Shown here one piece after another: positions 1-64,000 of a stretch of 64,000 nt of DNA (within the stretch, counting starts at the first letter, position 1; every line of letters starts with the position of its first letter). The DNA comes from Fodinibius sp. Rm-B-1B1-1. Lineage in GTDB: Bacteria; Bacteroidota; Rhodothermia; Balneolales; Balneolaceae. The translations under genes were made by a program, and so were the position numbers. The notes under the pieces were generated by a model that worked only from the letters and a program-made list of their open reading frames with translations, was not told the origin of the DNA and made no database searches. The stretch covers positions 1,488,001 to 1,552,000 of the forward strand of contig NZ_JBCFYD010000002.1 in assembly GCF_038594945.1 (NCBI RefSeq). Direction: 5' to 3'.

Positions 1-113
1 TAAAACTAAAAAACAGGAAGTTAGAGGCTGATACTAATCTCTTAAATATACACCGCGCATTTTTATTTAAATTTCACTTTTAAGAAATAGCCAAAGAATC
101 ATATTTTTAGCAC

Positions 114-932
114 ATGTGGTCAAAATTAAAAATACTACTTACCAACAAGATATTTTATATGAGTCTGGGCGGACTCATTATGACAGGAGCTCTATTTTTA
201 GTGCTGCTCGATTTCATTATTATGCCAGCCTATACCAATTATAACGAAGGCGTTACCGTACCCGATATTACACAAGTTTCGCTGGAAGAAGCCCAAGAAC
301 AACTTGCCTCGTATGGACTTCGATATGAAGTGGCGGAACGCCGATCTAATACGGCCTATCCCGCTGATTATGTAATTGATCAGATGCCTGCTGCCGCCGA
401 ATTGGTTAAGCCCAATCGCAAGGTATACCTCACTGTTAATACCGAATCAAACCCCACCGTCGAAGTTCCGCGTGTGGTTGATCTATCACTTCGTAATGCA
501 CGGGTACAACTCGAAAACTATGGCTTGCGCGTGGGAACCATTAGCCATATTTCTTCCCGATTTAAAAATGTAGTGCGGCAATCTGTGGATCCCAATAAAA
601 CAGTACCTAAAGGAACGGTTATAGACTTAGCTGTTGGGGATGGCCTGGGCGAAAAGATGGTTAAGATCCCTGACATTCAAGGATTACGACTTTCTGAAGC
701 CCAGCAGAAGCTACAGCAAGCGGGGCTTCGCATTGGAGAAATCCGGTTCCAACCAAGCAAAGAATATGATCCCAACGTGATTATTAATTATCAACCTCAG
801 CGACAAGAAGTAAAAGAGGGGGAAACACTAAAACTGATTGTTTCTGAACGATACGAGGCAAAAGAAGAATTAGAATCAGGAGCTGTTATTGATACTTCCA
901 ATGTTTCGGCTCCAGATACAACCAATAATTAA
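114..932 (+). CDS. Membrane-anchored PASTA-domain protein
   Basis: A short cytoplasmic N-terminus is followed by one transmembrane segment at about residues 14-36. Three PASTA repeats then follow at roughly 43-108, 115-180 and 184-247; each opens with V-x-[VI]-P and carries an A-x-x-x-L-x-x-x-G-L core. No kinase or transpeptidase domain is attached, so this is a free-standing extracytoplasmic PASTA protein. PASTA repeats in other bacteria bind muropeptides or stabilise cell-wall enzymes; that role here is inferred. The stop codon overlaps the rpe start (TAATG), so the two are probably co-transcribed. Bases 1-113 upstream are AT-rich and show no gene. Confidence 0.85.
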   Translation: MWSKLKILLTNKIFYMSLGGLIMTGALFLVLLDFIIMPAYTNYNEGVTVPDITQVSLEEAQEQLASYGLRYEVAERRSNTAYPADYVIDQMPAAAELVKPNRKVYLTVNTESNPTVEVPRVVDLSLRNARVQLENYGLRVGTISHISSRFKNVVRQSVDPNKTVPKGTVIDLAVGDGLGEKMVKIPDIQGLRLSEAQQKLQQAGLRIGEIRFQPSKEYDPNVIINYQPQRQEVKEGETLKLIVSERYEAKEELESGAVIDTSNVSAPDTTNN

Positions 933-1624
933 TGAAAATGAATTTTACACTTCCCATTTTAGCACCATCCATTTTAGCATCCGATTACACCCAACTGGGT
1001 AATGAGATTGAAAAATGTAATAAGGTTGACATACAGTGGCTCCACTGTGATATCATGGATGGACACTTTGTGCCAAATGTCAGCTATGGACCAAAATTTG
1101 TAGAAGCGGCCGGAAGTTGTACTAATGCCTTTCTGGACGTACACCTGATGATTGAAAACCCGGATCAATACATTGAACATTTTGTGGATGCCGGAGCTGA
1201 TCAGATTACAGTTCACCAAGAAGCATGTCCACACCTGCATCGTACCATCCAAAATATCCACAGCCACGGCATAACAGCCGGGGTCGCCATCAATCCAGGA
1301 ACCTCTCTGCAAACCATCGAACCGGTGATTAATGACGTAGATCTTATTCTTTTAATGAGTGTGAACCCTGGTTTTGGTGGACAGTCATTCATCGAACATA
1401 CGTATCAACGTTTGCAACAGTTAAATGCTATGCGTGATGAACACGGGGCCGGATTTTTAATAGAAGTTGACGGTGGGGTTAACCTCGATAATATCCAAAA
1501 AGTTACGCAAAGTGGTGCCGATGTATTGGTTGCAGGCAGTGCTGTTTTTAAAGCCAAAAATGTCCCTAAACGAATAGAAAACCTCATCGAGAAAGCAAAA
1601 GTGGGCAAAGGAATGGTGGTTTAG
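932..1624 (+). CDS. rpe: Ribulose-phosphate 3-epimerase
   Basis: Interconverts D-ribulose 5-phosphate and D-xylulose 5-phosphate in the pentose phosphate pathway; a cytoplasmic TIM-barrel metalloenzyme. At 230 aa it is full length for the family. Visible motifs are APSILASD near the N-terminus, the metal-site segment HCDIMDGHFVPN, DVHLMI, the phosphate loop NPGFGGQ and the C-terminal EVDGGV with catalytic Asp. The start ATG overlaps the upstream stop by one base; a second in-frame ATG lies two codons later. It also serves the arabinose locus indirectly, since araD yields xylulose 5-phosphate, but it is not part of that cluster. Confidence 0.96.
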   Translation: MKMNFTLPILAPSILASDYTQLGNEIEKCNKVDIQWLHCDIMDGHFVPNVSYGPKFVEAAGSCTNAFLDVHLMIENPDQYIEHFVDAGADQITVHQEACPHLHRTIQNIHSHGITAGVAINPGTSLQTIEPVINDVDLILLMSVNPGFGGQSFIEHTYQRLQQLNAMRDEHGAGFLIEVDGGVNLDNIQKVTQSGADVLVAGSAVFKAKNVPKRIENLIEKAKVGKGMVV

Positions 1625-1716
1625 TAAAACACAGCCGAAAGCGTTCCTTCATGATTTAATATTTACAATAAATTCATACAATTTCTTTATTTTTCGATTC
1701 ACATTTGTAATTAAAT

Positions 1717-2733
1717 TTGAGGCCATTTATCGCAGATCAATCCACTATCAGCGAAGAAACGTATGAAATAAAAGATGTTGAACCCGTACTTATTTTAGGG
1801 TTTCAGGATGAACATCTTAAAAAGATCGATCAAGCGTATCCTGAATCTAAAATAACTGCTCGCGGAAGTTCTATTAAGATTTCTGGGCCGGGTGAAGATT
1901 GTAAGGAACTGCTTGAAATCTTCACTGAGCTGGAACAGATGGCCCTCCGTAATGATGATCTTACCGATAGCGATGTTGAAACTGTTCTGGCCTTGAAGCA
2001 AAGTGACAGCAAACCCAAAAGACCAAATCCCCTACGTGATACACGTGTCACTGGTGATTTTATCCTAAACACGCATACCGGAGAAGCAATTACTGCTAAA
2101 ACACCAGGACAAAAACAGATCCTGAAAGCAGCTGCTGCAAATGATATTGTGTTTACCATTGGTCCGGCCGGAACAGGAAAAACCTATACGTCAGTAGCCT
2201 TGGCGGTGAAGGCACTAAAAGAACGAAAAGTAAAAAAGATCGTACTTGCCCGTCCCGCTGTTGAAGCTGGTGAAACACTTGGGTTTTTACCGGGTGACTT
2301 GCGCGAAAAAATTGATCCCTACCTGCGTCCACTCTACGATGCACTTGAAGATATGATTGAGTATGATCGACTGGAGATGCATCTGGCAAAAAACAGTATC
2401 GAAATTGCCCCGTTGGCCTATATGCGTGGACGTACGCTCAACAACGCATTTGTCATATTGGATGAAGCTCAAAATACAACCAATATGCAGATGAAAATGT
2501 TTTTAACACGTATTGGATTTAACAGCAAAGCCATTATTACTGGTGATATCACCCAAACTGATCTACCTCACAAACAAAAGTCGGGACTTATTTCTATTCA
2601 AAAAATCCTAAAAGATATCGATGGCATTTCGTTTGTTTACCTGGATGAAAACGATGTAGTTCGTCATAAATTAGTGCGCGATATTATCGAAGCTTACGAT
2701 AAGTACGAGAATAAAAAGAACAAAAAATCATAA
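1717..2733 (+). CDS. phoH: PhoH-like P-loop ATPase
   Basis: Cytoplasmic ATPase of the PhoH family (YbeZ type), linked to RNA metabolism. The N-terminal ~120 residues resemble a KH-like region. The ATPase core has Walker A GPAGTGKT at residues 149-156 and Walker B ending in DEAQN at 249-253, followed by the sensor segment ITGDITQTDLP. The start used is TTG; no ATG lies in frame near the N-terminus. In many bacteria phoH precedes ybeY; here it is followed after one base by a metallo-hydrolase, so that partner is displaced. The family call is firm, the exact cellular role is not. Confidence 0.93.
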   Translation: MRPFIADQSTISEETYEIKDVEPVLILGFQDEHLKKIDQAYPESKITARGSSIKISGPGEDCKELLEIFTELEQMALRNDDLTDSDVETVLALKQSDSKPKRPNPLRDTRVTGDFILNTHTGEAITAKTPGQKQILKAAAANDIVFTIGPAGTGKTYTSVALAVKALKERKVKKIVLARPAVEAGETLGFLPGDLREKIDPYLRPLYDALEDMIEYDRLEMHLAKNSIEIAPLAYMRGRTLNNAFVILDEAQNTTNMQMKMFLTRIGFNSKAIITGDITQTDLPHKQKSGLISIQKILKDIDGISFVYLDENDVVRHKLVRDIIEAYDKYENKKNKKS

Positions 2734-2734
2734 G

Positions 2735-3529
2735 ATGGCAACCAAGCAACTAACGGCCCATCCCCTTTACGAAGGCACCTTTAGCGTTGGATTAGATAAA
2801 AAATTTAATCGGATAGATCGAGAAGACCCTCCTGCCAAAGGAGCTCTTAAAATTTCTTTGAATCCATTTTTGATTCAGTCCGGTGATAAAAATATTCTTT
2901 TCGATGTAGGAATTGGTGACTTTGGCGAAGATACGAACACAGATATCATTAAAAAAAATCTTGCTGAACACGATCTGACCGAATACGATATTACTGATGT
3001 TTTTGCCAGCCATCTGCATTACGATCACATTGGCGGACTAGCCGGACGTTCATCCGGATATTGGGAACTCACCTTTCCTGAGGCCAATGTATGGGTTTCG
3101 AAAAAAGGATGGGAAAAAGTTATGGGCCAAGAGGAATATTACGATGAGGAAAAGACCGCTTTTGCTCACTTTTTAGATGCTAAAGCAAATCTGCAATTTC
3201 TGGATGACGAAGACCAACCCTATCCTGAAATAACCGTTAAAAAAATTGGTGGTCATACTGAGTTCTCGCAAGTCTTACTTTTTGATGATGGTAGTCAAAA
3301 ATATCTGATGGCTGGTGATGTATTAGCTACACGAGGAGAAGTAAATCGAAAGTTTGCAGCAAAATACGACTTTGATGCCGATCAGAGTATGAAAATCCGC
3401 AAAGAGCTAACAAAAAAGGCTTACGAAGAAGGTTACACGGTAATGGGTTACCACGATTCGCATCATCCCCTATTTAATCTCACCGACCACGACGAACAAC
3501 AAGGCTATAAAATTGAATCTATTGTATGA
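2735..3529 (+). CDS. Metallo-beta-lactamase-fold hydrolase
   Basis: A cytoplasmic MBL-fold protein with no signal peptide. The metal motif HxHxDH is seen as H93-L-H95-Y-D97-H98, followed by H174 (GGH), D195 (AGD) and H240/H243 in the C-terminal HDSHHP segment. This is a complete dinuclear zinc site. The general shape (about 264 aa, active-site Asp before a short strand) fits the lactonase/AttM-like and quinolinase-like branches, but the substrate cannot be read from sequence. It starts one base after phoH and its stop overlaps the start of the nucleoside phosphorylase (ATGA), pointing to translational coupling in one operon. Confidence 0.88.
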   Translation: MATKQLTAHPLYEGTFSVGLDKKFNRIDREDPPAKGALKISLNPFLIQSGDKNILFDVGIGDFGEDTNTDIIKKNLAEHDLTEYDITDVFASHLHYDHIGGLAGRSSGYWELTFPEANVWVSKKGWEKVMGQEEYYDEEKTAFAHFLDAKANLQFLDDEDQPYPEITVKKIGGHTEFSQVLLFDDGSQKYLMAGDVLATRGEVNRKFAAKYDFDADQSMKIRKELTKKAYEEGYTVMGYHDSHHPLFNLTDHDEQQGYKIESIV

Positions 3530-4320
3530 TGGCATATCCTGAATTTACAGGCGATATTTTCAGCTATTTGGACGAACAGGTATTGCCCGACTCCATCGAA
3601 GCTGCCATTATTTTAGGTTCTGGGTTGGGTGGTTTTGCAGATCAGATTAAAAATCCTTCTCCCCTTCCCTACCATAACATCCCTGGTATGCCGGTTTCCT
3701 CGGTAGAAGGACACGCTGGAGAACTCATTTTTGGAGAAGTTAATGGAAATAATGTGATGGCTTTTTCGGGTCGTTTTCATCACTATGAGGGGTTTTCGTT
3801 TGATGAAACAGCCACTCCGGTTTATATCGCCAATTATCTTGGGGCCAAAAAGCTTATTGTTTCGAATGCCGCCGGAGCTATCAATACTTCTTTTTCGGTA
3901 GGTGACCTTATGGTTATCGAAAGCGTTATTCGCAGTAATTTGTCAATCTCCCCACGTGGCAACAAGCGGCATCGATACAATCATCACCAATGGGTCCCAA
4001 AAGTACGGAAAATTGCCGCTGAATTAGGATTAGTAACCCAACAGGGTAACTATATGTACGTTACTGGCCCCAATTATGAGACCAAAGCCGAAATTCGTTC
4101 TTTCCGAAAAATGGGAGCTGATGCAGTTGGGATGTCTACTGCCACTGAACTTTTTGAGGCTGCTCGATTAGATCTTAAAAGTGCCGCAATCTCATTGATC
4201 ACTAATATGTCTACCGGTGTAACCGGCGATAAACTGGATCACAAAGAAGTAAAAAAAGCCGCCGATGCCCGTAAAGATGATTTTGCAAAATTGGTTACAG
4301 CTTTAATTCAAAAGCTTTAG
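3526..4320 (+). CDS. punA: Purine nucleoside phosphorylase
   Basis: Phosphorolysis of purine (deoxy)nucleosides to base and (deoxy)ribose 1-phosphate, in purine salvage. At 264 aa it matches the trimeric, mammalian-like PNP class. Phosphate-binding residues lie in GSGLGGFAD near residue 30 and in the GRFHHYEG loop; SNAAGAIN, TGPNYETKAEIR and GADAVGMST form the base and ribose pocket. Two adjacent ATGs (3526 and 3529) are possible starts; the first overlaps the stop of the upstream hydrolase by four bases. Convergent with the photolyase, with only nine bases between the reading frames. Confidence 0.93.
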   Translation: MMAYPEFTGDIFSYLDEQVLPDSIEAAIILGSGLGGFADQIKNPSPLPYHNIPGMPVSSVEGHAGELIFGEVNGNNVMAFSGRFHHYEGFSFDETATPVYIANYLGAKKLIVSNAAGAINTSFSVGDLMVIESVIRSNLSISPRGNKRHRYNHHQWVPKVRKIAAELGLVTQQGNYMYVTGPNYETKAEIRSFRKMGADAVGMSTATELFEAARLDLKSAAISLITNMSTGVTGDKLDHKEVKKAADARKDDFAKLVTALIQKL

Positions 4321-4329
4321 GCAGCTGAT

Positions 4330-5811
4330 CTATACATCCAGTGTTTGCTGGTTTCCATACTTCTCTAAGTATTTTTTTAGCTTCAACTTTTTCCGTGTGC
4401 TGTCGCTGGTCATATAGCGTACCTTGCCATATATAGGACGCTCTTGCCAAGCGCGATCAAAACGACCGAAAATCCAGAAAATACCCGAATAACTATTGGG
4501 ATCGCGGCCATCGATTGCATAACGATTATTTAGCTCAATCAGATAGGCCAACGCAATTTCAGGATTGGGCGTCCATTCAAGCACTTTTTTACCCCAAAGC
4601 ATCCGCAGGTAATTATGCATTTCTCCTTCCTCTCTGAGCTGCGTCTGCGCGGCATTCCAGATTTCATCATGCGTTTGTGATTGGGCAAATTCCTCCAACT
4701 CATAGACATATTCCCGGGGATCTTCCTTGTGTTTTTCCAACGTTTTAAGCGCCCAATCCGGCAGAGAATCGTACTGATCATATTCCGATTCGTGATGCGC
4801 GAAATGAAAACCAACCTCCCGCCATGTAATAACTTCGTCTAAAAAAGCGTCAATGTTAGGGTCTCCATTAAAAAAACCACCCGTAGATCCTTTATTAAAG
4901 GTTATACTATCCAAATCCCACCCCTTAGGCTGATGGTCAAGTACGGCATCCACTATTTCGTATTCTGATATTTTACCAAAATGCAACCATGGGCTGAGTC
5001 CACTGGTCGCATTGATATCAGGATCGTTGCGATGCTTATCATATTTTGAAAGTCTACATTGAATGAATTCTTCCAACTTATCAAGCGCTGCCTGACGTGT
5101 CCCCTGCAAATCAATCTTGCCAACTTCATGATTAATAGGCAATGAGCTGATAAATGATTCACGGTCTTCAAGTTTTTCATCTGCCGGTGGGTATTTCGTC
5201 AAAAACTCATCATCAAAAGAAATAGTATTTTCATTTTCTAAATCATCCAACGGATCTTTCTTCGGCGGATGCGTAAAACCCTCCACAAAATTACGCTGCA
5301 TAATCTTCCGGAAAAAATAGGCATTGTAAGGCGCTTTATCCGTTAATCCTAATGGGATAATCCCATTTGTATCTACCGTGACATAGGGGACCTCTAATTT
5401 GGGGGCGACTTTTTCGTTATGCTTTCGAATAATATATACCGGAAACTCATCCGAAATAATGGTACAGGCCTTATCCGCTAACTCATAAAAAAGCTCACTG
5501 CCAGTACCAGATCCATCTTCAACATAAGAGTAATAATTTAAGTCTTTTTCTTTTGCAATCGCCCTATTTTCCTGCATTCCTTCCATCAGAAAGTGATGGA
5601 AACGATCTGACGCCCACGGGTAGTCACTTTTCAACCCTTCATAAATAAGCAACGGCTTCCCCAACTTGTTAGCCCAACCCACTGCATATTCCAAAGCATA
5701 ATTATACTGAAATCGACGATTGATCTGCATCCAATATAGCACATAATCCCCATCAGGATGCGGTTCTTTCTCATTTCGCTTAAAAACTCGTTTGCTGTTG
5801 ATGTTTTTCAT
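4330..5811 (-). CDS. phr: Class II CPD deoxyribodipyrimidine photolyase
   Basis: Light-driven repair of cyclobutane pyrimidine dimers using reduced FAD. Class II membership is shown by the N-terminal YWMQINRRFQYNYAL block (class I enzymes lack it) and by the C-terminal FAD-domain signatures LSPWLHFGKIS, NYLRMLWGKKVLEW and LNNRYAIDGRDPN, followed by ERPIYGKVRYM. At 493 aa it is close to the usual 450-500. It is divergent from the GH43 pair and appears monocistronic. Class II enzymes are scattered across bacteria, so horizontal history is possible, but nothing in local base use marks it as foreign. Confidence 0.94.
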   Translation of the reverse strand: MKNINSKRVFKRNEKEPHPDGDYVLYWMQINRRFQYNYALEYAVGWANKLGKPLLIYEGLKSDYPWASDRFHHFLMEGMQENRAIAKEKDLNYYSYVEDGSGTGSELFYELADKACTIISDEFPVYIIRKHNEKVAPKLEVPYVTVDTNGIIPLGLTDKAPYNAYFFRKIMQRNFVEGFTHPPKKDPLDDLENENTISFDDEFLTKYPPADEKLEDRESFISSLPINHEVGKIDLQGTRQAALDKLEEFIQCRLSKYDKHRNDPDINATSGLSPWLHFGKISEYEIVDAVLDHQPKGWDLDSITFNKGSTGGFFNGDPNIDAFLDEVITWREVGFHFAHHESEYDQYDSLPDWALKTLEKHKEDPREYVYELEEFAQSQTHDEIWNAAQTQLREEGEMHNYLRMLWGKKVLEWTPNPEIALAYLIELNNRYAIDGRDPNSYSGIFWIFGRFDRAWQERPIYGKVRYMTSDSTRKKLKLKKYLEKYGNQQTLDV

Positions 5812-5917
5812 AAAGTAAAATTATTCAAACTGTCTTGAGCTTAGCAACAGCTATTATCCCCTGCACATTCCAACAAAAATTAACTGCTTGCAAAAATAAC
5901 AATAAATGCCTATTAAT

Positions 5918-5936
5918 AAGTGTATTTTAAACACTT
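5918..5936. promoter_or_regulatory. Candidate arabinose-regulator operator, perfect palindrome
   Basis: AAGTGT-ATTTTAA-ACACTT, a perfect 6-7-6 palindrome 24 bases upstream of the chosen GH43 start. The same architecture occurs upstream of araB and twice upstream of susC. The site lies inside the longest open frame of the GH43 gene, which argues that the ATG at 5906 is not the true start. Binding by the NUDIX-HTH regulator at 14.8-15.5 kb is inferred. Confidence 0.7.
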
Positions 5937-5959
5937 TGCATATTCCATTTGTGACCATA

Positions 5960-6976
5960 ATGCCTATGAATTCGTATTTATCAGTACGATGGATTATTCT
6001 GTTTTCTCTCACATTTGTAATTAACTTCTTTATTCCTAATACCGCCCAATCACAAAGTACCCATGTGCATGATCCGGTAATGATTGAAGAGAATGGTACG
6101 TACTATCTGTTCAGTACGGGTCGGGGGATTTCCGTGCAATCATCCAACAATCTGGAGGATTGGACACGTGAGAAACCGGTTTTCAAAAATGCCCCTAATT
6201 GGACTACAGAAACACACCCCAATTTTAGGAATCACATTTGGGCACCAGATATTGTTGAGTATAACGATACCTACTACCTCTACTACTCCGTTTCTCGATT
6301 TGGCACCAACAATTCTGCCATCGGCGTAGCCACTAATAAAACACTTGATCCGGATGCCCCCGGTTTTGAATGGAAAGATCGGGGCATAGTTGTACGATCT
6401 GTACCTGGTCGCGATATGTGGAATGCCATTGACCCTAATCTAACCTTCGATAAGAAAGGCAATCCGTGGCTTACCTTTGGTTCGTATTGGTTGGGAATTA
6501 AGACCGTTCAACTCCAAGATAACCTCACAGAAACTGCCCCTGCTTTTGAATCTTGGCAAACCATAGCATCCCGGCATCGTTACTGGAAATTAGATGAGCG
6601 TGATGCGGGGAATAGTTCCAATGGAGATATAGAAGCCCCATTTATTTTCAAGAAAGATGGATATTATTACCTGTTTGTATCTTGGGATCAGTGCTGCTCT
6701 GGCAAAGAAAGTACCTATAAAATTGTAGTGGGACGATCCCGTAATATCACCGGTCCATATCGCGATCGAGCTAATCGCAAAATGACACACGGCGGTGGAA
6801 CCTTGGTAGCTAAAGGTAATGAGCAATGGGCCGCTGTAGGACATAATGCCGCTTATACGTTCGACGGCACCGACTACCTGGTTTTTCACGGCTATGATAA
6901 TTCGGATGAGGGCAATGCCAAACTTATCATCAAGGAAATTTCTTGGGATGATGGCTGGCCAACTATTTCGCTATAA
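5960..6976 (+). CDS. GH43 arabinan endo-1,5-alpha-L-arabinosidase (first of tandem pair)
   Basis: Exported five-bladed propeller hydrolase that cleaves alpha-1,5-arabinan. An N-terminal hydrophobic segment ending at AQSQ is a signal peptide without a lipobox, so it is probably periplasmic or secreted. The three GH43 acidic residues are present: D38 (base, HDPVM), D158 (pKa modulator, IDPNL) and E225 (acid, EAPFIF). The DxCC motif followed by SGKESTYKI and ITGPY is typical of arabinanases of this family. Starts at 5906, 5960 and 5966 are possible; 5960 or 5966 leaves a clean signal peptide and places the operator upstream. The neighbour at 7022 is a close paralogue. Confidence 0.9.
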   Translation: MPMNSYLSVRWIILFSLTFVINFFIPNTAQSQSTHVHDPVMIEENGTYYLFSTGRGISVQSSNNLEDWTREKPVFKNAPNWTTETHPNFRNHIWAPDIVEYNDTYYLYYSVSRFGTNNSAIGVATNKTLDPDAPGFEWKDRGIVVRSVPGRDMWNAIDPNLTFDKKGNPWLTFGSYWLGIKTVQLQDNLTETAPAFESWQTIASRHRYWKLDERDAGNSSNGDIEAPFIFKKDGYYYLFVSWDQCCSGKESTYKIVVGRSRNITGPYRDRANRKMTHGGGTLVAKGNEQWAAVGHNAAYTFDGTDYLVFHGYDNSDEGNAKLIIKEISWDDGWPTISL

Positions 6977-7021
6977 CAATATTCTAAAATATGTATCCTT
7001 AAACACTAACAATACATTGCC

Positions 7022-8104
7022 ATGAAACGCTTACTAATTGTTTTTGTACTAAGCTTTGCTGCACTAATCAGTTTAACGATAGAACCGACTCAAGCCCAGT
7101 CAGATCGAGATCAAATTCCTATTCATGATCCGGTTATGATCGAGGATGACGGCACGTATTACGCCTTTGGAACCGGCAAGGGTATAGCTGTTTGGTCTTC
7201 TCCAGATATGAAGAACTGGCAACCCGAAGACCCTGTTTTCGATTCCGCCCCAGAGTGGAGTCTGGAACTTGTCCCTAATTTCGACAATGTGATTTGGGCC
7301 CCTGATATCGCTGAACACAACGGCACTTTTTACCTTTATTATTCAGTTTCTCAATTTGGTCGCAATAATTCAGCAATTGGAGTTGCCACAAATAAGACCC
7401 TAAATCCCGAGTCTCCTGACTTTGAATGGGTGGACCAAGGTATTGTTGTACAATCAGTGCCAGGGCGTGATATGTGGAATGCCATTGATCCTAACCTGGC
7501 ATTTGACGATGAGGGCACACCATGGCTATCATTTGGCTCTTTTTGGATGGGATTAAAAATAGTAAAACTAAAGGATACCCTTACCGAAGTTGTCGAAGCA
7601 CCACAAAAGCAAGAATGGCACACTATTGCTGCTCGACATCGTCATTGGAAGGTAGATGAACGCGATGCAGGCGATGCAGCTAATCCCGAGTTGAACTATG
7701 AAAAATTGTACTCTGAAGATTTGCTCGAAGCAAATAAAAATATGGAAAATGGTGCCGTAGAAGCTCCATTTATCTTTAAAAAGAACGACTACTATTACCT
7801 CTTTGTTTCTATGGATCGTTGTTGCCGTGGCCTTAATAGCTCGTATAAAATTAAAGTAGGCCGATCCAAAAATATTACTGGTCCATACTTGGATAAATCT
7901 GGTGAAAAATTAATTCATGGTGGAGGAACACTTATTGCCAAAGAGGATGAAAACTGGGCTGCGGTAGGACATCAAGCTGCTTACACCTTTAATGGTACTG
8001 ATTACCTTATTTTTCATGGCTATGACAAATCTGATGAAGGAAAAGCCAAGCTAATCATCCGTCAAATAAATTGGGATAACAACTGGCCCGAAATTTCACT
8101 TTAA
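7022..8104 (+). CDS. GH43 arabinan endo-1,5-alpha-L-arabinosidase (second of tandem pair)
   Basis: Paralogue of the gene 45 bases upstream, sharing most of its motifs and presumably produced by tandem duplication. Signal peptide at residues 1-26 ends at TQAQ; no lipobox. Catalytic triad D36, D156 and E247 is intact. It differs from its twin by an insertion of about 20 residues (around residues 220-242) just before the catalytic acid, a region that could shape the active-site cleft and so substrate length preference. A single ACACTA half-site (7003-7008) lies just upstream, but the intact operator is in front of the first gene, so the pair is likely one transcript. Confidence 0.9.
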   Translation: MKRLLIVFVLSFAALISLTIEPTQAQSDRDQIPIHDPVMIEDDGTYYAFGTGKGIAVWSSPDMKNWQPEDPVFDSAPEWSLELVPNFDNVIWAPDIAEHNGTFYLYYSVSQFGRNNSAIGVATNKTLNPESPDFEWVDQGIVVQSVPGRDMWNAIDPNLAFDDEGTPWLSFGSFWMGLKIVKLKDTLTEVVEAPQKQEWHTIAARHRHWKVDERDAGDAANPELNYEKLYSEDLLEANKNMENGAVEAPFIFKKNDYYYLFVSMDRCCRGLNSSYKIKVGRSKNITGPYLDKSGEKLIHGGGTLIAKEDENWAAVGHQAAYTFNGTDYLIFHGYDKSDEGKAKLIIRQINWDNNWPEISL

Positions 8105-8220
8105 CCATTTACTATTTTATCTGGATTCTCTTATTAACACGGAATGGATTCCGATGCTTTGAAGTTGTACTTCCTTAAAATTTATCTCAAAAAGCGAATA
8201 TATATACCAATCTAAATAAA

Positions 8221-8889
8221 ATGGCTAACACACCTGGAGTAATTTTTGACATGGATGGTGTAATTGTTGATAGCAATCCTGCTCATAAAAAAGCCATCCA
8301 AATATTTTGTAAAAAACATAATCAGGATGTATCCAAAACTTTTCTTGAAAACCGATTATACGGTCGTACAAATAAAGAATGGATACCTGAACTTTTTGGA
8401 AAAATCAGTGATAAAAAACTCCAAGAACTCGCAGATGAGAAGGAGCAGATGTTTCGTGATATGTTTGCACCAGAAGATCACATTGTTGAAGGTATTCATA
8501 GCTTTTTGGATGAGTTAAAAAACAACAATATCCCAATGGCTGTTGCAACATCAGCACCCGGCGAAAACGCCGATTATATTCTGTCTGGACTCTCTATAGC
8601 CCATTATTTTGATGCTATCTTGGATTCTTCACACGTTACCACCGGTAAACCTGATCCTGAGGTTTATTTAAAGGCTGCTGATCACCTAAATAAAAAACCT
8701 ACTAACTGTATTGTTTTTGAGGATTCCGTTTCGGGGGTAGCAGCAGGTCGCAAAGCCGGAGCAGAGGTAGTAGGTGTACTGACAACCCATACAAATGAAG
8801 AGTTATCTCCCTGTGCGATGACCATTAATAACTTTGTTGACCTTACCGTTCAACAAACCACTGAATTAATTTATTCTCTGAAAAAATAA
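8221..8889 (+). CDS. HAD-superfamily phosphatase, beta-phosphoglucomutase-like
   Basis: Cytoplasmic HAD subfamily IA protein, 222 aa. Motif I is D10-M-D12-G-V with the Asp nucleophile and acid/base Asp; motif II Thr/Ser lies in ATSAPGENA; motif III Lys in TGKPDPEVYLKAA; motif IV acidic residues in VFEDSVSGVAAG. The four-helix cap inserted after motif I is of the beta-phosphoglucomutase/sugar-phosphatase type. The substrate may be a sugar phosphate, given that it sits 116 bases downstream of the GH43 pair and ends at a strong terminator, but it could equally be a housekeeping phosphatase such as a phosphoglycolate or pyrophosphate hydrolase. Confidence 0.88.
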   Translation: MANTPGVIFDMDGVIVDSNPAHKKAIQIFCKKHNQDVSKTFLENRLYGRTNKEWIPELFGKISDKKLQELADEKEQMFRDMFAPEDHIVEGIHSFLDELKNNNIPMAVATSAPGENADYILSGLSIAHYFDAILDSSHVTTGKPDPEVYLKAADHLNKKPTNCIVFEDSVSGVAAGRKAGAEVVGVLTTHTNEELSPCAMTINNFVDLTVQQTTELIYSLKK

Positions 8890-8923
8890 TTACCCCCTCA
8901 CTTAGAGCGTCTTTTCTAATAAA

Positions 8924-8954
8924 AAAGGTCCGTCGATATTTTCGACGGACCTTT
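8924..8954. terminator. Bidirectional rho-independent terminator
   Basis: A perfect 13-bp stem (AAAGGTCCGTCGA with its complement) and a 5-base loop, flanked by an A-run on the left and T-rich sequence on the right. It lies between the convergent HAD gene and the symporter gene and can serve both strands. Confidence 0.85.
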
Positions 8955-8979
8955 CTATTTATAAATATTTCCACTCTCT

Positions 8980-10728
8980 CTAACTGAAATAGATGTAGAT
9001 AAATCCAATTACGACTACCAGTAATACAGATAGTGTTACATCTACCCAGTTCCAACTCTCACGAGATTTACGTTTATCTTCTTCGGTAAGTGTACCGTAA
9101 GTCAATCCAGATATTTTCTCATATTTTGGAGGTTCTGTTGCATAACTTACACCAAACATTACTGCAATGCAGGTTAAGAAAATAAACAGGCTATAATATT
9201 GGAAGAAGATATTATTGACAATCCAAAAGAATGACCCTTCGGCATAAGACATATCTCCCAACATTACGGGTGTGTCTATAGCCAATCTGAATAGTCCCAG
9301 AAATAATCCTACAAACAGTGCCCATAATGCCCCTTGCTTATTGAGTCTTTTGAAAAAGATTCCAAAGAAAAAGACCACAAATATAGGCGGTGCCAAATAC
9401 GCCTGTACACCTTGCAAGTAATCATATAATCCGCGACTTCCTTGAATCACCGGTATCCAAAGTAAGCCAATAACAACCATGACAACCGTAGCAAGACGTC
9501 CCATCCATACAAGATGCTCTTCGGATGCTTCGGGTTTAAATTTGCTATAAAAGTCCATGGTAAAAAGTGTTGACGAGGCATTAAATACACCGGCTAATGA
9601 ACTCATCAAAGCAGCTAATAGTCCTGCGACAACGATACCACGGATGCCTACAGGTAAAATATGAGCCACTAATAACGGAAAGGAAGCTTGGGCATTTTGA
9701 TTAATAATCTCTCCCTGCTCATTTAGCAACTCTTGCTGCATAATCGCTAAATCCCCAGATTTTGCCAATGCAAAAGCAATAATCCCGGGGATGATAAATA
9801 AAAATACGGGCAGCAATTTCAAGAAAGCAGCCGCAATAGTTCCTCGACGACCTTCCTTTTCATTCGGCGCACCTAAAGCTCTCTGAACGATATATTGATC
9901 GGTAGTCCAGTACCATAAACCTACAATAGGAGCAGCAAACAACATACCCAACCAAGGATAGTTGCTGTTAAAATACCATGCCATTTGATCCTCTCCCATC
10001 ACAGGAGCCCACGTAGCCTCAGTCCCTTCAGGGACGATTGGTTTCCAGAGGTCAAACATTTCAGGTCCTGCAACTTCAACAAGACGACTCCAACCACCAA
10101 TTGCGTCCAAGCCGTAATACAGTACCATAACCGACCCAAAAATAAGTACCAGGGTTTGCACGGCCTCGGTGTAAGCTACGGCACGAAGCCCACCCAGCAC
10201 CGTATATAACCCAGTAAATACAATAACAAGCACCGAACCGAGCCAAAAACTATTCATCCCCATAAAAGAAAGTTCAGGCATCAAAACACTGAATACAATA
10301 CCGCCGGCAAAAATACCTACTGCAATCTTAGTAAGTACGTATGCCAATAATGACACTCCCGAGAGCACCGTCCGAGCCATGGGTGAAAACCGTTTTTCGA
10401 GGAATTCAGGCATCGTAAAAACACGTGAGCGAATATAGAATGGCAACATCACCCATCCTAAAATCAACAAACACCAGGCATGCAGCTCGTAATGTGCCAT
10501 TGCTACACCATCAGTAGCCCCCGTTCCGGTAAGCCCCACCAGATGCTCAGAACCAATGTTTGAAGCAAATATTGAGGTACCAACAATAATCCACCCCAAA
10601 TGCCGACCGGCAAGAAAATAATCGGTTGTTGTGTCTGTTTTTTGATTTATTACCCACCAGGCCAATCCCGCAATCAGCAAGAAATACAGCCCAATAACAA
10701 TCCAATCAATTGCTGCTAATGTTCCCAT
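8980..10728 (-). CDS. Sodium/solute symporter (SSS family), probable L-arabinose importer
   Basis: Integral membrane protein of 582 aa with about 14 hydrophobic segments, in the SGLT branch of the sodium/solute symporter family. Early motifs include DYFLAGRHLGW and SNIGSEHLVGLTG, matching the first helices of SGLT-type carriers, and the long loop with YWTTDQYIVQRALGA is the family signature. It is the last gene of the minus-strand araBDA cluster, 126 bases after araA, so L-arabinose or a related sugar is the likely cargo. Transport of arabinose is inferred from position only; glucose or galactose cannot be excluded. Confidence 0.88.
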   Translation of the reverse strand: MGTLAAIDWIVIGLYFLLIAGLAWWVINQKTDTTTDYFLAGRHLGWIIVGTSIFASNIGSEHLVGLTGTGATDGVAMAHYELHAWCLLILGWVMLPFYIRSRVFTMPEFLEKRFSPMARTVLSGVSLLAYVLTKIAVGIFAGGIVFSVLMPELSFMGMNSFWLGSVLVIVFTGLYTVLGGLRAVAYTEAVQTLVLIFGSVMVLYYGLDAIGGWSRLVEVAGPEMFDLWKPIVPEGTEATWAPVMGEDQMAWYFNSNYPWLGMLFAAPIVGLWYWTTDQYIVQRALGAPNEKEGRRGTIAAAFLKLLPVFLFIIPGIIAFALAKSGDLAIMQQELLNEQGEIINQNAQASFPLLVAHILPVGIRGIVVAGLLAALMSSLAGVFNASSTLFTMDFYSKFKPEASEEHLVWMGRLATVVMVVIGLLWIPVIQGSRGLYDYLQGVQAYLAPPIFVVFFFGIFFKRLNKQGALWALFVGLFLGLFRLAIDTPVMLGDMSYAEGSFFWIVNNIFFQYYSLFIFLTCIAVMFGVSYATEPPKYEKISGLTYGTLTEEDKRKSRESWNWVDVTLSVLLVVVIGFIYIYFS

Positions 10729-10854
10729 AAAACTCCTATGTAGATGATTTTTGTTAGTATTTTATTTGTATCCCAATCCACAAAAGTATTGACCGTTCAA
10801 AGTATACAGTCAACTACAGCATTATACCTCCCACCATGTGGTCAGGGTAAATCA

Positions 10855-12255
10855 TTAAACCTCAAGATATTCGATATCGAGAATGTTACAGAGCATTTGC
10901 CATTTTTGGCGCTGATCACCCATCAACAGTGTTTGATGATGAGTTCCACCAGCTTTAAGCCAAGCATCGTTGCAGGCACGCAATCCTGAATCCGGTTTAA
11001 AATGGAAATACGGCATTTCTATCGTAGGATATTTTTTAGAATCTAATACCTCACCCTGTGCTGTCACTAATCGAAATTCTTCTCCCTCGATATGGACTAA
11101 CGAAACAATCGTTGCAGGACCCGGTTCCACGCGAAATACCGTTGTTGGGGGATTATTCAAGTCTCCGATTCCCAACTCCCGGTTGGCCAAACGAACAGGT
11201 TCATCTTTACGGGCAACCTTCCAATTTCCTTCCCCCATGTGACTCATAAGCATCGATTCACGCTTAAAATCCATGGCATACATTTCAGTAAAATGGGCAT
11301 CCTCATCGAGGATATGACCCGCTGCGACCATACTGGCCGTATTGGTATCTCCTTCAGCGGCATAACCATAGCCTTCAGCCATCAAATTCGAGGCCGCAAG
11401 CATATTGATCTGTTCAAAACGTCCATCCCCTTTGAAGGTATCAAAATGGGCTGAAAAGCCTCGATAGTTTCCATCTTCTAAAAACTTCTTAAAGCCCAAA
11501 TACATGCGCACAGCATAACGAAAGTTTTCATCAGGCATATCATCATCGACATCAAAACGATCTCTTTCTATAGCCATTTGGCTTTCAACTTCTTCTTTGG
11601 AGACCGATTCCATATTTCGAAATACTTGCCCCATATATTCTCGGTTAACTTCGGGACCAATGATGCGGGTAAATGCTGCCTCATCAGAAAGCGTATCTCC
11701 CATACCGTGCATTTTCCCAATAGAAGCGATCTTCATCTGTCTTAATTCAGAGGCCGCCTGCGCTGCATGAGCCCAATCTCCAACATAATCTTCAAACTCA
11801 TCGCTTTTCCAATCAGCAGAAATCACTTCGAAATTGTCACCACAGGTTCGCAAAATGGCATTTGCCATATCTTGTGCACCATGAATACCCTGGTTATAGG
11901 TTAGGTCATCCATATCCCAGTCGGTTGTGACTTCGGATACAGGTTGAATATTCGCTAATAACAAAGGGAGATTATTCTTCTGCAACGCGCGAACAGTTCG
12001 CATTGCCGGCCCGTAGGTAAGCATAACGATCATCACCCCGTCCAAGTTTTTGTGATTAAAATCTCCAAGAATCTCTTCAATATCTTCACGATTTCGGGCA
12101 GCACCGGGAAAATCCCACTCTGCTACATCGCTGAGTTGTTCACAAACCTCTTGTGCATATTTTTCCTGATGTTCTGTGATACCCGGAATATCATCATCGT
12201 ATAATTCCTGCATGATACCCAAAAGGCCGATTCGTGGTTTTCGCTGTTCAATCAT
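10855..12255 (-). CDS. araA: L-arabinose isomerase
   Basis: Converts L-arabinose to L-ribulose, first cytoplasmic step of arabinose use. The manganese-binding residues are seen as E301 (AAEGDTN), E324 (FTEMYAM), H339 (SHMGEGN) and the GGTHHQTL pair H439/H440. At 466 aa it is somewhat shorter than the roughly 500-aa E. coli enzyme, mainly in the N-terminal part, and belongs to a divergent clade. It lies 30 bases downstream of araD and 126 bases upstream of the symporter. A lone AAGTGT half-site lies just upstream of its start in the araD-araA gap. Confidence 0.94.
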   Translation of the reverse strand: MIEQRKPRIGLLGIMQELYDDDIPGITEHQEKYAQEVCEQLSDVAEWDFPGAARNREDIEEILGDFNHKNLDGVMIVMLTYGPAMRTVRALQKNNLPLLLANIQPVSEVTTDWDMDDLTYNQGIHGAQDMANAILRTCGDNFEVISADWKSDEFEDYVGDWAHAAQAASELRQMKIASIGKMHGMGDTLSDEAAFTRIIGPEVNREYMGQVFRNMESVSKEEVESQMAIERDRFDVDDDMPDENFRYAVRMYLGFKKFLEDGNYRGFSAHFDTFKGDGRFEQINMLAASNLMAEGYGYAAEGDTNTASMVAAGHILDEDAHFTEMYAMDFKRESMLMSHMGEGNWKVARKDEPVRLANRELGIGDLNNPPTTVFRVEPGPATIVSLVHIEGEEFRLVTAQGEVLDSKKYPTIEMPYFHFKPDSGLRACNDAWLKAGGTHHQTLLMGDQRQKWQMLCNILDIEYLEV

Positions 12256-12285
12256 TTGTAGATAACTCTAAAATTTAAGTGTTAA

Positions 12286-12990
12286 TTAATTTTCTTGTCC
12301 GTAGTAAGCATCATCGCCATGTTTGCGATCCCAGTGCTTTTTGATAAGTGTATCTTTCAGCCGTGGGGCTTCGGGATTTATTTGTCGTGCCAAGTATGCC
12401 ATTTTTGCCACTTCCTCAAGCACCGCACTGTTATAAACAGCTTTTTCAGCCGTCTGGCCCCATGTAAACGGGGCATGATTCCCAACCAAAATCATCTCTA
12501 CTTCTTCATACGACAATCCGCGATTGTCCAGTGCATTAATAATTTGATGACCGGTTTGCTCTTCATAATCCCCTTGAATCATCTCATCACTCATCGGTGG
12601 TGCACACGGAATATCATCCGTTAAATGGTCGGCATGCGTAGTACCCATAATCGGGATATCTTTTTGTGCCTGAGCCCAGGCCGTACCGTAAGTCGAATGT
12701 GTATGGACAATTCCACCAATATTTCCCCAATGTTTATACAAAACGGCATGTGTGTCCGTATCTGAAGAAGGGCGCATTTCTCCCTCCACCACATTACCGT
12801 CAAAATCAACAATCACAATATCATCCACATTTAACTCATCGTAAGGCACCCCACTCGGCTTTATCGCAAAAACTTCTCGCTCATGGTCTGCAGCACTGGC
12901 ATTTCCAAACGTAAAAAGCACCAAACCCAGCTCTGGCAGACGCATATTACTGCGATAGGCAACTTTCTTTAAATCTTGAAATTCACTCAT
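12286..12990 (-). CDS. araD: L-ribulose-5-phosphate 4-epimerase
   Basis: Class II aldolase-fold zinc enzyme converting L-ribulose 5-phosphate to D-xylulose 5-phosphate. At 234 aa it aligns with E. coli AraD almost residue for residue: FGNASA, IKPSGV, SSDTDTH, zinc ligands H96 and H98 in VHTHSTYGTAWAQA, and GTTHADH. The C-terminal HAPFTWG supplies a further zinc histidine. It follows araB after 15 bases, so translation is likely coupled within one transcript. Confidence 0.96.
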   Translation of the reverse strand: MSEFQDLKKVAYRSNMRLPELGLVLFTFGNASAADHEREVFAIKPSGVPYDELNVDDIVIVDFDGNVVEGEMRPSSDTDTHAVLYKHWGNIGGIVHTHSTYGTAWAQAQKDIPIMGTTHADHLTDDIPCAPPMSDEMIQGDYEEQTGHQIINALDNRGLSYEEVEMILVGNHAPFTWGQTAEKAVYNSAVLEEVAKMAYLARQINPEAPRLKDTLIKKHWDRKHGDDAYYGQEN

Positions 12991-13005
12991 ATTCTTAAAA
13001 CCCTG

Positions 13006-14694
13006 TTAATTAGTCTTATCTTCGATTCGTTTCTCTATGGCCTCTCCCAGCGATTGGTACTGATGGTACAACCTCTGGTACTGTTCAGTTTTATCGGGAT
13101 TAGGTTCATAAATTGTTCCAAACCCATTACCCATGACATCCTTGGCTTCGCTTACATCAGAAAATAAATCCGCAGCTGTAGCTGCAAACATAGCCGCACC
13201 AGTTGCACAAACTTGATCTGATTTGGCAATTTTAATCGGCATATCAAGTACATTAGCCAGCGTTTGCATTACATATGGAGATTTTTTTGCAACACCGCCC
13301 AGGCCAATAATTCCTTCTATAGGGATTCCTTCATCCCGGAACCGCTCGACAATAGCCTTGGCACCAAAACAAGTAGCTTCCACAAGAGCTTTAAAAATTC
13401 GTCCGGCATCACTGCCAAGATCCAAGCCCTCAATAGCTCCTTTCAAAAGCTGATTAGCATCGGGCGTACGTCGACCATTAAGCCAATCAAGAGCCACAAT
13501 ACCTGTATCAACTTCTTCGACCTCAGCTGCAGCTTTCGATAACTTTGGAATCAATTTATCTTCTGCTTCATCAATCAATTTCCGTTTCTGATCATCCGAA
13601 AGTAAATCAGACTCATCAATTACTTGAGCAAAAGGCTCAAGAATTACATCCCTGAACCAAGCATAAACATCCCCAAACGAGGACTGCCCAGCCTCAAGTC
13701 CAACCATACCCGGAATAACTGAACCATCAACTTGTCCACAAATACCCTTTACAAGATTGTCTTGCACATCATCATAGGGAGCAACTAAAATATCACAGGT
13801 GGAAGTACCCATTACACGGCTCAAGTAGTAAGGTTCAATTTCTCCGCCAACAGCACCCATATGTGCATCAAATGCTCCCACCGAAACAACAACATCTTCC
13901 GACAAACCAAGCTTTTGGGCCCATTTTTTTGATAGTGTTCCCGCCGGCTGATCCGAGGTGAAGGTATCGGTAAACAGTCGGTCTCGAAGATCAGCAAGCT
14001 CAGGATCTAACGTAGACAGATATTCTTTGCTCGGCAATCCATCAAATTCTTCATGCCACATTGCCTTGTGTCCGGCAGCACAACGGCTTCTTTTCATCTG
14101 ATGCACATCGTCCCCTCCAGTAAGCTCATAGGGAACCCAGTCGCAAAGCTCTACCCAAGAATAGGCCGCATCACGAATCTGCTGATCGTTACGGATAGTG
14201 TGTAGAATCTTAGCCCAAAACCATTCTGAAGAATAAATACCGCCCACATATTTTGTGTAATCAGGTCCATCCCACGAACGAGCTAAATCGGTAATTTCTT
14301 CGGCTTCTTTAACCGCTGTATGATCTTTCCACAGGATAAACATTGCATTGGGATTCTCTGCATATTCATCCTTAAACGCCAGCGGCGTACCAGTTTTATC
14401 TACTGCAACCGGCGTAGATCCAGTCGTATCAACGGCAATACCTTTAACATTGGCTGCAATTTCATCATCAACATTTTGTAATACGTTGGATAGTGTATTC
14501 TCCAATCCTTCAAGGTAATCAAGTGGATGGTGACGAAACTGATTTTCAGTAGGCTGACAATACTTCTTATCTTTCCAGCGCGAATACTGATGCACAGATT
14601 CTGAAAGCTTATTTCCTTCGGTATCAACCAACACTGAACGTACCGAATCTGTACCGTAGTCAATACCAATTACACAATTGTTTTGAGCACTCAT
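13006..14694 (-). CDS. araB: L-ribulokinase
   Basis: FGGY-family kinase phosphorylating L-ribulose to L-ribulose 5-phosphate. The N-terminal phosphate motif GIDYGTDSVRS, the substrate motif DTTGSTPV, the SVGAFDAHMGAVGG segment and the C-terminal adenosine motif GLGGVAKKSP are those of AraB rather than of xylulokinase. Length (562 aa) is normal for AraB. It is the first gene of the araB-araD-araA-symporter run, preceded by a 132-base gap that holds a candidate operator, so it probably has its own regulated promoter. Confidence 0.96.
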   Translation of the reverse strand: MSAQNNCVIGIDYGTDSVRSVLVDTEGNKLSESVHQYSRWKDKKYCQPTENQFRHHPLDYLEGLENTLSNVLQNVDDEIAANVKGIAVDTTGSTPVAVDKTGTPLAFKDEYAENPNAMFILWKDHTAVKEAEEITDLARSWDGPDYTKYVGGIYSSEWFWAKILHTIRNDQQIRDAAYSWVELCDWVPYELTGGDDVHQMKRSRCAAGHKAMWHEEFDGLPSKEYLSTLDPELADLRDRLFTDTFTSDQPAGTLSKKWAQKLGLSEDVVVSVGAFDAHMGAVGGEIEPYYLSRVMGTSTCDILVAPYDDVQDNLVKGICGQVDGSVIPGMVGLEAGQSSFGDVYAWFRDVILEPFAQVIDESDLLSDDQKRKLIDEAEDKLIPKLSKAAAEVEEVDTGIVALDWLNGRRTPDANQLLKGAIEGLDLGSDAGRIFKALVEATCFGAKAIVERFRDEGIPIEGIIGLGGVAKKSPYVMQTLANVLDMPIKIAKSDQVCATGAAMFAATAADLFSDVSEAKDVMGNGFGTIYEPNPDKTEQYQRLYHQYQSLGEAIEKRIEDKTN

Positions 14695-14756
14695 TCTATT
14701 ATATTTCTTTTTAATTACTTCAAAAATGCTTGGATTAAGAGACCAATAACATTATT

Positions 14757-14775
14757 AATTGTAAAAAAAACACTT
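14757..14775. promoter_or_regulatory. Candidate arabinose-regulator operator upstream of araB
   Basis: AATTGT-AAAAAAA-ACACTT; read on the minus strand it is AAGTGT-N7-ACAATT, so 11 of 12 arm positions agree with the palindrome found at 5918-5936 and 30732-30750. It lies 63 bases before the araB start in the araR-araB gap. Confidence 0.6.
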
Positions 14776-14826
14776 TAAAATTTTAGGCCTAATAATCCAC
14801 ATAGTTTATCAGAATTCAAATTTTTG

Positions 14827-15531
14827 TTACAATTTTATGGGCTTAAAGGTAAGGCTATCTCCCTTTTCAACTTTCTCTTCATATTTGTCCTCATTGAACT
14901 TGTAGAGATAAGCTCCCTTCTTAGAATATTTTTTTTGTTTTTCATCCGTTTTGGTCAAAATATTCATAGATAAAATACGTCTGCGAAAGTTCCGTTTATC
15001 GAGCTCTGTTTCATAAATGCCCTCGTATAATATCTGCAGCTCGGGCATCGTAAATTTCTCGGGAAGTAGTTCAAAGCCAACCGGTTCGTGAGAAGCCCGG
15101 TATTTAAGGCGCGACTTGGCAGCTTCAACCATTTGATTGTGATCAAAAATGAGGTCAGGCAAATCGTCAATCGGGAACCAGCGAGCACTGTATTTGTCCA
15201 TCAATTCCTTATCGTGTTGATGGATATTGATTAGCGCGTAGTAAGCAATGGAGACGGTTCGTTCAACGGGGTCACGGTCTACTTCACCAAATCCATAAAG
15301 TTGTTCGAGATACACATTTTCAAGCCCTGTTAGTTTATGGAGGATACGGTCGGCAGCCTCATCAAGACTTTCCTCCCGGTTTAAGAACCCGCCCATAAGC
15401 GACCACTTTCCCTTTTCTGGCTCAAAATCCCTCTTGATCAGTAACAGCTTTAACCCATTGCGATCAAAGCCAAAAATAATACAATCGAGTGCTACAAGTA
15501 TTCGGTCGTGATCTTTATAATAATTTTCCAT
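14827..15531 (-). CDS. araR: NUDIX-winged-helix transcriptional regulator of arabinose genes (AraR/NrtR type)
   Basis: Two domains: an N-terminal NUDIX fold (about residues 8-145 from this start) and a C-terminal winged helix (about 150-225, with KFTMPELQILYEGI and RRILSMNIL). The NUDIX box GGFLNREESLDEAADRIL lacks the canonical REXXEE glutamates, as expected for a sugar-sensing domain without hydrolase activity. This matches the arabinose-responsive regulator known from Bacteroides. The longest frame starts at 15573, but family members begin near MENYYKDHDR, so the ATG at 15531 is used. It lies after a GH51 gene and before araB, all minus strand. The bound ligand (arabinose) is inferred. Confidence 0.88.
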   Translation of the reverse strand: MENYYKDHDRILVALDCIIFGFDRNGLKLLLIKRDFEPEKGKWSLMGGFLNREESLDEAADRILHKLTGLENVYLEQLYGFGEVDRDPVERTVSIAYYALINIHQHDKELMDKYSARWFPIDDLPDLIFDHNQMVEAAKSRLKYRASHEPVGFELLPEKFTMPELQILYEGIYETELDKRNFRRRILSMNILTKTDEKQKKYSKKGAYLYKFNEDKYEEKVEKGDSLTFKPIKL

Positions 15532-15554
15532 GGTAAAACGCTTAATTGTAGCGC

Positions 15555-15578
15555 TGCAGGCGTATTCCTGCAACGCCT
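15555..15578. promoter_or_regulatory. Two overlapping, mutually exclusive hairpins in the araR leader
   Basis: TGCAGG-CGTATT-CCTGCA (15555-15572) and AGGCGT-N9-ACGCCT (15558-15563 with 15573-15578) share bases, so only one can form at a time. They lie between the GH51 stop and the preferred araR start. A role in controlling araR translation or message processing is possible but unproven. Confidence 0.4.
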
Positions 15579-15592
15579 TGCTACTCTTATTT

Positions 15593-17137
15593 TTACTGAA
15601 TGCGTAAGACGATAACAGATTTTGAGGGAATCTGCAACGTCAACTCGCCTCCTTTGAGCTCGTAATCGGTATAACTTTGCGGTGATACGTTATCGGGATT
15701 ATCAAAGGTATTAATAGCATCCACAGCATCGCCCGTAAGAATACGAGCATCATTTACCGATGATAAATCTGCACCCCGAATATCAGCTGTTACTTCTTGT
15801 GTTTCGGATGCATGTAAATTTGAAACGGTAAGGTTTACTGTTCCATCATCACTTTTTGAAGCGGTAGCGCTAACGGCTGGAATATTTTCCCCCTTATATT
15901 CATAAGTACCGGCATCTAAATGCAGCGGTAAAAGCTTAGTATTATGATGCACTGTGTAAAAATCAAATACATGGTAGGTTGGGGTTTTAATCATCTGTTT
16001 CCCTTCGGTAAGAATCATCGCCTGTAACACATTTACAGTCTGTGCTATATTTGCAATACGAACGCGATCGCTGTGCTTATTAAGGATATCAAGTGTCGTT
16101 GAAGCTACCAATGCATCACGAATAGAATTCTGTTGCTGTAAAAATCCGGGATTACTACCTTCAATAGGATCGGTCCAAACACCCCATTCATCAACAGCCA
16201 GGGTAATACGCTTTTCGGGATCATATTTATCCATACGATTGGAGTGCTGCTTTACATATTTATCCATAACAAGTCCCTCTTTGAGGGTAGAAAAATACAT
16301 GTCTTCACCAAAGTCTTTTGAGGGACCTTTTTTCTGCCAATTACCGGTTGGCAAGGTATAATAATGCAGCGAAATCGCATCCATTTGGTTGCCGGCCTCC
16401 TCTACAACTGTTTCGGTCCATTGATACCTATCATCAGAAAAACCACTGGCAATTTTAAAGAGTTCATTGCCGCTATAATTTTTGGCAAAGGTTGCGTATC
16501 GGCGATACAAATCTGCATAATAATCGGCCTGCATATTTCCACCGCAGCCCCAACTTTCGTTACCAATACCCCAGAATTTCACTTCCCAGGCTTCGTCCTG
16601 ACCATTTTCGCGCCGCAAATTGGCAAGGGTGCTATTGCCATCGTAAGTCATATATTCAATCCAGTTAGCCATCTCTTTGGGCGTTCCACTTCCCACGTTC
16701 GCCGAGATATACGGTTCCGTATCAATCAATTCGGTCAGACGCATAAATTCGTGTGTTCCTACCTGGTTCTTTTCTTCTACCATTCCCCAGTGTGTATTAA
16801 TGCGAACGGGGCGCTCATCACGCGGACCTATGCCATCTCTCCAGTGGTACTCATCGGCAAAACAACCACCCGGCCATCGTACGTTGGGAACCTCTAACTC
16901 TTTCAATGCTTGAATGACATCATTGCGAAAACCATCGGTATTAGGAATATCAGAATTCTCCCCCACCCAGAGTCCGCCATATACGCCGGTTCCCAAGTGC
17001 TCAGAAAACTGCCCATAAATATGTTCACTGATGGTGCTTTGCGGCTGATCGGCCGTAATAACCATACTATTCTGTGCTGTAGCTGCAAAACAACCCAGCA
17101 ATAAAACCATTAACGGCGTCAATATTATTTTCTTCAT
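15593..17137 (-). CDS. GH51 alpha-L-arabinofuranosidase, exported
   Basis: Retaining exo-enzyme releasing L-arabinose from arabinan and arabinoxylan side chains. The start chosen (17137) gives a 22-residue signal sequence; LLGC at its end could be a lipobox, or the AATAQ after it could be a peptidase I site. Catalytic acid/base is E194 (GIGNES) and nucleophile E317 (VDEWGVW). A longer frame adds nine residues before the second Met. The C-terminal all-beta domain is complete. It is one of two GH51 enzymes here and ends 61 bases before the araR start. Confidence 0.93.
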   Translation of the reverse strand: MKKIILTPLMVLLLGCFAATAQNSMVITADQPQSTISEHIYGQFSEHLGTGVYGGLWVGENSDIPNTDGFRNDVIQALKELEVPNVRWPGGCFADEYHWRDGIGPRDERPVRINTHWGMVEEKNQVGTHEFMRLTELIDTEPYISANVGSGTPKEMANWIEYMTYDGNSTLANLRRENGQDEAWEVKFWGIGNESWGCGGNMQADYYADLYRRYATFAKNYSGNELFKIASGFSDDRYQWTETVVEEAGNQMDAISLHYYTLPTGNWQKKGPSKDFGEDMYFSTLKEGLVMDKYVKQHSNRMDKYDPEKRITLAVDEWGVWTDPIEGSNPGFLQQQNSIRDALVASTTLDILNKHSDRVRIANIAQTVNVLQAMILTEGKQMIKTPTYHVFDFYTVHHNTKLLPLHLDAGTYEYKGENIPAVSATASKSDDGTVNLTVSNLHASETQEVTADIRGADLSSVNDARILTGDAVDAINTFDNPDNVSPQSYTDYELKGGELTLQIPSKSVIVLRIQ

Positions 17138-17184
17138 ACGAAATGATTGTTTTAAAAATGACATAACTATTATGATTTAAAGAA

Positions 17185-18339
17185 TTATCGAGTTAAAAAC
17201 TGGTACACGGTTGTTGTTTGATATGTTTCCCCGGGTTCCAAAATCGTAGATGGGAAATCAGACTCATTAGGAGCGTTAGGAAAATGTTGCGTTTCCAAGC
17301 AGAGTGCGCCATGTTTCACATATGGCGTACCGTTGGGTCCCTCCATGCTTCCATCCAAAAAATTACCGGAGTAAAACTGTAGGCCGGGCTCTTCGGTAAA
17401 TACTTTCATCTCACGACCACTTTCATCATGATAAAGCGTTGCTGCATGGAATAGCGAATCACTTTCTGTACGATTTAACACCCAATTATGATCATATCCC
17501 CCATCCACATCATCAATACGATCACCAATTCCATTGGGCTCCGTAAAGTCAAAAGGTGTATCTTCCACTTCAGCAAGTTCCCCCGTTGGTATCAACTCCT
17601 CATTTACTGGGGTATAGCGATCAGCAGCTAACATCAGTTCATGATCCAGAATGGGACTGTCGGGCTGACCACTCAAATTAAAATAGCTGTGATTGGTCAG
17701 ATTTACCGGTGTGGCCTTGTCGGTAGTAGCTTTGTACGCAATTTTTAGTTCATTGTCATTGGTAAGCGAATAAACTACGGTCACATCCAAGTTGCCGGGA
17801 TATCCCTCTTCCCCATCTTCACTCAGATAGTTCAACGTTAATGAGCCATCATCCTGCATTTTGGCATTCCACAGCTTTTGATCAAATCCTTCATCACCGC
17901 CATGTAAATGATTGTCACCATCATTTGTAGCAAGCTCATAGTCGGTGTCGTCAATGGAAAAAGTACCTTCGGCAATACGATTGCCATAACGCCCGATTAT
18001 TGCCCCCAAATAATCTCCATTGGGGATATATTTATCCAGCGATTCAAATCCCAGTACAACATTCTCGAAGTTACCATCTGCATCAGGAGTTTGTATTGAG
18101 GTCACAATACCCCCGTAATTTATAATTTTAACTTCCATCCCATTGGCATTCGACAACGTATATTCCGTTACCTCCCGCTCATCTTCAAGAGTGCCAAAGG
18201 GTTCTTCTTCAATACTGATTTCCTGCGTTTCAGTCGCTTGCTGTGTACATCCTATAACTAATATCAACAAAAAACTACACGACACCACTACAGATGCAAC
18301 AGATGACAGATTTTGTAAATCCTTGAATAATGAGATCAT
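17185..18339 (-). CDS. galM: Aldose 1-epimerase (mutarotase), lipoprotein
   Basis: Interconverts alpha and beta anomers of aldoses; here probably L-arabinose or galactose released by the adjacent hydrolases. A lipobox LVIGC near residue 31 marks it as a lipoprotein. Galactose-mutarotase motifs GRYGNRIA and GDNHLHGG, catalytic acid H217 (TNHSYFNL) and catalytic base E349 (CLETQHFPN) are all present. Extracytoplasmic mutarotases are common in Bacteroidetes sugar loci. The gene lies 17 bases after the GH97 gene and 47 before the GH51 gene. Confidence 0.93.
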   Translation of the reverse strand: MISLFKDLQNLSSVASVVVSCSFLLILVIGCTQQATETQEISIEEEPFGTLEDEREVTEYTLSNANGMEVKIINYGGIVTSIQTPDADGNFENVVLGFESLDKYIPNGDYLGAIIGRYGNRIAEGTFSIDDTDYELATNDGDNHLHGGDEGFDQKLWNAKMQDDGSLTLNYLSEDGEEGYPGNLDVTVVYSLTNDNELKIAYKATTDKATPVNLTNHSYFNLSGQPDSPILDHELMLAADRYTPVNEELIPTGELAEVEDTPFDFTEPNGIGDRIDDVDGGYDHNWVLNRTESDSLFHAATLYHDESGREMKVFTEEPGLQFYSGNFLDGSMEGPNGTPYVKHGALCLETQHFPNAPNESDFPSTILEPGETYQTTTVYQFLTR

Positions 18340-18356
18340 TTTTATCCTACTTTATT

Positions 18357-20336
18357 TTAATTACTGTTTTTAAAGACGGTATTATCTTGCTCAAAAAGCA
18401 TCACAAACCCTCCATTTCCATTCATTACTACATTTATTGTTTCAGAAGGCATAGTTTCATCACGGCTAATGTCGTATAATTCCTCACCATCTTTAAAGAT
18501 TGTTCCATGTAACTGACTCGGAATAAATGACAAATCAAAGGATATTTCTTTGGAATTTTTCTCTCCATTAATCCCTACTACAAACCAGCGGTCACCGGCC
18601 CTGCGTGCTATTACTACATGCTTGCCGGGAAATCCATCTACAAACTGCATTTCATCCCACGCCACAGGAATCCGCTTTATAAATTCCCGTACATCCTCCG
18701 AAACTTCTTCCATCCCACGTGCCGTCTCGGCGTAATGCTGAATCCCGGAAGTAAACAGCACCGGCAAAGCCAGCTCGTGGGCAGTAGTCGTTTTCCGCTT
18801 AACATTATGTAATTCAGTCAGACTCATGGGCGTATAATCCATGGGACTAAACACATTCCGTGTAAACGGCAACATCGTATTGTGATTAGCAGCTTTATCA
18901 GCATTTTGCTGCTCAAAAGTGATAAATTCAAATCCTTTGACCGATTCCATGGTCATAAGATTGGGCCACGTACGGTGCCAACCACGCGGCAACGTTGTGC
19001 CATGCGTATTAACAAGAAGATTGTGATCGGCGGCATCCTTAAAAATATCCAAGTAATACTGTATCATTGATTGCCCGTCGCCGGCAAAAAAGTCTACTTT
19101 TATTCCTGCAATACCCATTTCTTGTAATTTGCTAAATTCCTCGACTCGGTCTTCATGGGTCAACAGCTGACTTTTAGGCGTATAATCTGTTGAATTCCAG
19201 CTGCCCGACGAATTGTACCAAAGAAAAAGCTCAACATCTTTAGAGTCCGCATAGTCAGCAAGCTCCGCCATGCGATCGTAGCCAATCGTCGAATCCCATG
19301 CGACATCAACAAGCGTGTATTTCCAGCCCATCTCGGCAGCATAGTCGATAAACCGTTTTTGATCTTCGTAATTCACCGAGGGATCTTTGAGCTTTGCCCA
19401 GCTCCACGAAGCGCTGCCCGGCTCAATCCACGAGGTATTTTCCAGTTGCGACTCTGCTGCCAAATCGGTCCCCAGTGTTGATTCCGTAATCGTTTTCAGG
19501 TCACCGACCGTAATAATACGCCACGGGGTTGGCCACGGCAAATTGGACTTTGGATCGAGCGCCTTGCCCGGAAACTGCTCTCCCTCCTGTGGAAAGCCGA
19601 TTTGATAATTGCCATTTGGAGCTTCCTGCTGTAAACGCGTGGCAGGATAGTTGCCATCCATTCCTGCTTCGGAAATCAATAGCCATGTTTCCCCCGATTT
19701 AAACAATGCCGGATACGCCCATCCCGCACTGTCGGGAGCAGAAGTACCAACTTTGACATCCTGCAGATAATGCTCTTCGTACGAGGGATTCGTCTCAGCG
19801 AAACCGGTATTTACATTGGCCAACGGCTCGAGCCATGCCCGACTGTCTTCCGGTACATTAAAGGACGTGTGTTCCTCAGTAATAAAATGAGTTTGGTCAC
19901 TTTCATTGGGAAAATGATACCGGAATCCTACGCCGTCATTTGAAACCCGAAAAGTGATGTCCAACGGAGCCCCCGATTTATGCCGCAGATGATATGTTTG
20001 TTCTGTTGCTGTATAGCTAATTTCGGTTTGCTTGCCGTGCTGCAGCGAATACTGATCCTCAATTTTTTCCGGACCGGATACCGATTCCAACATCATATTC
20101 CGGGAAAAATCAATATCATCGCGGGTTAAACCCAGTTGAGATTGCTCCAACACAATAGAATCCTGATACGAAATTGAGTACGTTGGCTGGGTATCATCCA
20201 TCAGTTCAAAATGAAGTTCAATGCTTCCCTCCGGACTCTCAACATTGTGACCATCATTTTCACATGCCACAAATAGGAAAACAAGAACGGGCATTATCGA
20301 TAGCCTAATGATATGTGCGTGTGTTTTTATGATCAA
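18357..20336 (-). CDS. GH97 retaining glycosidase, lipoprotein (alpha-galactosidase or beta-L-arabinopyranosidase)
   Basis: Full-length GH97 protein (659 aa): beta-super-sandwich domain, then a TIM barrel, then a C-terminal beta domain. LFVAC at residues ~21-25 is a lipobox. The residues typical of retaining GH97 enzymes are present: nucleophile D415 in GIKVDFFAG and acid/base E464 in MTMESVKG. Inverting members (SusB, alpha-glucosidase) lack an Asp at the first site. Retaining members act on alpha-galactosides, and some on beta-L-arabinopyranosides, which differ from alpha-galactose only at C6. The arabinan context makes the second activity attractive, but specificity is not decided by sequence. 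Confidence 0.9.
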   Translation of the reverse strand: MIIKTHAHIIRLSIMPVLVFLFVACENDGHNVESPEGSIELHFELMDDTQPTYSISYQDSIVLEQSQLGLTRDDIDFSRNMMLESVSGPEKIEDQYSLQHGKQTEISYTATEQTYHLRHKSGAPLDITFRVSNDGVGFRYHFPNESDQTHFITEEHTSFNVPEDSRAWLEPLANVNTGFAETNPSYEEHYLQDVKVGTSAPDSAGWAYPALFKSGETWLLISEAGMDGNYPATRLQQEAPNGNYQIGFPQEGEQFPGKALDPKSNLPWPTPWRIITVGDLKTITESTLGTDLAAESQLENTSWIEPGSASWSWAKLKDPSVNYEDQKRFIDYAAEMGWKYTLVDVAWDSTIGYDRMAELADYADSKDVELFLWYNSSGSWNSTDYTPKSQLLTHEDRVEEFSKLQEMGIAGIKVDFFAGDGQSMIQYYLDIFKDAADHNLLVNTHGTTLPRGWHRTWPNLMTMESVKGFEFITFEQQNADKAANHNTMLPFTRNVFSPMDYTPMSLTELHNVKRKTTTAHELALPVLFTSGIQHYAETARGMEEVSEDVREFIKRIPVAWDEMQFVDGFPGKHVVIARRAGDRWFVVGINGEKNSKEISFDLSFIPSQLHGTIFKDGEELYDISRDETMPSETINVVMNGNGGFVMLFEQDNTVFKNSN

Positions 20337-20349
20337 AACTATCTTCTAT

Positions 20350-21936
20350 TTATTCTCCTGTCTTTTTTCCCCAGACCGAACGCCCCGTGGACGTAAGGCC
20401 GGTGTACGTTATCGTGGTTGATCGAGGCGATATTTCCCAGTCCCAGGCATTATCTACGATCAGTTCCATATCATTTACCGTCAGCGTCTGGGACTCTTCA
20501 TCATACGACCATGTGCCATCTAATGCTCCTCCGAGCGTATTATCCTCGTTAAATTCAACGCGATATGAGGTTTGCATGGTCTGGTATTCATATTCGAGCG
20601 TAACTTCTTCCCAGTTTCCTATAATATCTTCTTTGGTAATTTCCGTTTCGGGAACATCCGCATACCGCTCAGGAGCTACCACCGGCCAGCCGTCATCGGT
20701 CCAGTAAATTTCACGCACATGCCCCATCATCACTGCATTCGAAGCGTTAATGCCAGATATATCCGGAGGCAATCGTCCTTGCGAAGAATAAAACCATTCC
20801 CCGGAATCCGGATCTTGAAAAATAGAAGGATGAGAAATACCTACCCACCCGTGATGTCCATCAAATTTATAGGGGTGCGTCACCACAGGCCAATCCTCAG
20901 CCCCATTTGTTACGTTATTACCATCAATGCCGTAATATGGACCAGTAATATTTTCAGAGCGAACCACACGTGTGTTATATGCCACCGACAATTCATCATA
21001 AGCCAAAAATAGGTAGTAATAGCCAGTCTCTTCATTATAAATGATTTCTGGAGCCTCAAGGGGTTGCCATCGGGAATTTCCACGTCCCGCTATTTTTGTA
21101 CCATAATCTTCCAGATCAGTTAGCTCGTACGGCTTACCTGTTTCCGGATCGAGTTCAACTGCTGCGATGCCCGAATGCCAGGAACCATAGATCAACCAGT
21201 GCTCTCCTTCGGGCGTAGTAACATAGGATGGATCAATGGCATTGAATTTAAAATAAGCGCTCCAGTCATTGCCCCCATCCCGGTCATAGGTTTCTTCGCC
21301 ATCGGCAACAGAATGAATCACCATTCCCTTGTCCTCCCAATTATTAGAAGAAAGATCATCCGATTCGGCCAGCCCAATAAATGCCCGCTCAGTCCACGAT
21401 GTATTTGGATCATCTCCTTCAATGGGATTATCAATAATTACGCTGTAATACATTCGATAGGTTCCATTCACTTTTGTGATATGGGGAGCCCAAAATCCAT
21501 AATTTGGATTTTCTATTGGGGGTAAATCCATCTCAGCACGAATACTATTCAATGAATCCTTAACCCAAGATTGTACCTCAGAAAACGCAGCTCCCCGGTA
21601 CTCCCAATTCACCAAGTCCTTTGACCGGCGATAAGGATAATTCCCATGTCCCTGGTGTACGTTGCCATAAGAGGCATTCGTCTGATACATGTAAAAAAAA
21701 TCTCCGTCTTTTACTACCGTTGGGTCATGAACATTTTCCAGATCCCATTCACCGCGATCCGACCAATCCGACCGGGAAGTGTAGTCATCAGAATACATCG
21801 GACCATCAAACGTTTCGGTCTCCTCATCGGAATCTTCATCATCACCATCATCATCTACACCAGTGGAATTATCGCTGCAGCTCACAAGAAGCACCAGCGA
21901 GCAAAATCCGATAAGTATAAATTTCAGGTAATTCAT
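20350..21936 (-). CDS. GH43 arabinanase with C-terminal beta domain, surface lipoprotein
   Basis: Lipobox LLVSC is followed by an acidic tail (DDDGDDEDSDEE), like the export signals that carry Bacteroidetes lipoproteins to the cell surface. The propeller has D71 (VHDPTVV), D235 (AIDPSYV) and E294 (LEAPEII). From about residue 430 a beta-rich domain (GNWEEVTLEYEYQ onwards) matches the accessory domain of Abn2-type endo-arabinanases. The longest frame begins at 22008, but the ATG at 21936 gives a proper signal peptide. It differs from the tandem GH43 pair in size and location, so it is probably the surface endo-enzyme. Confidence 0.9.
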   Translation of the reverse strand: MNYLKFILIGFCSLVLLVSCSDNSTGVDDDGDDEDSDEETETFDGPMYSDDYTSRSDWSDRGEWDLENVHDPTVVKDGDFFYMYQTNASYGNVHQGHGNYPYRRSKDLVNWEYRGAAFSEVQSWVKDSLNSIRAEMDLPPIENPNYGFWAPHITKVNGTYRMYYSVIIDNPIEGDDPNTSWTERAFIGLAESDDLSSNNWEDKGMVIHSVADGEETYDRDGGNDWSAYFKFNAIDPSYVTTPEGEHWLIYGSWHSGIAAVELDPETGKPYELTDLEDYGTKIAGRGNSRWQPLEAPEIIYNEETGYYYLFLAYDELSVAYNTRVVRSENITGPYYGIDGNNVTNGAEDWPVVTHPYKFDGHHGWVGISHPSIFQDPDSGEWFYSSQGRLPPDISGINASNAVMMGHVREIYWTDDGWPVVAPERYADVPETEITKEDIIGNWEEVTLEYEYQTMQTSYRVEFNEDNTLGGALDGTWSYDEESQTLTVNDMELIVDNAWDWEISPRSTTITYTGLTSTGRSVWGKKTGE

Positions 21937-22045
21937 GTTTATGTTGGATTTATTTATCCGTCCGACTGCAAATTCTTCGGCGGATGGCATTACTTCCTTT
22001 GTGCCCATGGATAAATCCGTGGGCTAAGCACTTTTTATATAGAAG

Positions 22046-22059
22046 CTCACTTAAGTGAG
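22046..22059. repeat. 14-bp perfect palindrome between GH51 and GH43 genes
   Basis: CTCACTTAAGTGAG in the 175-base gap between the stop of the minus-strand GH43 start region and the GH51 gene. It has no spacer, so it is more likely a DNA-binding site or processing element than a terminator. It is not the AAGTGT-N7-ACACTT motif. Confidence 0.4.
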
Positions 22060-22111
22060 TTTAGGATTCCTCTTAGCCTGATGATTCTATCTTCAGGCGT
22101 TAGAGCACACC

Positions 22112-23752
22112 CTATTCTGACGTTATTTTCCCTTTGATCATCGTATACGAATGAGCTGGGAAGGTATAATTGATCGTTTCTCCATTAGCTTGGATAGAGG
22201 ACTTTTGCACCGCCTCAACCCGGGTATTATCAAAATCATTTTCTGCTTTAATGTCTGGACCATTTACCTCATGAACCTCAAATTCTCCATCAAAAATACC
22301 CTGCTGGGAGATGATATCAGTGTTAATAGCTTCATCTTTATGGCGGTTAACCACATTAATTACTACTTCACCATCATCAGTATACGTTGCTGAAACATCC
22401 AAATAAGGCACATCTTTTTCCTTAGTCGGAGAATAACCCGCCCCACTGTTAAAGATCTCCGTATCATAGGTATCGGAATCCACATACACATCTAATGCCG
22501 TGCCATGCGCATTATTAGCAAACAGTTTCATGGGGTGATAGATCGTCTGCAGGAACATGTCGTCTTCTTTGGTAAAAATAGGTGCAATGACATTCACAAG
22601 TTGTGCCATATTCGCCATTTTTACGATATCGGCGTTACGGATGAATCCGTTAAGAAATCCCGCTACTACCAGTGCGTCTTCAAGATTATAACGCTCTTCC
22701 AAGGCAGTATAACCTGTCCCCCCTTCTCCGCCACGAGCACGGTACCAGACGTTCCACTCGTCCCAGGCGATATAAATCTGTTCATCTTCTCCGCGCTCGG
22801 GATCCTGCATTACTTCTTCAATCATCCCCCGTACAATCTGTGTGCGCTGCTCCATCACACGTGGACTGGCCATAAAATCGTAGTAGTTATCGTCTTCGTT
22901 ACCCACATAAATGTGCAGCGAAATGTAATCGATATAATCTTTGAGCTCTTGGATAACCGTTCGATTCCATTCATCGGGATCGGCATCTTCGCCGTAATAA
23001 TTTGATGATCCCGCTGCTACAATCTTGATGCTCGGGTCAGTCCACGACATCAACTTGGCCGCTTCGCGCGCTTTCTTGCTGTAATCTTCTGCATTTAAAT
23101 GACCCATCTGCCAGTGTCCATCCATCTCATTGCCCAGACTCCAATACTTAATATTATGGGGCTCTTCATAACCATGATCAGCACGTAGATCAGCATAATA
23201 AGGTCCTTTTTCAAGATTCCGCTTGTCGGTTTCATCGGGACCTGCCTCAATATTAGTGTATTCTACCCAGCGACGTGCTTCTTCAATAGTCCCGGTTCCC
23301 AGATTCACGGCAAAATACGGCTCTGTGCCTACCTTCTCGGCAAACTCCATAAATTCATTGGTCCCAAAAGTGTTGGGATCCTGGACGTCCCAAGCTAAAT
23401 CCATGCGTGTGGGACGATCTTCTTTGGGTCCTACCCCATCTTGCCAGTGATAATTGGAAACAAAATTTCCGCCGGGATATCGAAGCAACGTCACATTCAT
23501 ATCTTTAACCGCTTTTATAACATCCGTTCGAAAACCATCCTCGTCGGCCAACGGCGAATCGGGATCATATATCCCCCCATAAATATGACGCCCCAAGTGC
23601 TCAGTAAAGTTTCCATACAGGTGCTCGTGCACTTCACCAATCGTACGATCGATATCAATTTTAATACGTGCATCCTGAGCTTGGGTTGGTATAGCTATTA
23701 TAACCAATAATAAAGCAACTCCTGCCGCCATTATCTTCTGAAGGTTCTTCAT
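22112..23752 (-). CDS. GH51 alpha-L-arabinofuranosidase, periplasmic
   Basis: Second GH51 enzyme of the locus, only moderately similar to the first. A type I signal peptide ends near PTQAQ (about residue 26). Catalytic acid/base E209 (SLGNEMDG) and nucleophile E332 (WDEWNVWY) are in place. The stretch between them resembles cytosolic-type GH51 enzymes active on arabino-oligosaccharides, whereas the other copy is closer to enzymes of secreted type; the two may divide polymer and oligomer substrates. Flanked by GH43 and GH127 genes on the same strand. Confidence 0.93.
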   Translation of the reverse strand: MKNLQKIMAAGVALLLVIIAIPTQAQDARIKIDIDRTIGEVHEHLYGNFTEHLGRHIYGGIYDPDSPLADEDGFRTDVIKAVKDMNVTLLRYPGGNFVSNYHWQDGVGPKEDRPTRMDLAWDVQDPNTFGTNEFMEFAEKVGTEPYFAVNLGTGTIEEARRWVEYTNIEAGPDETDKRNLEKGPYYADLRADHGYEEPHNIKYWSLGNEMDGHWQMGHLNAEDYSKKAREAAKLMSWTDPSIKIVAAGSSNYYGEDADPDEWNRTVIQELKDYIDYISLHIYVGNEDDNYYDFMASPRVMEQRTQIVRGMIEEVMQDPERGEDEQIYIAWDEWNVWYRARGGEGGTGYTALEERYNLEDALVVAGFLNGFIRNADIVKMANMAQLVNVIAPIFTKEDDMFLQTIYHPMKLFANNAHGTALDVYVDSDTYDTEIFNSGAGYSPTKEKDVPYLDVSATYTDDGEVVINVVNRHKDEAINTDIISQQGIFDGEFEVHEVNGPDIKAENDFDNTRVEAVQKSSIQANGETINYTFPAHSYTMIKGKITSE

Positions 23753-23843
23753 AGTTATATTCGATGTCGAGTTAATATTAATTGCGTTGGTAGAATCAGA
23801 TCAGGCTATCTCACTATCTGATATCTTATTCGTAACCAACCAC

Positions 23844-25796
23844 TTAGTTATTTTTGTGATTCAAACCCCAGTAAACGGTATAGTGCTCATGGTTTACCTG
23901 GTAGAACGGAGCAAGTGTAATACCACTTGCTTCACCAACATTTTGCAGCTCAAACTGCAGTGGTTTCTGCGAGGATTTCATCCAGCTCTCCGTCTTATCA
24001 TTTTCGGGCTCTAATCCCGGGACATCCACAGTGGGTAAGTCAAAATATTCGTATTGCTCGCTGCCGGCATATTGTCCCTGAATGGGTACTTCCTCTCCTA
24101 CAATGCCTGCCAGTAAAATGGGCCCATGCATAAAAGCAATCTTGCTGTCATCACCACTAAGTGGCTCTGTTCTTGTTTTCATTGGCAACTGCACTTCAAT
24201 TTTATCGCCATCTTTCCAGGTTCTTTCAATTGCGATATAGTTGCTCGGCTGTTGAGAAACTTCAACTTTTTCCCCATTCACAAAAATGGTAAATCCGTCA
24301 CCGGCCCAACTTGGCCGTCGAACCTTCATTACAAACTTGTGGGGACTCTCAGTACTAACCGTAAATGTACTTTTCTCTGATTCTGGAAATGCGGTTTCCT
24401 GACGGAGCGAAATTCCCTGCTCTTGCCAATTGAGCTCAGAAGGAATAAACAAATTCACGTATAACTCGTCCTCACCATGCATATAAATATAGCGGCCGTA
24501 TTTGGTATGATTTTCCATTCCGCTGCCCACACAGCACCAGAACGAATCGAATGGCTTGCTGAAGGTCTTATAGGTTCCCGGCTCCATCGAAATATAATAG
24601 GCGAACATGCCTGTTTGCGAATCTTGTGAAGCTAAAATGTGATTATATAATGCTCGCTCATAATAGTCAGCGTAAGCGGCATCAGCTTCCCACTGCGATA
24701 GATGCCGGGTAAGTTTTAACATATTATAGGTGTTGCACGTCTCGGAACTGGATCGGCTTAACTCTTCTGATATAATTCCACCTTTGGGACCAAAATGCTC
24801 ACCATCGCTGTTGCCACCATTGGCATAAGTACGTCCATTGACTACCGTTTGCCAGAAAAAAGTAGATAGCTCCCGCATCTCTTCATTTCCTGAGACCTCA
24901 TAGTTCCGCGCCGCTCCTATAATTTTGGGGATCTGGGTATTAGCATGTAATCCTTCGAGTTGATCTTCATTCTCAGCTAACGGATCTTCAATAGCTTCAT
25001 GGGTAAATCGATCAGACAATTCTAAATACCTTTGATCACCTGTTATAGCATACAAGTCAGCCATTACTTCTTTCATGCCGCCGTGCTCAGTCTGTAGCAT
25101 TTCTTGGAATTGCTCTTCCGAAAGATCATCCGCCCACTCAACCGTCCAGTCTGATAATTTAATCAGTATATCCAGGGCCTGCTCATTTTCAGCATGTCGA
25201 TGGGCATCGCGTAACCCTGCAAACAGCTTGTGCAGGTTATACCATGGTACCCAGCTTCCATTTAATGCAAAAGACTCAGCTTCGATATCGCCCGACCGAA
25301 CCTCGTTTATAATTTCTTCGCCGTTAGGTACGCCACCTATGTAGCCAGTTTTGTTGGCTTTCTGGGCACGTTTCAATTCACTAACCACGTAATTTAATCG
25401 CTCTCCAAATGCCTGTTTACCCGTCGAGGCATAAATCATGGAAAGTGCAGACAGGTAATGGCCCAGCGAATGACCGTCGAGCCCTTCTCCTATTTCTCCT
25501 TGGGCTTCCCAACCGCCATAACTTTCTCCTTTCGGATCCAAACCAGCCTCTTCCAAATACGGAGCCAGCAGGCGATCGGCTTCCAGTCTCAAAAGATATT
25601 TACCATCGAGTTCCATGGCTTTTTTAAATGGACTATCGAGTAGTTCTACCTCACTGAGTGCAAACATATTTAGCTTGATCGCTGATGAGGTATGATCTTG
25701 GGCATGTAATGATAGCCCCAATCCCGATATTAGTATCAGAATTATCAGCAATGCACCTTTTGATAGATTTGAATATGAAACCTTTATATTACTCAT
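23844..25796 (-). CDS. GH127 beta-L-arabinofuranosidase
   Basis: Exported enzyme (signal peptide to about residue 32, LHAQ) of the former DUF1680 family, 650 aa. The zinc-thiolate active site of GH127 is complete: E352 and C354 in SSETCNTYNM, and C421-C422 in FWCCVGSG, the second Cys being the nucleophile in characterised members. The (alpha/alpha)6 barrel is followed by beta domains. Family members release beta-L-arabinofuranose, as in hydroxyproline-linked arabinans or some pectic side chains. It begins after the terminator-like hairpin behind susD, so its expression may be set apart from susCD. Confidence 0.92.
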   Translation of the reverse strand: MSNIKVSYSNLSKGALLIILILISGLGLSLHAQDHTSSAIKLNMFALSEVELLDSPFKKAMELDGKYLLRLEADRLLAPYLEEAGLDPKGESYGGWEAQGEIGEGLDGHSLGHYLSALSMIYASTGKQAFGERLNYVVSELKRAQKANKTGYIGGVPNGEEIINEVRSGDIEAESFALNGSWVPWYNLHKLFAGLRDAHRHAENEQALDILIKLSDWTVEWADDLSEEQFQEMLQTEHGGMKEVMADLYAITGDQRYLELSDRFTHEAIEDPLAENEDQLEGLHANTQIPKIIGAARNYEVSGNEEMRELSTFFWQTVVNGRTYANGGNSDGEHFGPKGGIISEELSRSSSETCNTYNMLKLTRHLSQWEADAAYADYYERALYNHILASQDSQTGMFAYYISMEPGTYKTFSKPFDSFWCCVGSGMENHTKYGRYIYMHGEDELYVNLFIPSELNWQEQGISLRQETAFPESEKSTFTVSTESPHKFVMKVRRPSWAGDGFTIFVNGEKVEVSQQPSNYIAIERTWKDGDKIEVQLPMKTRTEPLSGDDSKIAFMHGPILLAGIVGEEVPIQGQYAGSEQYEYFDLPTVDVPGLEPENDKTESWMKSSQKPLQFELQNVGEASGITLAPFYQVNHEHYTVYWGLNHKNN

Positions 25797-25867
25797 AATT
25801 TCATGCTATTAAACATAATACTGATACTACTCAGTACGCTCACCTTTACAATTTTGGGATACTGTCC

Positions 25868-25906
25868 ATGTGATAAAAACATTTATTGCATCTGTTTTTA
25901 TCACAT
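25868..25906. repeat. 14-bp inverted repeat with 11-base spacer upstream of GH127
   Basis: ATGTGATAAAAACA and its exact complement TGTTTTTATCACAT, separated by 11 bases, lying 72-110 bases before the GH127 start. It lacks a downstream T-run on the minus strand, so it is not an obvious terminator. It may be a regulator site or an RNA stability element. Confidence 0.6.
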
Positions 25907-25931
25907 CAATAGTACTACCACTTTGTATTAA

Positions 25932-25965
25932 TAAAAATACTACCGGGCTTTTAACCCGGCAGTAT
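25932..25965 (-). terminator. Terminator-like hairpin after susD
   Basis: On the minus strand an 11-bp stem with one mismatch (ATACTGCCGGG / CCCGGTAGTAT), 7-base loop and a following TTTTTAT. It sits 15-43 bases after the susD stop. It could end or attenuate the susCD message ahead of the enzyme genes. Confidence 0.75.
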
Positions 25966-25979
25966 AGATCTCATTTACG

Positions 25980-27545
25980 TTAATCGTTAGCAGGGTTGGG
26001 TTCCAAATTCGGATTCACATCGAGCTCGCGCTGCGGAATTGGCAAGTATTCATCACCGGTATCCCAACTGTTGAACTCAGCATCACGCTGTTGCAGCTCG
26101 GGTACCTTATACCGCGGACTGCTCTCATCAAACCATCCCCACCGAATCATATCGTGGATACGCTGGCCTTCGATAGCGAACTCAAGGGCTCGTTCATGAG
26201 CAATCTGTTCACGCATTTCATCTCGTGTAAAACCGGTAAACTCGGCTGTACGGTCAGGTAGATTTGCCCGATCTCGAACCTGTTGCATGTATTGAGCCGC
26301 TGTTGCTCGGTCGTCAAGCTCATTCTGTGCCTCAGCATACATCAATAAAATATCGGCATAACGAAGTACACGATAGTTAATACCGGACTGCTCCCTAAGC
26401 TCTGCATATGGCAACCCTTCATGGGTATATTTTCGCGGATATATTTCATCCTGTCCATATGGCCAGGGATCTCCATACACAGTCGTGGAATTTTCTCCAG
26501 GCTCATACGAAACAATGGTATCCAGCAAGCGCGGATCTTTATTTCCACTTACCGTTTGCTCTTCGTTGAATTCATCATATAGCCACTGTGTGGGCAAGAA
26601 ATCCGAATATCCATATCCTTCGGCTGCATAGGTATAAGATTGTGAAGATACCTGCATCCAGTTGCTGTTCGGTTCACAACAGTAATTCATTTCTGAACCT
26701 CCAACTTGATCAGGATCGGCAAACTGGACCTCGAAAAGTGACTCTACATTGTTTTCGTTATCGATATTGAAGTTGTGGCGAAAATTATCCACTAAGTCAT
26801 AGACTTCCATCGGACTACTTTCTCCTGCACCGGGTATCAACAACTCAAATTCACTGGCCGCATTTTGCCATTGCTCACGATATAGGTAGGCTTTCCCCAA
26901 CATACCAGTTGCTGCACCAGCTGTAGCACGGCCAACTTGTCCTTGGTCAGGGCCGTCAATATTTTCATAGGAAACCGGAAGCCGATCTTTCGCGTCACTA
27001 AAATCATCAATTATTTGCTGCCACAGATCTTCCTCAGATGCCGTAGGCTCGTTAAATTCATCGGGATCGGGCAAGGCATCACTAATTGGTACTCTGTGGA
27101 AATTATTGGCAAGATTAAAGTAAGCCAATCCACGTAAAAAGTGAGCCTGTCCAACGATACGCTCCTTTAACGCTTCATCGATTTCCATTTCTGGTACATA
27201 TTCCAGGATCTGGTTGGCCCGATAAATAAGAACGTAATGTTCTCTCCATACCCACTCAACTGGACCAGAGGTAGCCGGAACGTTAAAAGCAGCTACCTGC
27301 CATAAATCTGGCCACGGGGTATCTGCCTTAAACCCATCGCTACGTCCATCCGTTAAAGCCGGTATCATCCGCATATAGGTACCGTCCATGATCAAACCAT
27401 TGTACATGGCATGACTGGCTCGTACGGCATCTGATTCTGTTTCCCAGAAGGTATCAGCAGTGGGCTCGTTGGGATTTGTTAAATCCAACTGATCATTGCA
27501 ACCCACAAACATCATAAGTGCAATTAAAAATATTAGTTTCTTCAT
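25980..27545 (-). CDS. SusD/RagB-family glycan-binding lipoprotein
   Basis: Surface lipoprotein that caps the SusC channel and binds the oligosaccharide. The short signal peptide ends at FVGC (Cys16), and the mature N-terminus is polar. TPR-like helices with the SusD signatures (FLRGLAYFNLA and the C-terminal ERALEFAIEGQRIHDMIRWG) are clear. An upstream in-frame ATG at 27617 would overlap the SusC stop and place 24 residues before the signal peptide; the ATG at 27545 is preferred. Length 521 aa is normal. Paired directly with the SusC gene. Confidence 0.93.
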   Translation of the reverse strand: MKKLIFLIALMMFVGCNDQLDLTNPNEPTADTFWETESDAVRASHAMYNGLIMDGTYMRMIPALTDGRSDGFKADTPWPDLWQVAAFNVPATSGPVEWVWREHYVLIYRANQILEYVPEMEIDEALKERIVGQAHFLRGLAYFNLANNFHRVPISDALPDPDEFNEPTASEEDLWQQIIDDFSDAKDRLPVSYENIDGPDQGQVGRATAGAATGMLGKAYLYREQWQNAASEFELLIPGAGESSPMEVYDLVDNFRHNFNIDNENNVESLFEVQFADPDQVGGSEMNYCCEPNSNWMQVSSQSYTYAAEGYGYSDFLPTQWLYDEFNEEQTVSGNKDPRLLDTIVSYEPGENSTTVYGDPWPYGQDEIYPRKYTHEGLPYAELREQSGINYRVLRYADILLMYAEAQNELDDRATAAQYMQQVRDRANLPDRTAEFTGFTRDEMREQIAHERALEFAIEGQRIHDMIRWGWFDESSPRYKVPELQQRDAEFNSWDTGDEYLPIPQRELDVNPNLEPNPAND

Positions 27546-27600
27546 GGTCTTAGTCATTAAATTTGGTATTGAACACTCAAAATCGGTGTAAAAATTAAGA

Positions 27601-30600
27601 TTAGAATCCAACATCAATGCCCACAGTCAATGTTCTTGGTGTTGGATAAGACCCATTATTATACCCGGGTTCAAATACACCGGAAGTAAAGTCCGGGTTG
27701 TACCCTTTATAAGCGGTAAAGGTATATACGTTTTGTGCATTTACGTATATCCGAGCATTGGAAATTGACAAATAACTTGTCAGATTTTCAGGTAGCGTAT
27801 AACCCAACTGCAATGTATTGATCCGGAGATGTGTCCCATCCTGCAGCCATCCTTCGCGATCGGAGTTACGGTTGTTATTATTGGGATCTCCTACGATTCT
27901 GCGGGGAATATCAGTATCGGTATTTTCTGGTGTCCATCGGTCCAGCATATCAGTATGATAATTCATATAATCGCTGGTAGCCATAAGGGTACGATACATC
28001 CGGCTATGAATGAGATAATCTCCCATTCCCGAGGCAAATACTGTAAAGTCGAAGTTTTTGTACTCCCCGGTGAAATTCAGGCCATAATTGATACTTGGTA
28101 ACCCACTTCCCAGATAGGTTCGGTCCTCATCATTTATTACTCCGTCATCGTTTAAGTCTTTAAACCTGAGATCTCCCGGAGCTGTACCCGCATTTTGGAA
28201 AGCGTGATCACTAATTTCATCCTGAGATTGGAAAATACCATCAGTTACATAACCATAATGGCGACCGACTTCACCACCTACGGCGGTACGTGTTCCAGTT
28301 CCAATTATGGGTTCATCTTCTCCCCCCAACGCAAGCACCTCGTTTCTAAGCGTACTCAAATTGGCCGTAATCTCGAAAGTAAAATCTCCCCGAGTTTTTC
28401 GGTACGTAGCTGCGAACTCCAGACCTGAATTCTGAAGCTCACCTGCGTTAACGGTTGGACTGTTATTTGCTCCTACAGACAACGGAATTGGTACTCCTAC
28501 TAAAATATCAGATGTTACGCTTTGATAATATTCGGCAGATAAATCAACCGTTCGATCCCAAAAGGAAGCATCAAAACCAATGTTTTTCGTCGTTTTGGTT
28601 TCCCATTTGATACTTTCATCCGCAATTTGTGTTTGAGTACTGCCAATAACTTTTGTTCCACCATAATTATAAACCACTCCCGGATTCACCGTACTGGAAT
28701 ACAGGTAATCTCCAATATTTTGGTTACCTAATTTACCATAGCTGGCCCGTATTTTGAATTCCGAGATAAAGTCTGGTAACGAGATAAACTCTTCGTTATG
28801 AATATTCCACCCTAATGAAGCTGAGGGAAAATTACCGTACCTATTTTGGGGTGCAAATCGAGATGATCCATCCCGCCGAATAGTGGCAGTAAGCAAATAG
28901 CGATCATCATAATTGTAATTCATTCGACCAAAGTAGGAAACAAGTGCATTTTCATACTGCTCTCCAGATGCCGTTTTGTTTGACCCGTTGTCAAGCACCT
29001 TAAAGTATGGCTGTGCAAAGTTTTCGGAATATCCATTACGAAGTACGGATGTTCCCTTTTGATATGTCTGTCCAATCAAAGCTGTTACATTATGCCGATC
29101 GGCAAAGACATTTTCATAGGTTAGTGTATTCTCAATAACAGTAGTACTGTAAATATCCTGACCATCATTGAGCCGGGCACTGGTATTATTAAAGAAAAAG
29201 CCCATTTCAAATTCAGGCACCCAATTATAATTTCGAACATTCGTCCGATCATAGCTTACATTTAACTTATAGGTCAATGCCTGATCATCTTGGTCAATAA
29301 TATTAGCCTGAGCATAACCAGCCGCAAAAGAACGATCCACATTGGTCTCTCCCTCCAATAATTGATTGGTACATGGAACATTCAATACAATCACGTTATG
29401 AACATCGGATTCTGTACCTGCACATCCTCCTATATTAGATTCATCATAGACACTAAGTGTAGGCACTGCAATATTCAAGTCGACAATCATAGGCGGACGC
29501 CCACCCGTCAGCACATTGGTATTGTAATTCAATGCTTTTTCATCAGTATGGGTATAGTAAAAATTCTGTCCGAATTCGAATATCCCCTTTTCCATTGTTG
29601 TATTAAGCCGGGCCGAATAGCGCTTATAATCAGGTCCATGTCCTACCAATGTACCCTGATCATCTACATAATCTAGCGATACGTTATACGTGGTATAATC
29701 ACCACCGCCAGAAAATTTCAATGTATGATTCATTCGTTGGCCCGTTTCCAATCCTTCCTCCTGCCAATCAGTATTTACATCATCCACATAATTTGGGTGA
29801 TTAGGATCGTTTCCAGGATTTAAAGATTCACCAGCATTTATTTGCCCTTCATTACTCAACATCTGGTAATTTTCCCGTTCTGTAACAGGTATATCCTGCC
29901 AAATTTGGCTGACTCCATATGTTCCGCTATAACTTACTTGCAACGGCGTATTTTTTGTCCCTTTCTCAGTGGTTATAAGTACTACACCATTTGCTGCACG
30001 CGAACCATAAATAGCAGCAGCAGATGCATCTTTTAATACCTCTACTGATGCTATATCATTCGGATTAAAATCTCTGATACTTGTGCCAACCGGAACACCA
30101 TCAATAACATATAAGGGCTGGCTATCACCAAAGGTACCCACACCACGAATTTGTATATTCGGTGCGGCTCCAGGCTCTCCATCTGATTTTACCTGTAAAC
30201 CTGGCACCCGCCCACGCAGTACTTCAGACGGATCCGTTGCGCTATATTTTTCAATTTCTTCTGAACTAACCTGAGATATGGAACCGGTTACATCTTCTCG
30301 TTGCTGGGTTCCATATCCTACAACTACAACATCTTCCCCCATTAAGGCTTGGGGTTGTAATGAGATATGTATTTCTGACCGTCCTTGTATTGGAACTTCC
30401 TGAGACTGATATCCAACATAAGAAAATACGAGTGTATCGGTTGATGACACAGCGGTTACTTCATATTGTCCATCAACATCTGATGTAGCACCCCGAGTCG
30501 TTCCCTTCACCAGTATATTTACTGCCGGAAGTGATTCTGAAGTACTTGCATCTATCACCGTTCCCGAAACGGTATGTTGGGCTAACACATCTACCGACGA

Positions 30601-30657
30601 AAAGACGGTAAATACAGCCATCAACAATACAATTTTAATATGTAAGTGTGATTTCAT
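27601..30657 (-). CDS. SusC/RagA-family TonB-dependent outer-membrane transporter
   Basis: Outer-membrane importer for the arabinan-derived oligosaccharide. Signal peptide to about residue 26 (VLAQ), then a carboxypeptidase-regulatory-like beta domain (27-110), the TonB-box region (DVVVVGYGTQ), the plug with EVLKDASAAAIYGSRAANGV, and a 22-strand barrel ending in the aromatic terminal strand (TVGIDVGF). At 1018 aa it is full length. There is no N-terminal signalling extension, so no anti-sigma partner is expected, consistent with control by the NUDIX regulator. Two candidate operators lie 75 and 205 bases upstream. Confidence 0.94.
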   Translation of the reverse strand: MKSHLHIKIVLLMAVFTVFSSVDVLAQHTVSGTVIDASTSESLPAVNILVKGTTRGATSDVDGQYEVTAVSSTDTLVFSYVGYQSQEVPIQGRSEIHISLQPQALMGEDVVVVGYGTQQREDVTGSISQVSSEEIEKYSATDPSEVLRGRVPGLQVKSDGEPGAAPNIQIRGVGTFGDSQPLYVIDGVPVGTSIRDFNPNDIASVEVLKDASAAAIYGSRAANGVVLITTEKGTKNTPLQVSYSGTYGVSQIWQDIPVTERENYQMLSNEGQINAGESLNPGNDPNHPNYVDDVNTDWQEEGLETGQRMNHTLKFSGGGDYTTYNVSLDYVDDQGTLVGHGPDYKRYSARLNTTMEKGIFEFGQNFYYTHTDEKALNYNTNVLTGGRPPMIVDLNIAVPTLSVYDESNIGGCAGTESDVHNVIVLNVPCTNQLLEGETNVDRSFAAGYAQANIIDQDDQALTYKLNVSYDRTNVRNYNWVPEFEMGFFFNNTSARLNDGQDIYSTTVIENTLTYENVFADRHNVTALIGQTYQKGTSVLRNGYSENFAQPYFKVLDNGSNKTASGEQYENALVSYFGRMNYNYDDRYLLTATIRRDGSSRFAPQNRYGNFPSASLGWNIHNEEFISLPDFISEFKIRASYGKLGNQNIGDYLYSSTVNPGVVYNYGGTKVIGSTQTQIADESIKWETKTTKNIGFDASFWDRTVDLSAEYYQSVTSDILVGVPIPLSVGANNSPTVNAGELQNSGLEFAATYRKTRGDFTFEITANLSTLRNEVLALGGEDEPIIGTGTRTAVGGEVGRHYGYVTDGIFQSQDEISDHAFQNAGTAPGDLRFKDLNDDGVINDEDRTYLGSGLPSINYGLNFTGEYKNFDFTVFASGMGDYLIHSRMYRTLMATSDYMNYHTDMLDRWTPENTDTDIPRRIVGDPNNNNRNSDREGWLQDGTHLRINTLQLGYTLPENLTSYLSISNARIYVNAQNVYTFTAYKGYNPDFTSGVFEPGYNNGSYPTPRTLTVGIDVGF

Positions 30658-30731
30658 AAATCCCTGATTTTGTTAAGGTATTAACAAGTTAAATGGCAAC
30701 TTTTCTGGCTGATCAAAACAGAAAAATTACT

Positions 30732-30750
30732 AAGTGTATTAATTACACTT
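30732..30750. promoter_or_regulatory. Candidate arabinose-regulator operator, perfect palindrome
   Basis: AAGTGT-ATTAATT-ACACTT, 75 bases upstream of the susC start. Arms are identical to those at 5918-5936. Confidence 0.7.
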
Positions 30751-30787
30751 CTTTCGCCTCTTATTTTTAAGCATTCTTAAAATGAGA

Positions 30788-30801
30788 TGCAAGCGGTTAC
30801 A
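30788..30801. promoter_or_regulatory. cre/LacI-type operator-like sequence
   Basis: TGCAAGCGGTTACA fits the 14-base degenerate pattern TGNAANCGNTNNCA at every defined position and has 10 of 14 dyad-symmetric bases. It lies between the two arabinose-type palindromes upstream of susC. No LacI-family gene is in the window, so the binding protein is unknown. An open frame of 62 codons at 30782-30970 crosses the site and is not considered a gene. Confidence 0.45.
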
Positions 30802-30861
30802 TGAGAATCAGAAAAGAAATAACGGAAGGCAAAGTATGATTAATACAACGAGGTGGGCTAT

Positions 30862-30880
30862 AAGTGTAGAACAAACACTA
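30862..30880. promoter_or_regulatory. Candidate arabinose-regulator operator, distal susC site
   Basis: AAGTGT-AGAACAA-ACACTA, 11 of 12 arm positions matching, 112 bases beyond the proximal site. Two sites that far apart could support looping. Confidence 0.55.
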
Positions 30881-31304
30881 ATAATGGGTTTACATCCTCT
30901 GAGAGCATTATTGAAGTCATTAATATCTCTTTTTGAATTATTTCTTTTGCTGATTTTAACTTCCAAATAATTTAAAAATCTATATTGCGGTTCTGATTTT
31001 TTTCTTCTTCATTTTTTAAATTTTGTGCCTGATTTTCCAAAAACAATAAAACCATCAGGCGAAATTAGCCTTAATATAATTTCATTCAGTTTTCGAATAA
31101 CTCCATATCTCCCCCCTTTTTCTCAACTACTTTCAGCTGATTATTTGGATATTTATTAAGCCCATCTTGACATGCCACTGCAATTATGCATGAGCACAAT
31201 TTTGTTTGCTCATATACAGTTTTTGAGACTGGTATGCCTTCATCAACAAAACTGGACATTCACATAGTAATCATGAACCCTACTTGAAATTTGCCCCTCC
31301 CAAT
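30881..31304. other. Non-coding gap between the susC promoter and blaI
   Basis: No convincing gene on either strand. It is AT-rich with short inverted repeats: GCCTGAT with ATCAGGC (31027-31060, 20-base spacer) and TGAGCA with TGCTCA (31191-31212). Neither has the stem length or T-run of a standard terminator. Frames on both strands are broken by stops. Confidence 0.5.
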
Positions 31305-31336
31305 TTGACAAAAACATAAATACTATTATATTAGTA
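31305..31336 (+). promoter_or_regulatory. blaI promoter with overlapping dyad operator
   Basis: TTGACA (31305-31310), 16 bases, TATATT (31327-31332). The 16-bp dyad TACTA-TTATAT-TAGTA (31321-31336) covers the -10 box, a natural position for autorepression by the BlaI-type protein encoded 40 bases further on. Related TAGTA elements recur at 31360-31377. Confidence 0.55.
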
Positions 31337-31375
31337 CTATCTGATTAAAACTAAATTATTAGTATATAAGATAGT

Positions 31376-31759
31376 ATGAAAAAATCACTCACCCCTCTGG
31401 GAGAAACCGAAATGGAAGTACTTAATCACGTGTGGGATTTGGGCGAAGCCACAGTCAAGCAAGTGCGCAAACGCATCCTAAAAGAACGCGATGTTGCCTA
31501 CACAACAATCATGACGGTTATGAAAAACCTGGCCGACAAAGGATTTCTTAAATATAGAAAAGACGGCGTAACCTATGTTTACAGTTCCGCTCAAAAACCG
31601 GAATCCGTACGTTCGAATATCATTACCAATTTAATGAAAAAGGCATTCAAAGGGTCTCCCAAAGAATTAGTACAAGCACTGGTTAATAGTGATGATTTAA
31701 ACTCAGAAGATCTTGCTGAAATCAAAAACTTGATTGATCAGATGGAGGATAATCAATGA
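31376..31759 (+). CDS. BlaI/MecI/CopY-family transcriptional repressor
   Basis: 127-aa winged-helix repressor. The N-terminal domain (LTPLGETEMEVLNHVWDLGE, then VAYTTIMTVMKNLADKGFL) is the canonical BlaI DNA-binding fold, and the C-terminal helices (from about residue 85) dimerise. In characterised pairs the repressor is cleaved when the membrane sensor is activated; the overlapping M56 gene downstream is that sensor. Overlap is ATGA, so the two are translationally coupled. In Bacteroidetes such pairs are common and rarely linked to a beta-lactamase; none is seen here. Confidence 0.92.
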   Translation: MKKSLTPLGETEMEVLNHVWDLGEATVKQVRKRILKERDVAYTTIMTVMKNLADKGFLKYRKDGVTYVYSSAQKPESVRSNIITNLMKKAFKGSPKELVQALVNSDDLNSEDLAEIKNLIDQMEDNQ

Positions 31760-33405
31760 TAGAATTCATTACCTTTTTACAATCGTTCGGTGATCAAATG
31801 ATCGAGCAATTATGGCTACCAGTTATCATTTGGACCCTTGTAGCGGCCCCCCTTACATGGGCATTATCCAGATATGAATCGCTCAATGCGATTTATCATT
31901 ACCACATTCGAACAGCTTTGCTGCTTGTTCTTCCCCTTGCACTTCTGGGAACCTATCTCATGGATAAGATAAACAGTGCTACCGAATCAACAGCATCAGG
32001 TTTAACCATTATCATTCAGAATCCAATACCCGTATCAGCTACTTCGTCAGATCCCTCAATATTAAGTAGTCTTATGACTGTCCAATTTTGGACTGGGAAC
32101 ATCAGCTTAATCTTTTTGATCGGGGCCATACTGTTATTACTAAAACTTCTGGTCGATTTTACTCGACTTCGAGCGATAGGTAAAGAACTCAATTTCACTT
32201 CTCTTGCCAATGAACAAGAACTTTTGGCTATTCTTCCAGAAAGTTCTTCGCAATATAAAAACACCCAGATTGCCTATTCTGCCAATACCGCTATTCCTTA
32301 CACCTATGGGTGGTTAAAAACAAAAATTGTACTTCCAACAGATCTAAAAGGAGATACAGAGTCGCTTGCTATGGCTGTTCAACACGAACTGATCCATATC
32401 AAAAATCACGATTTTCTGCTTAACAGTTTCTTGGTCTCTATAAAAAATCTTTTCTGGTTCCATCCATTGGTAAACCACCTTTATGCATCGCGCGAAGAGT
32501 ACCGCGAAATTTTATGTGACAGCCAAGTATTAGCTACCAATCGGTTTTCAAAGAAAAAATATGCGTCGCTACTTTTTGAGCTTGCAAAGCAAGATCACAA
32601 TCAACAATTAGCCTTATCAATGGCTGTGAGTAAATCATCTTTAAAAAAACGTATCCAAATCATGTCAAATCAAGACCATACCTCTATGAATTTTCGATCG
32701 AGTTTCCTTATTACGTTATTCGCTGCCTCCCTCTTAACCATCACCATCTCTTGTACTGATATGGCTGATGATAACATCACGAAAAGTGATGTAGAACAAA
32801 CGCAAGCGCAAATGAGTAACAATTCTTCAGAAAACTTTCCCTTATATATTGTCAACGGAGAAGAGTGGGAAAAGACCGAAGAAAACAAAAGGAAATTAAC
32901 ACGTCTTAAACCCAAATACATAAAATCAGTTAACGTACTTAAAGGGGAAAACGCTGAAAACCAGTATGGAAATAAAGGCAAGAACGGGGTCATCAAGATG
33001 GAAGTGAACAATCCCGATAAAGCATTTACCGATCTTAAAGATGAGGCTATATTTCCACCCTCAACTCCATCAAAAGCCGATGACGGTGATTATTACGTTA
33101 CCGTAAAAGACATGCCCGAACTGGTCGGGGGCTTAGGCTCATTACAACAGATGATCAACTATCCCAAAGAAGCAAGTGAGGCGGGTGCTGAAGGACGTGT
33201 AATTGTACAGTTTATCATCAATAAGGATGGTAATATCGAAAATCCTACCATCGTAAAGAGCGTTCACGAAAGCTTAGATGAAGAAGCCCTCAGAGTCGTT
33301 AAGCAAGCCGATTTTACCCCAGGAAAAGTTGATGGCGAACCTGTTCGCGTGCAGTATTCACTCCCTATTAGCTTCCGACTTTCTACAGATAACCAGGATT
33401 CATAA
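31756..33405 (+). CDS. BlaR1-like M56 metallopeptidase with plug-like and TonB C-terminal domains
   Basis: Membrane sensor-protease. About four transmembrane helices surround the cytoplasmic zinc protease site H210-E-L-I-H214, with the ILCDSQVLA segment following. After the last helix (around residues 315-330) comes a periplasmic region with a short plug-like unit (IKSVNVLKGENAENQYGNKG, residues ~395-415) similar to SusC plug loops, then a TonB C-terminal domain (residues ~470-545). No penicillin-binding domain is present. TonB fusions of this kind may sense or contact outer-membrane receptors; this is inference. Confidence 0.88.
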   Translation: MIEFITFLQSFGDQMIEQLWLPVIIWTLVAAPLTWALSRYESLNAIYHYHIRTALLLVLPLALLGTYLMDKINSATESTASGLTIIIQNPIPVSATSSDPSILSSLMTVQFWTGNISLIFLIGAILLLLKLLVDFTRLRAIGKELNFTSLANEQELLAILPESSSQYKNTQIAYSANTAIPYTYGWLKTKIVLPTDLKGDTESLAMAVQHELIHIKNHDFLLNSFLVSIKNLFWFHPLVNHLYASREEYREILCDSQVLATNRFSKKKYASLLFELAKQDHNQQLALSMAVSKSSLKKRIQIMSNQDHTSMNFRSSFLITLFAASLLTITISCTDMADDNITKSDVEQTQAQMSNNSSENFPLYIVNGEEWEKTEENKRKLTRLKPKYIKSVNVLKGENAENQYGNKGKNGVIKMEVNNPDKAFTDLKDEAIFPPSTPSKADDGDYYVTVKDMPELVGGLGSLQQMINYPKEASEAGAEGRVIVQFIINKDGNIENPTIVKSVHESLDEEALRVVKQADFTPGKVDGEPVRVQYSLPISFRLSTDNQDS

Positions 33406-33418
33406 TTAAGTAAGTTTC

Positions 33419-33444
33419 AAAAATGTAAAAAGCTTACATTTTTT
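33419..33444 (+). terminator. Rho-independent terminator after the M56 gene
   Basis: A perfect 10-bp stem AAAAATGTAA / TTACATTTTT with a 5-base loop and a T-tract, starting 14 bases after the stop. Confidence 0.75.
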
Positions 33445-33455
33445 CCATCAGTTTT

Positions 33456-33486
33456 AAAGCGGGACTTCGTAGGTTCCGCTTTTTTT
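33456..33486 (+). terminator. Second terminator after the M56 gene
   Basis: Stem AAAGCGG / CCGCTTT extended by a G-T and two further pairs, then TTTTTTT. Tandem with the hairpin just upstream. Confidence 0.8.
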
Positions 33487-33539
33487 ATTTTATTACGGGT
33501 GTTCAAAACAAAGATAGTGCAACTTAATAACATCTGTTT

Positions 33540-34223
33540 GTGAAAAAGGCAGCAGCGTACGGGGTCCATCTATTTACTGCTTTAGGTGCAGGACTTGGCT
33601 TATGGGCACTCATATTAACATATAATGGATATTATCAAGAAACGGTATGGGTATTAGCCATTGCCGCCATTATCGATTCTGTGGATGGGGGGTTAGCACG
33701 GCTTACCCAAACCAAAGAACATGCCCCAGCTATTGACGGCGCCCTGATGGATAATATCGTTGACTTTATTACATGGACGATCGCTCCTCTACTCTGGATT
33801 TTTGCCACCATGGAAATCCCCGTATGGGTTCTACTCATTTGTGCTGTAGCCAGTGTATTCGGATTTTCAAATACAAAAGCTAAAACAGAAGATCACTTTT
33901 TTTTCGGCTTCCCCTCATACTGGAATATTGTCGTCTTTTATATATTCTTACTTAATTTACCCACCATATTTGCCTCAGCTATTTTGTTGATGTTCGCTTT
34001 CGTAACCTTCGTGCCAGTAAAATTTGTATATCCGTCACGAACTAAATTCTTACGACCTATTACACTTATTCTCGGCTCTATTTTCACATTACAGCTGATA
34101 GCCATGCTGTATTATTTTGATCATTCTCCCCCTCTATTAATTTACAGCTCATTCATCTTCCCGTTCTACTACTTTGGATTGTCTTTTTATGTTAACCTAA
34201 AAACGGTTGAAACATCCCATTAA
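33540..34223 (+). CDS. CDP-alcohol phosphatidyltransferase, phosphatidylcholine synthase-like
   Basis: Membrane enzyme of 227 aa with about six to seven helices. The class motif D-x2-D-G-x2-A-R-x(n)-G-x3-D-x3-D is present as DSVDGGLAR followed by DGALMDNIVD. The N-terminal VHLFTALGAGLG and overall layout resemble bacterial phosphatidylcholine synthases (Pcs), which condense choline with CDP-diacylglycerol, more than PgsA or PssA. The start codon used is GTG. Neighbouring genes give no further clue. Pcs assignment is tentative; the superfamily is secure. Confidence 0.75.
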   Translation: MKKAAAYGVHLFTALGAGLGLWALILTYNGYYQETVWVLAIAAIIDSVDGGLARLTQTKEHAPAIDGALMDNIVDFITWTIAPLLWIFATMEIPVWVLLICAVASVFGFSNTKAKTEDHFFFGFPSYWNIVVFYIFLLNLPTIFASAILLMFAFVTFVPVKFVYPSRTKFLRPITLILGSIFTLQLIAMLYYFDHSPPLLIYSSFIFPFYYFGLSFYVNLKTVETSH

Positions 34224-34275
34224 ATATGCCGTATTATCTCGACAAACACCTACAAAAAACTAATTGATATTGCTT

Positions 34276-34458
34276 ATGGGAGCTCGTTTAAGAAAATCTC
34301 GCACAGACCGAATGATTACCGGCGTTTGTGGCGGCATCGCAGAATACTTAGGATGGGATCCAACGTTGATCAGAATAATTTTTGTAGTTCTCACTTTCCT
34401 TGGATCGGGTACTCCCATATTGCTTTATTTTATCCTTGCATTGGTAATGCCTGATTAA
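34276..34458 (+). CDS. PspC-domain membrane protein
   Basis: Small PspC protein of 60 aa. The family signature R-x-D-R-x-I-x-G-V-C-G-G-I-A-E-Y-L-G-W-D is complete, followed by one long hydrophobic segment (IRIIFVVLTFLGSG to LVMPD). PspC proteins act in envelope stress responses, but no other psp gene is nearby. A TTG start at 34264 would add four residues; the ATG at 34276 is preferred. Confidence 0.88.
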   Translation: MGARLRKSRTDRMITGVCGGIAEYLGWDPTLIRIIFVVLTFLGSGTPILLYFILALVMPD

Positions 34459-34525
34459 TCTTCTACCCAACAATCTGTTTTGAAATTTTCTACCTATTTC
34501 ATAACTATGGGTAACCAACAACACA

Positions 34526-35392
34526 ATGAACATTCCGGTTATGAGAATAGGAATTGTAGGTCCTGCTGACAGAGCCGTCGCTTGGGAAAAACATTTACGC
34601 CCCCATCAATCGGTTTCGGAAGTAGCTATTGCTAAGCAACTATCCGGAATCGGAAATATTGATGCCTGTTTTCTTTTGGATGAAAACCCTGACCGCCTAC
34701 CCCACCTGTTAGAGGCAGTCAAAGCAGGATATCATACCTTTCTGATTGCTCCTATTCCTACTGATACCCAACAAGCTCAAAAAGTGTATCATGCGGCTGA
34801 AGAATCAAATGTATTGGTGCAATTTTCGCACTGGCCCACCCTGGCACCCGCCTCAAAATGGATGAGTAAAAAAATCTCCAAACCTTCTTTTATACAGGTT
34901 AATCGAGAAATAAATTACACCGAATATGCAGAGTCTGATCATCCCTTCGAATATTACTGGATTGATGAATTGGCCTTTTGCTTACGGTGGATGAACGGAT
35001 CTGTGCATCATATGGATTTAAAAACGGTGGACTTATCCAAACAGCATCAATATGCCCTGCATATATTGCTCAGATTTGAAAGCGGAGCTACGGCAAATAT
35101 TTTTGTCAATGCTACCGCAGACACCTCCCGTCACCATCGCATTGCTGCTAACAATCATTTTTTACTGGATTGCGATGTGCTTGAACAAAAAGTTCGAATG
35201 GGTGAAGAAAACGGCGGGGGGCACCTATTTTTCAAAAAACAATCTTTTGATGCCAGCAAAGCCGCAGAACTATCAGCACTGGAGTTTATTAAGTCAATTC
35301 AACTAAATCGCCAAACAATTTATAACGCCTATCACCTGTGGGAACTGAATAAAACTATCGATAAGATAAAAAAACGTCTTACCCGTGTTTAG
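34526..35392 (+). CDS. Gfo/Idh/MocA-fold protein lacking the EKP motif
   Basis: 288 aa; the N-terminal Rossmann segment RIGIVGPADRA is followed by the alternating pattern of the Gfo/Idh/MocA dehydrogenase family (LLEAVKAGYHTFLI, then AEESNVLVQFSHWPTLAPA). Where family members have the catalytic CEKP motif this protein reads IAPIP (A75-P76), so the conserved lysine is missing. The C-terminal half is shorter and divergent. It may bind nucleotide or sugar without dehydrogenase chemistry, or be a scaffold. No partner gene is evident; it lies between pspC and the convergent dienoyl reductase. Confidence 0.6.
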   Translation: MNIPVMRIGIVGPADRAVAWEKHLRPHQSVSEVAIAKQLSGIGNIDACFLLDENPDRLPHLLEAVKAGYHTFLIAPIPTDTQQAQKVYHAAEESNVLVQFSHWPTLAPASKWMSKKISKPSFIQVNREINYTEYAESDHPFEYYWIDELAFCLRWMNGSVHHMDLKTVDLSKQHQYALHILLRFESGATANIFVNATADTSRHHRIAANNHFLLDCDVLEQKVRMGEENGGGHLFFKKQSFDASKAAELSALEFIKSIQLNRQTIYNAYHLWELNKTIDKIKKRLTRV

Positions 35393-35429
35393 TAATTGGT
35401 ATATCAAACATCGACACCTGATATTTTTA

Positions 35430-36284
35430 TCATTTCTTATGCATCATCTTGAAAAACTTCTTTAGCTCATCCCGAGATCCCAACTTATCAATAAAATTAA
35501 ACTGTCCAGCAGATAAACGCTCACCACCATCAATTACCACCGATTCTCCGGTGATATAAGGAGCCAAATCAGACATCAGGAAAGCCGCCAAATTTGCCAA
35601 CTCTTCTTTGTCACCATACCGTCCAGCGGGAATCTTTGATAAGAATTTTTTTTCTGCACTTTCATCTGGAACCAACCGCTCCCAGGCACCTTTGGTTGGG
35701 AATGGACCCGGAGCTATCGCATTGAGTCGGATGCCATACGTTGCCCATTCATAGGCCAGTGATCGGGTCATAGCCAATACCCCTGCTTTTCCGCATGCGG
35801 ATGGAAGCACAAACGCCGATCCGGTATCCTCAGAATAGGTCGTGACCATATTCAAAATATTACCCTCTTTTTCATTATTAATGAGGTAGTTGCCAAAGAC
35901 ATGCGTACAGTTAAATGAGCCATGAAGTACAATATCGACCACAGCTTTAAATCCACCGGGCGAAAGATCTTCGGAAGCTGACAGAAAATTGCCCGCCGCA
36001 TTATTAACAAGACCGGTCATATTTCCAAAATCGGATATAATTTCGCCAATCATCTCCTCAATCCGATCATAATCACGGACATCAGCCACATAATATTTGG
36101 CAGTACTATCATTCGCATCGTTCTCAATCTCTTTGACTGCCTTTTGAAGCTTTTCTTCGGTTCGACCGCAAATAGCAATATTACTACCAAGTGAGGCAAA
36201 CTTCTTAGCCATCGCTAATCCCAAACCACTACCGCCACCGGTAATTAAAATCGTTTGATTTACTAACGTATCTTCTGCAAACAT
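35430..36284 (-). CDS. SDR-family 2,4-dienoyl-CoA reductase
   Basis: NADPH-dependent reductase for unsaturated acyl-CoA, matching the DECR branch of SDR enzymes. The cofactor motif GGGSGLGLAMAKK and NNAAGNFL are clear. The catalytic arrangement is that of DECR: TYSEDTGS supplies the Tyr, and PSACGK the Ser and Lys, instead of the ordinary YxxxK. The ATG at 36284 (MFAEDTL) is chosen over 36311, as the latter adds only a basic leader. It is the last gene of the minus-strand beta-oxidation set, though an intervening 108-base gap holds a repeat-like element. Confidence 0.85.
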   Translation of the reverse strand: MFAEDTLVNQTILITGGGSGLGLAMAKKFASLGSNIAICGRTEEKLQKAVKEIENDANDSTAKYYVADVRDYDRIEEMIGEIISDFGNMTGLVNNAAGNFLSASEDLSPGGFKAVVDIVLHGSFNCTHVFGNYLINNEKEGNILNMVTTYSEDTGSAFVLPSACGKAGVLAMTRSLAYEWATYGIRLNAIAPGPFPTKGAWERLVPDESAEKKFLSKIPAGRYGDKEELANLAAFLMSDLAPYITGESVVIDGGERLSAGQFNFIDKLGSRDELKKFFKMMHKK

Positions 36285-36303
36285 AAATTTATTTTTAAAA
36301 ATT

Positions 36304-36380
36304 GAACGCAAATAACGCTGATATAGCTAATTCTCGCAGATATTTTATTTGCGAACATCCGCTTCATCAGCGCAATCCTG
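36304..36380. repeat. REP-like intergenic element
   Basis: Contains interleaved complementary arms: CGCAAAT (36307-36313) with ATTTGCG (36347-36353), and CGCTGAT (36316-36322) with ATCAGCG (36366-36372), plus CGCAGAT at 36335-36341. The pattern looks like dispersed intergenic repeats seen in many bacterial genomes. Only one copy was found by eye in this window. Confidence 0.45.
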
Positions 36381-36392
36381 TTCTATTGCATT

Positions 36393-37574
36393 TTAATTCA
36401 AGTTCTCAAAAATACCGGCTGCACCCATACCACCGCCCACACACATAGTTACCATACCGAACTGTTTGTCAAGACGCTTGAGATCGTATAAAATCTGCGT
36501 CGTGAGCTTTGCGCCAGTACAGCCAAGTGGATGCCCCATGGCAATAGCCCCACCGTTAATATTAACGATATCTTCGTCCAGACCTAACTCACGAATAACG
36601 GCCAATGATTGAGCGGCAAATGCTTCATTTAATTCAATCAAATCAATATCACCCAAATCAAATCCAGTTTGCTTTAGCACTTTCGGCACTGCTTCGACTG
36701 GCCCAATACCCATAATTTCGGGTGGCACCCCAGCTACTGAAAAACCGTGATATTTGGCAATGGGTTTCAGTCCAAGCTCTTCTGCTTTTTGGCGACTCAT
36801 TACCATAACGGCAGCAGCTGCATCATTCATTTGGGATGAATTTCCAGCTGTAACCGAGCCCCCTTGCTTGAAGGCAGGATTTAGCTTAGCCAGAATTTCC
36901 TCCGAAGTATCACTCCGCGGGCCTTCATCGGTATCAAATATAAATTCCGTTTCTTCTACTTCTCCATCGGCCGTAACCTTTTTCTCTTTTACCTCGATGG
37001 GTACAATCTGATCATCAAAATAGCCTTGATCCCACGCCTTCAGCGCACGTTGGTGACTGCGATAAGCAAAAGCATCCTGATCTTCACGACTGACATCATA
37101 TTTATCAGCCACATTCTCAGCCGTCAACCCCATATTGATATAAATTTCGGGATAATTATCTACCAAATCAGAATTTAATCGTGATACATATCCGCCCATG
37201 GGCACGAGCGACATCGACTCTACTCCACCGGCAATAATAACATCCGCCCCACCAACCATAATGCGTTCGGCGGCCTGGGCTATAGTTTGCAATCCCGAAG
37301 AACAGAATCGATTCATCGTAGCGGCTGGAACTGACGGTGGCAATCCTCCCAAAGCAGCAGCTTGACGTGCGATATTCAATCCCTGAGCCGCCTCGGGAAA
37401 GGCACATCCCAAAATCACATCATCTACCTGTTCGGGCTGCAAGTTCGGGGCTTGCTCTAATACATTTTTGATCACTTCTCCTCCCAATGTATCAGGCGGC
37501 GTAAATCGTAGTGATCCCTTATTTGCTTTTCCAGTTGGCGTTCGCGCAGCAGCAACAATTACGGCTTGTTTCAT
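36393..37574 (-). CDS. fadA: Acetyl-CoA C-acyltransferase (thiolase)
   Basis: Last step of beta-oxidation: thiolytic cleavage of 3-ketoacyl-CoA. At 393 aa it is normal for FadA-type thiolases. The acylated nucleophile is C91 (NRFCSSGLQ); the second histidine/cysteine pair is seen in [10 protein letters not shown] and [10 protein letters not shown]. Oriented with fadN and the acyl-CoA ligase on the minus strand, with about 100 bases between genes. It could also act biosynthetically, but context favours degradation. Confidence 0.94.
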
Positions 37575-37676
37575 GGCTTTTTTGTTTTAAACTATTAATT
37601 GAAAATTCCTTCTTGTAGTTAAGTCAAAGAATACAGAAACAATTTATTCTGTATTCTGATCCTGAAATTCTAAACG

Positions 37677-40049
37677 CTAATTCCTCAATGGTTTACCTTT
37701 CTTGAGCATGTGCTCAATCCGGGCTTGGGTTCGCTCATCCTCCAATAGTTCTAAAAAAGCCTCTCGTTCAAGTCGCAACAGATAATCCTCAGGCACTTCT
37801 TGTGGTTCGCTCAGATCACCACCGCTCATAATATAAGCCACTTTTTCAGCCACCACTTTATCATAGTCGGTGATAAAATTGGCCTCGTGCATAATATGCA
37901 GCATCATCTTAAGCGAACTTAATGCCTCGTTCCCAAGTACCTTTATCATAGGCTTTTCAGGCGGATAATAACCCGCATCGGCCATTCTCCGGACTTCCGC
38001 CTTGGCATTTGAAATCAGCAAGTCACGATTCATCACAACAGAATCGGAATCACGCAGATAGCCATATTTTCTGGCTTTGGGGGCTCCGTCAGATACTTTG
38101 GCCATGCCAATCGTTTTAAATTTCCCCTTAATATTCGGCATGGGATCAACCTGCTCATCATCTATCAGACCTTGCATGGTGCGTAGTAACATTTCTTTCG
38201 TTCCTCCTCCTGCTGGAAGCAACCCAACGCCCACTTCTACGAGTCCACAGTAAAGTTCATGGGCAGCCACTACCTTGTCAGCGTGAAGAAGAAATTCTAC
38301 TCCACCCCCAAGCGATCTACCAAAGGGAGCAACTACTACAGGAAACGGTTGATAACGCAATCCAACTGCCACATCCTGGAAATTCTTTGCTGCCTGTCTC
38401 ACCCGATCTTTCTCCCCTTTTTGCCAGGCCCCCATGGCTTCCATCAAATTCGCGCCGTAGGTAAAGTTGTCCCCATCATGACTAATAACCAGCCCATCAA
38501 ATTGTTCTTTTACCACATCACAAGCTTTCTGTAGCGACTGAACTAGCTCGAAGCCGAGCGTGTATTTTCGGGTACGGAATTCGAAAAGGGCAATACCATC
38601 CCCAAGATCGTACAACCCAGCGCTGTCATTGCCAAACACTTCTTTATTGTTAGATTTGAGATCCGTTACACGAATTGCTCCCTCTGCGGGCGGACTCAAA
38701 TTCTCAGCCTCTCCGGTTGCCAGATTGTAAACCGTACCTTCATCCTTGTTATAAAACTGCTCACGGCCGCTATCAAGCATATCCAACACATTCTGCGGGA
38801 CGTCCAAACCTTCACCCTGCATGCGCTCAACTGATTCGGAAACCCCTATAGCATCCCATCGTTCAAATGGTCCTAACTCCCAGTTGAAGCCCCACTTCAT
38901 TGCACGATCGATGGCTTCGACCGAATCCGTAATCTCGGGAACACGGTTGGCCGCATACAGTAGCAAATCACAATGAACTTCCCATAAAAACTGCCCCACT
39001 TCATCATCCTGATTTACCAAAAATTTCAGTCGTTCCTCAGATGATTCGAACTTTTTCTTGGCATCAGTTGCACTTTCAAATTCAGGATCTATTTGCGACT
39101 CGTATGCTCCCGTTTTGGGGTTAATTACTTTATACTCTTTGCCAGAATCCGTACGGACTTTCTTGTAAAAACCTTCGCCGGCTTTATTACCGTGCTTACC
39201 ATTTTCGACCATTTTCTCAAACGCTTCCGGCAGATTAAACACTTCGCGTCGCTCGTCATCGGGGATAACGGGATATAAATTTGTAGCTACATGGTGAATT
39301 ACATCCAAACCAGACATATCGGCTGTTCGAAAAGTAGCCGCTTTGGAATAGCCCGTGAGTGTGCCCAACAGATAATCAATCTCCTCGGCACGAAAATTCC
39401 CATTAAAAAAGTGGGGCATGATACTGGCCATTGAGAAAATACCAATGCGGTTGGCAATAAAGTTGGGCGTATCGTTGCACTGCACTACGCCCTTGCCCAG
39501 ATCGCGCTCACAGAAACGGCTCATATATTCCACGACCTCATCTGCAGTAGATTTCGTGGGAATAACTTCAAGCAGTTTCATATAACGCGGCGGATTGAAA
39601 AAGTGAGTCCCCAAGAAATGAGCTTTAAATTCATCCGAACAATCTTCGCTTATTTTGCCAATCGGTAAGCCCGAAGTATTGGAGCTCACAATCGTATTTT
39701 CCGTGCGGACCTCCTCAATTTTGGCCATCATATCTTTCTTGATGTCCATCTTTTCGATGATGGCCTCGCAAACCCAGTCTACCTCAGAAAGTACATCCAA
39801 ATCATCCGAAAAATTACCCGGCTGAATGCGATCAGCATATTCAGGCAACCCCAGGGGCGATGGATTCATTTTCTTGAGCTTGGCAATATTGTCGATCACA
39901 GTTTGATTGGGATTGTCGCTCTCTTCATCTTTGAGATCTAAAAGCCAAACTTGCATACCAGCGTTTACGCAATGCGCCGCAATTTGACTACCCATGGTTC
40001 CTGATCCAAGTACCGCTACTTTCTGAATATCATATTTGCTCGTAGACAT
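37677..40049 (-). CDS. fadN: 3-hydroxyacyl-CoA dehydrogenase/enoyl-CoA hydratase fusion (FadN type)
   Basis: 790-aa bifunctional beta-oxidation enzyme. The NAD-binding motif VLGSGTMGSQ is at residues 13-22, followed by the C-terminal dehydrogenase repeats; the crotonase domain lies toward the C-terminus, with GGGVEFLLH near residue 580 and GLVEVGVGLLPAGGG shortly after. This order, dehydrogenase first and hydratase second, is that of B. subtilis FadN and opposite to E. coli FadB. Its partner thiolase follows immediately. Confidence 0.93.
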   Translation of the reverse strand: MSTSKYDIQKVAVLGSGTMGSQIAAHCVNAGMQVWLLDLKDEESDNPNQTVIDNIAKLKKMNPSPLGLPEYADRIQPGNFSDDLDVLSEVDWVCEAIIEKMDIKKDMMAKIEEVRTENTIVSSNTSGLPIGKISEDCSDEFKAHFLGTHFFNPPRYMKLLEVIPTKSTADEVVEYMSRFCERDLGKGVVQCNDTPNFIANRIGIFSMASIMPHFFNGNFRAEEIDYLLGTLTGYSKAATFRTADMSGLDVIHHVATNLYPVIPDDERREVFNLPEAFEKMVENGKHGNKAGEGFYKKVRTDSGKEYKVINPKTGAYESQIDPEFESATDAKKKFESSEERLKFLVNQDDEVGQFLWEVHCDLLLYAANRVPEITDSVEAIDRAMKWGFNWELGPFERWDAIGVSESVERMQGEGLDVPQNVLDMLDSGREQFYNKDEGTVYNLATGEAENLSPPAEGAIRVTDLKSNNKEVFGNDSAGLYDLGDGIALFEFRTRKYTLGFELVQSLQKACDVVKEQFDGLVISHDGDNFTYGANLMEAMGAWQKGEKDRVRQAAKNFQDVAVGLRYQPFPVVVAPFGRSLGGGVEFLLHADKVVAAHELYCGLVEVGVGLLPAGGGTKEMLLRTMQGLIDDEQVDPMPNIKGKFKTIGMAKVSDGAPKARKYGYLRDSDSVVMNRDLLISNAKAEVRRMADAGYYPPEKPMIKVLGNEALSSLKMMLHIMHEANFITDYDKVVAEKVAYIMSGGDLSEPQEVPEDYLLRLEREAFLELLEDERTQARIEHMLKKGKPLRN

Positions 40050-40112
40050 AAATAATATCGTATAAAATTTTACATTAACTTTTGGAGCAGAGTTGCTACA
40101 TCAAAAGGAAAA

Positions 40113-41921
40113 TTACTTTTCAGCTGCCGATTTCTCCTCTACATCAGCATACATCGATTCGATCTCATCTTCATAACGTTCTTTCACAACTGGGCGTTTA
40201 ACTTTCAGCGTAGGTGTAAGCTCACCAGAATCAATAGAAAATGGTGTTTCAAGAAGTACAAACTTTTTGACGGTCTCCCACGGCGAAAGCTCATTATTCA
40301 CTTTGTTAACCTCACGCTGAATAAGCTTACGGACCTCTGGATCTTCATTGGCAGGATCAGAAATTGATCTTCCCTGTCCTTTTAGTCGTTTTTTGACGTT
40401 TCCATAATCAGGAACAATGAGAGCAGAACAAAATTTTCGCTGATAGCCAATCACCATTGCCTGATCAATAAAACCGCTTTCACTGAGCAAGTTTTCAATC
40501 GTTTGAGGTGCCACATATTTTCCGGTTGACAATTTAAAAACTGACTTTTTACGATCCGTAATAAACAAATAATTGTCTTCCAGCTTGCCCACATCACCAG
40601 TCATAAACCAGCCATCATCGGTAAAGACCTCATTGGTTTTTTCGGGGTTATTATAGTATCCCTTCATCACATTTGGACCTTTGGCCAGGATTTCGCCGTC
40701 ATCCGCAATTTTAATATCTACATTAGATAATGGCGTTCCCGAACTGCCTATGCGCATGTGGTCTTCATCATGAACTGACAACACCGGTGATGTTTCCGTA
40801 AGTCCATAGCCCTGCATACAGACAAAGCCAAGCGCATTCATAAATCGGAATAAGTTATTCGACAGGGCTGCACCGCCGCTCACCATGCCAAGGAGATTTT
40901 CACCAAATAACTCTCGTATTTTCGAATAAACCAACTTATCTGCAATTTTGTGCTTGATGGCATCAAGTCCACTGGGCGGGTTTTCGGGGTCGTACTCTTC
41001 GGCCCGGTTAATAGCCCAATAGTAGAGCTGCTTTTTGAGTCCGCTCATCTCCTGCCCCTTTACCTTAACTCCCGTATGAATTTTCTCCAACAATCTCGGT
41101 ACCGTTGCAAAATAATAGGGTTGAACATGTGCAAAGTCGTCGCGTATCTCATCCACATCCTCAATGTAGTAAATAGGATATCCCATTCTCAGATACATAT
41201 AAGTGATCATCCGCTCAAAAACATGCGAGAGTGGCAAGTACGAAAGCATACGCTCACCTTCACCTACTTCCTCATTAAAAGGAACACGCTCCAGCGAAGC
41301 CAACAAATTCGAAGCAATATTGTTGTGCGTCAACATCACTCCTTTGGGATCGCCGGTCGTGCCGGAAGTGTAAATTAACGACGCCAAGTCATCAGGATCC
41401 ACCTGTGAGCACAATTCTTCAAATAATCCTGGATTTTCTTCGTGCTTTTTGGCCCCCATCTCCAGGATATCATCAAAATCTTTCAGTTTATCATGCTTTG
41501 ATCCAAAAATTGAAATAATAGCCTTTACATTTTCAATTCCTTTCACAATCGGCTTGGTATCTGCAAATAGGTCATCATTCGAAACAATATGAACCTTTGC
41601 ATCTGAATTTTTGAGAATATACTTAATCTGTTCGCCAGGTTGTGTGGTATAAATAGGCACATTAACCGCTCCGAGAGAAAGGATAGCCTGATCGCAAATA
41701 ACCCATTCAGCACTGTTTTCAGAATGCAAACTCACTTTATCGCCAGCCCGTACTCCAAGCTCGTATAATCCCAGCGCTAACTTCCGAACCTTTTCTTGGA
41801 ACTCCTCTTTCGAAGTATCCACCCATTCCCCATTGCGTTTGGTGGATATAAAAACTTCTTTATCATGCTTTTTTATACCCTTTTCAATTTCAGTAATGAT
41901 GGTAGTTGGATCGTAAGCCAT
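40113..41921 (-). CDS. fadD: Long-chain acyl-CoA synthetase (AMP-forming)
   Basis: Activates fatty acids to acyl-CoA. At 602 aa it belongs to the eukaryotic-like long-chain branch. The P-loop YTSGTTGDPKG lies at about residues 184-194, with GYGLTETSPV and GWFMTGDVGKLED in the adenylate-binding region and the catalytic lysine segment in the C-terminal domain. First gene of the beta-oxidation operon; divergent from the hotdog thioesterase at 42064, with a 142-base intergenic region that may carry both promoters. Confidence 0.92.
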   Translation of the reverse strand: MAYDPTTIITEIEKGIKKHDKEVFISTKRNGEWVDTSKEEFQEKVRKLALGLYELGVRAGDKVSLHSENSAEWVICDQAILSLGAVNVPIYTTQPGEQIKYILKNSDAKVHIVSNDDLFADTKPIVKGIENVKAIISIFGSKHDKLKDFDDILEMGAKKHEENPGLFEELCSQVDPDDLASLIYTSGTTGDPKGVMLTHNNIASNLLASLERVPFNEEVGEGERMLSYLPLSHVFERMITYMYLRMGYPIYYIEDVDEIRDDFAHVQPYYFATVPRLLEKIHTGVKVKGQEMSGLKKQLYYWAINRAEEYDPENPPSGLDAIKHKIADKLVYSKIRELFGENLLGMVSGGAALSNNLFRFMNALGFVCMQGYGLTETSPVLSVHDEDHMRIGSSGTPLSNVDIKIADDGEILAKGPNVMKGYYNNPEKTNEVFTDDGWFMTGDVGKLEDNYLFITDRKKSVFKLSTGKYVAPQTIENLLSESGFIDQAMVIGYQRKFCSALIVPDYGNVKKRLKGQGRSISDPANEDPEVRKLIQREVNKVNNELSPWETVKKFVLLETPFSIDSGELTPTLKVKRPVVKERYEDEIESMYADVEEKSAAEK

Positions 41922-42063
41922 AACAGTACGCTATTTAATTGTCGATGACGTTTGTTACCAATAATTTAAACGATTGTAGATGATTTAAAAGTCTATTTAA
42001 ATTTTTTCTTTGTCTTTTATAATTATCTTAAGTATCCACTAATCTATTGTAACAGAATCATTT

Positions 42064-42492
42064 ATGTATATCCAACCGAATATCGAAAATCGCGTTGAAA
42101 AATTTCTTTCTATCACAGAAAAAAACATGGGAGGTGCCCTTGGCATTTCGTTTACTTCTTTCAAATCGGATGAAGTAACGGCAACCATGCCGGTTGATGA
42201 AAATACCATTCAACCTTTCGGATTGCTTCACGGCGGCGCTTCTGTTGCTCTGGCCGAAACGCTGGCATCTATCGGAGCTTGGTTAAATATCGAAGAAGAG
42301 GGTAAAACGGCGGTAGGCGTGGAAATTAATGCTAACCATGTACGCTCGGCCCAAAAAGGAGAAACCGTTCGTGGCGTTTCCAAACCCATCCACACCGGAC
42401 GTCAAACCCAAGTTTGGGAAACAAAAATTTTTAATGAGGATGAAAAATTGGTGTGCATATCGCGCTGTACGTTGGCAGTGGTAGATATTTAG
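42064..42492 (+). CDS. Hotdog-fold acyl-CoA thioesterase (PaaI/EntH-like)
   Basis: 142-aa thioesterase of the PaaI-like hotdog family. The N-terminal strand carries the Asp/Asn region, and FGLLHGGASVALAETLAS is the family signature with the catalytic glutamate on the central helix. Related enzymes hydrolyse DHNA-CoA in menaquinone synthesis, aryl-CoAs or enterobactin intermediates. Being divergent from fadD, it may instead trim acyl-CoA. Substrate unresolved. Confidence 0.88.
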   Translation: MYIQPNIENRVEKFLSITEKNMGGALGISFTSFKSDEVTATMPVDENTIQPFGLLHGGASVALAETLASIGAWLNIEEEGKTAVGVEINANHVRSAQKGETVRGVSKPIHTGRQTQVWETKIFNEDEKLVCISRCTLAVVDI

Positions 42493-42643
42493 ATATGAGT
42501 ATTGGGAGGTGAGACTACACATTACAAAGCATTTTTTTCTGTAAGGAATCCCTATCTACCTGATCTTACTTTTAGCATAGATAAGTTAAAAAAGAAATAG
42601 TGCAGTAAGTCTCAATACTTTCTACTTTTGACTTAATACTAAA

Positions 42644-43360
42644 TCACTCATAAAGCTGCTGCAACAATTTCCGCTTGGTAACAGGAAAAATCGTCTCCCG
42701 AAAGGGAAAATCCAGATCAGTGTTAAAAGCAAAAGTTGCCGGATTAGGCAATTCTTTGTTTTCATCAATCAGATCCAGTTTGATAGCATTCGGTGATCGA
42801 TGTGCGCTTCCCTGTTCAAGCCCTTTCAAAAAAGCCGTTTTTAGCGACCTGTACTTATCCTGCGCACTTTCAAAAACGGTGAGTTCATACTGAAAAAGCA
42901 ATAATTTCGACTCTTCATTATCAGGCACAAAAAAGTAGCCCTCATCTGTATAATTAGGAATAATGCCCACCTCTTCGAGCTTTATCTCGTCGTTGACAAA
43001 CTCATAAATCGTCTTCCCTTCCTCAATTTTTGCCTTGAGATGTGGCAACGCCCACTCAATAAGATCTTCTACCTGGGAGAGATCTGACCCATCCACAAAA
43101 ACAACTTCGTGTTCGATAACTTCATTAACAAAATCGATTTTTTTGATGCGCTTTGGAAATTCATTGCGCAAATCGCGCAGACGATTTAGGATATCATCAA
43201 GAGTGTTATAGAGTTCCACAAGATGACTTAGATGCGGATAAATCTTATTCATTTGAAAGTCATTCGAAACAGATTTAAGTCCCGCCAAAATTTTATACTG
43301 CTGGGATTCAAAATCCGATTGTACTCGTGTAAACAGATCGATATTGAGCGAATATGCCAT
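42644..43360 (-). CDS. Uncharacterised cytoplasmic protein
   Basis: 238 aa, no signal peptide or membrane helix. I do not recognise the family. The N-terminal half is helical with coiled-coil tendency (NDFQMNKIYPHLSHLVELYN to LRDLRNEF), the middle has an acidic segment and the C-terminus ends with a basic KRKLLQQLYE. The start at 43360 follows a strong Shine-Dalgarno AAGGAGG at eight bases, better than any upstream option, although the frame stays open to 43435. Stand-alone gene. Confidence 0.65.
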   Translation of the reverse strand: MAYSLNIDLFTRVQSDFESQQYKILAGLKSVSNDFQMNKIYPHLSHLVELYNTLDDILNRLRDLRNEFPKRIKKIDFVNEVIEHEVVFVDGSDLSQVEDLIEWALPHLKAKIEEGKTIYEFVNDEIKLEEVGIIPNYTDEGYFFVPDNEESKLLLFQYELTVFESAQDKYRSLKTAFLKGLEQGSAHRSPNAIKLDLIDENKELPNPATFAFNTDLDFPFRETIFPVTKRKLLQQLYE

Positions 43361-43519
43361 AGTGACCTCCTTCTTTTGTACCGTACGATAGATGATCCTT
43401 TTTTCAACCTTAATTAATAACGAAGAGAGGGGCAAGTTTTATTGTTTGGCTATGGTATGAAGGTCGGAACCGAGAGCATGGTGTTTGAGGCAGAAAGTAA
43501 AAATAAGCAAAACTTACCG

Positions 43520-43816
43520 CTACTTTTTAAATAATGACTTCTCAAAATTAGTGATCATTTTACTGAGGATCTCAATTTCATCAAGTTTAACCTTTAATAT
43601 TTTTGAAGACATATGGTCTCGCTTTTCATAAGAATTAAAATGTTTGCTGTTTCAAAGCAGGATTTTCTTGAATAAGAAGCGGGCCAAATCTTTCTTTGAA
43701 TTCGAACCTACTCCTTCTGAGATATTATTCTTGATACTCATAACAGCACCCCGTAACTGCTCAGCAAATCTAAACTTTTTATCATCTTCCAAGGTATCCG
43801 ATAAATCGAAATTGAC
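43520..43816 (-). pseudogene. Decayed four-helix-bundle (S23/IVP-like) gene
   Basis: Minus-strand frames show two pieces of one protein. The first (from 43816 to a stop at 43652) encodes FAEQLRGAVMSIKNNISEG followed by a serine- and lysine-rich helix, the hallmark of 23S-rRNA-intervening-sequence/four-helix-bundle proteins. A second frame down to the stop at 43520 has IEILSKMITNFEKSL, the usual C-terminal helix. The N-terminal helix and the middle are lost, and the halves are out of frame. The plus-strand frame across this region is therefore a shadow. Confidence 0.65.
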
Positions 43817-43920
43817 TCATAGTTTTTCTCTCCTGATGTTAATATGAATTAATAGTTCAAAAATAGCCTCCTATCCACCTCTCCCAAAAATCCATACCCC
43901 ATGCTCCGAATCTCATGTCA

Positions 43921-45576
43921 TCATTCCTCCCGAAACTGCACATCCTTCCAATCCTCAAAATGATGAACCACTTTTCTACGCTGGTACTTTCCCGTTGAGG
44001 TCACCGGTATTTGATTCCCAAAAACAACCACTTTGGGAGACTTTGAAAATGGCAAGTGCTCTCGACAAAATTCCAAAATGGCTTCTTCATCCTCTTCAAC
44101 ACCCTCTTTAAGCTGGACATAAGCTCCCACTTCTTCTCCATACCAATCGTTTTCAAATCCCACGGCAATACCGGCCTTGACGCCTGGTGCTTTATTTATC
44201 ACCTCATCAATTTCAAGCGGCGCAAGATTCACACCACCTCGGATGATGAGTTCTTTCAACCGACCGGTAATAAAAAAGTATGATCGTCCTTGCTCATCAT
44301 CCACATAAAATCCCTCATCACCACTACGAAACCAGCCGTTTTTAAATGTCTTTTCATTGGCTTCCTGATTGTTATAGTACTCCAACATCACATTCACGCC
44401 ACGGATCACAATTTCACCACGCTCCTGCTCCTGTAGCGCATTACCATCCTCATCGTGGATCGCCATTTCATTCGCTGGAATAGGTACACCAATACTCGGA
44501 TACCCGTAGTCAGCTATCCATTTTTTGTGTTCTTCCCGATCCAAATAAATAGGTAAAAAACAAGAGTAACAGGTCGTCTCAGAAAGTCCGTAGCCGTGCA
44601 TAATGGGGATATCAAATCGATCTTCAAAGGTTTTAGCTACTTTGACAGTCAGTGGCCCCGCACCACATATCACATGTTGTAACGACGAGGTATTGGGGCT
44701 ATCCCTATCCACATAATAATTATTGAGATACTGTAGCAATGTAGGCACCATGCTTACGATATGAACACCTTCCTCTTTGATAAGAGGAAAAAATCGACTG
44801 GTTCTAAATTTTTGATTAAGCACCGTTGAACTACCAACGAAAAAGGGTGTAATAAGCGTAACCACCGTACCATTTACATGATGGATCGGCAACACGCACA
44901 TCATACGTGTTTGGGCATCTATCTGGTGCCAGTTGGCAATACTGCGGGCGTCTTCAAGCAGATTACGTTGACTTAAAACAACCCCTTTAGGTGCGCCTGT
45001 GGTTCCAGATGTAAACACAATCAGGGCTTCGGATTCAGCCAGGGAATCTTTTGGCAGCTCTAAGTCACCTTTCTGAGAAGTAAAGTTTTCGATCTCTCCT
45101 TCACAAACAATCCACTCTACATTTTTCAAGTATTCATATTGTTCCAGGATGCCTCGAAATCGCTCACGATATTCCGTGCGTACAAATGCCAGCTCTACTT
45201 CTCCATTTTCCAGGATATAGGCAATGCGCTCATCATCTTCCCCCAAATTTATAGGCACTACCACTAATCCCAATAACCAAGCGGCAAAATATTGGACCAC
45301 TGTGTGCCAGTGATTATGAGCAATAGTCGCTACACGATCCCCTCGACTTAATCCACGATTTTGTAAAAAACGAGCACAGTCAAGCACCTGCTGGTAAAAT
45401 TCTGCATAGGTAACTTCAATACGGTTATCATTTTCATCAATATAGATCAGATACTCTGTCTTTTTCTCCGAACGAGCCCCTAACAAGCCAGAAATATCTT
45501 GAAATGGCAAGGTCGGTAATTCTCCTGATATATTTCGTGCGTGATCTATTTTTTTCTGAAGCTCTTTAAAATCCAT
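43921..45576 (-). CDS. AMP-dependent acyl-CoA synthetase/ligase
   Basis: 551 aa from the ATG at 45576 (an upstream Met at 45612 adds 12 residues). The ATP motif FTSGTTGAPKGVV, the GYGLSETTCYS motif, GWFRSGDEG and the C-terminal GKYQRRK with the catalytic Lys are all visible. It is nearer to medium/long-chain fatty-acid ligases than to the fadD-like gene at 40113, so it may serve another acid, possibly fatty or aromatic. Divergent from pcm. Confidence 0.85.
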   Translation of the reverse strand: MDFKELQKKIDHARNISGELPTLPFQDISGLLGARSEKKTEYLIYIDENDNRIEVTYAEFYQQVLDCARFLQNRGLSRGDRVATIAHNHWHTVVQYFAAWLLGLVVVPINLGEDDERIAYILENGEVELAFVRTEYRERFRGILEQYEYLKNVEWIVCEGEIENFTSQKGDLELPKDSLAESEALIVFTSGTTGAPKGVVLSQRNLLEDARSIANWHQIDAQTRMMCVLPIHHVNGTVVTLITPFFVGSSTVLNQKFRTSRFFPLIKEEGVHIVSMVPTLLQYLNNYYVDRDSPNTSSLQHVICGAGPLTVKVAKTFEDRFDIPIMHGYGLSETTCYSCFLPIYLDREEHKKWIADYGYPSIGVPIPANEMAIHDEDGNALQEQERGEIVIRGVNVMLEYYNNQEANEKTFKNGWFRSGDEGFYVDDEQGRSYFFITGRLKELIIRGGVNLAPLEIDEVINKAPGVKAGIAVGFENDWYGEEVGAYVQLKEGVEEDEEAILEFCREHLPFSKSPKVVVFGNQIPVTSTGKYQRRKVVHHFEDWKDVQFREE

Positions 45577-45715
45577 AACTACTGTTTTTATTCCCCGTTG
45601 ATCTGTGCTCAATTTTAGGTTTTGGCGGGCGGAAAGGCAAACCTATAACCACATTTTGAACGAACTTTTGCCCGCAGTATGTTTAAAAAAGTTATATACG
45701 ATCTAAGATGGAGCT

Positions 45716-46519
45716 ATGAAAAAGCTTAATTATCTTCTCGTTTTGCTTATTACTGGGGCGGGACTTTGGCTCACACTCGACAAACCAGCCCCTCTTCCAC
45801 CAGATCAACTAACACCCCCATCTTCTGTAGACACTGTTTTGACTGACACCCTCCATTGGAATCACCCGCGCTTTGATCAGCGCAAAGAGGAGCGACACCA
45901 AATGGTAGAAGATGATATTATCAGCAGAGGGATTACAGACTCATCTATTATTGCAGCGATGAAACACGTCCCACGCCATTTTTTTGTCCCAAAAAATCAC
46001 CAAAATTTAGCCTATTCCGACCGACCATTGCCAATTGGACATGATCAAACAATATCTCAACCCTATATTGTTGCCTATATGACCAAATCGCTTGAGGTTG
46101 AACCTGGAGAAAAGGTGCTCGAAATTGGTACGGGCAGCGGCTACCAGGCTGCCGTGTTATCCGAATTAACCCCACATGTTTACACTATTGAAATTGTAAA
46201 GCCACTGGGCGATCAAGCTATTCGTCGATTTAAGATACTCGGCTATCACACCATCCAAACAAAAATTGGCAATGGCTATACAGGATGGCCTAAGTATGCC
46301 CCTTTTGACAAGATCATACTAACTGCCGCTCCTCAAGAGATTCCCCAACCATTAATAGATCAACTGGCACCTGGTGGTATTATGATTGCCCCCATCGGTA
46401 GTGTGGACAGCAATCAAATTCTAACCAAAATCACCAAAGATGAAAAGGGTAACCTGTCGCGACAAAAAATGCTGCCCGTTCGTTTTGTGCCGATGACGGG
46501 GAAATCCCAAAAGCAATAA
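45716..46519 (+). CDS. pcm: Protein-L-isoaspartate O-methyltransferase, exported or membrane-anchored
   Basis: Methylates isoaspartyl residues in damaged proteins. The catalytic domain has DRPLPIGHDQTISQPYIVAYMT and the SAM motif LEIGTGSGYQAAVLSEL, and fits the usual ~210-residue enzyme. It is preceded by a 25-residue N-terminal hydrophobic segment and a Pro/Thr-rich linker, so the enzyme is predicted to act in the periplasm. Most PIMTs are cytosolic; exported forms are known in some Bacteroidota, but no SAM source in the periplasm is known to me. Confidence 0.9.
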   Translation: MKKLNYLLVLLITGAGLWLTLDKPAPLPPDQLTPPSSVDTVLTDTLHWNHPRFDQRKEERHQMVEDDIISRGITDSSIIAAMKHVPRHFFVPKNHQNLAYSDRPLPIGHDQTISQPYIVAYMTKSLEVEPGEKVLEIGTGSGYQAAVLSELTPHVYTIEIVKPLGDQAIRRFKILGYHTIQTKIGNGYTGWPKYAPFDKIILTAAPQEIPQPLIDQLAPGGIMIAPIGSVDSNQILTKITKDEKGNLSRQKMLPVRFVPMTGKSQKQ

Positions 46520-46674
46520 AATATTGCTTATATGACTTACGCCTTGACAATTTAGAAGTACCAAGTATCCTTTATTATAACTTATTTTGCGAGATTCTAA
46601 AATTTATACAGCGAAGTTTTAACACAGGTTACAAGGTTCAGGATTGCATAGCATAGGATCTTTTCTTTAAACCA

Positions 46675-48372
46675 TTAAGCTCCTTTCCGCTCTAAAATGC
46701 GGGGAGATGTCAGCTCGAAATCAGCATATTGCCATACTTCATCAAACTGATTTTTAACTTCTTGGGCTTCACTTTCGCGTCCCTGAGCCAATAAGCTTTG
46801 ATACAGCCCAAAGAGCGCCCATCCATTGTTGGGAAACTCCTTAAGATCATCGCGAAAAACCTGTTCGGCCTCGGTAGCTTTACCGGCATCCAACAAAACT
46901 GTACCGAGATTATGGCGTACAGGGAAGAACCAATCTGGCGGCTCGTTGTAAAGCAACTCATCCTCAATCGCGATCGCCTCTTTTAATGACTCAACAGCTT
47001 GGTCATACTCATTATTTTTGGCATGAATTTCCCCCTCCAACACGCGGGCAGCAATCTGCATGAGATCATAAGCGTGATTCATTATGATAACCTCTTTTAA
47101 TGAATCATCCGCAGCAATAGTTTTAAGATTATCGAGGCTTTGCCTTGCGCTGTCAATCTCTTCGTTAGCCAAAAACGCCATTCCACGAGCATAATGCCAA
47201 ACACCACGAGGATAAAGTAGTTCCTCATCAGGTTTTGGAGTAGACATAATGGCATCCCATTCTCCAAACCTCACATTGCCATACATTGGGATAGCCCAAA
47301 AATGCTGCAAGAGTCCCATCCCCGGCTCACGCATCATGGTCGTATCGACATGCTCAAACGTATTTTTGGCAGCCTCTAAACTACGTTTCATGCGCCCTTC
47401 CAACGTAGCTGTAGCCCATAAAAAGTGATGATTGTGTGGCATATATCCCAGTGGATACATCCCTTGCTGATGGCATTGTGCCACATATTCATTATCGGAT
47501 TCAATCGCCCGCTCATTAGCCTCCGACCCTTCGTGGTACATTCCCACACGGATGTAGGTATGTGCCGGCATGTGTACCAAGTGTCCCGCCCCAGGTACCG
47601 CATTACCCAGTCGTTTGGCACTTTCCAATGCTTTCTCGGGATTGGGTGAAGCTTCAGTGGCATGAATATACAGATGATTAGCCATTGGGTGATCGGGATG
47701 TTGTTCTATCACATTTTCAAGTATCCCTAAAATCTTGGGCGTCCACGGTTGTGCTTCTCCTTCCTCCGCCCAAAAATCCCACGGATGCAAATCCATTAAA
47801 GCCTCGGCATATAATACCTGCGCATCCATATCATCGGGATACTTTTCGGCTACTTCTTCCATTGCCTGAGCATAAGCACTGTCCAGCTGAGTACGATCTT
47901 CGGGCGGAATTTCAGCATAGCGCTTCGCCAGAGCATTAATATAATCCTGCTCGCGCTGCGTTCCATTAGCTCTCAACTCCTGCGCTTTTTGCAGCGCTTC
48001 CCAAGCTACCGGAATGGCATCAGGCATCATTGGAAGATTCAAATTCGGTCCCTGCACTAATGCCACACCCCACCATGCCATCGGATGATCGGGCTGAAGG
48101 TCGGCAACCTGACGGAATGAGCGCTCAGCTTCTTTATGATTAAAACCATAAGTCAAAATCATGGCCTGATCAAAATATTGATCAGCCAGCGTATCCTGCA
48201 GAGATACATCAAAATTGTGGTTCCCCATCCCCTCAAATAAGGGCGCTCGCTGATCGGCAAACAAATGCCGATCGTCAGATTCATCAGAACAACTGGTAAA
48301 TAGAAAAAGACTACCAAGAAGCCCCATAACATAAATACCAGATGTAACTAAACGACATTTCCATCTATACAT
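46675..48372 (-). CDS. TPR-repeat lipoprotein with conserved histidine motifs
   Basis: Lipobox FTSC places Cys28 as the modified residue. The mature protein is almost wholly tetratricopeptide helices, first repeat near residue 60. Two His-rich patches stand out: ANHLYIHATEAS and HLVHMPAHTYIRVGMY. A cytosol-excluded homologue sits at 57972-59585 with matching patches, so the histidines are likely functional, perhaps metal-binding. Start preceded by AGGAGGG. I know of no assigned activity for this family. Confidence 0.8.
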   Translation of the reverse strand: MYRWKCRLVTSGIYVMGLLGSLFLFTSCSDESDDRHLFADQRAPLFEGMGNHNFDVSLQDTLADQYFDQAMILTYGFNHKEAERSFRQVADLQPDHPMAWWGVALVQGPNLNLPMMPDAIPVAWEALQKAQELRANGTQREQDYINALAKRYAEIPPEDRTQLDSAYAQAMEEVAEKYPDDMDAQVLYAEALMDLHPWDFWAEEGEAQPWTPKILGILENVIEQHPDHPMANHLYIHATEASPNPEKALESAKRLGNAVPGAGHLVHMPAHTYIRVGMYHEGSEANERAIESDNEYVAQCHQQGMYPLGYMPHNHHFLWATATLEGRMKRSLEAAKNTFEHVDTTMMREPGMGLLQHFWAIPMYGNVRFGEWDAIMSTPKPDEELLYPRGVWHYARGMAFLANEEIDSARQSLDNLKTIAADDSLKEVIIMNHAYDLMQIAARVLEGEIHAKNNEYDQAVESLKEAIAIEDELLYNEPPDWFFPVRHNLGTVLLDAGKATEAEQVFRDDLKEFPNNGWALFGLYQSLLAQGRESEAQEVKNQFDEVWQYADFELTSPRILERKGA

Positions 48373-48532
48373 AATGCCCTCCTATTAAGAGATTAACAGA
48401 ATAATATTATATACTTCTATAAGATATATTTGGATCCCGCCTTTCGATTCTTTAGAAACTTTTTTTGTACTAATAAATTATTCTTAGCTTCATTTATCAT
48501 TCTTTTGTATTACGACTACAAATTCTGACATA

Positions 48533-49351
48533 ATGACTATACTCAGATTAATCTTTACTCTTTTTCTGCTAACGTCTTTACCTATTATTTCTGTAGGCCA
48601 ACAACCCACAGCCTCCTCACAAACTGATGCCATCCAACATATTGTAAGTACTATTCCATTTAATGAGATGCTTGAAGAAAGCCCACGAGACCTACACCAA
48701 CAATTTTCTCAGAATCCATTTGGCTTACCTCCATCCCAAAATGAAAAAATGATGGAGATCTTTCTGGAGACCTTCACCACAGATACCCTTTCGGAACACA
48801 TCCGCCAAACATTTGAAGACAGTATTGATAAAAAACACGCGCAGTCAGTTAATGAGTGGCTTTCTCAGGAAAAGAATCAGCCCTTAATCAATGCGGAAAA
48901 AGAGTATTATACTATTGAAGGTATACGAAAGCGTGTCGTAAACCGGTACGAAATGGAACAAGATCCGCCTTCTGCGGAGCGAAAAGAGTTGCTATCAAAC
49001 CTTGCGCAAACCAAATCTGCCACAGAAATGGAGCTCGAAACACAGGTTATCCTGTTTCGCTCTCTGGTAAAAGCTTTTGGAATACTCAATACGCAAAGAA
49101 CACTCAGCGATGCCCAAATTGAAGGCTTTGTCAGTAATTTTAGGAATCAAGCGCAATCGCAGATTGAGCGTGAAATAACACAAAAGCTGATGGTTCAATT
49201 TTATGGTATTGATAATGAGCTGATTCGCGACTATCAATCCTTTTATGAATCGGAAGCCGGCCGGTGGCTCAGCCAAACAACAGCCGAGGCATTGAAATCC
49301 GCTTACCAGAAAGCATCAGACGAATTTCTGCAATCCATTGAGAACTTATAA
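48533..49351 (+). CDS. Uncharacterised exported protein
   Basis: 272 aa with a signal peptide at about residues 1-22 (ISVGQ). The remainder is mostly helical and hydrophilic, with no catalytic motif that I can identify. The end (YQSFYESEAGRWLSQTTAEAL) resembles DUF2059-type periplasmic proteins, but that is a weak match. It is followed after 36 bases by a subtilase on the same strand, so the two may be co-transcribed; it could be a substrate, chaperone or inhibitor of the protease. Confidence 0.6.
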   Translation: MTILRLIFTLFLLTSLPIISVGQQPTASSQTDAIQHIVSTIPFNEMLEESPRDLHQQFSQNPFGLPPSQNEKMMEIFLETFTTDTLSEHIRQTFEDSIDKKHAQSVNEWLSQEKNQPLINAEKEYYTIEGIRKRVVNRYEMEQDPPSAERKELLSNLAQTKSATEMELETQVILFRSLVKAFGILNTQRTLSDAQIEGFVSNFRNQAQSQIEREITQKLMVQFYGIDNELIRDYQSFYESEAGRWLSQTTAEALKSAYQKASDEFLQSIENL

Positions 49352-49387
49352 CGAGTACTACCTCAGACCGTTAAACCATTATATCCT

Positions 49388-51073
49388 ATGATTACCCGTA
49401 TTCTTCTCATCATCTCCATCATCGCCACCTTCATTGGCTGTTCTACAACAGAACCTACTACACAACCAGAACCGACGGCTCCATCGGAAAAACAGCCAGA
49501 AGTTGTTGAAGAACCCATAGACTTTTCGACGATGCTGGAACCTCCAAAGGGCTGGCATCACTGGAATGAACAAGATACCCAGTTTCGGGGCATCAGCAGC
49601 AAAAATGCTTATGAGACCGTGCTTAGCAATAAATCGCCTCAAAAAGAAGTGGTGGTAGCAGTCATTGATGGCGGCGTAGATCCCGAACACGAGGATCTCG
49701 ATGATGTTATGTGGACCAATGAGGATGAGGTTCCTGCTAACGGAAAGGATGACGACGGCAATGGATATATAGACGATGTTAACGGGTGGAATTTTATTGG
49801 CGGATCGGATGGCAAAAATGTAAATCATGACACCTTTGAACTCACACGCATTTATCGTGATCTGCACCAACGGTTTGCCAATGTAGATACGACTACCCTT
49901 AATAAGCAAGCACGCGAAAAGTATGTCTACTACAAAGAAATACGGTCGGACTATGAAGCGGAAGTCAATCAACTCAATCAACAGTACAAAAATATTGAAT
50001 CGCTAAACCAGAGCATGCAGGAAGCACAGAATATCCTCGATAACCATTTCGCGGATTCCTCATATTCATATGAAGATATTCAAAACCTACAGCCCACCAG
50101 TCAAGAGCTCAATTTTGCCAAAAATGTAATGAGCTATATACTCGAAAATGATATTGATTCTACGCTCATTACCGATCAAAAGAAACAGATTTATGAGTTT
50201 GCTAAATATGGCTACAATCCTGATTTCAGTCCGCGGGATATTGTTGGTGATAACTATGAGGACAAAACCGAACGCTACTACGGGAATCATGACGTAGCAG
50301 GACCGGATCCCTCACATGGCACACATGTGGCCGGAATTATTGCCGCGGAACGTGACAATGGGATTGGGGTAAATGGAGTTGCTACCAACACACGCATAAT
50401 GGCTATTCGCGCCGTGCCCAATGGTGATGAACGCGACAAAGACGTAGCTAATGCCGTTCGCTATGCCGTGGATAATGGGGCCGATATCATTAATATGAGC
50501 TTCGGGAAAAGTTATTCTCCCCACAAAGAAGTAGTAAATAAAGCCATCGCTTATGCCGACGAAAATGACGTATTAATGGTTCATGGTGCCGGCAATAGTG
50601 CTGAAAACAGTGATAAGAAACCCAGCTATCCCACCGATAAGTATGAAAATGGAGGATCTGCTAATTTATGGCTGAGTGTTGGGGCTACTGCATGGAAACC
50701 AGATGAAAATTTTGTAGCTCAATTCAGCAATTACGGCAATGAAACCGTAGATCTGTTTGCACCCGGCGTAGATATCTACTCAACCATGCCCGGCAACGAG
50801 TACAAATTTCAAGAAGGTACCAGCATGGCTTCCCCCGTTGTGGCCGGATCTGCTGCACTCATTATGGCTTATTATCCTCATCTGTCAACTCAACAAATTC
50901 GACAGATCATCATGGAAAACACTACCCGGTATGCTGATCAAGAGGTCATTCTCCCAAATGAGGGAAATCCAGAAGCTTCGGAAACTGTACAATTTTCTGA
51001 ACTATCTGTTTCTGATGGAGTTGTTAATGTTTATAAAGCCCTTCAGGCAGCAGAAGAATTAAGCAATCGTTGA
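49388..51073 (+). CDS. Subtilisin-like S8 serine protease, lipoprotein
   Basis: Lipobox TFIGC puts the lipidated Cys at 18. The catalytic triad is D94 (VIDGGVD), H310 (SHGTHVAG) and S479 (GTSMASP), with the oxyanion region GAGNSAEN. The D-to-H spacing of 216 residues is far larger than in subtilisin (about 30), owing to an insertion of roughly 180 residues that includes a likely coiled coil (EIRSDYEAEVNQLNQQYK). No propeptide is obvious. Surface or periplasmic protease whose substrate is unknown. Confidence 0.9.
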   Translation: MITRILLIISIIATFIGCSTTEPTTQPEPTAPSEKQPEVVEEPIDFSTMLEPPKGWHHWNEQDTQFRGISSKNAYETVLSNKSPQKEVVVAVIDGGVDPEHEDLDDVMWTNEDEVPANGKDDDGNGYIDDVNGWNFIGGSDGKNVNHDTFELTRIYRDLHQRFANVDTTTLNKQAREKYVYYKEIRSDYEAEVNQLNQQYKNIESLNQSMQEAQNILDNHFADSSYSYEDIQNLQPTSQELNFAKNVMSYILENDIDSTLITDQKKQIYEFAKYGYNPDFSPRDIVGDNYEDKTERYYGNHDVAGPDPSHGTHVAGIIAAERDNGIGVNGVATNTRIMAIRAVPNGDERDKDVANAVRYAVDNGADIINMSFGKSYSPHKEVVNKAIAYADENDVLMVHGAGNSAENSDKKPSYPTDKYENGGSANLWLSVGATAWKPDENFVAQFSNYGNETVDLFAPGVDIYSTMPGNEYKFQEGTSMASPVVAGSAALIMAYYPHLSTQQIRQIIMENTTRYADQEVILPNEGNPEASETVQFSELSVSDGVVNVYKALQAAEELSNR

Positions 51074-51213
51074 CCTTACCTCAACTCATAAGAAATTCTA
51101 AAGCTATACCATATATATGAAAAGATAAGATATAGTCTTTCTTACAACTTTGTATTAATGAAAGAACTATCTACTGGTTGATTAAGTAATCACCAGTAAA
51201 ATATAGTTAATCC

Positions 51214-52302
51214 TCATTTTTGTACTACGTAATAATCATTTTGGATGTCATGATCCAACTGGTGAATCTCTATATCCTCGAATCCAGCCTCTCTAAGTAG
51301 TTCCTTCGCTTTTTTCCGTCCCCACATAGCACCAAGTCCATCTCCGCCCTGAGCCAACGACACCGACATACAATGCATGCACGAAACCGTATAAAGCGCT
51401 GGACCCAACGGATGATCCAGATTTTTATGGACATGTCCTGTGGAATGAATATCCTGCATGAGGTAAAGTCCGTCCGGCTTTAGCGTACGATTAATTCCCT
51501 TAAGTACCGACAGCGGTTTCGCCTGATCGTGGATCGCATCGAACGTAGTTACAAAATCATAGGCCTCCGATTCAGCTGTTTGCTCAAAGTCACTGGCATC
51601 ACGGATCTCAAACTCTACGTTTTTCAAACCTCTTTTCTTAGCTTCGGCCCTTGCCCAGCTTATGGCTTCTTCTGACAGGTCCAGACCTTTAAATCTACTG
51701 TTCGGGAATAGTCCGGCCATTTTAAGAATTGCTCGTCCGCGACCACATCCTACATCCAGAACGGATTTCCCGCTTTGAAGTTCTCCGACAAGTCCAGGAA
51801 CTAATGGCAGAATATAATCTTCAAGCGCATCTACGACTGTCATTCCGCTATCTTCGGCCATCACTTCATGGAATCGATCATACTTTTCATAGGGTACTCC
51901 TCCACCATTTTTAAAGCATTCCACAATATCGTCTTCAACACTACCCAATACTGAAATATATTGTGACATAACAGCAAGATTTTCTGAATCCGTACCCCTC
52001 GTTAATAGTCGAGTATGTTCTTTGGGTAGAAGATATCGTTCCGATTCATCTACCTCTACAATTCCTCCCGTGGCCATTGCTCCAAGCCACTCTCTAACGT
52101 ATCGCTCATTCAGACCAGCATTTTCAGCCAACTCTTCACTGTCGGTCCAATTCATTTCAGCCATCGCATCAAATAACCCTGTACGGTGACCGATTGAAAT
52201 CATTAACATTAAAGCACCACTATTTAAGGCCGTAACAAACCATTCGTCGAACCCTGTCTCAGTACTTGCCGTTTGAGGCATTGTTATCGCTGAATTACAC
52301 AT
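51214..52302 (-). CDS. Class I SAM methyltransferase with winged-helix N-terminus (Rv2258c-like)
   Basis: 362 aa. An N-terminal helical/winged-helix domain (LFDAMAEMNW to RYLLPKEHTRLL, residues ~40-105) precedes the SAM-binding core VLDVGCGRGRAIL. This layout matches Rv2258c-like methyltransferases. A Cys/Met-rich loop (YTVSCMHCMSVS) is unusual. The gene is divergent from a TetR regulator with two related sequence elements in the 196-base gap, so it is likely the regulated target. The substrate is unknown. Confidence 0.85.
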   Translation of the reverse strand: MCNSAITMPQTASTETGFDEWFVTALNSGALMLMISIGHRTGLFDAMAEMNWTDSEELAENAGLNERYVREWLGAMATGGIVEVDESERYLLPKEHTRLLTRGTDSENLAVMSQYISVLGSVEDDIVECFKNGGGVPYEKYDRFHEVMAEDSGMTVVDALEDYILPLVPGLVGELQSGKSVLDVGCGRGRAILKMAGLFPNSRFKGLDLSEEAISWARAEAKKRGLKNVEFEIRDASDFEQTAESEAYDFVTTFDAIHDQAKPLSVLKGINRTLKPDGLYLMQDIHSTGHVHKNLDHPLGPALYTVSCMHCMSVSLAQGGDGLGAMWGRKKAKELLREAGFEDIEIHQLDHDIQNDYYVVQK

Positions 52303-52332
52303 AGTATTTTACCATTTATTTATATTTTACAA

Positions 52333-52350
52333 ACCAACTGGTCGGTATGT
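52333..52350. promoter_or_regulatory. Candidate TetR operator near the methyltransferase start
   Basis: ACCAACTGGTCGGT has 10 of 14 dyad-symmetric positions, followed by ATGTTA. A related element, GACCAATCAGTATGTTA, lies at 52469-52485, next to the TetR gene. Confidence 0.45.
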
Positions 52351-52468
52351 TATAAAACTTTATCAAAAAAAGCCAAAATAATTTGCTCTGATCTCATAAT
52401 AAGCTAAAAAAACAATCATTTTTGTATGGTTAGAAGGGTTCAGTATATTACCCTCCGCTAACAAAAAA

Positions 52469-52485
52469 GACCAATCAGTATGTTA
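52469..52485. promoter_or_regulatory. Second TetR-operator-like element
   Basis: GACCAATCAGTATGTTA shares ACCAA and GTATGTTA with the site at 52333-52350, 14 bases before the TetR start. It is only weakly symmetric on its own. Confidence 0.35.
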
Positions 52486-52498
52486 CAGATAATCAGAT

Positions 52499-53119
52499 AT
52501 GGATAGAAGCCCAGAAACTACTCGTACTAAAATCATGAATGCCGCCGAATCAATGATTCTTGATAAAGGGTTTGCAGGAACTACCGTTAATAACATCATT
52601 GAACAAGCTGATGTAAGCAAAGGCGCTTTTTTTCATTACTTCTCCAGTAAGGCTGAGCTGGGAAAAGAGTTGGTACAACGCTATGCAGATGAGGATGCCG
52701 AACATCTTGAACAAACACTCGTCAAAGCAGAAGGTCTAAGTGATGACCCCTTACAACAGTTGCTTATATTTGTGAAGCTTTTTGAACAGGAAATAGAATC
52801 ATTGGAAGAGCCCTTCCCTGGATGTCTCTTCGCTTCTTACCTTCAGCAGTCTGAGCTTTTTGATCACAACATTTTGGACATTATTCGAAAATCAATGCTA
52901 CTGTGGCGCACAAGAGTTCTTGAAAAGCTCAAAAAAATCGAGCAAGAATATCCGCCCCGCCGCGAAGTGGACCTTGAAAGTCTGGCAGATATGTTGATGG
53001 TAATATTTGAGGGATCATTCGTTTTGTCTCAATCTTTGAATGAAAACAAAATTATCGCCCAGCAACTATCTCATTATCATAATTATTTAAGTATGCTATT
53101 TAAAGAATCCTCAAAATAA
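52499..53119 (+). CDS. TetR/AcrR-family transcriptional repressor
   Basis: 206 aa. The N-terminal helix-turn-helix (ESMILDKGFAGTTVNNIIEQ, then VSKGAFFHYFSSKAEL) is standard TetR. The ligand-binding domain is helical with two Cys-poor hydrophobic helices. It is divergent from the Rv2258c-like methyltransferase and likely controls both genes through the sites in the gap. The inducer is unknown, and the C-terminal sequence is closest to regulators of small lipophilic compounds. Confidence 0.92.
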   Translation: MDRSPETTRTKIMNAAESMILDKGFAGTTVNNIIEQADVSKGAFFHYFSSKAELGKELVQRYADEDAEHLEQTLVKAEGLSDDPLQQLLIFVKLFEQEIESLEEPFPGCLFASYLQQSELFDHNILDIIRKSMLLWRTRVLEKLKKIEQEYPPRREVDLESLADMLMVIFEGSFVLSQSLNENKIIAQQLSHYHNYLSMLFKESSK

Positions 53120-53195
53120 CTATATATAATTATGGCTGTTTTAAAGAAAACGGTGATAAAAACCTAACTCGCTAAGGCTTGGACTTTTTTTAAAA

Positions 53196-55436
53196 CTAAA
53201 CTTCTATAACTCTTCCGTTCTCCCGAACATAATCCATAAAGCGTTTATAAACTTTATTGGAACTAACCGTAGAACTATCACCAACAACGATCAGCTTTCG
53301 TTTGGGCCGGGTCAATGATACATTAAGTCGACATACATCCTCCAAAAAGCCAATCTCATTGTTATTGTTACTCCGCGTCAGTGATATAATCACCACCTCT
53401 TTTTCACGGCCCTGAAATCCATCGACCGATTTTATCTCCAGGTTTTCTGTATCAATTTCTCGATCTAACAAATCAACCTGATCTTTGTAAGGACTAATGA
53501 CCGATATATCCTCGGGTAGCATACCAGCTCGCAGCACATTCTCTACCATCTGTTTTACCAACAATGCTTCCTCAGGATTTTCTTTGGACGTCGATCCCTG
53601 TTTGGTTCGCTCAACAGCATTCCGGCCGGCGGTATCTGCAAATACTACCGGTTCATGCGGATCTAAAATCGACATCATTTCGTTGTCGATAGCATTGATA
53701 TCCAAATCAAAATCCTCCAGTGTATGATTACTCACACTTTCATCAGCCGACAGGGTCCCATCATAAAATTCATTATTAGAAAAGTTCATAATTTTTTTGT
53801 GCATGCGATACTGAATCTCCAGCATACTTTTATGTTTAGGATACGAATCAGCAAGTCGCTCAAAAAGAGTATCCTTTAATCCCTTATTAGCCGCTTTGAG
53901 ATTCTTAACCGTAGGCGGCAGTTGCCGATGATCACCGGCCATAATAACCTTTTGCCCATGCGTAATAGGAATCAAACAGCTTGGCTCGGTTGATTGCGTT
54001 GCCTCATCAATCACCACGAGATCAAAACTCCGATTGTCCAGCAATTCACTTCCAGCCGTACTGTTCGTTGTGCAAATAACCTGATTGCTTTCTATAATTT
54101 CATTTACAGCCTCTTCTCGAAGTTCATCGGCTTCACCAAACAACTCGTCTACCTCGTCCTGAATTTCAAGCCACTGTGCCATATTTTGAATTTTATCGGC
54201 GGATACGCCACGAGATCCCCGTCCTTCTTTGGCAAGTTCTTTGATCTTAGAATTACTCATCCCCCGGCGATATTTCCCAGAAGGATGGGTGAATTCCTCC
54301 TGCTCTTCTTTCTTCTCAAATGCCTGGTCCCGTAGCTCTTCTGACTTCTGATACCGTTCATTTTGTTCAATGACGCTATCCAGAGTATGTTCTTTTAGTT
54401 TTGGAGTTACCCGTGCCGGATGCCCTACGCGGACGGCTTTAACACCGCGTTCGAGCAGAAAATCCAACATATTATCTACGGCGATATTTGAGGCCGCAGT
54501 AGCAAGCACTTTTTGTCCATTTGCCACGGCCTGTTCAATTACTTCGATAGCAGTAGTCGTTTTACCGGTTCCCGGGGGACCATGAATAAGATGAAAATCC
54601 TCTGCACCAAGACTACACTGTACCGCTTCTTTTTGTGATTCGTTAAGTTCTTTATTGAACCACTGATCCACCTCTGTTTTTTGTAATTCTGCAGGGTCTT
54701 CAAGGCCAATAATAATATTCCTCAGCTTTGCCAACCGTCCATCAGCCTTTTCTAACTGTTTCAAGGCACTTTTCATCCGCTGATACGTAATATCATTCAC
54801 ATACAGATCCATCCGTAGCCCTTTGCCGAAGATAAAACTGCGGGGCTGATCAAAAGCAACGGTAATCGAATAGTTTGTTTTCTGTACTACCGTCCCTGTG
54901 GGATTGTCACTTAGCAACGGATCGCGACGGGATATCATAACCAAATCCCCCACAGAAATTTCGGTATCCGGGAGCGGCTCTCCCTGGTATTGGCGCATAA
55001 ACTTTACCAACTTTCCTTCGAGGGCATTCCCTTCATCACGCCCCTTTAAATGTAAAACAGCCTTGCCCTCGGCCTGTCGCTGCTGGCCCGAAAGCGTACG
55101 TATACTTTCTTCATGCTGCTGCATCTCTGCTTCGCGCTCCAATTCCACGAGCTGGCGATACCTATCTAAATAATTGTAGATCGTTTCAATATCATCGAAA
55201 TCCTGGTCCTCTACATTGCGGACCGACACGCGAGCATGTCCCACTTTTTTGCCATTCAACTTCGTAGCCAGCTCTTGACCATTGCCATTATTTACCTCGA
55301 CAAGTGCTCTGGATCCGTTGATATCAATATTACCAATAATGGCCGGATCTATATCCGTCTCACCACCAATAGCTCCGAGGATATCTCCGGGTCCTTGGTT
55401 TTCAAGTTCAGTGATTAAAATATTGTCTTTGGACAT
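53196..55436 (-). CDS. Superfamily 1 helicase, UPF1/IGHMBP2-like
   Basis: 746-aa DNA/RNA helicase. Walker [10 protein letters not shown] is at about residues 286-294, motif [10 protein letters not shown] near 473, motif [15 protein letters not shown], motif [16 protein letters not shown] and motif [19 protein letters not shown] at the C-terminus. An N-terminal beta-barrel-like region (residues ~110-230) precedes the helicase core, as in UPF1-like proteins. Proteins of this type occur in many Bacteroidota with unclear role, possibly RNA surveillance or replication stress. No nuclease partner nearby. Confidence 0.9.
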
Positions 55437-55566
55437 ACTCTAATCTCTGTTTTTCCTTCTATTTTCTGATTTAGCTACATCTAAACACAAGAAAAAGTCA
55501 TAGCCATTCCAAAAACCTCTATAAAGATGAAATAGCAAATGTTAAAAGTTACGGGTACAAGTTATA

Positions 55567-55839
55567 TCACTCAGCCGTTAAAGGCTCCATAATATAATCT
55601 ATCTTCGTAATTTTATTGGCCGGAAAACCACTTCTGCGAGCATGCTCTTGGATAAGCTCTTCATTTGGAGCAAGATAAACGCAATGCGTTTTATTTTCAC
55701 TCACATATGAATGGATCCACTGAATATCAGGACCTATATCTTTGAGCGCTTTCACTGATTTCATGGCGGCAGCTTTTCTATCTCGCGGGGAGAGTTTTCC
55801 CACCCCGGGCACTTCTCGTTCAATTACATATTTTGGCAT
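55567..55839 (-). CDS. DUF4242 protein
   Basis: 90-aa alpha/beta protein of the DUF4242 family (ferredoxin-like fold). Family features visible: an opening YVIEREVPG, WIHSYVS, THCVYLAPNEELI and the terminal GFPANKITKI. A nickel-binding representative is known, but the ligand here is not established. A good Shine-Dalgarno (GAGGAAT) lies seven bases before the start. First of a minus-strand series that includes two methyltransferases and an OsmC protein; spacing to the next is 38 bases. Confidence 0.85.
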   Translation of the reverse strand: MPKYVIEREVPGVGKLSPRDRKAAAMKSVKALKDIGPDIQWIHSYVSENKTHCVYLAPNEELIQEHARRSGFPANKITKIDYIMEPLTAE

Positions 55840-55877
55840 TGTTATTCCTCACTATGGATTGTTAACTCCTATATATT

Positions 55878-56699
55878 TTATCCGTATTTTCTTCCCGATA
55901 CGATCACAAATTCTCCGGGGATCTCATAGCTGGTTCCATCCTTAAAAGGCTTAATAGATTCAATATATTCGGCATGGACCTTTTCTTTTGTCTGTTTATC
56001 AAACTTGCGATATGCCAAGGCTACTGCCCCACCCTGGAAAGCCCCAATAATGGCTTCCCCATCTGATTGGTACGGTAATAAAACCTCAAAACGTTCTGAC
56101 TCTACATCCGTAAAACCAGCCTCTTTAAATTCCTTGGCCAACGTATCACCGGTACCAAGCTGGAAAAATAGCGGACACACATCCGTTTTTACCTGTGCAT
56201 CCACAATAGGAAAAATCCCAGCCCAGCCACAGGCACTGCGCCGTCCCCATACTAATGCTGCAGCGCGGCCGCCTGACTTAGTCACTCTATTCATTTCCTG
56301 AATCGCTTTGTCTGGATTAGGATAGTACATTAGTCCCAATGAGTTGACCGCGACATCAAATGATGTATCTGAAAAATCTAATGATTCCGCATCCATGTGC
56401 ATAAACTTTACATTGGATACCTCCAAGTTTTGGAATATACCTTTAGCCTCCTCGATCATCTTTTCAGATAGATCAATACCAATAATGTTACCTTCTTCTC
56501 CCACTTCTTTTGCCATTGGAAAGGTCACCAATCCCGTACCGCAGGAAATATCAAGTACCTTTTCCCCAGACTGCAAATCAACTCTCCTTAACAACTTTTC
56601 CTGGGCCGGTCGCAACTGTCGCTCCCATCCTTTTTGATAATAGGGGGATGAATAATCCCAGCCGTATCGTTGTACTCTACGCTGTAATTCCGGTCTCAT
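55878..56699 (-). CDS. Class I SAM-dependent methyltransferase (UbiE-like)
   Basis: 273 aa. SAM-binding motif VLDISCGTGLVTFPMA, post-I GIDLSEKM and motif III DVAVNSLGLMYYPNP are all visible. The C-terminal substrate domain (WGRRSACGWAG, then QLGTGDTLAKEF) resembles methyltransferases acting on small molecules. It lies 38 bases from the DUF4242 gene and 33 bases from the next methyltransferase, so the set may be one transcript. Substrate unknown; it could be a quinone or an unrelated metabolite. Confidence 0.88.
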   Translation of the reverse strand: MRPELQRRVQRYGWDYSSPYYQKGWERQLRPAQEKLLRRVDLQSGEKVLDISCGTGLVTFPMAKEVGEEGNIIGIDLSEKMIEEAKGIFQNLEVSNVKFMHMDAESLDFSDTSFDVAVNSLGLMYYPNPDKAIQEMNRVTKSGGRAAALVWGRRSACGWAGIFPIVDAQVKTDVCPLFFQLGTGDTLAKEFKEAGFTDVESERFEVLLPYQSDGEAIIGAFQGGAVALAYRKFDKQTKEKVHAEYIESIKPFKDGTSYEIPGEFVIVSGRKYG

Positions 56700-56731
56700 A
56701 ACTAAGCAGGAGTTAAATTTTGGTTAACGTT

Positions 56732-57430
56732 TTACAATCCTTTTGCAGCAACTATACAGCACGATTCAAGCTGGAATTCATTACCGTTAAATTTCATTTC
56801 AGGATCTAATTTCGTCTGTATATCCAAAAAAGAAAACTCGTTTTCTACCAAAATCCTTTTCCATTCATCAACCTTAAAAAGTGTAAACCCATATTTTACG
56901 AATGGGAAATTGAGCATACTTTTATGACTTCTAAGTCCTGCATAAAATTTTCCATCAGACTTTAGCACGCGATGTATCTCACTTAGATGTGTTTCAGGCT
57001 CATCCCAAAAGTAAATCACCATGTTACAAAATACCTTGTCAAAACAGTGATCAGAATAAGGCAACTGGTCACTGTTACCCCGTTGCAAGTTCAACTTTTC
57101 GGAAGCAATAAATCTATTATTTATTCGCTTAGCAGCTCGAACCATTTCTTGGGAATAATCTATGCCCATAACTTGTAAACCTTCAGCTCTTTTAAATAGC
57201 CTGTTAAAAAACTTGCCGTTGCCAAAGCCAATCTCCAATATTTTATCATAATTTTCGATCTGCATTACATCCAACACCAGATCGTACAAAGGTTCATTAG
57301 CTTCATTCATTTTGTTACCAATTTCTTCGGCTAAATCACCCGATGGGTGGCGGAGTTGCTGAGCAATAATTTCTGGAGGCGGCTCAGACCTAAAATAGTT
57401 CTGTAAACTTTTCAAGATATTTAACGTCAT
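56732..57430 (-). CDS. Class I SAM-dependent methyltransferase
   Basis: 232 aa. The SAM motif ILEIGFGNGKFFNRLF and GIDYSQEMVRAAK are clear, followed by NMVIYFWDEPETHLSEIHRVL. The sequence is not close to its neighbour and belongs to a different subfamily. Its stop region overlaps the OsmC gene start by four bases (ATGA), suggesting coupling with OsmC. The N-terminal helix-rich segment (APPPEII-type, SGDLAEEIG) may cap the active site. Substrate unknown. Confidence 0.88.
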   Translation of the reverse strand: MTLNILKSLQNYFRSEPPPEIIAQQLRHPSGDLAEEIGNKMNEANEPLYDLVLDVMQIENYDKILEIGFGNGKFFNRLFKRAEGLQVMGIDYSQEMVRAAKRINNRFIASEKLNLQRGNSDQLPYSDHCFDKVFCNMVIYFWDEPETHLSEIHRVLKSDGKFYAGLRSHKSMLNFPFVKYGFTLFKVDEWKRILVENEFSFLDIQTKLDPEMKFNGNEFQLESCCIVAAKGL

Positions 57431-57945
57431 GATACCGTGGATTTGATAGTCACTTCTCGTTCTACTGGAATGGCTCGGCTAAAATCATCCAATACCGGGC
57501 TGTGGCTATCCGCTTCTTCGATCATCTGCATTATTTGCTCTTCCGGGGCGGGACTTTCGATATATACTTTGTATCGGATGGTATTAAATCCAGGCGGCTC
57601 CTCACTGAGGTGCAACATACTGCGAGCATCAAAATCTGACTCAACATCAATCTCAATGTTATCTATTGGGATATTCAGCACTGCTGCCCGTTGTGAATAA
57701 GCAATAGCCAAGCAGCTTCCCAGTGCTCCCCGCTCCAAAATACCGGGACCCGGTCCCGCGTTATTTCCACCTTCGGCTTCCCCTATATCCACTTTAAATT
57801 TCCAGTGTTTATGTTTCACTTCACAAGTCGTTCCGTCAAATAATCGTACTTTTGTTGTTGCAGTACTTTTGGCTTTTGACGGACGCATTCGTAACACCTT
57901 TTGATTTCGCTCAAAAGCTTTCTTAATCGTTTCTGGATCAGCCAT
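57427..57945 (-). CDS. OsmC/Ohr-family protein lacking the second conserved cysteine
   Basis: 172 aa OsmC-like fold. The first conserved cysteine is C78 (LGSCLAIAY). The usual second cysteine, in the CPV motif of the C-terminal helix, is replaced by S149 (DSHSPVLDD), so the usual two-Cys peroxidase pair is absent. It may use single-Cys chemistry or be a non-peroxidatic OsmC member. Start overlaps the methyltransferase stop. Confidence 0.85.
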   Translation of the reverse strand: MADPETIKKAFERNQKVLRMRPSKAKSTATTKVRLFDGTTCEVKHKHWKFKVDIGEAEGGNNAGPGPGILERGALGSCLAIAYSQRAAVLNIPIDNIEIDVESDFDARSMLHLSEEPPGFNTIRYKVYIESPAPEEQIMQMIEEADSHSPVLDDFSRAIPVEREVTIKSTVS

Positions 57946-57971
57946 AACTGCTCCTTTTTACAGTTCTATTT

Positions 57972-59585
57972 TTAATTTGTCGCAAGAAAATTACGCACTT
58001 CCTCAAACATTGGTCGGTCCACTTCTTTGGGTGATACATTCGTAACTAAATTGTTGTAGTATTTCTTAGCCTTATCCAAATTACCAGCCAGTTCGGCAGC
58101 ACGTCCGGCGCCATATAAACTTCTAAATCGATTTGCAGATATCTTCAAACTCTCCTCGTAAGCCGCCAAAGCTTCTTCGGGACGATTCATTTTCAAAAGC
58201 ATATCACCCAGTAGTTCTCTTGCTGGTAAAACATGTCCCGGCGTGATGGGATGCTTATCAACAGAATCTTCGGTATCAGCCGCCTCATTCATAAGAGTAA
58301 GAGCTTTTTCTGGGTTACCTTCTTCAAAAATTATCCACGATTCGACAGCCTTACGTTGTGCATCAGTCAGTACTGCCCAATAGTTTTCCTCTTGTTCTTT
58401 CAGGTAATTGTAAATGATATCCAATTCCTCCCGGGCTTGACGAGCCCCATCCAAATCACCAGAACGCACTGCCCCAATGCCACGAGCAAAATAGATCATC
58501 GATTGTGTTGGGGAATATTTTTCAAGTGAAAAGTTATTAGGGGACTGCAGATCAATTTGTGCCGCCTTATTCCACTCTTCCCGCTCAAGGTTGTAGCGCG
58601 CCTGTGCCGCGGCAACTGCGTAAGCAGATCCTAAATGATCCTGCAAATTTTTGACCTCGATCGTTTTCTGTGCAACCTTCTTTGCTTTCTCATCTTCTCC
58701 ACGCTGCAGGTAAGCATACGTCAGGTAGTCCAACGCGTGCACATAGTGCATTGATACCTCGTCTTCGGATGACTGGCGCAACGCTGCTTCAGCAGACCGC
58801 TTATTCCAATCAATAACATCCGACCAGATCCCCCGTCGTACAAAAATATGACTCGGCATGTGCAGGGCGTGAGGCACATCAGGTGCAACTTTATCGTAGG
58901 CCCGTGCCACATCAACAGCTCGTTCTGCTAATTTGGGATTATCGTAAGCGTGTATGATATAATGAAATAATCCGGGATGCTCGGGATGTTGCTTGTGCAA
59001 TTCTTCGAGCATCATACCCGCTTTTCGCTGATGACTCAGCGACTCGTCATCGGGCGGTGCCGTAGCTAAATGTCCCAGTGCGTAAAATGCAGCCGCATCA
59101 ACATCTTTGGGATACTGTTCGTACAATTCGCGGTACCCTTCCTCAAAACTACGAAGTTGATCACGATAAGTGGTTGCCTCCCAATTTTCAAAAAATGGTT
59201 CTATTGCATTGATATACGCCATTTCTCGATCATCAATACTTTCTATCTCTGTTGCTTTTACTAAAGCTTTGCTGCCTGCTTCAAAATCGGCATCCGATGG
59301 TCGTTGTCCCCAGAGCGGGTGGATATAGCTCATAGCAATGCCCCATTGGGCCATCGTACAGCTGGGATCCTGTTCAGAAACTTTAGTAAACTTATCCTGA
59401 GCCTGTTCATACATCATATGATGCATCAAGGCCAAGGCATGGTTAAAATCAGTCTGGACTTGCTCATTGCACGAAACATTAAAATCTACTTTCCCATACT
59501 GGTGAGACTGGGCACTCAGTTCCTGGATAGGTGCCATCATCATACCCCCAAAGACGAATAAACCTATAAGTATTTTCTCTTTCAT
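57972..59585 (-). CDS. Exported TPR-repeat protein with conserved histidine motifs
   Basis: 537 aa from the ATG at 59585, which follows GAGGAGAG at five bases; the longer frame from 59606 adds seven residues. Signal peptide ends near LSAQ. TPR helices fill the rest. His-rich patches GLFHYIIHAYDN and HALHMPSHIFVRRGI mirror those of the lipoprotein at 46675-48372, so the two are paralogues. Whether they bind metal is unknown. Lies between OsmC and mddA-like genes. Confidence 0.8.
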   Translation of the reverse strand: MKEKILIGLFVFGGMMMAPIQELSAQSHQYGKVDFNVSCNEQVQTDFNHALALMHHMMYEQAQDKFTKVSEQDPSCTMAQWGIAMSYIHPLWGQRPSDADFEAGSKALVKATEIESIDDREMAYINAIEPFFENWEATTYRDQLRSFEEGYRELYEQYPKDVDAAAFYALGHLATAPPDDESLSHQRKAGMMLEELHKQHPEHPGLFHYIIHAYDNPKLAERAVDVARAYDKVAPDVPHALHMPSHIFVRRGIWSDVIDWNKRSAEAALRQSSEDEVSMHYVHALDYLTYAYLQRGEDEKAKKVAQKTIEVKNLQDHLGSAYAVAAAQARYNLEREEWNKAAQIDLQSPNNFSLEKYSPTQSMIYFARGIGAVRSGDLDGARQAREELDIIYNYLKEQEENYWAVLTDAQRKAVESWIIFEEGNPEKALTLMNEAADTEDSVDKHPITPGHVLPARELLGDMLLKMNRPEEALAAYEESLKISANRFRSLYGAGRAAELAGNLDKAKKYYNNLVTNVSPKEVDRPMFEEVRNFLATN

Positions 59586-59669
59586 AATTCTCTCCTCGTT
59601 TTTCAATCAGTTTAAGAGCAACACAAAGATTTGCATGATTGCCCTCTCCTACCTTTTAGTCGATTATCA

Positions 59670-60452
59670 TTATACAAGTTCCTTCTTATATTCTTTTTCC
59701 TGTATTTTCAATCCCGGAAAAAACTTGGGGACCCGTTTCCGGTAATTCTCATATTTATCTCCGAATTGTCGAGCCATCGCTCTTTCTTCATAGTAAACTC
59801 CTATTAATATGTAGAGAGTCATCCCAACAGAAAAAACAACATGGCCCACAGTCATCTTTGGTATGGACCAAAATGCAATCAAAAAACCTAACATCAACGG
59901 ATGACGGACGTATTTGTATAATCCTGGTTCCATAAACTGCGGAGGACTTTGTTCTCTATCCCTCAAATAGTTCCAAACTTGCTTTAGCCCGAACAAGTTA
60001 AAATGATCAATCATCCAAGTTGATAGAAATACAATCAGCCAACCAAGCCAGAAACCCCATTGCAACACGAGCGATGCCCATGTAGCATCAACCTGCCAAA
60101 TTGGTTCTGGAAGGGGTTGCCAGAACCAAAGAATCAGGATCAATGCAATGCTGGAAAACAGGACATAGGTACTTCGCTCTACCGGTTTGGGGACAAAATT
60201 GGTCCACCAATCCTTGAAAGATTTGCGCGCCATTACGGTATGCTGAATACCAAACAGGGCAATTAGTCCCAAGTTGATAAGCAGCGATTCTGCCAGCGAT
60301 CCTGCTGCACCCGAATTCACCGTTGTAGGGGCGTAGGCTTCAAAATTACCGAGAAAGAGAATCAACCATAAAAAACTGGCAAAGAAAATCAGGTAACAAA
60401 TAATTCCATAAATAAACGCGATTATCTTTTTCATCATGTTAGGATTTGACAT
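59670..60452 (-). CDS. mddA: MddA-like methanethiol S-methyltransferase (isoprenylcysteine methyltransferase fold)
   Basis: 260 aa, six to seven hydrophobic helices. The N-terminal IIAFIYGIICYLIFFASF, the QHTVMARKSFKDWW segment, the ERSTYVLFSS helix and the C-terminal VRHPLMLGFLIAFW followed by YYEERAMARQFG fit MddA, the membrane enzyme that makes dimethyl sulfide from methanethiol, within the ICMT superfamily. The ICMT C-terminal RHPxYxG-like motif is present as RHPLMLG. Substrate is inferred; other thiols or hydrogen sulfide are possible. Neighbours include OsmC and two methyltransferases. Confidence 0.75.
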   Translation of the reverse strand: MSNPNMMKKIIAFIYGIICYLIFFASFLWLILFLGNFEAYAPTTVNSGAAGSLAESLLINLGLIALFGIQHTVMARKSFKDWWTNFVPKPVERSTYVLFSSIALILILWFWQPLPEPIWQVDATWASLVLQWGFWLGWLIVFLSTWMIDHFNLFGLKQVWNYLRDREQSPPQFMEPGLYKYVRHPLMLGFLIAFWSIPKMTVGHVVFSVGMTLYILIGVYYEERAMARQFGDKYENYRKRVPKFFPGLKIQEKEYKKELV

Positions 60453-60483
60453 TACCGTTTAGAAAATAAGTCGATAAATTTCG

Positions 60484-60936
60484 CTATTTATTAACGGCGA
60501 AAGCATCGACGGGCTCTTCAAATGCAATAAAAAGCACACAGGGATCTTCTGAAATACATGACGCGTTGTGGTGCTGCTCTGCGGGTCCGTATGCATATGA
60601 GCCGGCATCTATTACTTTCGGCTTCTGTCCCTCATATTCAACTTCCATTTCTCCTGATACCAACACCATGCGTTCGGCAGAATGATGCCAGTGGTCGGGC
60701 ACGCCTGTATTTCCTTCCAATTTGAAGAAAACATCTGCATTGGGTTCCGCCGGATTTCCCTGCAAAACAGCAATGCTACAAGTCTCGGGCATAAATTCGG
60801 GACATCCTCCCCATTCAAGTTCCTGAGAATCAGCACCACGGACAAAAGCATGATCTTGGCCTTGTGCTATCAACATTGCTGGAAATAATAGTAACGCACT
60901 TATAGTAACAATCAATTTTGATGAATTTCTAAACAT
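60484..60936 (-). CDS. Exported cupin-domain protein
   Basis: 150 aa with a signal peptide to about residue 24. A single cupin fold: the metal motif appears as DHWHHSAERMVLVSGE (first His pair and Glu) and AEQHHNA (second). The two cysteine pairs around residues 44-53 and 130-136 might form disulfides. No catalytic partner can be named. Follows the MddA-like gene and precedes the TPR-HTH regulator on the minus strand. Confidence 0.8.
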   Translation of the reverse strand: MFRNSSKLIVTISALLLFPAMLIAQGQDHAFVRGADSQELEWGGCPEFMPETCSIAVLQGNPAEPNADVFFKLEGNTGVPDHWHHSAERMVLVSGEMEVEYEGQKPKVIDAGSYAYGPAEQHHNASCISEDPCVLFIAFEEPVDAFAVNK

Positions 60937-61104
60937 GATAACTGTTTTTTGTTATTGTATTTATTGAGGTCGGTGACAAACAACTACACAATATTACCGA
61001 CAGATCAACCTATCTTACACAATGGGAAAGGGCAATTTTAGAAAGGTCAACAATAGGTAAACAATACCTTATAACAGCCTTAAATTCTTTTAAACAAAGA
61101 AAAA

Positions 61105-62865
61105 CTAACTTTTTTCTCCTATCTCTCTCTTTTCGATCTCCATCATAAAATCAGTGAGATTCTCTTCAGTCTCAATATCCAGCTTTTTACGAAGCCGATA
61201 CCGAGCCGTTTTTACACTGTCAGGCGTAATACCTAAAATGGTTGCTGTTTCTTTAATGGATAGATTAAGTTTTGCCAGGGCCGAAAGTCGCAATTCGTTA
61301 GGGGTAAGATCAGGATACTGCTCTTTCAACGCATCAAAAAAGTCGGTATGTACTTCCTCAAAATATAGTCGAAATTCTTTCCAGTCCTCATCAAGGCTGA
61401 AGCTGTAATCCACCAAGTTGCGCAATTTCTGTAGCGACTTGCTAAGGTCTCCATTACCCTTCTTCTCCCGGATAGAACTGATTTTGTTTTTAAGCTCTTT
61501 CATGGTCTCATTTTTCTGTACCAAATGAAGAGTATGCGTTGTAAGCTGCTTATTTTTAAACTCAATATCTTTCTCCAACTGTTTCTCTTTAAGGCGTATA
61601 TTTTCAAGCTCCGTGCGATTTTTGTTGATTTTTAACCGTTGTCGGTTGTAAATCAAAAATCCAATGATGCTAATCATCACCAATCCAGCCAGAAAAGCTT
61701 TTCTCATCAATGTCTCACGCTGATTTTCTTTTTCAAGCAACGCAATCTCTTTTTCTTTTTGAACCGTCTCATATTTAGTCTGCAGCTCATTGATTTGCTG
61801 CGATTTCTCTTTATTTAAGATACTATCCTTAACAGTAGTCAATTTCTGCTGATGGCGGAACGCCTCTTCGTAGTTCCCACGAGCACTATATATATCCGAA
61901 AGCAGATCATGGCCCACCTTAACACCAAGCTGAGTACCAAAGTCCCGAGACAGTTCCAATGTCTTTTTAGCATGGACCAGCGCCGAATCGAATTGAGCCG
62001 AAGAATAATACACCTTTGCTAAATTTTCGTGGATAATCGAGGTAAGGTCAGGGGCACGATCATTATTCATCACTAAAGCGCGATTAAGATAATTGATCGC
62101 CTCTTCATGATTCTCTTGCTGCATATGTAACCGCCCGATATTGTTCAAACTGTTGGCAATACGAATGGTATATCCCAGCTCTTCGCGAATTTCTAATGCC
62201 TCATAATGGTATTTCAACGCCTGTTCATAACGTCCCTGATCTCCGTAAAGCAATCCTAAATTATTGTAATTTATCGACATCCCGTGCCGATTGTCCATCC
62301 GCTGATTGATTTCTAATGCACGTTTATAAAACTCCTCGGCCTTCTTCTCATTCTCCAGCTCAAAATAAACCAACCCAATATTTCCCGCTATCGAGGCTAT
62401 TCCCCGATCCAATTTTTGAGTCTCACTTAACTCAAGGGCCTGAAAGAAATATTCCAGCGCCGTGTGGTACTGGGTCTGTTTCTTATACAGGTTTCCTATA
62501 TCATTTAACTGTGAAATGATACCAAGGGTATCTCCAATTTGTTGGCTCTGGGAAATTCCCTTTTGATGGTGAGAAAGGGCCTCCTCGAAATTGCCCTTCA
62601 CACTGTTGGAATATCCCAACTCGCGATGTGCTTTCCCCACCCCTTTTGGATAGTCAATCTGTTCAGAAAGTTTCAGGGCTTGTTCGGCAAACGCAATCGC
62701 GCGATCCGGATCATCAAAAGAAAGGGCATAACTGGAATCAATGAGCGTATGTACCACTGTCGTATCCGAAAAATCGGGATTTGACGGAATATCGATCTGT
62801 CCATGAGACGTTCCCCAACAGACAGTCAAGAACAATATGATAGCAATGGTCCTTTTGCGCATCAC
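61105..62865 (-). CDS. TPR sensor with membrane segment and C-terminal LuxR-like HTH
   Basis: 586 aa. Signal peptide (to about residue 22), then six or seven TPR repeats (~40-330), a transmembrane helix at about residues 390-408, a coiled coil (~410-470), and a C-terminal winged/LuxR-like HTH from about 520 (LTPNELRLSALAKLN, TPDSVKTARYRLRKKL). This one-piece transmembrane TPR-HTH architecture is typical of Bacteroidota regulators. It may control the genes downstream (cupin, mddA-like), but no site is proven. Confidence 0.85.
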   Translation of the reverse strand: MMRKRTIAIILFLTVCWGTSHGQIDIPSNPDFSDTTVVHTLIDSSYALSFDDPDRAIAFAEQALKLSEQIDYPKGVGKAHRELGYSNSVKGNFEEALSHHQKGISQSQQIGDTLGIISQLNDIGNLYKKQTQYHTALEYFFQALELSETQKLDRGIASIAGNIGLVYFELENEKKAEEFYKRALEINQRMDNRHGMSINYNNLGLLYGDQGRYEQALKYHYEALEIREELGYTIRIANSLNNIGRLHMQQENHEEAINYLNRALVMNNDRAPDLTSIIHENLAKVYYSSAQFDSALVHAKKTLELSRDFGTQLGVKVGHDLLSDIYSARGNYEEAFRHQQKLTTVKDSILNKEKSQQINELQTKYETVQKEKEIALLEKENQRETLMRKAFLAGLVMISIIGFLIYNRQRLKINKNRTELENIRLKEKQLEKDIEFKNKQLTTHTLHLVQKNETMKELKNKISSIREKKGNGDLSKSLQKLRNLVDYSFSLDEDWKEFRLYFEEVHTDFFDALKEQYPDLTPNELRLSALAKLNLSIKETATILGITPDSVKTARYRLRKKLDIETEENLTDFMMEIEKREIGEKS

Positions 62866-62962
62866 GTCCGACTGTTTTTTACAATATATAAAAGTAGGGC
62901 TTCTTAAGTAAAATCAAATAGTTAGCGTTAATTTCATTATAGAACCAACCATCTCAGATAAA

Positions 62963-62994
62963 AAAGCCCGTCAGGCATTAACCTGACAGGCTTT
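62963..62994 (-). terminator. Rho-independent terminator after hmgA
   Basis: A 13-bp stem with one mismatch (AAAGCCTGTCAGG / CCTGACGGGCTTT on the minus strand), 6-base loop and a T-run, 25 bases after the hmgA stop. Confidence 0.85.
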
Positions 62995-63019
62995 AATTAC
63001 TTGATAGTAAAAGCGAACA

Positions 63020-64000
63020 TTACTCTTCGGCTTCTACTTTTTCTTTTTCGACATCCTCATTCCAGGAATATGGATAACTCTCATCATCCAATTTCTTAGC
63101 TTCAGTCGTCAAATGAAGCGGATGGAAGGTATCAATCATCACTGCATACTCATCAGTTCCCTCTTTGCCTATGCTACCCTCATATTTTCCGGGATGCGGT
63201 CCATGCGGAATACCACCGGGATGCTGCGTGATGCTCGCCTCTTCTACGCCTTTCCGACTCATAAAATCCCCCTTTACATAATAAAGCACTTCATCAGAAT
63301 CTACGTTGGAATGCGCGTAGGGTGCCGGAATCGATTTGGGATGATAGTCGTACTTACGCGGACAAAATGAGCAAACTACGTAATTATTTCCCTTGAATGT
63401 TTGATGCACGGGTGGCGGCTGGTGGACACGTCCGGTAATAGGCTCAAAATCCTTAATGTTAAAAATCCACGGATACAAATAGCCATCCCAGCCAACCACA
63501 TCAAACGGATGATGTTCGTACCAATACGAAGTGTACCGACCCTGCTTTTTGATACGGACCTCAAATTCACCCTGCTTATTCACAAAAATTGGTCCCTCAG
63601 GACGACGAATATCACGCTCACAAAACGGGCTGTTCTCGAGGAATTGTCCCTTGTCAGAGAGATAGCGATCCGGGATATCTATTGGTCCGGTTGAATCCAC
63701 TGTGAGCATCCGATTTTTTTCGGTCTCAAAAACTACTTGGTAGATCGTGCCGCGCGGAATATAGATGTAATCCCCCCATCCAAATTCGAGCTTGCCAAAC
63801 ATCGTATGTACATATCCCTCTCCTTCGTGGATAAACAGCAGCTCATCATGCTCTCCGTTTTTATAAAAATAATCCATCGGTTCTGTTGGACGCACGGCTC
63901 CAATCTGTACATCGTTATTATAGAGTAAGACCTTTCGTCCCATTACTGGGTCACCGCCCTCCTCAATATTTGCCGTACGCAGGTGATGATGACGGAGCAT
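63020..64000 (-). CDS. hmgA: Homogentisate 1,2-dioxygenase (5' end cut by the window)
   Basis: Opens homogentisate in tyrosine and phenylalanine breakdown, an iron(II) dioxygenase. The iron ligands lie in PYAHSNVDSDEVLYY (His and Glu) and in HPGGIPHGPHPG (His). The final Met in the frame, at the window edge, is not the real start: known HmgA proteins are about 385 aa and carry a further N-terminal segment, so some 60 residues are beyond 64000. The gene ends with a terminator. It is the only clear aromatic-degradation gene here. Confidence 0.92.
   Translation of the reverse strand: MLRHHHLRTANIEEGGDPVMGRKVLLYNNDVQIGAVRPTEPMDYFYKNGEHDELLFIHEGEGYVHTMFGKLEFGWGDYIYIPRGTIYQVVFETEKNRMLTVDSTGPIDIPDRYLSDKGQFLENSPFCERDIRRPEGPIFVNKQGEFEVRIKKQGRYTSYWYEHHPFDVVGWDGYLYPWIFNIKDFEPITGRVHQPPPVHQTFKGNNYVVCSFCPRKYDYHPKSIPAPYAHSNVDSDEVLYYVKGDFMSRKGVEEASITQHPGGIPHGPHPGKYEGSIGKEGTDEYAVMIDTFHPLHLTTEAKKLDDESYPYSWNEDVEKEKVEAEE

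What the first reader, a model, noticed from the sequence alone, without database searches (positions are those of the whole stretch)
18357..25796. GH127 and a retaining GH97 imply unusual arabinose linkages
The locus has GH127 (beta-L-arabinofuranosyl-releasing family) and a GH97 with D415 and E464, the retaining type that acts on alpha-galactose or beta-L-arabinopyranose. Together with two GH51 and three GH43 enzymes this suggests a substrate with beta-linked arabinose caps, such as an arabinogalactan, an extensin-like glycan or an algal arabinan, rather than plain linear arabinan.
Basis: partly seen in the sequence, partly recalled or inferred. Interest (0 to 1): 0.55.

Follow-up and report, generated by a model that had tools for sequence, protein, structure and literature searches.

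The report
Arabinan-degradation operon with two cap-removing enzymes
This is a bacterial gene cluster for eating the plant pectin side-chain arabinan, and two of its enzymes probably remove rare beta-linked arabinose caps; the system is largely of a known type, but the cap-removing GH97 enzyme belongs to a branch in which we found no tested member.

Summary
The genes are real. The "GH127" is nearer to GH146: 583 bits to 5OPJ (BT0349), 47 to 3WKW (HypBA1, GH127) (protein names of PDB entries recalled). [quoted passage not shown] D415 fits the nucleophile; E464 lines up with a calcium ligand, and E470 is the likely acid/base.

All three GH43 resemble endo-1,5-alpha-arabinanases. The cluster carries two GH51, araBAD, an AraR-type regulator and SusCD. 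Three exact AraR-like sites lie before its two gene groups; 0.03 are expected in 64 kb. The substrate is most likely alpha-1,5-arabinan.

Beta-linked Araf and Arap are reported on ordinary pectic arabinan, so such caps do not point to arabinogalactan, extensin or an algal polymer. The inference of beta caps holds up; the substrate inference does not.

A marine arabinan PUL with nearly the same parts is published. New here: BT3661-type GH97 lie within 10 kb of a GH146 hit (450 bits or more) in 12 of 35 cases, other GH97 in 0 of 91. GH97 specificity remains a prediction.

The parts
27601..30657 (-). SusC-like TonB-dependent outer-membrane importer
   Evidence: TIGR04056 850.6 bits, cut-off 368
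25980..27617 (-). SusD-like glycan-binding protein, probable lipoprotein
   Evidence: PF07980 E 1.3e-45; lipobox-like N-terminus read by eye
23844..25796 (-).
   Evidence: 5OPJ 583.6 bits; these six positions identical in 12 of 12 aligned sequences
22112..23752 (-). GH51 alpha-L-arabinofuranosidase, signal-like N-terminus
   Evidence: 3S2C 405 bits; PF06964; N-terminus
20350..22008 (-). GH43 endo-1,5-alpha-arabinanase of BT0360 type, probable lipoprotein
   Evidence: NF049889 (BT0360) 679 bits over cut-off 600; endo-arabinanases among solved structures; N-terminus by eye
18357..20336 (-). GH97 retaining glycosidase of the BT3661 group, predicted beta-L-arabinopyranosidase; D415 nucleophile, E464 Ca ligand, E470 acid/base (predicted), V345 where BT1871 has Glu
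   Evidence: 5XFM 443 bits versus 168 for 3A24; tree; aligned residues
17185..18339 (-). Aldose 1-epimerase with signal-like N-terminus, AraM-like mutarotase by position
   Evidence: PF01263 E 1.5e-96; NCBIfam galactose-1-epimerase subfamily NF008277 343 bits over 240; N-terminus
15593..17164 (-). GH51 alpha-L-arabinofuranosidase, signal-like N-terminus
   Evidence: 2VRK 616 bits; N-terminus
14827..15573 (-). NrtR-family AraR-type regulator (Nudix plus winged helix)
   Evidence: NrtR_WHD 94 bits, AraR_C 44.6 bits over cut-off 23.8; NCBIfam's ADP-ribose-responsive NrtR model not met (150.8 of 400)
13006..14694 (-). L-ribulokinase AraB
   Evidence: TIGR01234 613 bits over cut-off 583
12286..12990 (-). 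L-ribulose-5-phosphate 4-epimerase AraD
   Evidence: NF006047 351 bits over cut-off 257
10855..12255 (-). L-arabinose isomerase AraA
   Evidence: three AraA Pfam domains
8980..10728 (-). SSS sodium:solute symporter, AraP-like by position
   Evidence: PF00474 E 4.4e-82
5906..6976 (+). GH43 endo-1,5-alpha-arabinanase-like
   Evidence: 1GYD 344 bits
7022..8104 (+). GH43 endo-1,5-alpha-arabinanase-like
   Evidence: 1GYD 347 bits
5919..5935 (.). AraR-like operator AGTGTN7ACACT at the head of the two-GH43 unit; it lies inside the ORF as called from 5906, so the true start codon is probably further down (inference)
   Evidence: 3 such sites found, 0.03 expected in 64 kb; similar site at L191:13080 in G151
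30733..30749 (.). AraR-like operator upstream of susC
   Evidence: a similar site at L190:5694, 76 bp before susC in same-genus genome G151
30863..30879 (.). Second AraR-like operator upstream of susC; not seen in G151 with the strict pattern
14757..14775 (.). Weaker AraR-like operator (1 mismatch) between araR and araB

Best explanation
The locus is an L-arabinose-controlled operon for decorated pectic arabinan (alpha-1,5-linked L-Araf with side caps). Endo-arabinanases cut the chain at or outside the cell surface, and SusCD imports the pieces. In the periplasm the GH51 enzymes remove alpha-Araf, the GH146 removes terminal beta-L-Araf, and the GH97 removes terminal beta-L-Arap with retention (D415 nucleophile, E470 acid/base, Ca held partly by E464). 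A mutarotase and symporter pass L-arabinose to AraABD, and arabinose releases AraR from the operators before susC and before the GH43 pair. Shown: gene content, family placement, motifs, operator-like sites. Inferred: enzyme locations, GH97 specificity, regulation, substrate.
For: Family placement: GH146 583 bits to 5OPJ, GH97 443 bits to 5XFM/BT3661 versus 168 to 3A24/BT1871, three GH43 nearest to endo-arabinanases, araBAD, AraR, GH51. Tree of 155 GH97 rows (154 distinct): window and BT3661 in one clade of 96, support 0.989, without BT1871. Residue after D344: Ala, Val or Ile in 71 of 71 close and Ala, Trp or Asn in 38 of 38 middle GH97, Asn in BT3661; Glu in BT1871 and in 14 of 18 other retaining GH97. 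BT3661-type GH97 within 10 kb of a GH146 hit: 12 of 35 (one is the window) versus 0 of 91 other GH97. AraR-like sites: three in the window, 0.03 expected; the exact 19-bp form occurs at two places in the genome, both in this cluster. Literature passages: a beta-1,3-arabinopyranosyltransferase that acts on linear arabinan (PMC4226231); beta-L-Arap-(1,3)-Ara released in small amount from sugar-beet arabinan (PMC10688797); [quoted passage not shown]
Against: The window GH97 is in a sister subclade of the BT3661 branch (37.6% identity to BT3661; subclade support only 0.572), with no characterised member found, so transfer of specificity is uncertain; BT3661 itself also cleaves alpha-galactosides. 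Its only NCBIfam hit is a retaining alpha-galactosidase model (232 bits, cut-off 800 not met), and the neighbouring epimerase meets a galactose-1-epimerase subfamily model. 31 of 51 close-clade GH97 loci with 8 kb flanks, window excluded, show no GH146, GH51, arabinanase-like GH43 or ara gene at my thresholds. Of four genomes of the window's genus in the survey, two have both genes, one has only a middle-class GH97 and one neither. Before the count I dropped 8 weaker GH146-type hits (250-312 bits) of 44; adding them by hand gives 13 of 35 versus 1 of 91. Operator sites within 1 mismatch before BT3661-type GH97: 9 of 108, versus 26 of 1237 other ORFs and 1 of 41 distinct other GH97; Fisher p 0.001 against the ORFs, ignoring shared ancestry. 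With 1 mismatch the genome has 10 operator-like places versus 7 for a reversed control. CpArap27, a GH27 beta-L-arabinopyranosidase, released no arabinose from sugar-beet arabinan (PMC4598101, passages), so such caps may be rare there.
Confidence: 0.66

Rival explanations
1. The GH97 is mainly an alpha-galactosidase that removes alpha-Gal caps (such as Gal-alpha-1,3-Araf) from arabinan or arabinogalactan fragments; the rest of the operon is as described.
For: alpha-D-Gal and beta-L-Arap are structurally similar (PMC5853685); BT3661 is bifunctional (PMC10086023); gum arabic carries both caps (PMC10688797); earlier papers label GH97 in arabinose loci AgaL or alpha-galactosidase (PMC4666351; PMC7939548); the next gene meets a galactose-1-epimerase subfamily model.
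Against: The Glu that follows the conserved Asp in BT1871 and in 14 of 18 other retaining GH97 is replaced in 109 of 109 members of this group, though the role of that residue is unproven; the context is L-arabinose genes.
Confidence: 0.22
2. The locus targets type II arabinogalactan, extensin glycans or a sulfated algal arabinan rather than arabinan.
For: beta-L-Araf occurs in arabinogalactan proteins and extensin, beta-L-Arap in gum arabic and larch arabinogalactan (PMC10850190; PMC10688797); a GH30_2 plus GH53 plus GH2 locus exists elsewhere in the genome.
Against: Three endo-1,5-arabinanase-like GH43 in the cluster; no galactanase among the operon's scanned genes; one sulfatase match in the genome; no AraR-like site near the GH53 locus at up to 1 mismatch. 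GH121 and GH43_24 were not searched for.
Confidence: 0.1
3. GH97 and GH146 sit beside each other by shared inheritance of an old gene block, without acting on the same polymer.
For: 31 of 51 close-clade GH97 loci lack the arabinan genes nearby; the species counted are related.
Against: The pairing recurs in distant groups, including eight betaproteobacterial loci with no SusC hit (L118, L119, L125, L130, L132, L155, L160, L171), in a gene order that differs from the window's.
Confidence: 0.1

Closest known systems
Arabinan PUL of Mesoflavibacter profundi MTRN7 (PMC10405439, passages)
   Same: susC, two arabinanases, two GH51 alpha-L-arabinofuranosidases, a beta-L-arabinofuranosidase (HypBA), a gene called susB at its end, and arabinose-to-xylulose-5-P genes in one locus; induced by arabinan
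   Different: Also has XynD and a GH43 arabinofuranosidase; whether its susB is a GH97 of this group was not stated in the passages read and was not tested
B. thetaiotaomicron arabinan and arabinose loci, BT0349-BT0369 (PMC5061871, PMC4666351, PMC10850190; passages and one section)
   Same: Arabinan PUL with SusCD, BT0349 GH146, AraM/P/R/D/A/B genes, AraR control
   Different: Separate operons and an added regulator, BT0366; [quoted passage not shown] no GH97 in it as far as I recall
[quoted passage not shown] original paper not held; 5XFM as its structure is recalled)
   Same: Closest solved relative, 443 bits; same Asp and Glu pair
   Different: Sister subclade, 37.6% identity; Asn rather than Val after the conserved Asp
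Arabinan clusters with GH127 plus GH27 in the biogas fragment near X. thermophila and in B. longum subsp. suis (PMC9655821; PMC10970622; passages)
   Same: Same make-up: GH43, GH51, a putative beta-Araf enzyme and a GH27; a GH27 of C. polysaccharolyticus is cited there as beta-arabinopyranosidase
   Different: Other families hold the two places; the B. longum GH27 is called a putative alpha-galactosidase

Membership tests
GH146 | Closest to BT0349 rather than to GH127 members | tested here: met
   583 bits 5OPJ, 234 8K7Y, 105 4QJY, 47 3WKW; names of 5OPJ, 8K7Y (Bll3HypBA1) and 3WKW recalled
GH146 | Cys3-Glu zinc site and essential Glu | tested here: met
   E352, C354, C421, C422, E237 identical in 12 of 12; mapping onto Bll3HypBA1 by counting, roles from PMC10850190
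GH146 | Hydrolysis of beta-L-Araf | not testable with these tools
   needs an assay
GH127 (narrow sense) | Closest to HypBA1 or 4QJY | tested here: not met
GH97, retaining type | Asp nucleophile on strand 4, loss of the HE base motif | tested here: met
   D415 and Gly446 in 71 of 71 close members
BT3661 group of GH97 | Clusters with BT3661 and apart from BT1871 | tested here: met
   clade of 96, support 0.989; sister subclade, BT3661 not nested in it
beta-L-arabinopyranosidase | Prefers beta-L-Arap over alpha-Gal | not testable with these tools
   only indirect residue and context evidence
Retaining alpha-galactosidase NF053844 | Curated score 800 bits | tested here: not met
   232 bits
BT0360 endo-arabinanase NF049889 | Curated score 600 bits | tested here: met
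   679 bits for 20350-22008
AraR regulon | NrtR-type AraR plus GTGT-N7-ACAC sites before the genes | tested here: met
   DNA binding itself untested
Type II arabinogalactan PUL | Exo-beta-1,3-galactanase and beta-1,6-galactanase in the locus | tested here: not met
   none among the operon's scanned genes; a GH30_2 in another locus

The most novel reading that the evidence does not exclude
The window's GH97 belongs to an uncharacterised GH97 branch specialised for beta-L-arabinopyranose caps on pectic arabinan. It does in Bacteroidota and some Betaproteobacteria the job that GH27 may do in other arabinan clusters, and many genes now called alpha-galactosidase or susB are really this enzyme. The short GH146 without the covering domain, found with it, can act on the polymer itself.
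Probability: 0.4. Interest if true: 0.5.

Novelty: new member of a known kind. Interest (0 to 1): 0.34.

Why it matters
Beta-linked arabinose caps hinder ordinary arabinan enzymes. If this GH97 branch removes beta-L-Arap caps, it corrects a misannotation that recurs in print, gives a tool for mapping such caps in pectin, and makes their natural abundance testable. The operon itself is a compact, self-regulated version of a known system.

Tried and rejected
Sulfated algal arabinan: one sulfatase match in the genome, 819-aa frame, so unlikely. Pectin backbone use: no GH28 and no PF18370 rhamnogalacturonan-lyase match, while both rang in control genomes; other pectin-backbone families were not searched. 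L064 and L066 resembled xylanase/xylosidase/arabinofuranosidase-type GH43. A pattern-based retaining/inverting label mislabelled some rows and is not used; searches use aligned columns. A recalled specificity residue of BT3661 could not be checked and is not used. The GH27 analogy (one residue biases Gal versus Arap; PMC5853685, PMC4598101, passages) is only suggestive and partly runs against me: in GH27, Glu goes with Arap enzymes while in GH97 it marks the alpha-galactosidase side, and CpArap27 I56A (Ala is the commonest residue in this GH97 group, 74 of 109) cleaved both sugars. The GH97 and GH27 positions are not shown to be equivalent. No structure prediction was run. For print on this GH97 role I saw only listings (5 of 5, 15 of 34, 10 of 24) and passages; none of what I saw assigns GH97 to beta-Arap removal in an arabinan locus.
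Full report
What is there. The reported genes exist at the given places. On the minus strand from 30657 down to 8980 runs a tight array: SusC, SusD, GH146, GH51, GH43, GH97, an aldose epimerase with a signal-like N-terminus, GH51, an NrtR-type AraR, AraB, AraD, AraA and an SSS symporter. Two more GH43 genes lie on the plus strand at 5906-8104. The count of two GH51 and three GH43 is right.

The GH127 label. The protein at 23844-25796 matches Pfam's GH127_cat model, but its best solved relative is 5OPJ (583 bits), then 8K7Y (234), 4QJY (105) and 3WKW (47). I recall these as BT0349 and Bll3HypBA1 (both GH146), GsGH127 and HypBA1 (both GH127). The Cys3-Glu zinc site (E352, C354, C421, C422), E237 and W182 are the same in 12 of 12 aligned sequences. 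By counting on the alignments, W182 corresponds to W162 of BT0349, where the beta-1,3-specific Bll3HypBA1 has Ile522; so BT0349-like specificity, which includes beta-1,2-arabinobiose (PMC10850190), is the better guess. The window protein and four others of the 12 have 648-667 aa and lack the C-terminal extension of the other seven (760-818 aa); short open frames also occur elsewhere (G186, G049, G120). In BT0349 that extension includes a jelly roll that covers the active site.

The GH97. D415 and E464 are at those exact positions. D415 aligns with the Asp that I recall as the BT1871 nucleophile, and the HE motif of inverting members is HG here, so the retaining call is right. E464 and E470 keep the six-residue spacing of E477 (may bind Ca) and the catalytic E483 in QsGH97a, so E470, not E464, is the likely acid/base. 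The best solved relative is 5XFM, recalled as BT3661 (443 bits versus 168 for 3A24/BT1871; 37.6% and 27.2% identity). In a tree of 155 rows the window GH97 and BT3661 share a clade of 96 (support 0.989), the window in its own subclade of 70 (support 0.572). After the invariant D344, this group has Ala, Val, Ile, Trp or Asn in 109 of 109; BT1871 and 14 of 18 other retaining members have Glu. In GH27 one residue biases beta-Arap against alpha-Gal, but there Glu goes with the Arap enzymes (PMC5853685, PMC4598101, passages), so the parallel is suggestive at most.

Genome context of the GH97. In 247 genomes of the phylum, all 126 GH97 hits at E 1e-30 or better (at most four candidates per genome were scored) were compared with 36 of the 44 GH146-type hits (those of at least 450 bits). 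GH97 of at least 350 bits lie within 10 kb of a GH146 in 12 of 35 cases (0.16 expected by random placement in 4.2 Mb), lower-scoring GH97 in 0 of 91; with the eight dropped weaker hits the figures are 13 of 35 and 1 of 91. The score classes were chosen after seeing the hits, and the genomes are related, so the p-values are too small. In the window's own genus, two of four genomes have both genes. Among 51 close-clade loci with 8 kb on both sides (window excluded), 13 have GH146, 10 GH51, 9 an ara gene, and 20 any of these or an arabinanase-like GH43; 31 have none. With 2 kb flanks, which is all I fetched for the control, the figures are 17 of 60 close, 2 of 31 middle and 0 of 40 other GH97 (one gene is counted twice among the others fetched). 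Eight betaproteobacterial loci carry GH97, GH51, GH43 and GH146 together and had no SusC hit.

Regulation. Published Bacteroides AraR sites share GTGT-N7-ACAC (sequences in PMC4666351; the shared core is my reading). The window has exactly three AGTGT-N7-ACACT sites, two before susC and one at the head of the GH43 pair; 0.03 are expected and 0 of 100 shuffles reach three. The exact AAGTGT-N7-ACACTT form occurs at two places in the genome, both here; with one mismatch there are 10 places, versus 7 for a reversed control, four of the 10 inside this cluster and a fifth about 30 bp before the GH43 gene at C1:1000497. The other five were not examined. Similar sites stand before susC and at the head of the GH43 pair in a same-genus genome and directly before GH97 genes in L073, L082, L105, L161 and L181: within one mismatch 9 of 108 BT3661-type GH97, against 26 of 1237 other ORFs in these loci (which include arabinose genes) and 1 of 41 distinct other GH97. 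The window GH97 itself has no site of its own; it lies inside the operon.

Substrate. All three GH43 point to alpha-1,5-arabinan: one passes the BT0360 cut-off, two score 344-347 bits to the endo-arabinanase 1GYD. Beta-1,3-arabinobiose side chains and terminal beta-Araf are reported in pectic arabinans (PMC4226231, PMC6175989), and a beta-1,3-arabinopyranosyltransferase acting on linear arabinan is cited in PMC4226231. AAfase released a little beta-L-Arap-(1,3)-Ara from sugar-beet arabinan (PMC10688797); against this, CpArap27 released no arabinose from it (PMC4598101). Beta caps therefore fit pectic arabinan. A locus about 350 kb away with GH53, GH30_2, GH2, a GH88-like gene and SusCD suggests separate galactan or arabinogalactan use.

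Known or new. The arabinan PUL of Mesoflavibacter MTRN7 has nearly this gene list and is induced by arabinan. Chang et al. already listed GH97 and GH2 genes (AgaL, BgaL) in AraR regulons. The locus is a new member of a known kind. What I did not meet in the searches made is the reading of this GH97 branch as the beta-L-Arap enzyme of arabinan loci.

Limits. No assay, no structure model and no GH121 or GH43_24 search was done. Papers were seen as passages or, for PMC4666351, one section; none was read whole.

Noticed in passing
L185 (G000:C2:1125001-1145000): A second glycan locus with SusCD, GH30_2, GH88-like, BNR_4, GH53, GH2 and a LacI regulator; a broken GH53 piece with two in-frame stops lies beside it.
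   Followed up: partly
G000:C1:1000315-1000333 (L200) and the GH43 gene in L066: AraR-like site with one mismatch about 30 bp before a GH43 gene resembling gly43N beta-xylosidase/arabinofuranosidase.
   Followed up: partly
L118, L119, L125, L130, L132, L155, L160, L171: Betaproteobacterial GH97-GH51-GH43-GH146 clusters without a SusC hit, suggesting transfer or convergent assembly.
   Followed up: no
window 31756-33405: Fusion of a BlaR1-type M56 peptidase with a TonB C-terminal domain, divergent from the operon; a small BlaI-like gene seems to precede it (read by eye, not searched).
   Followed up: no
window 23844-25796; L072, L075, L076, L077: Short GH146 (648-667 aa) lacking the C-terminal extension of the other seven aligned; all five lie in a 20-kb stretch with a close-clade GH97. 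Three other genomes also show short frames.
   Followed up: partly
L001 (G000:C2:1373543-1374439): A second GH97 in the genome, 703-aa frame, not among the matches at E 1e-30 to the window GH97.
   Followed up: no
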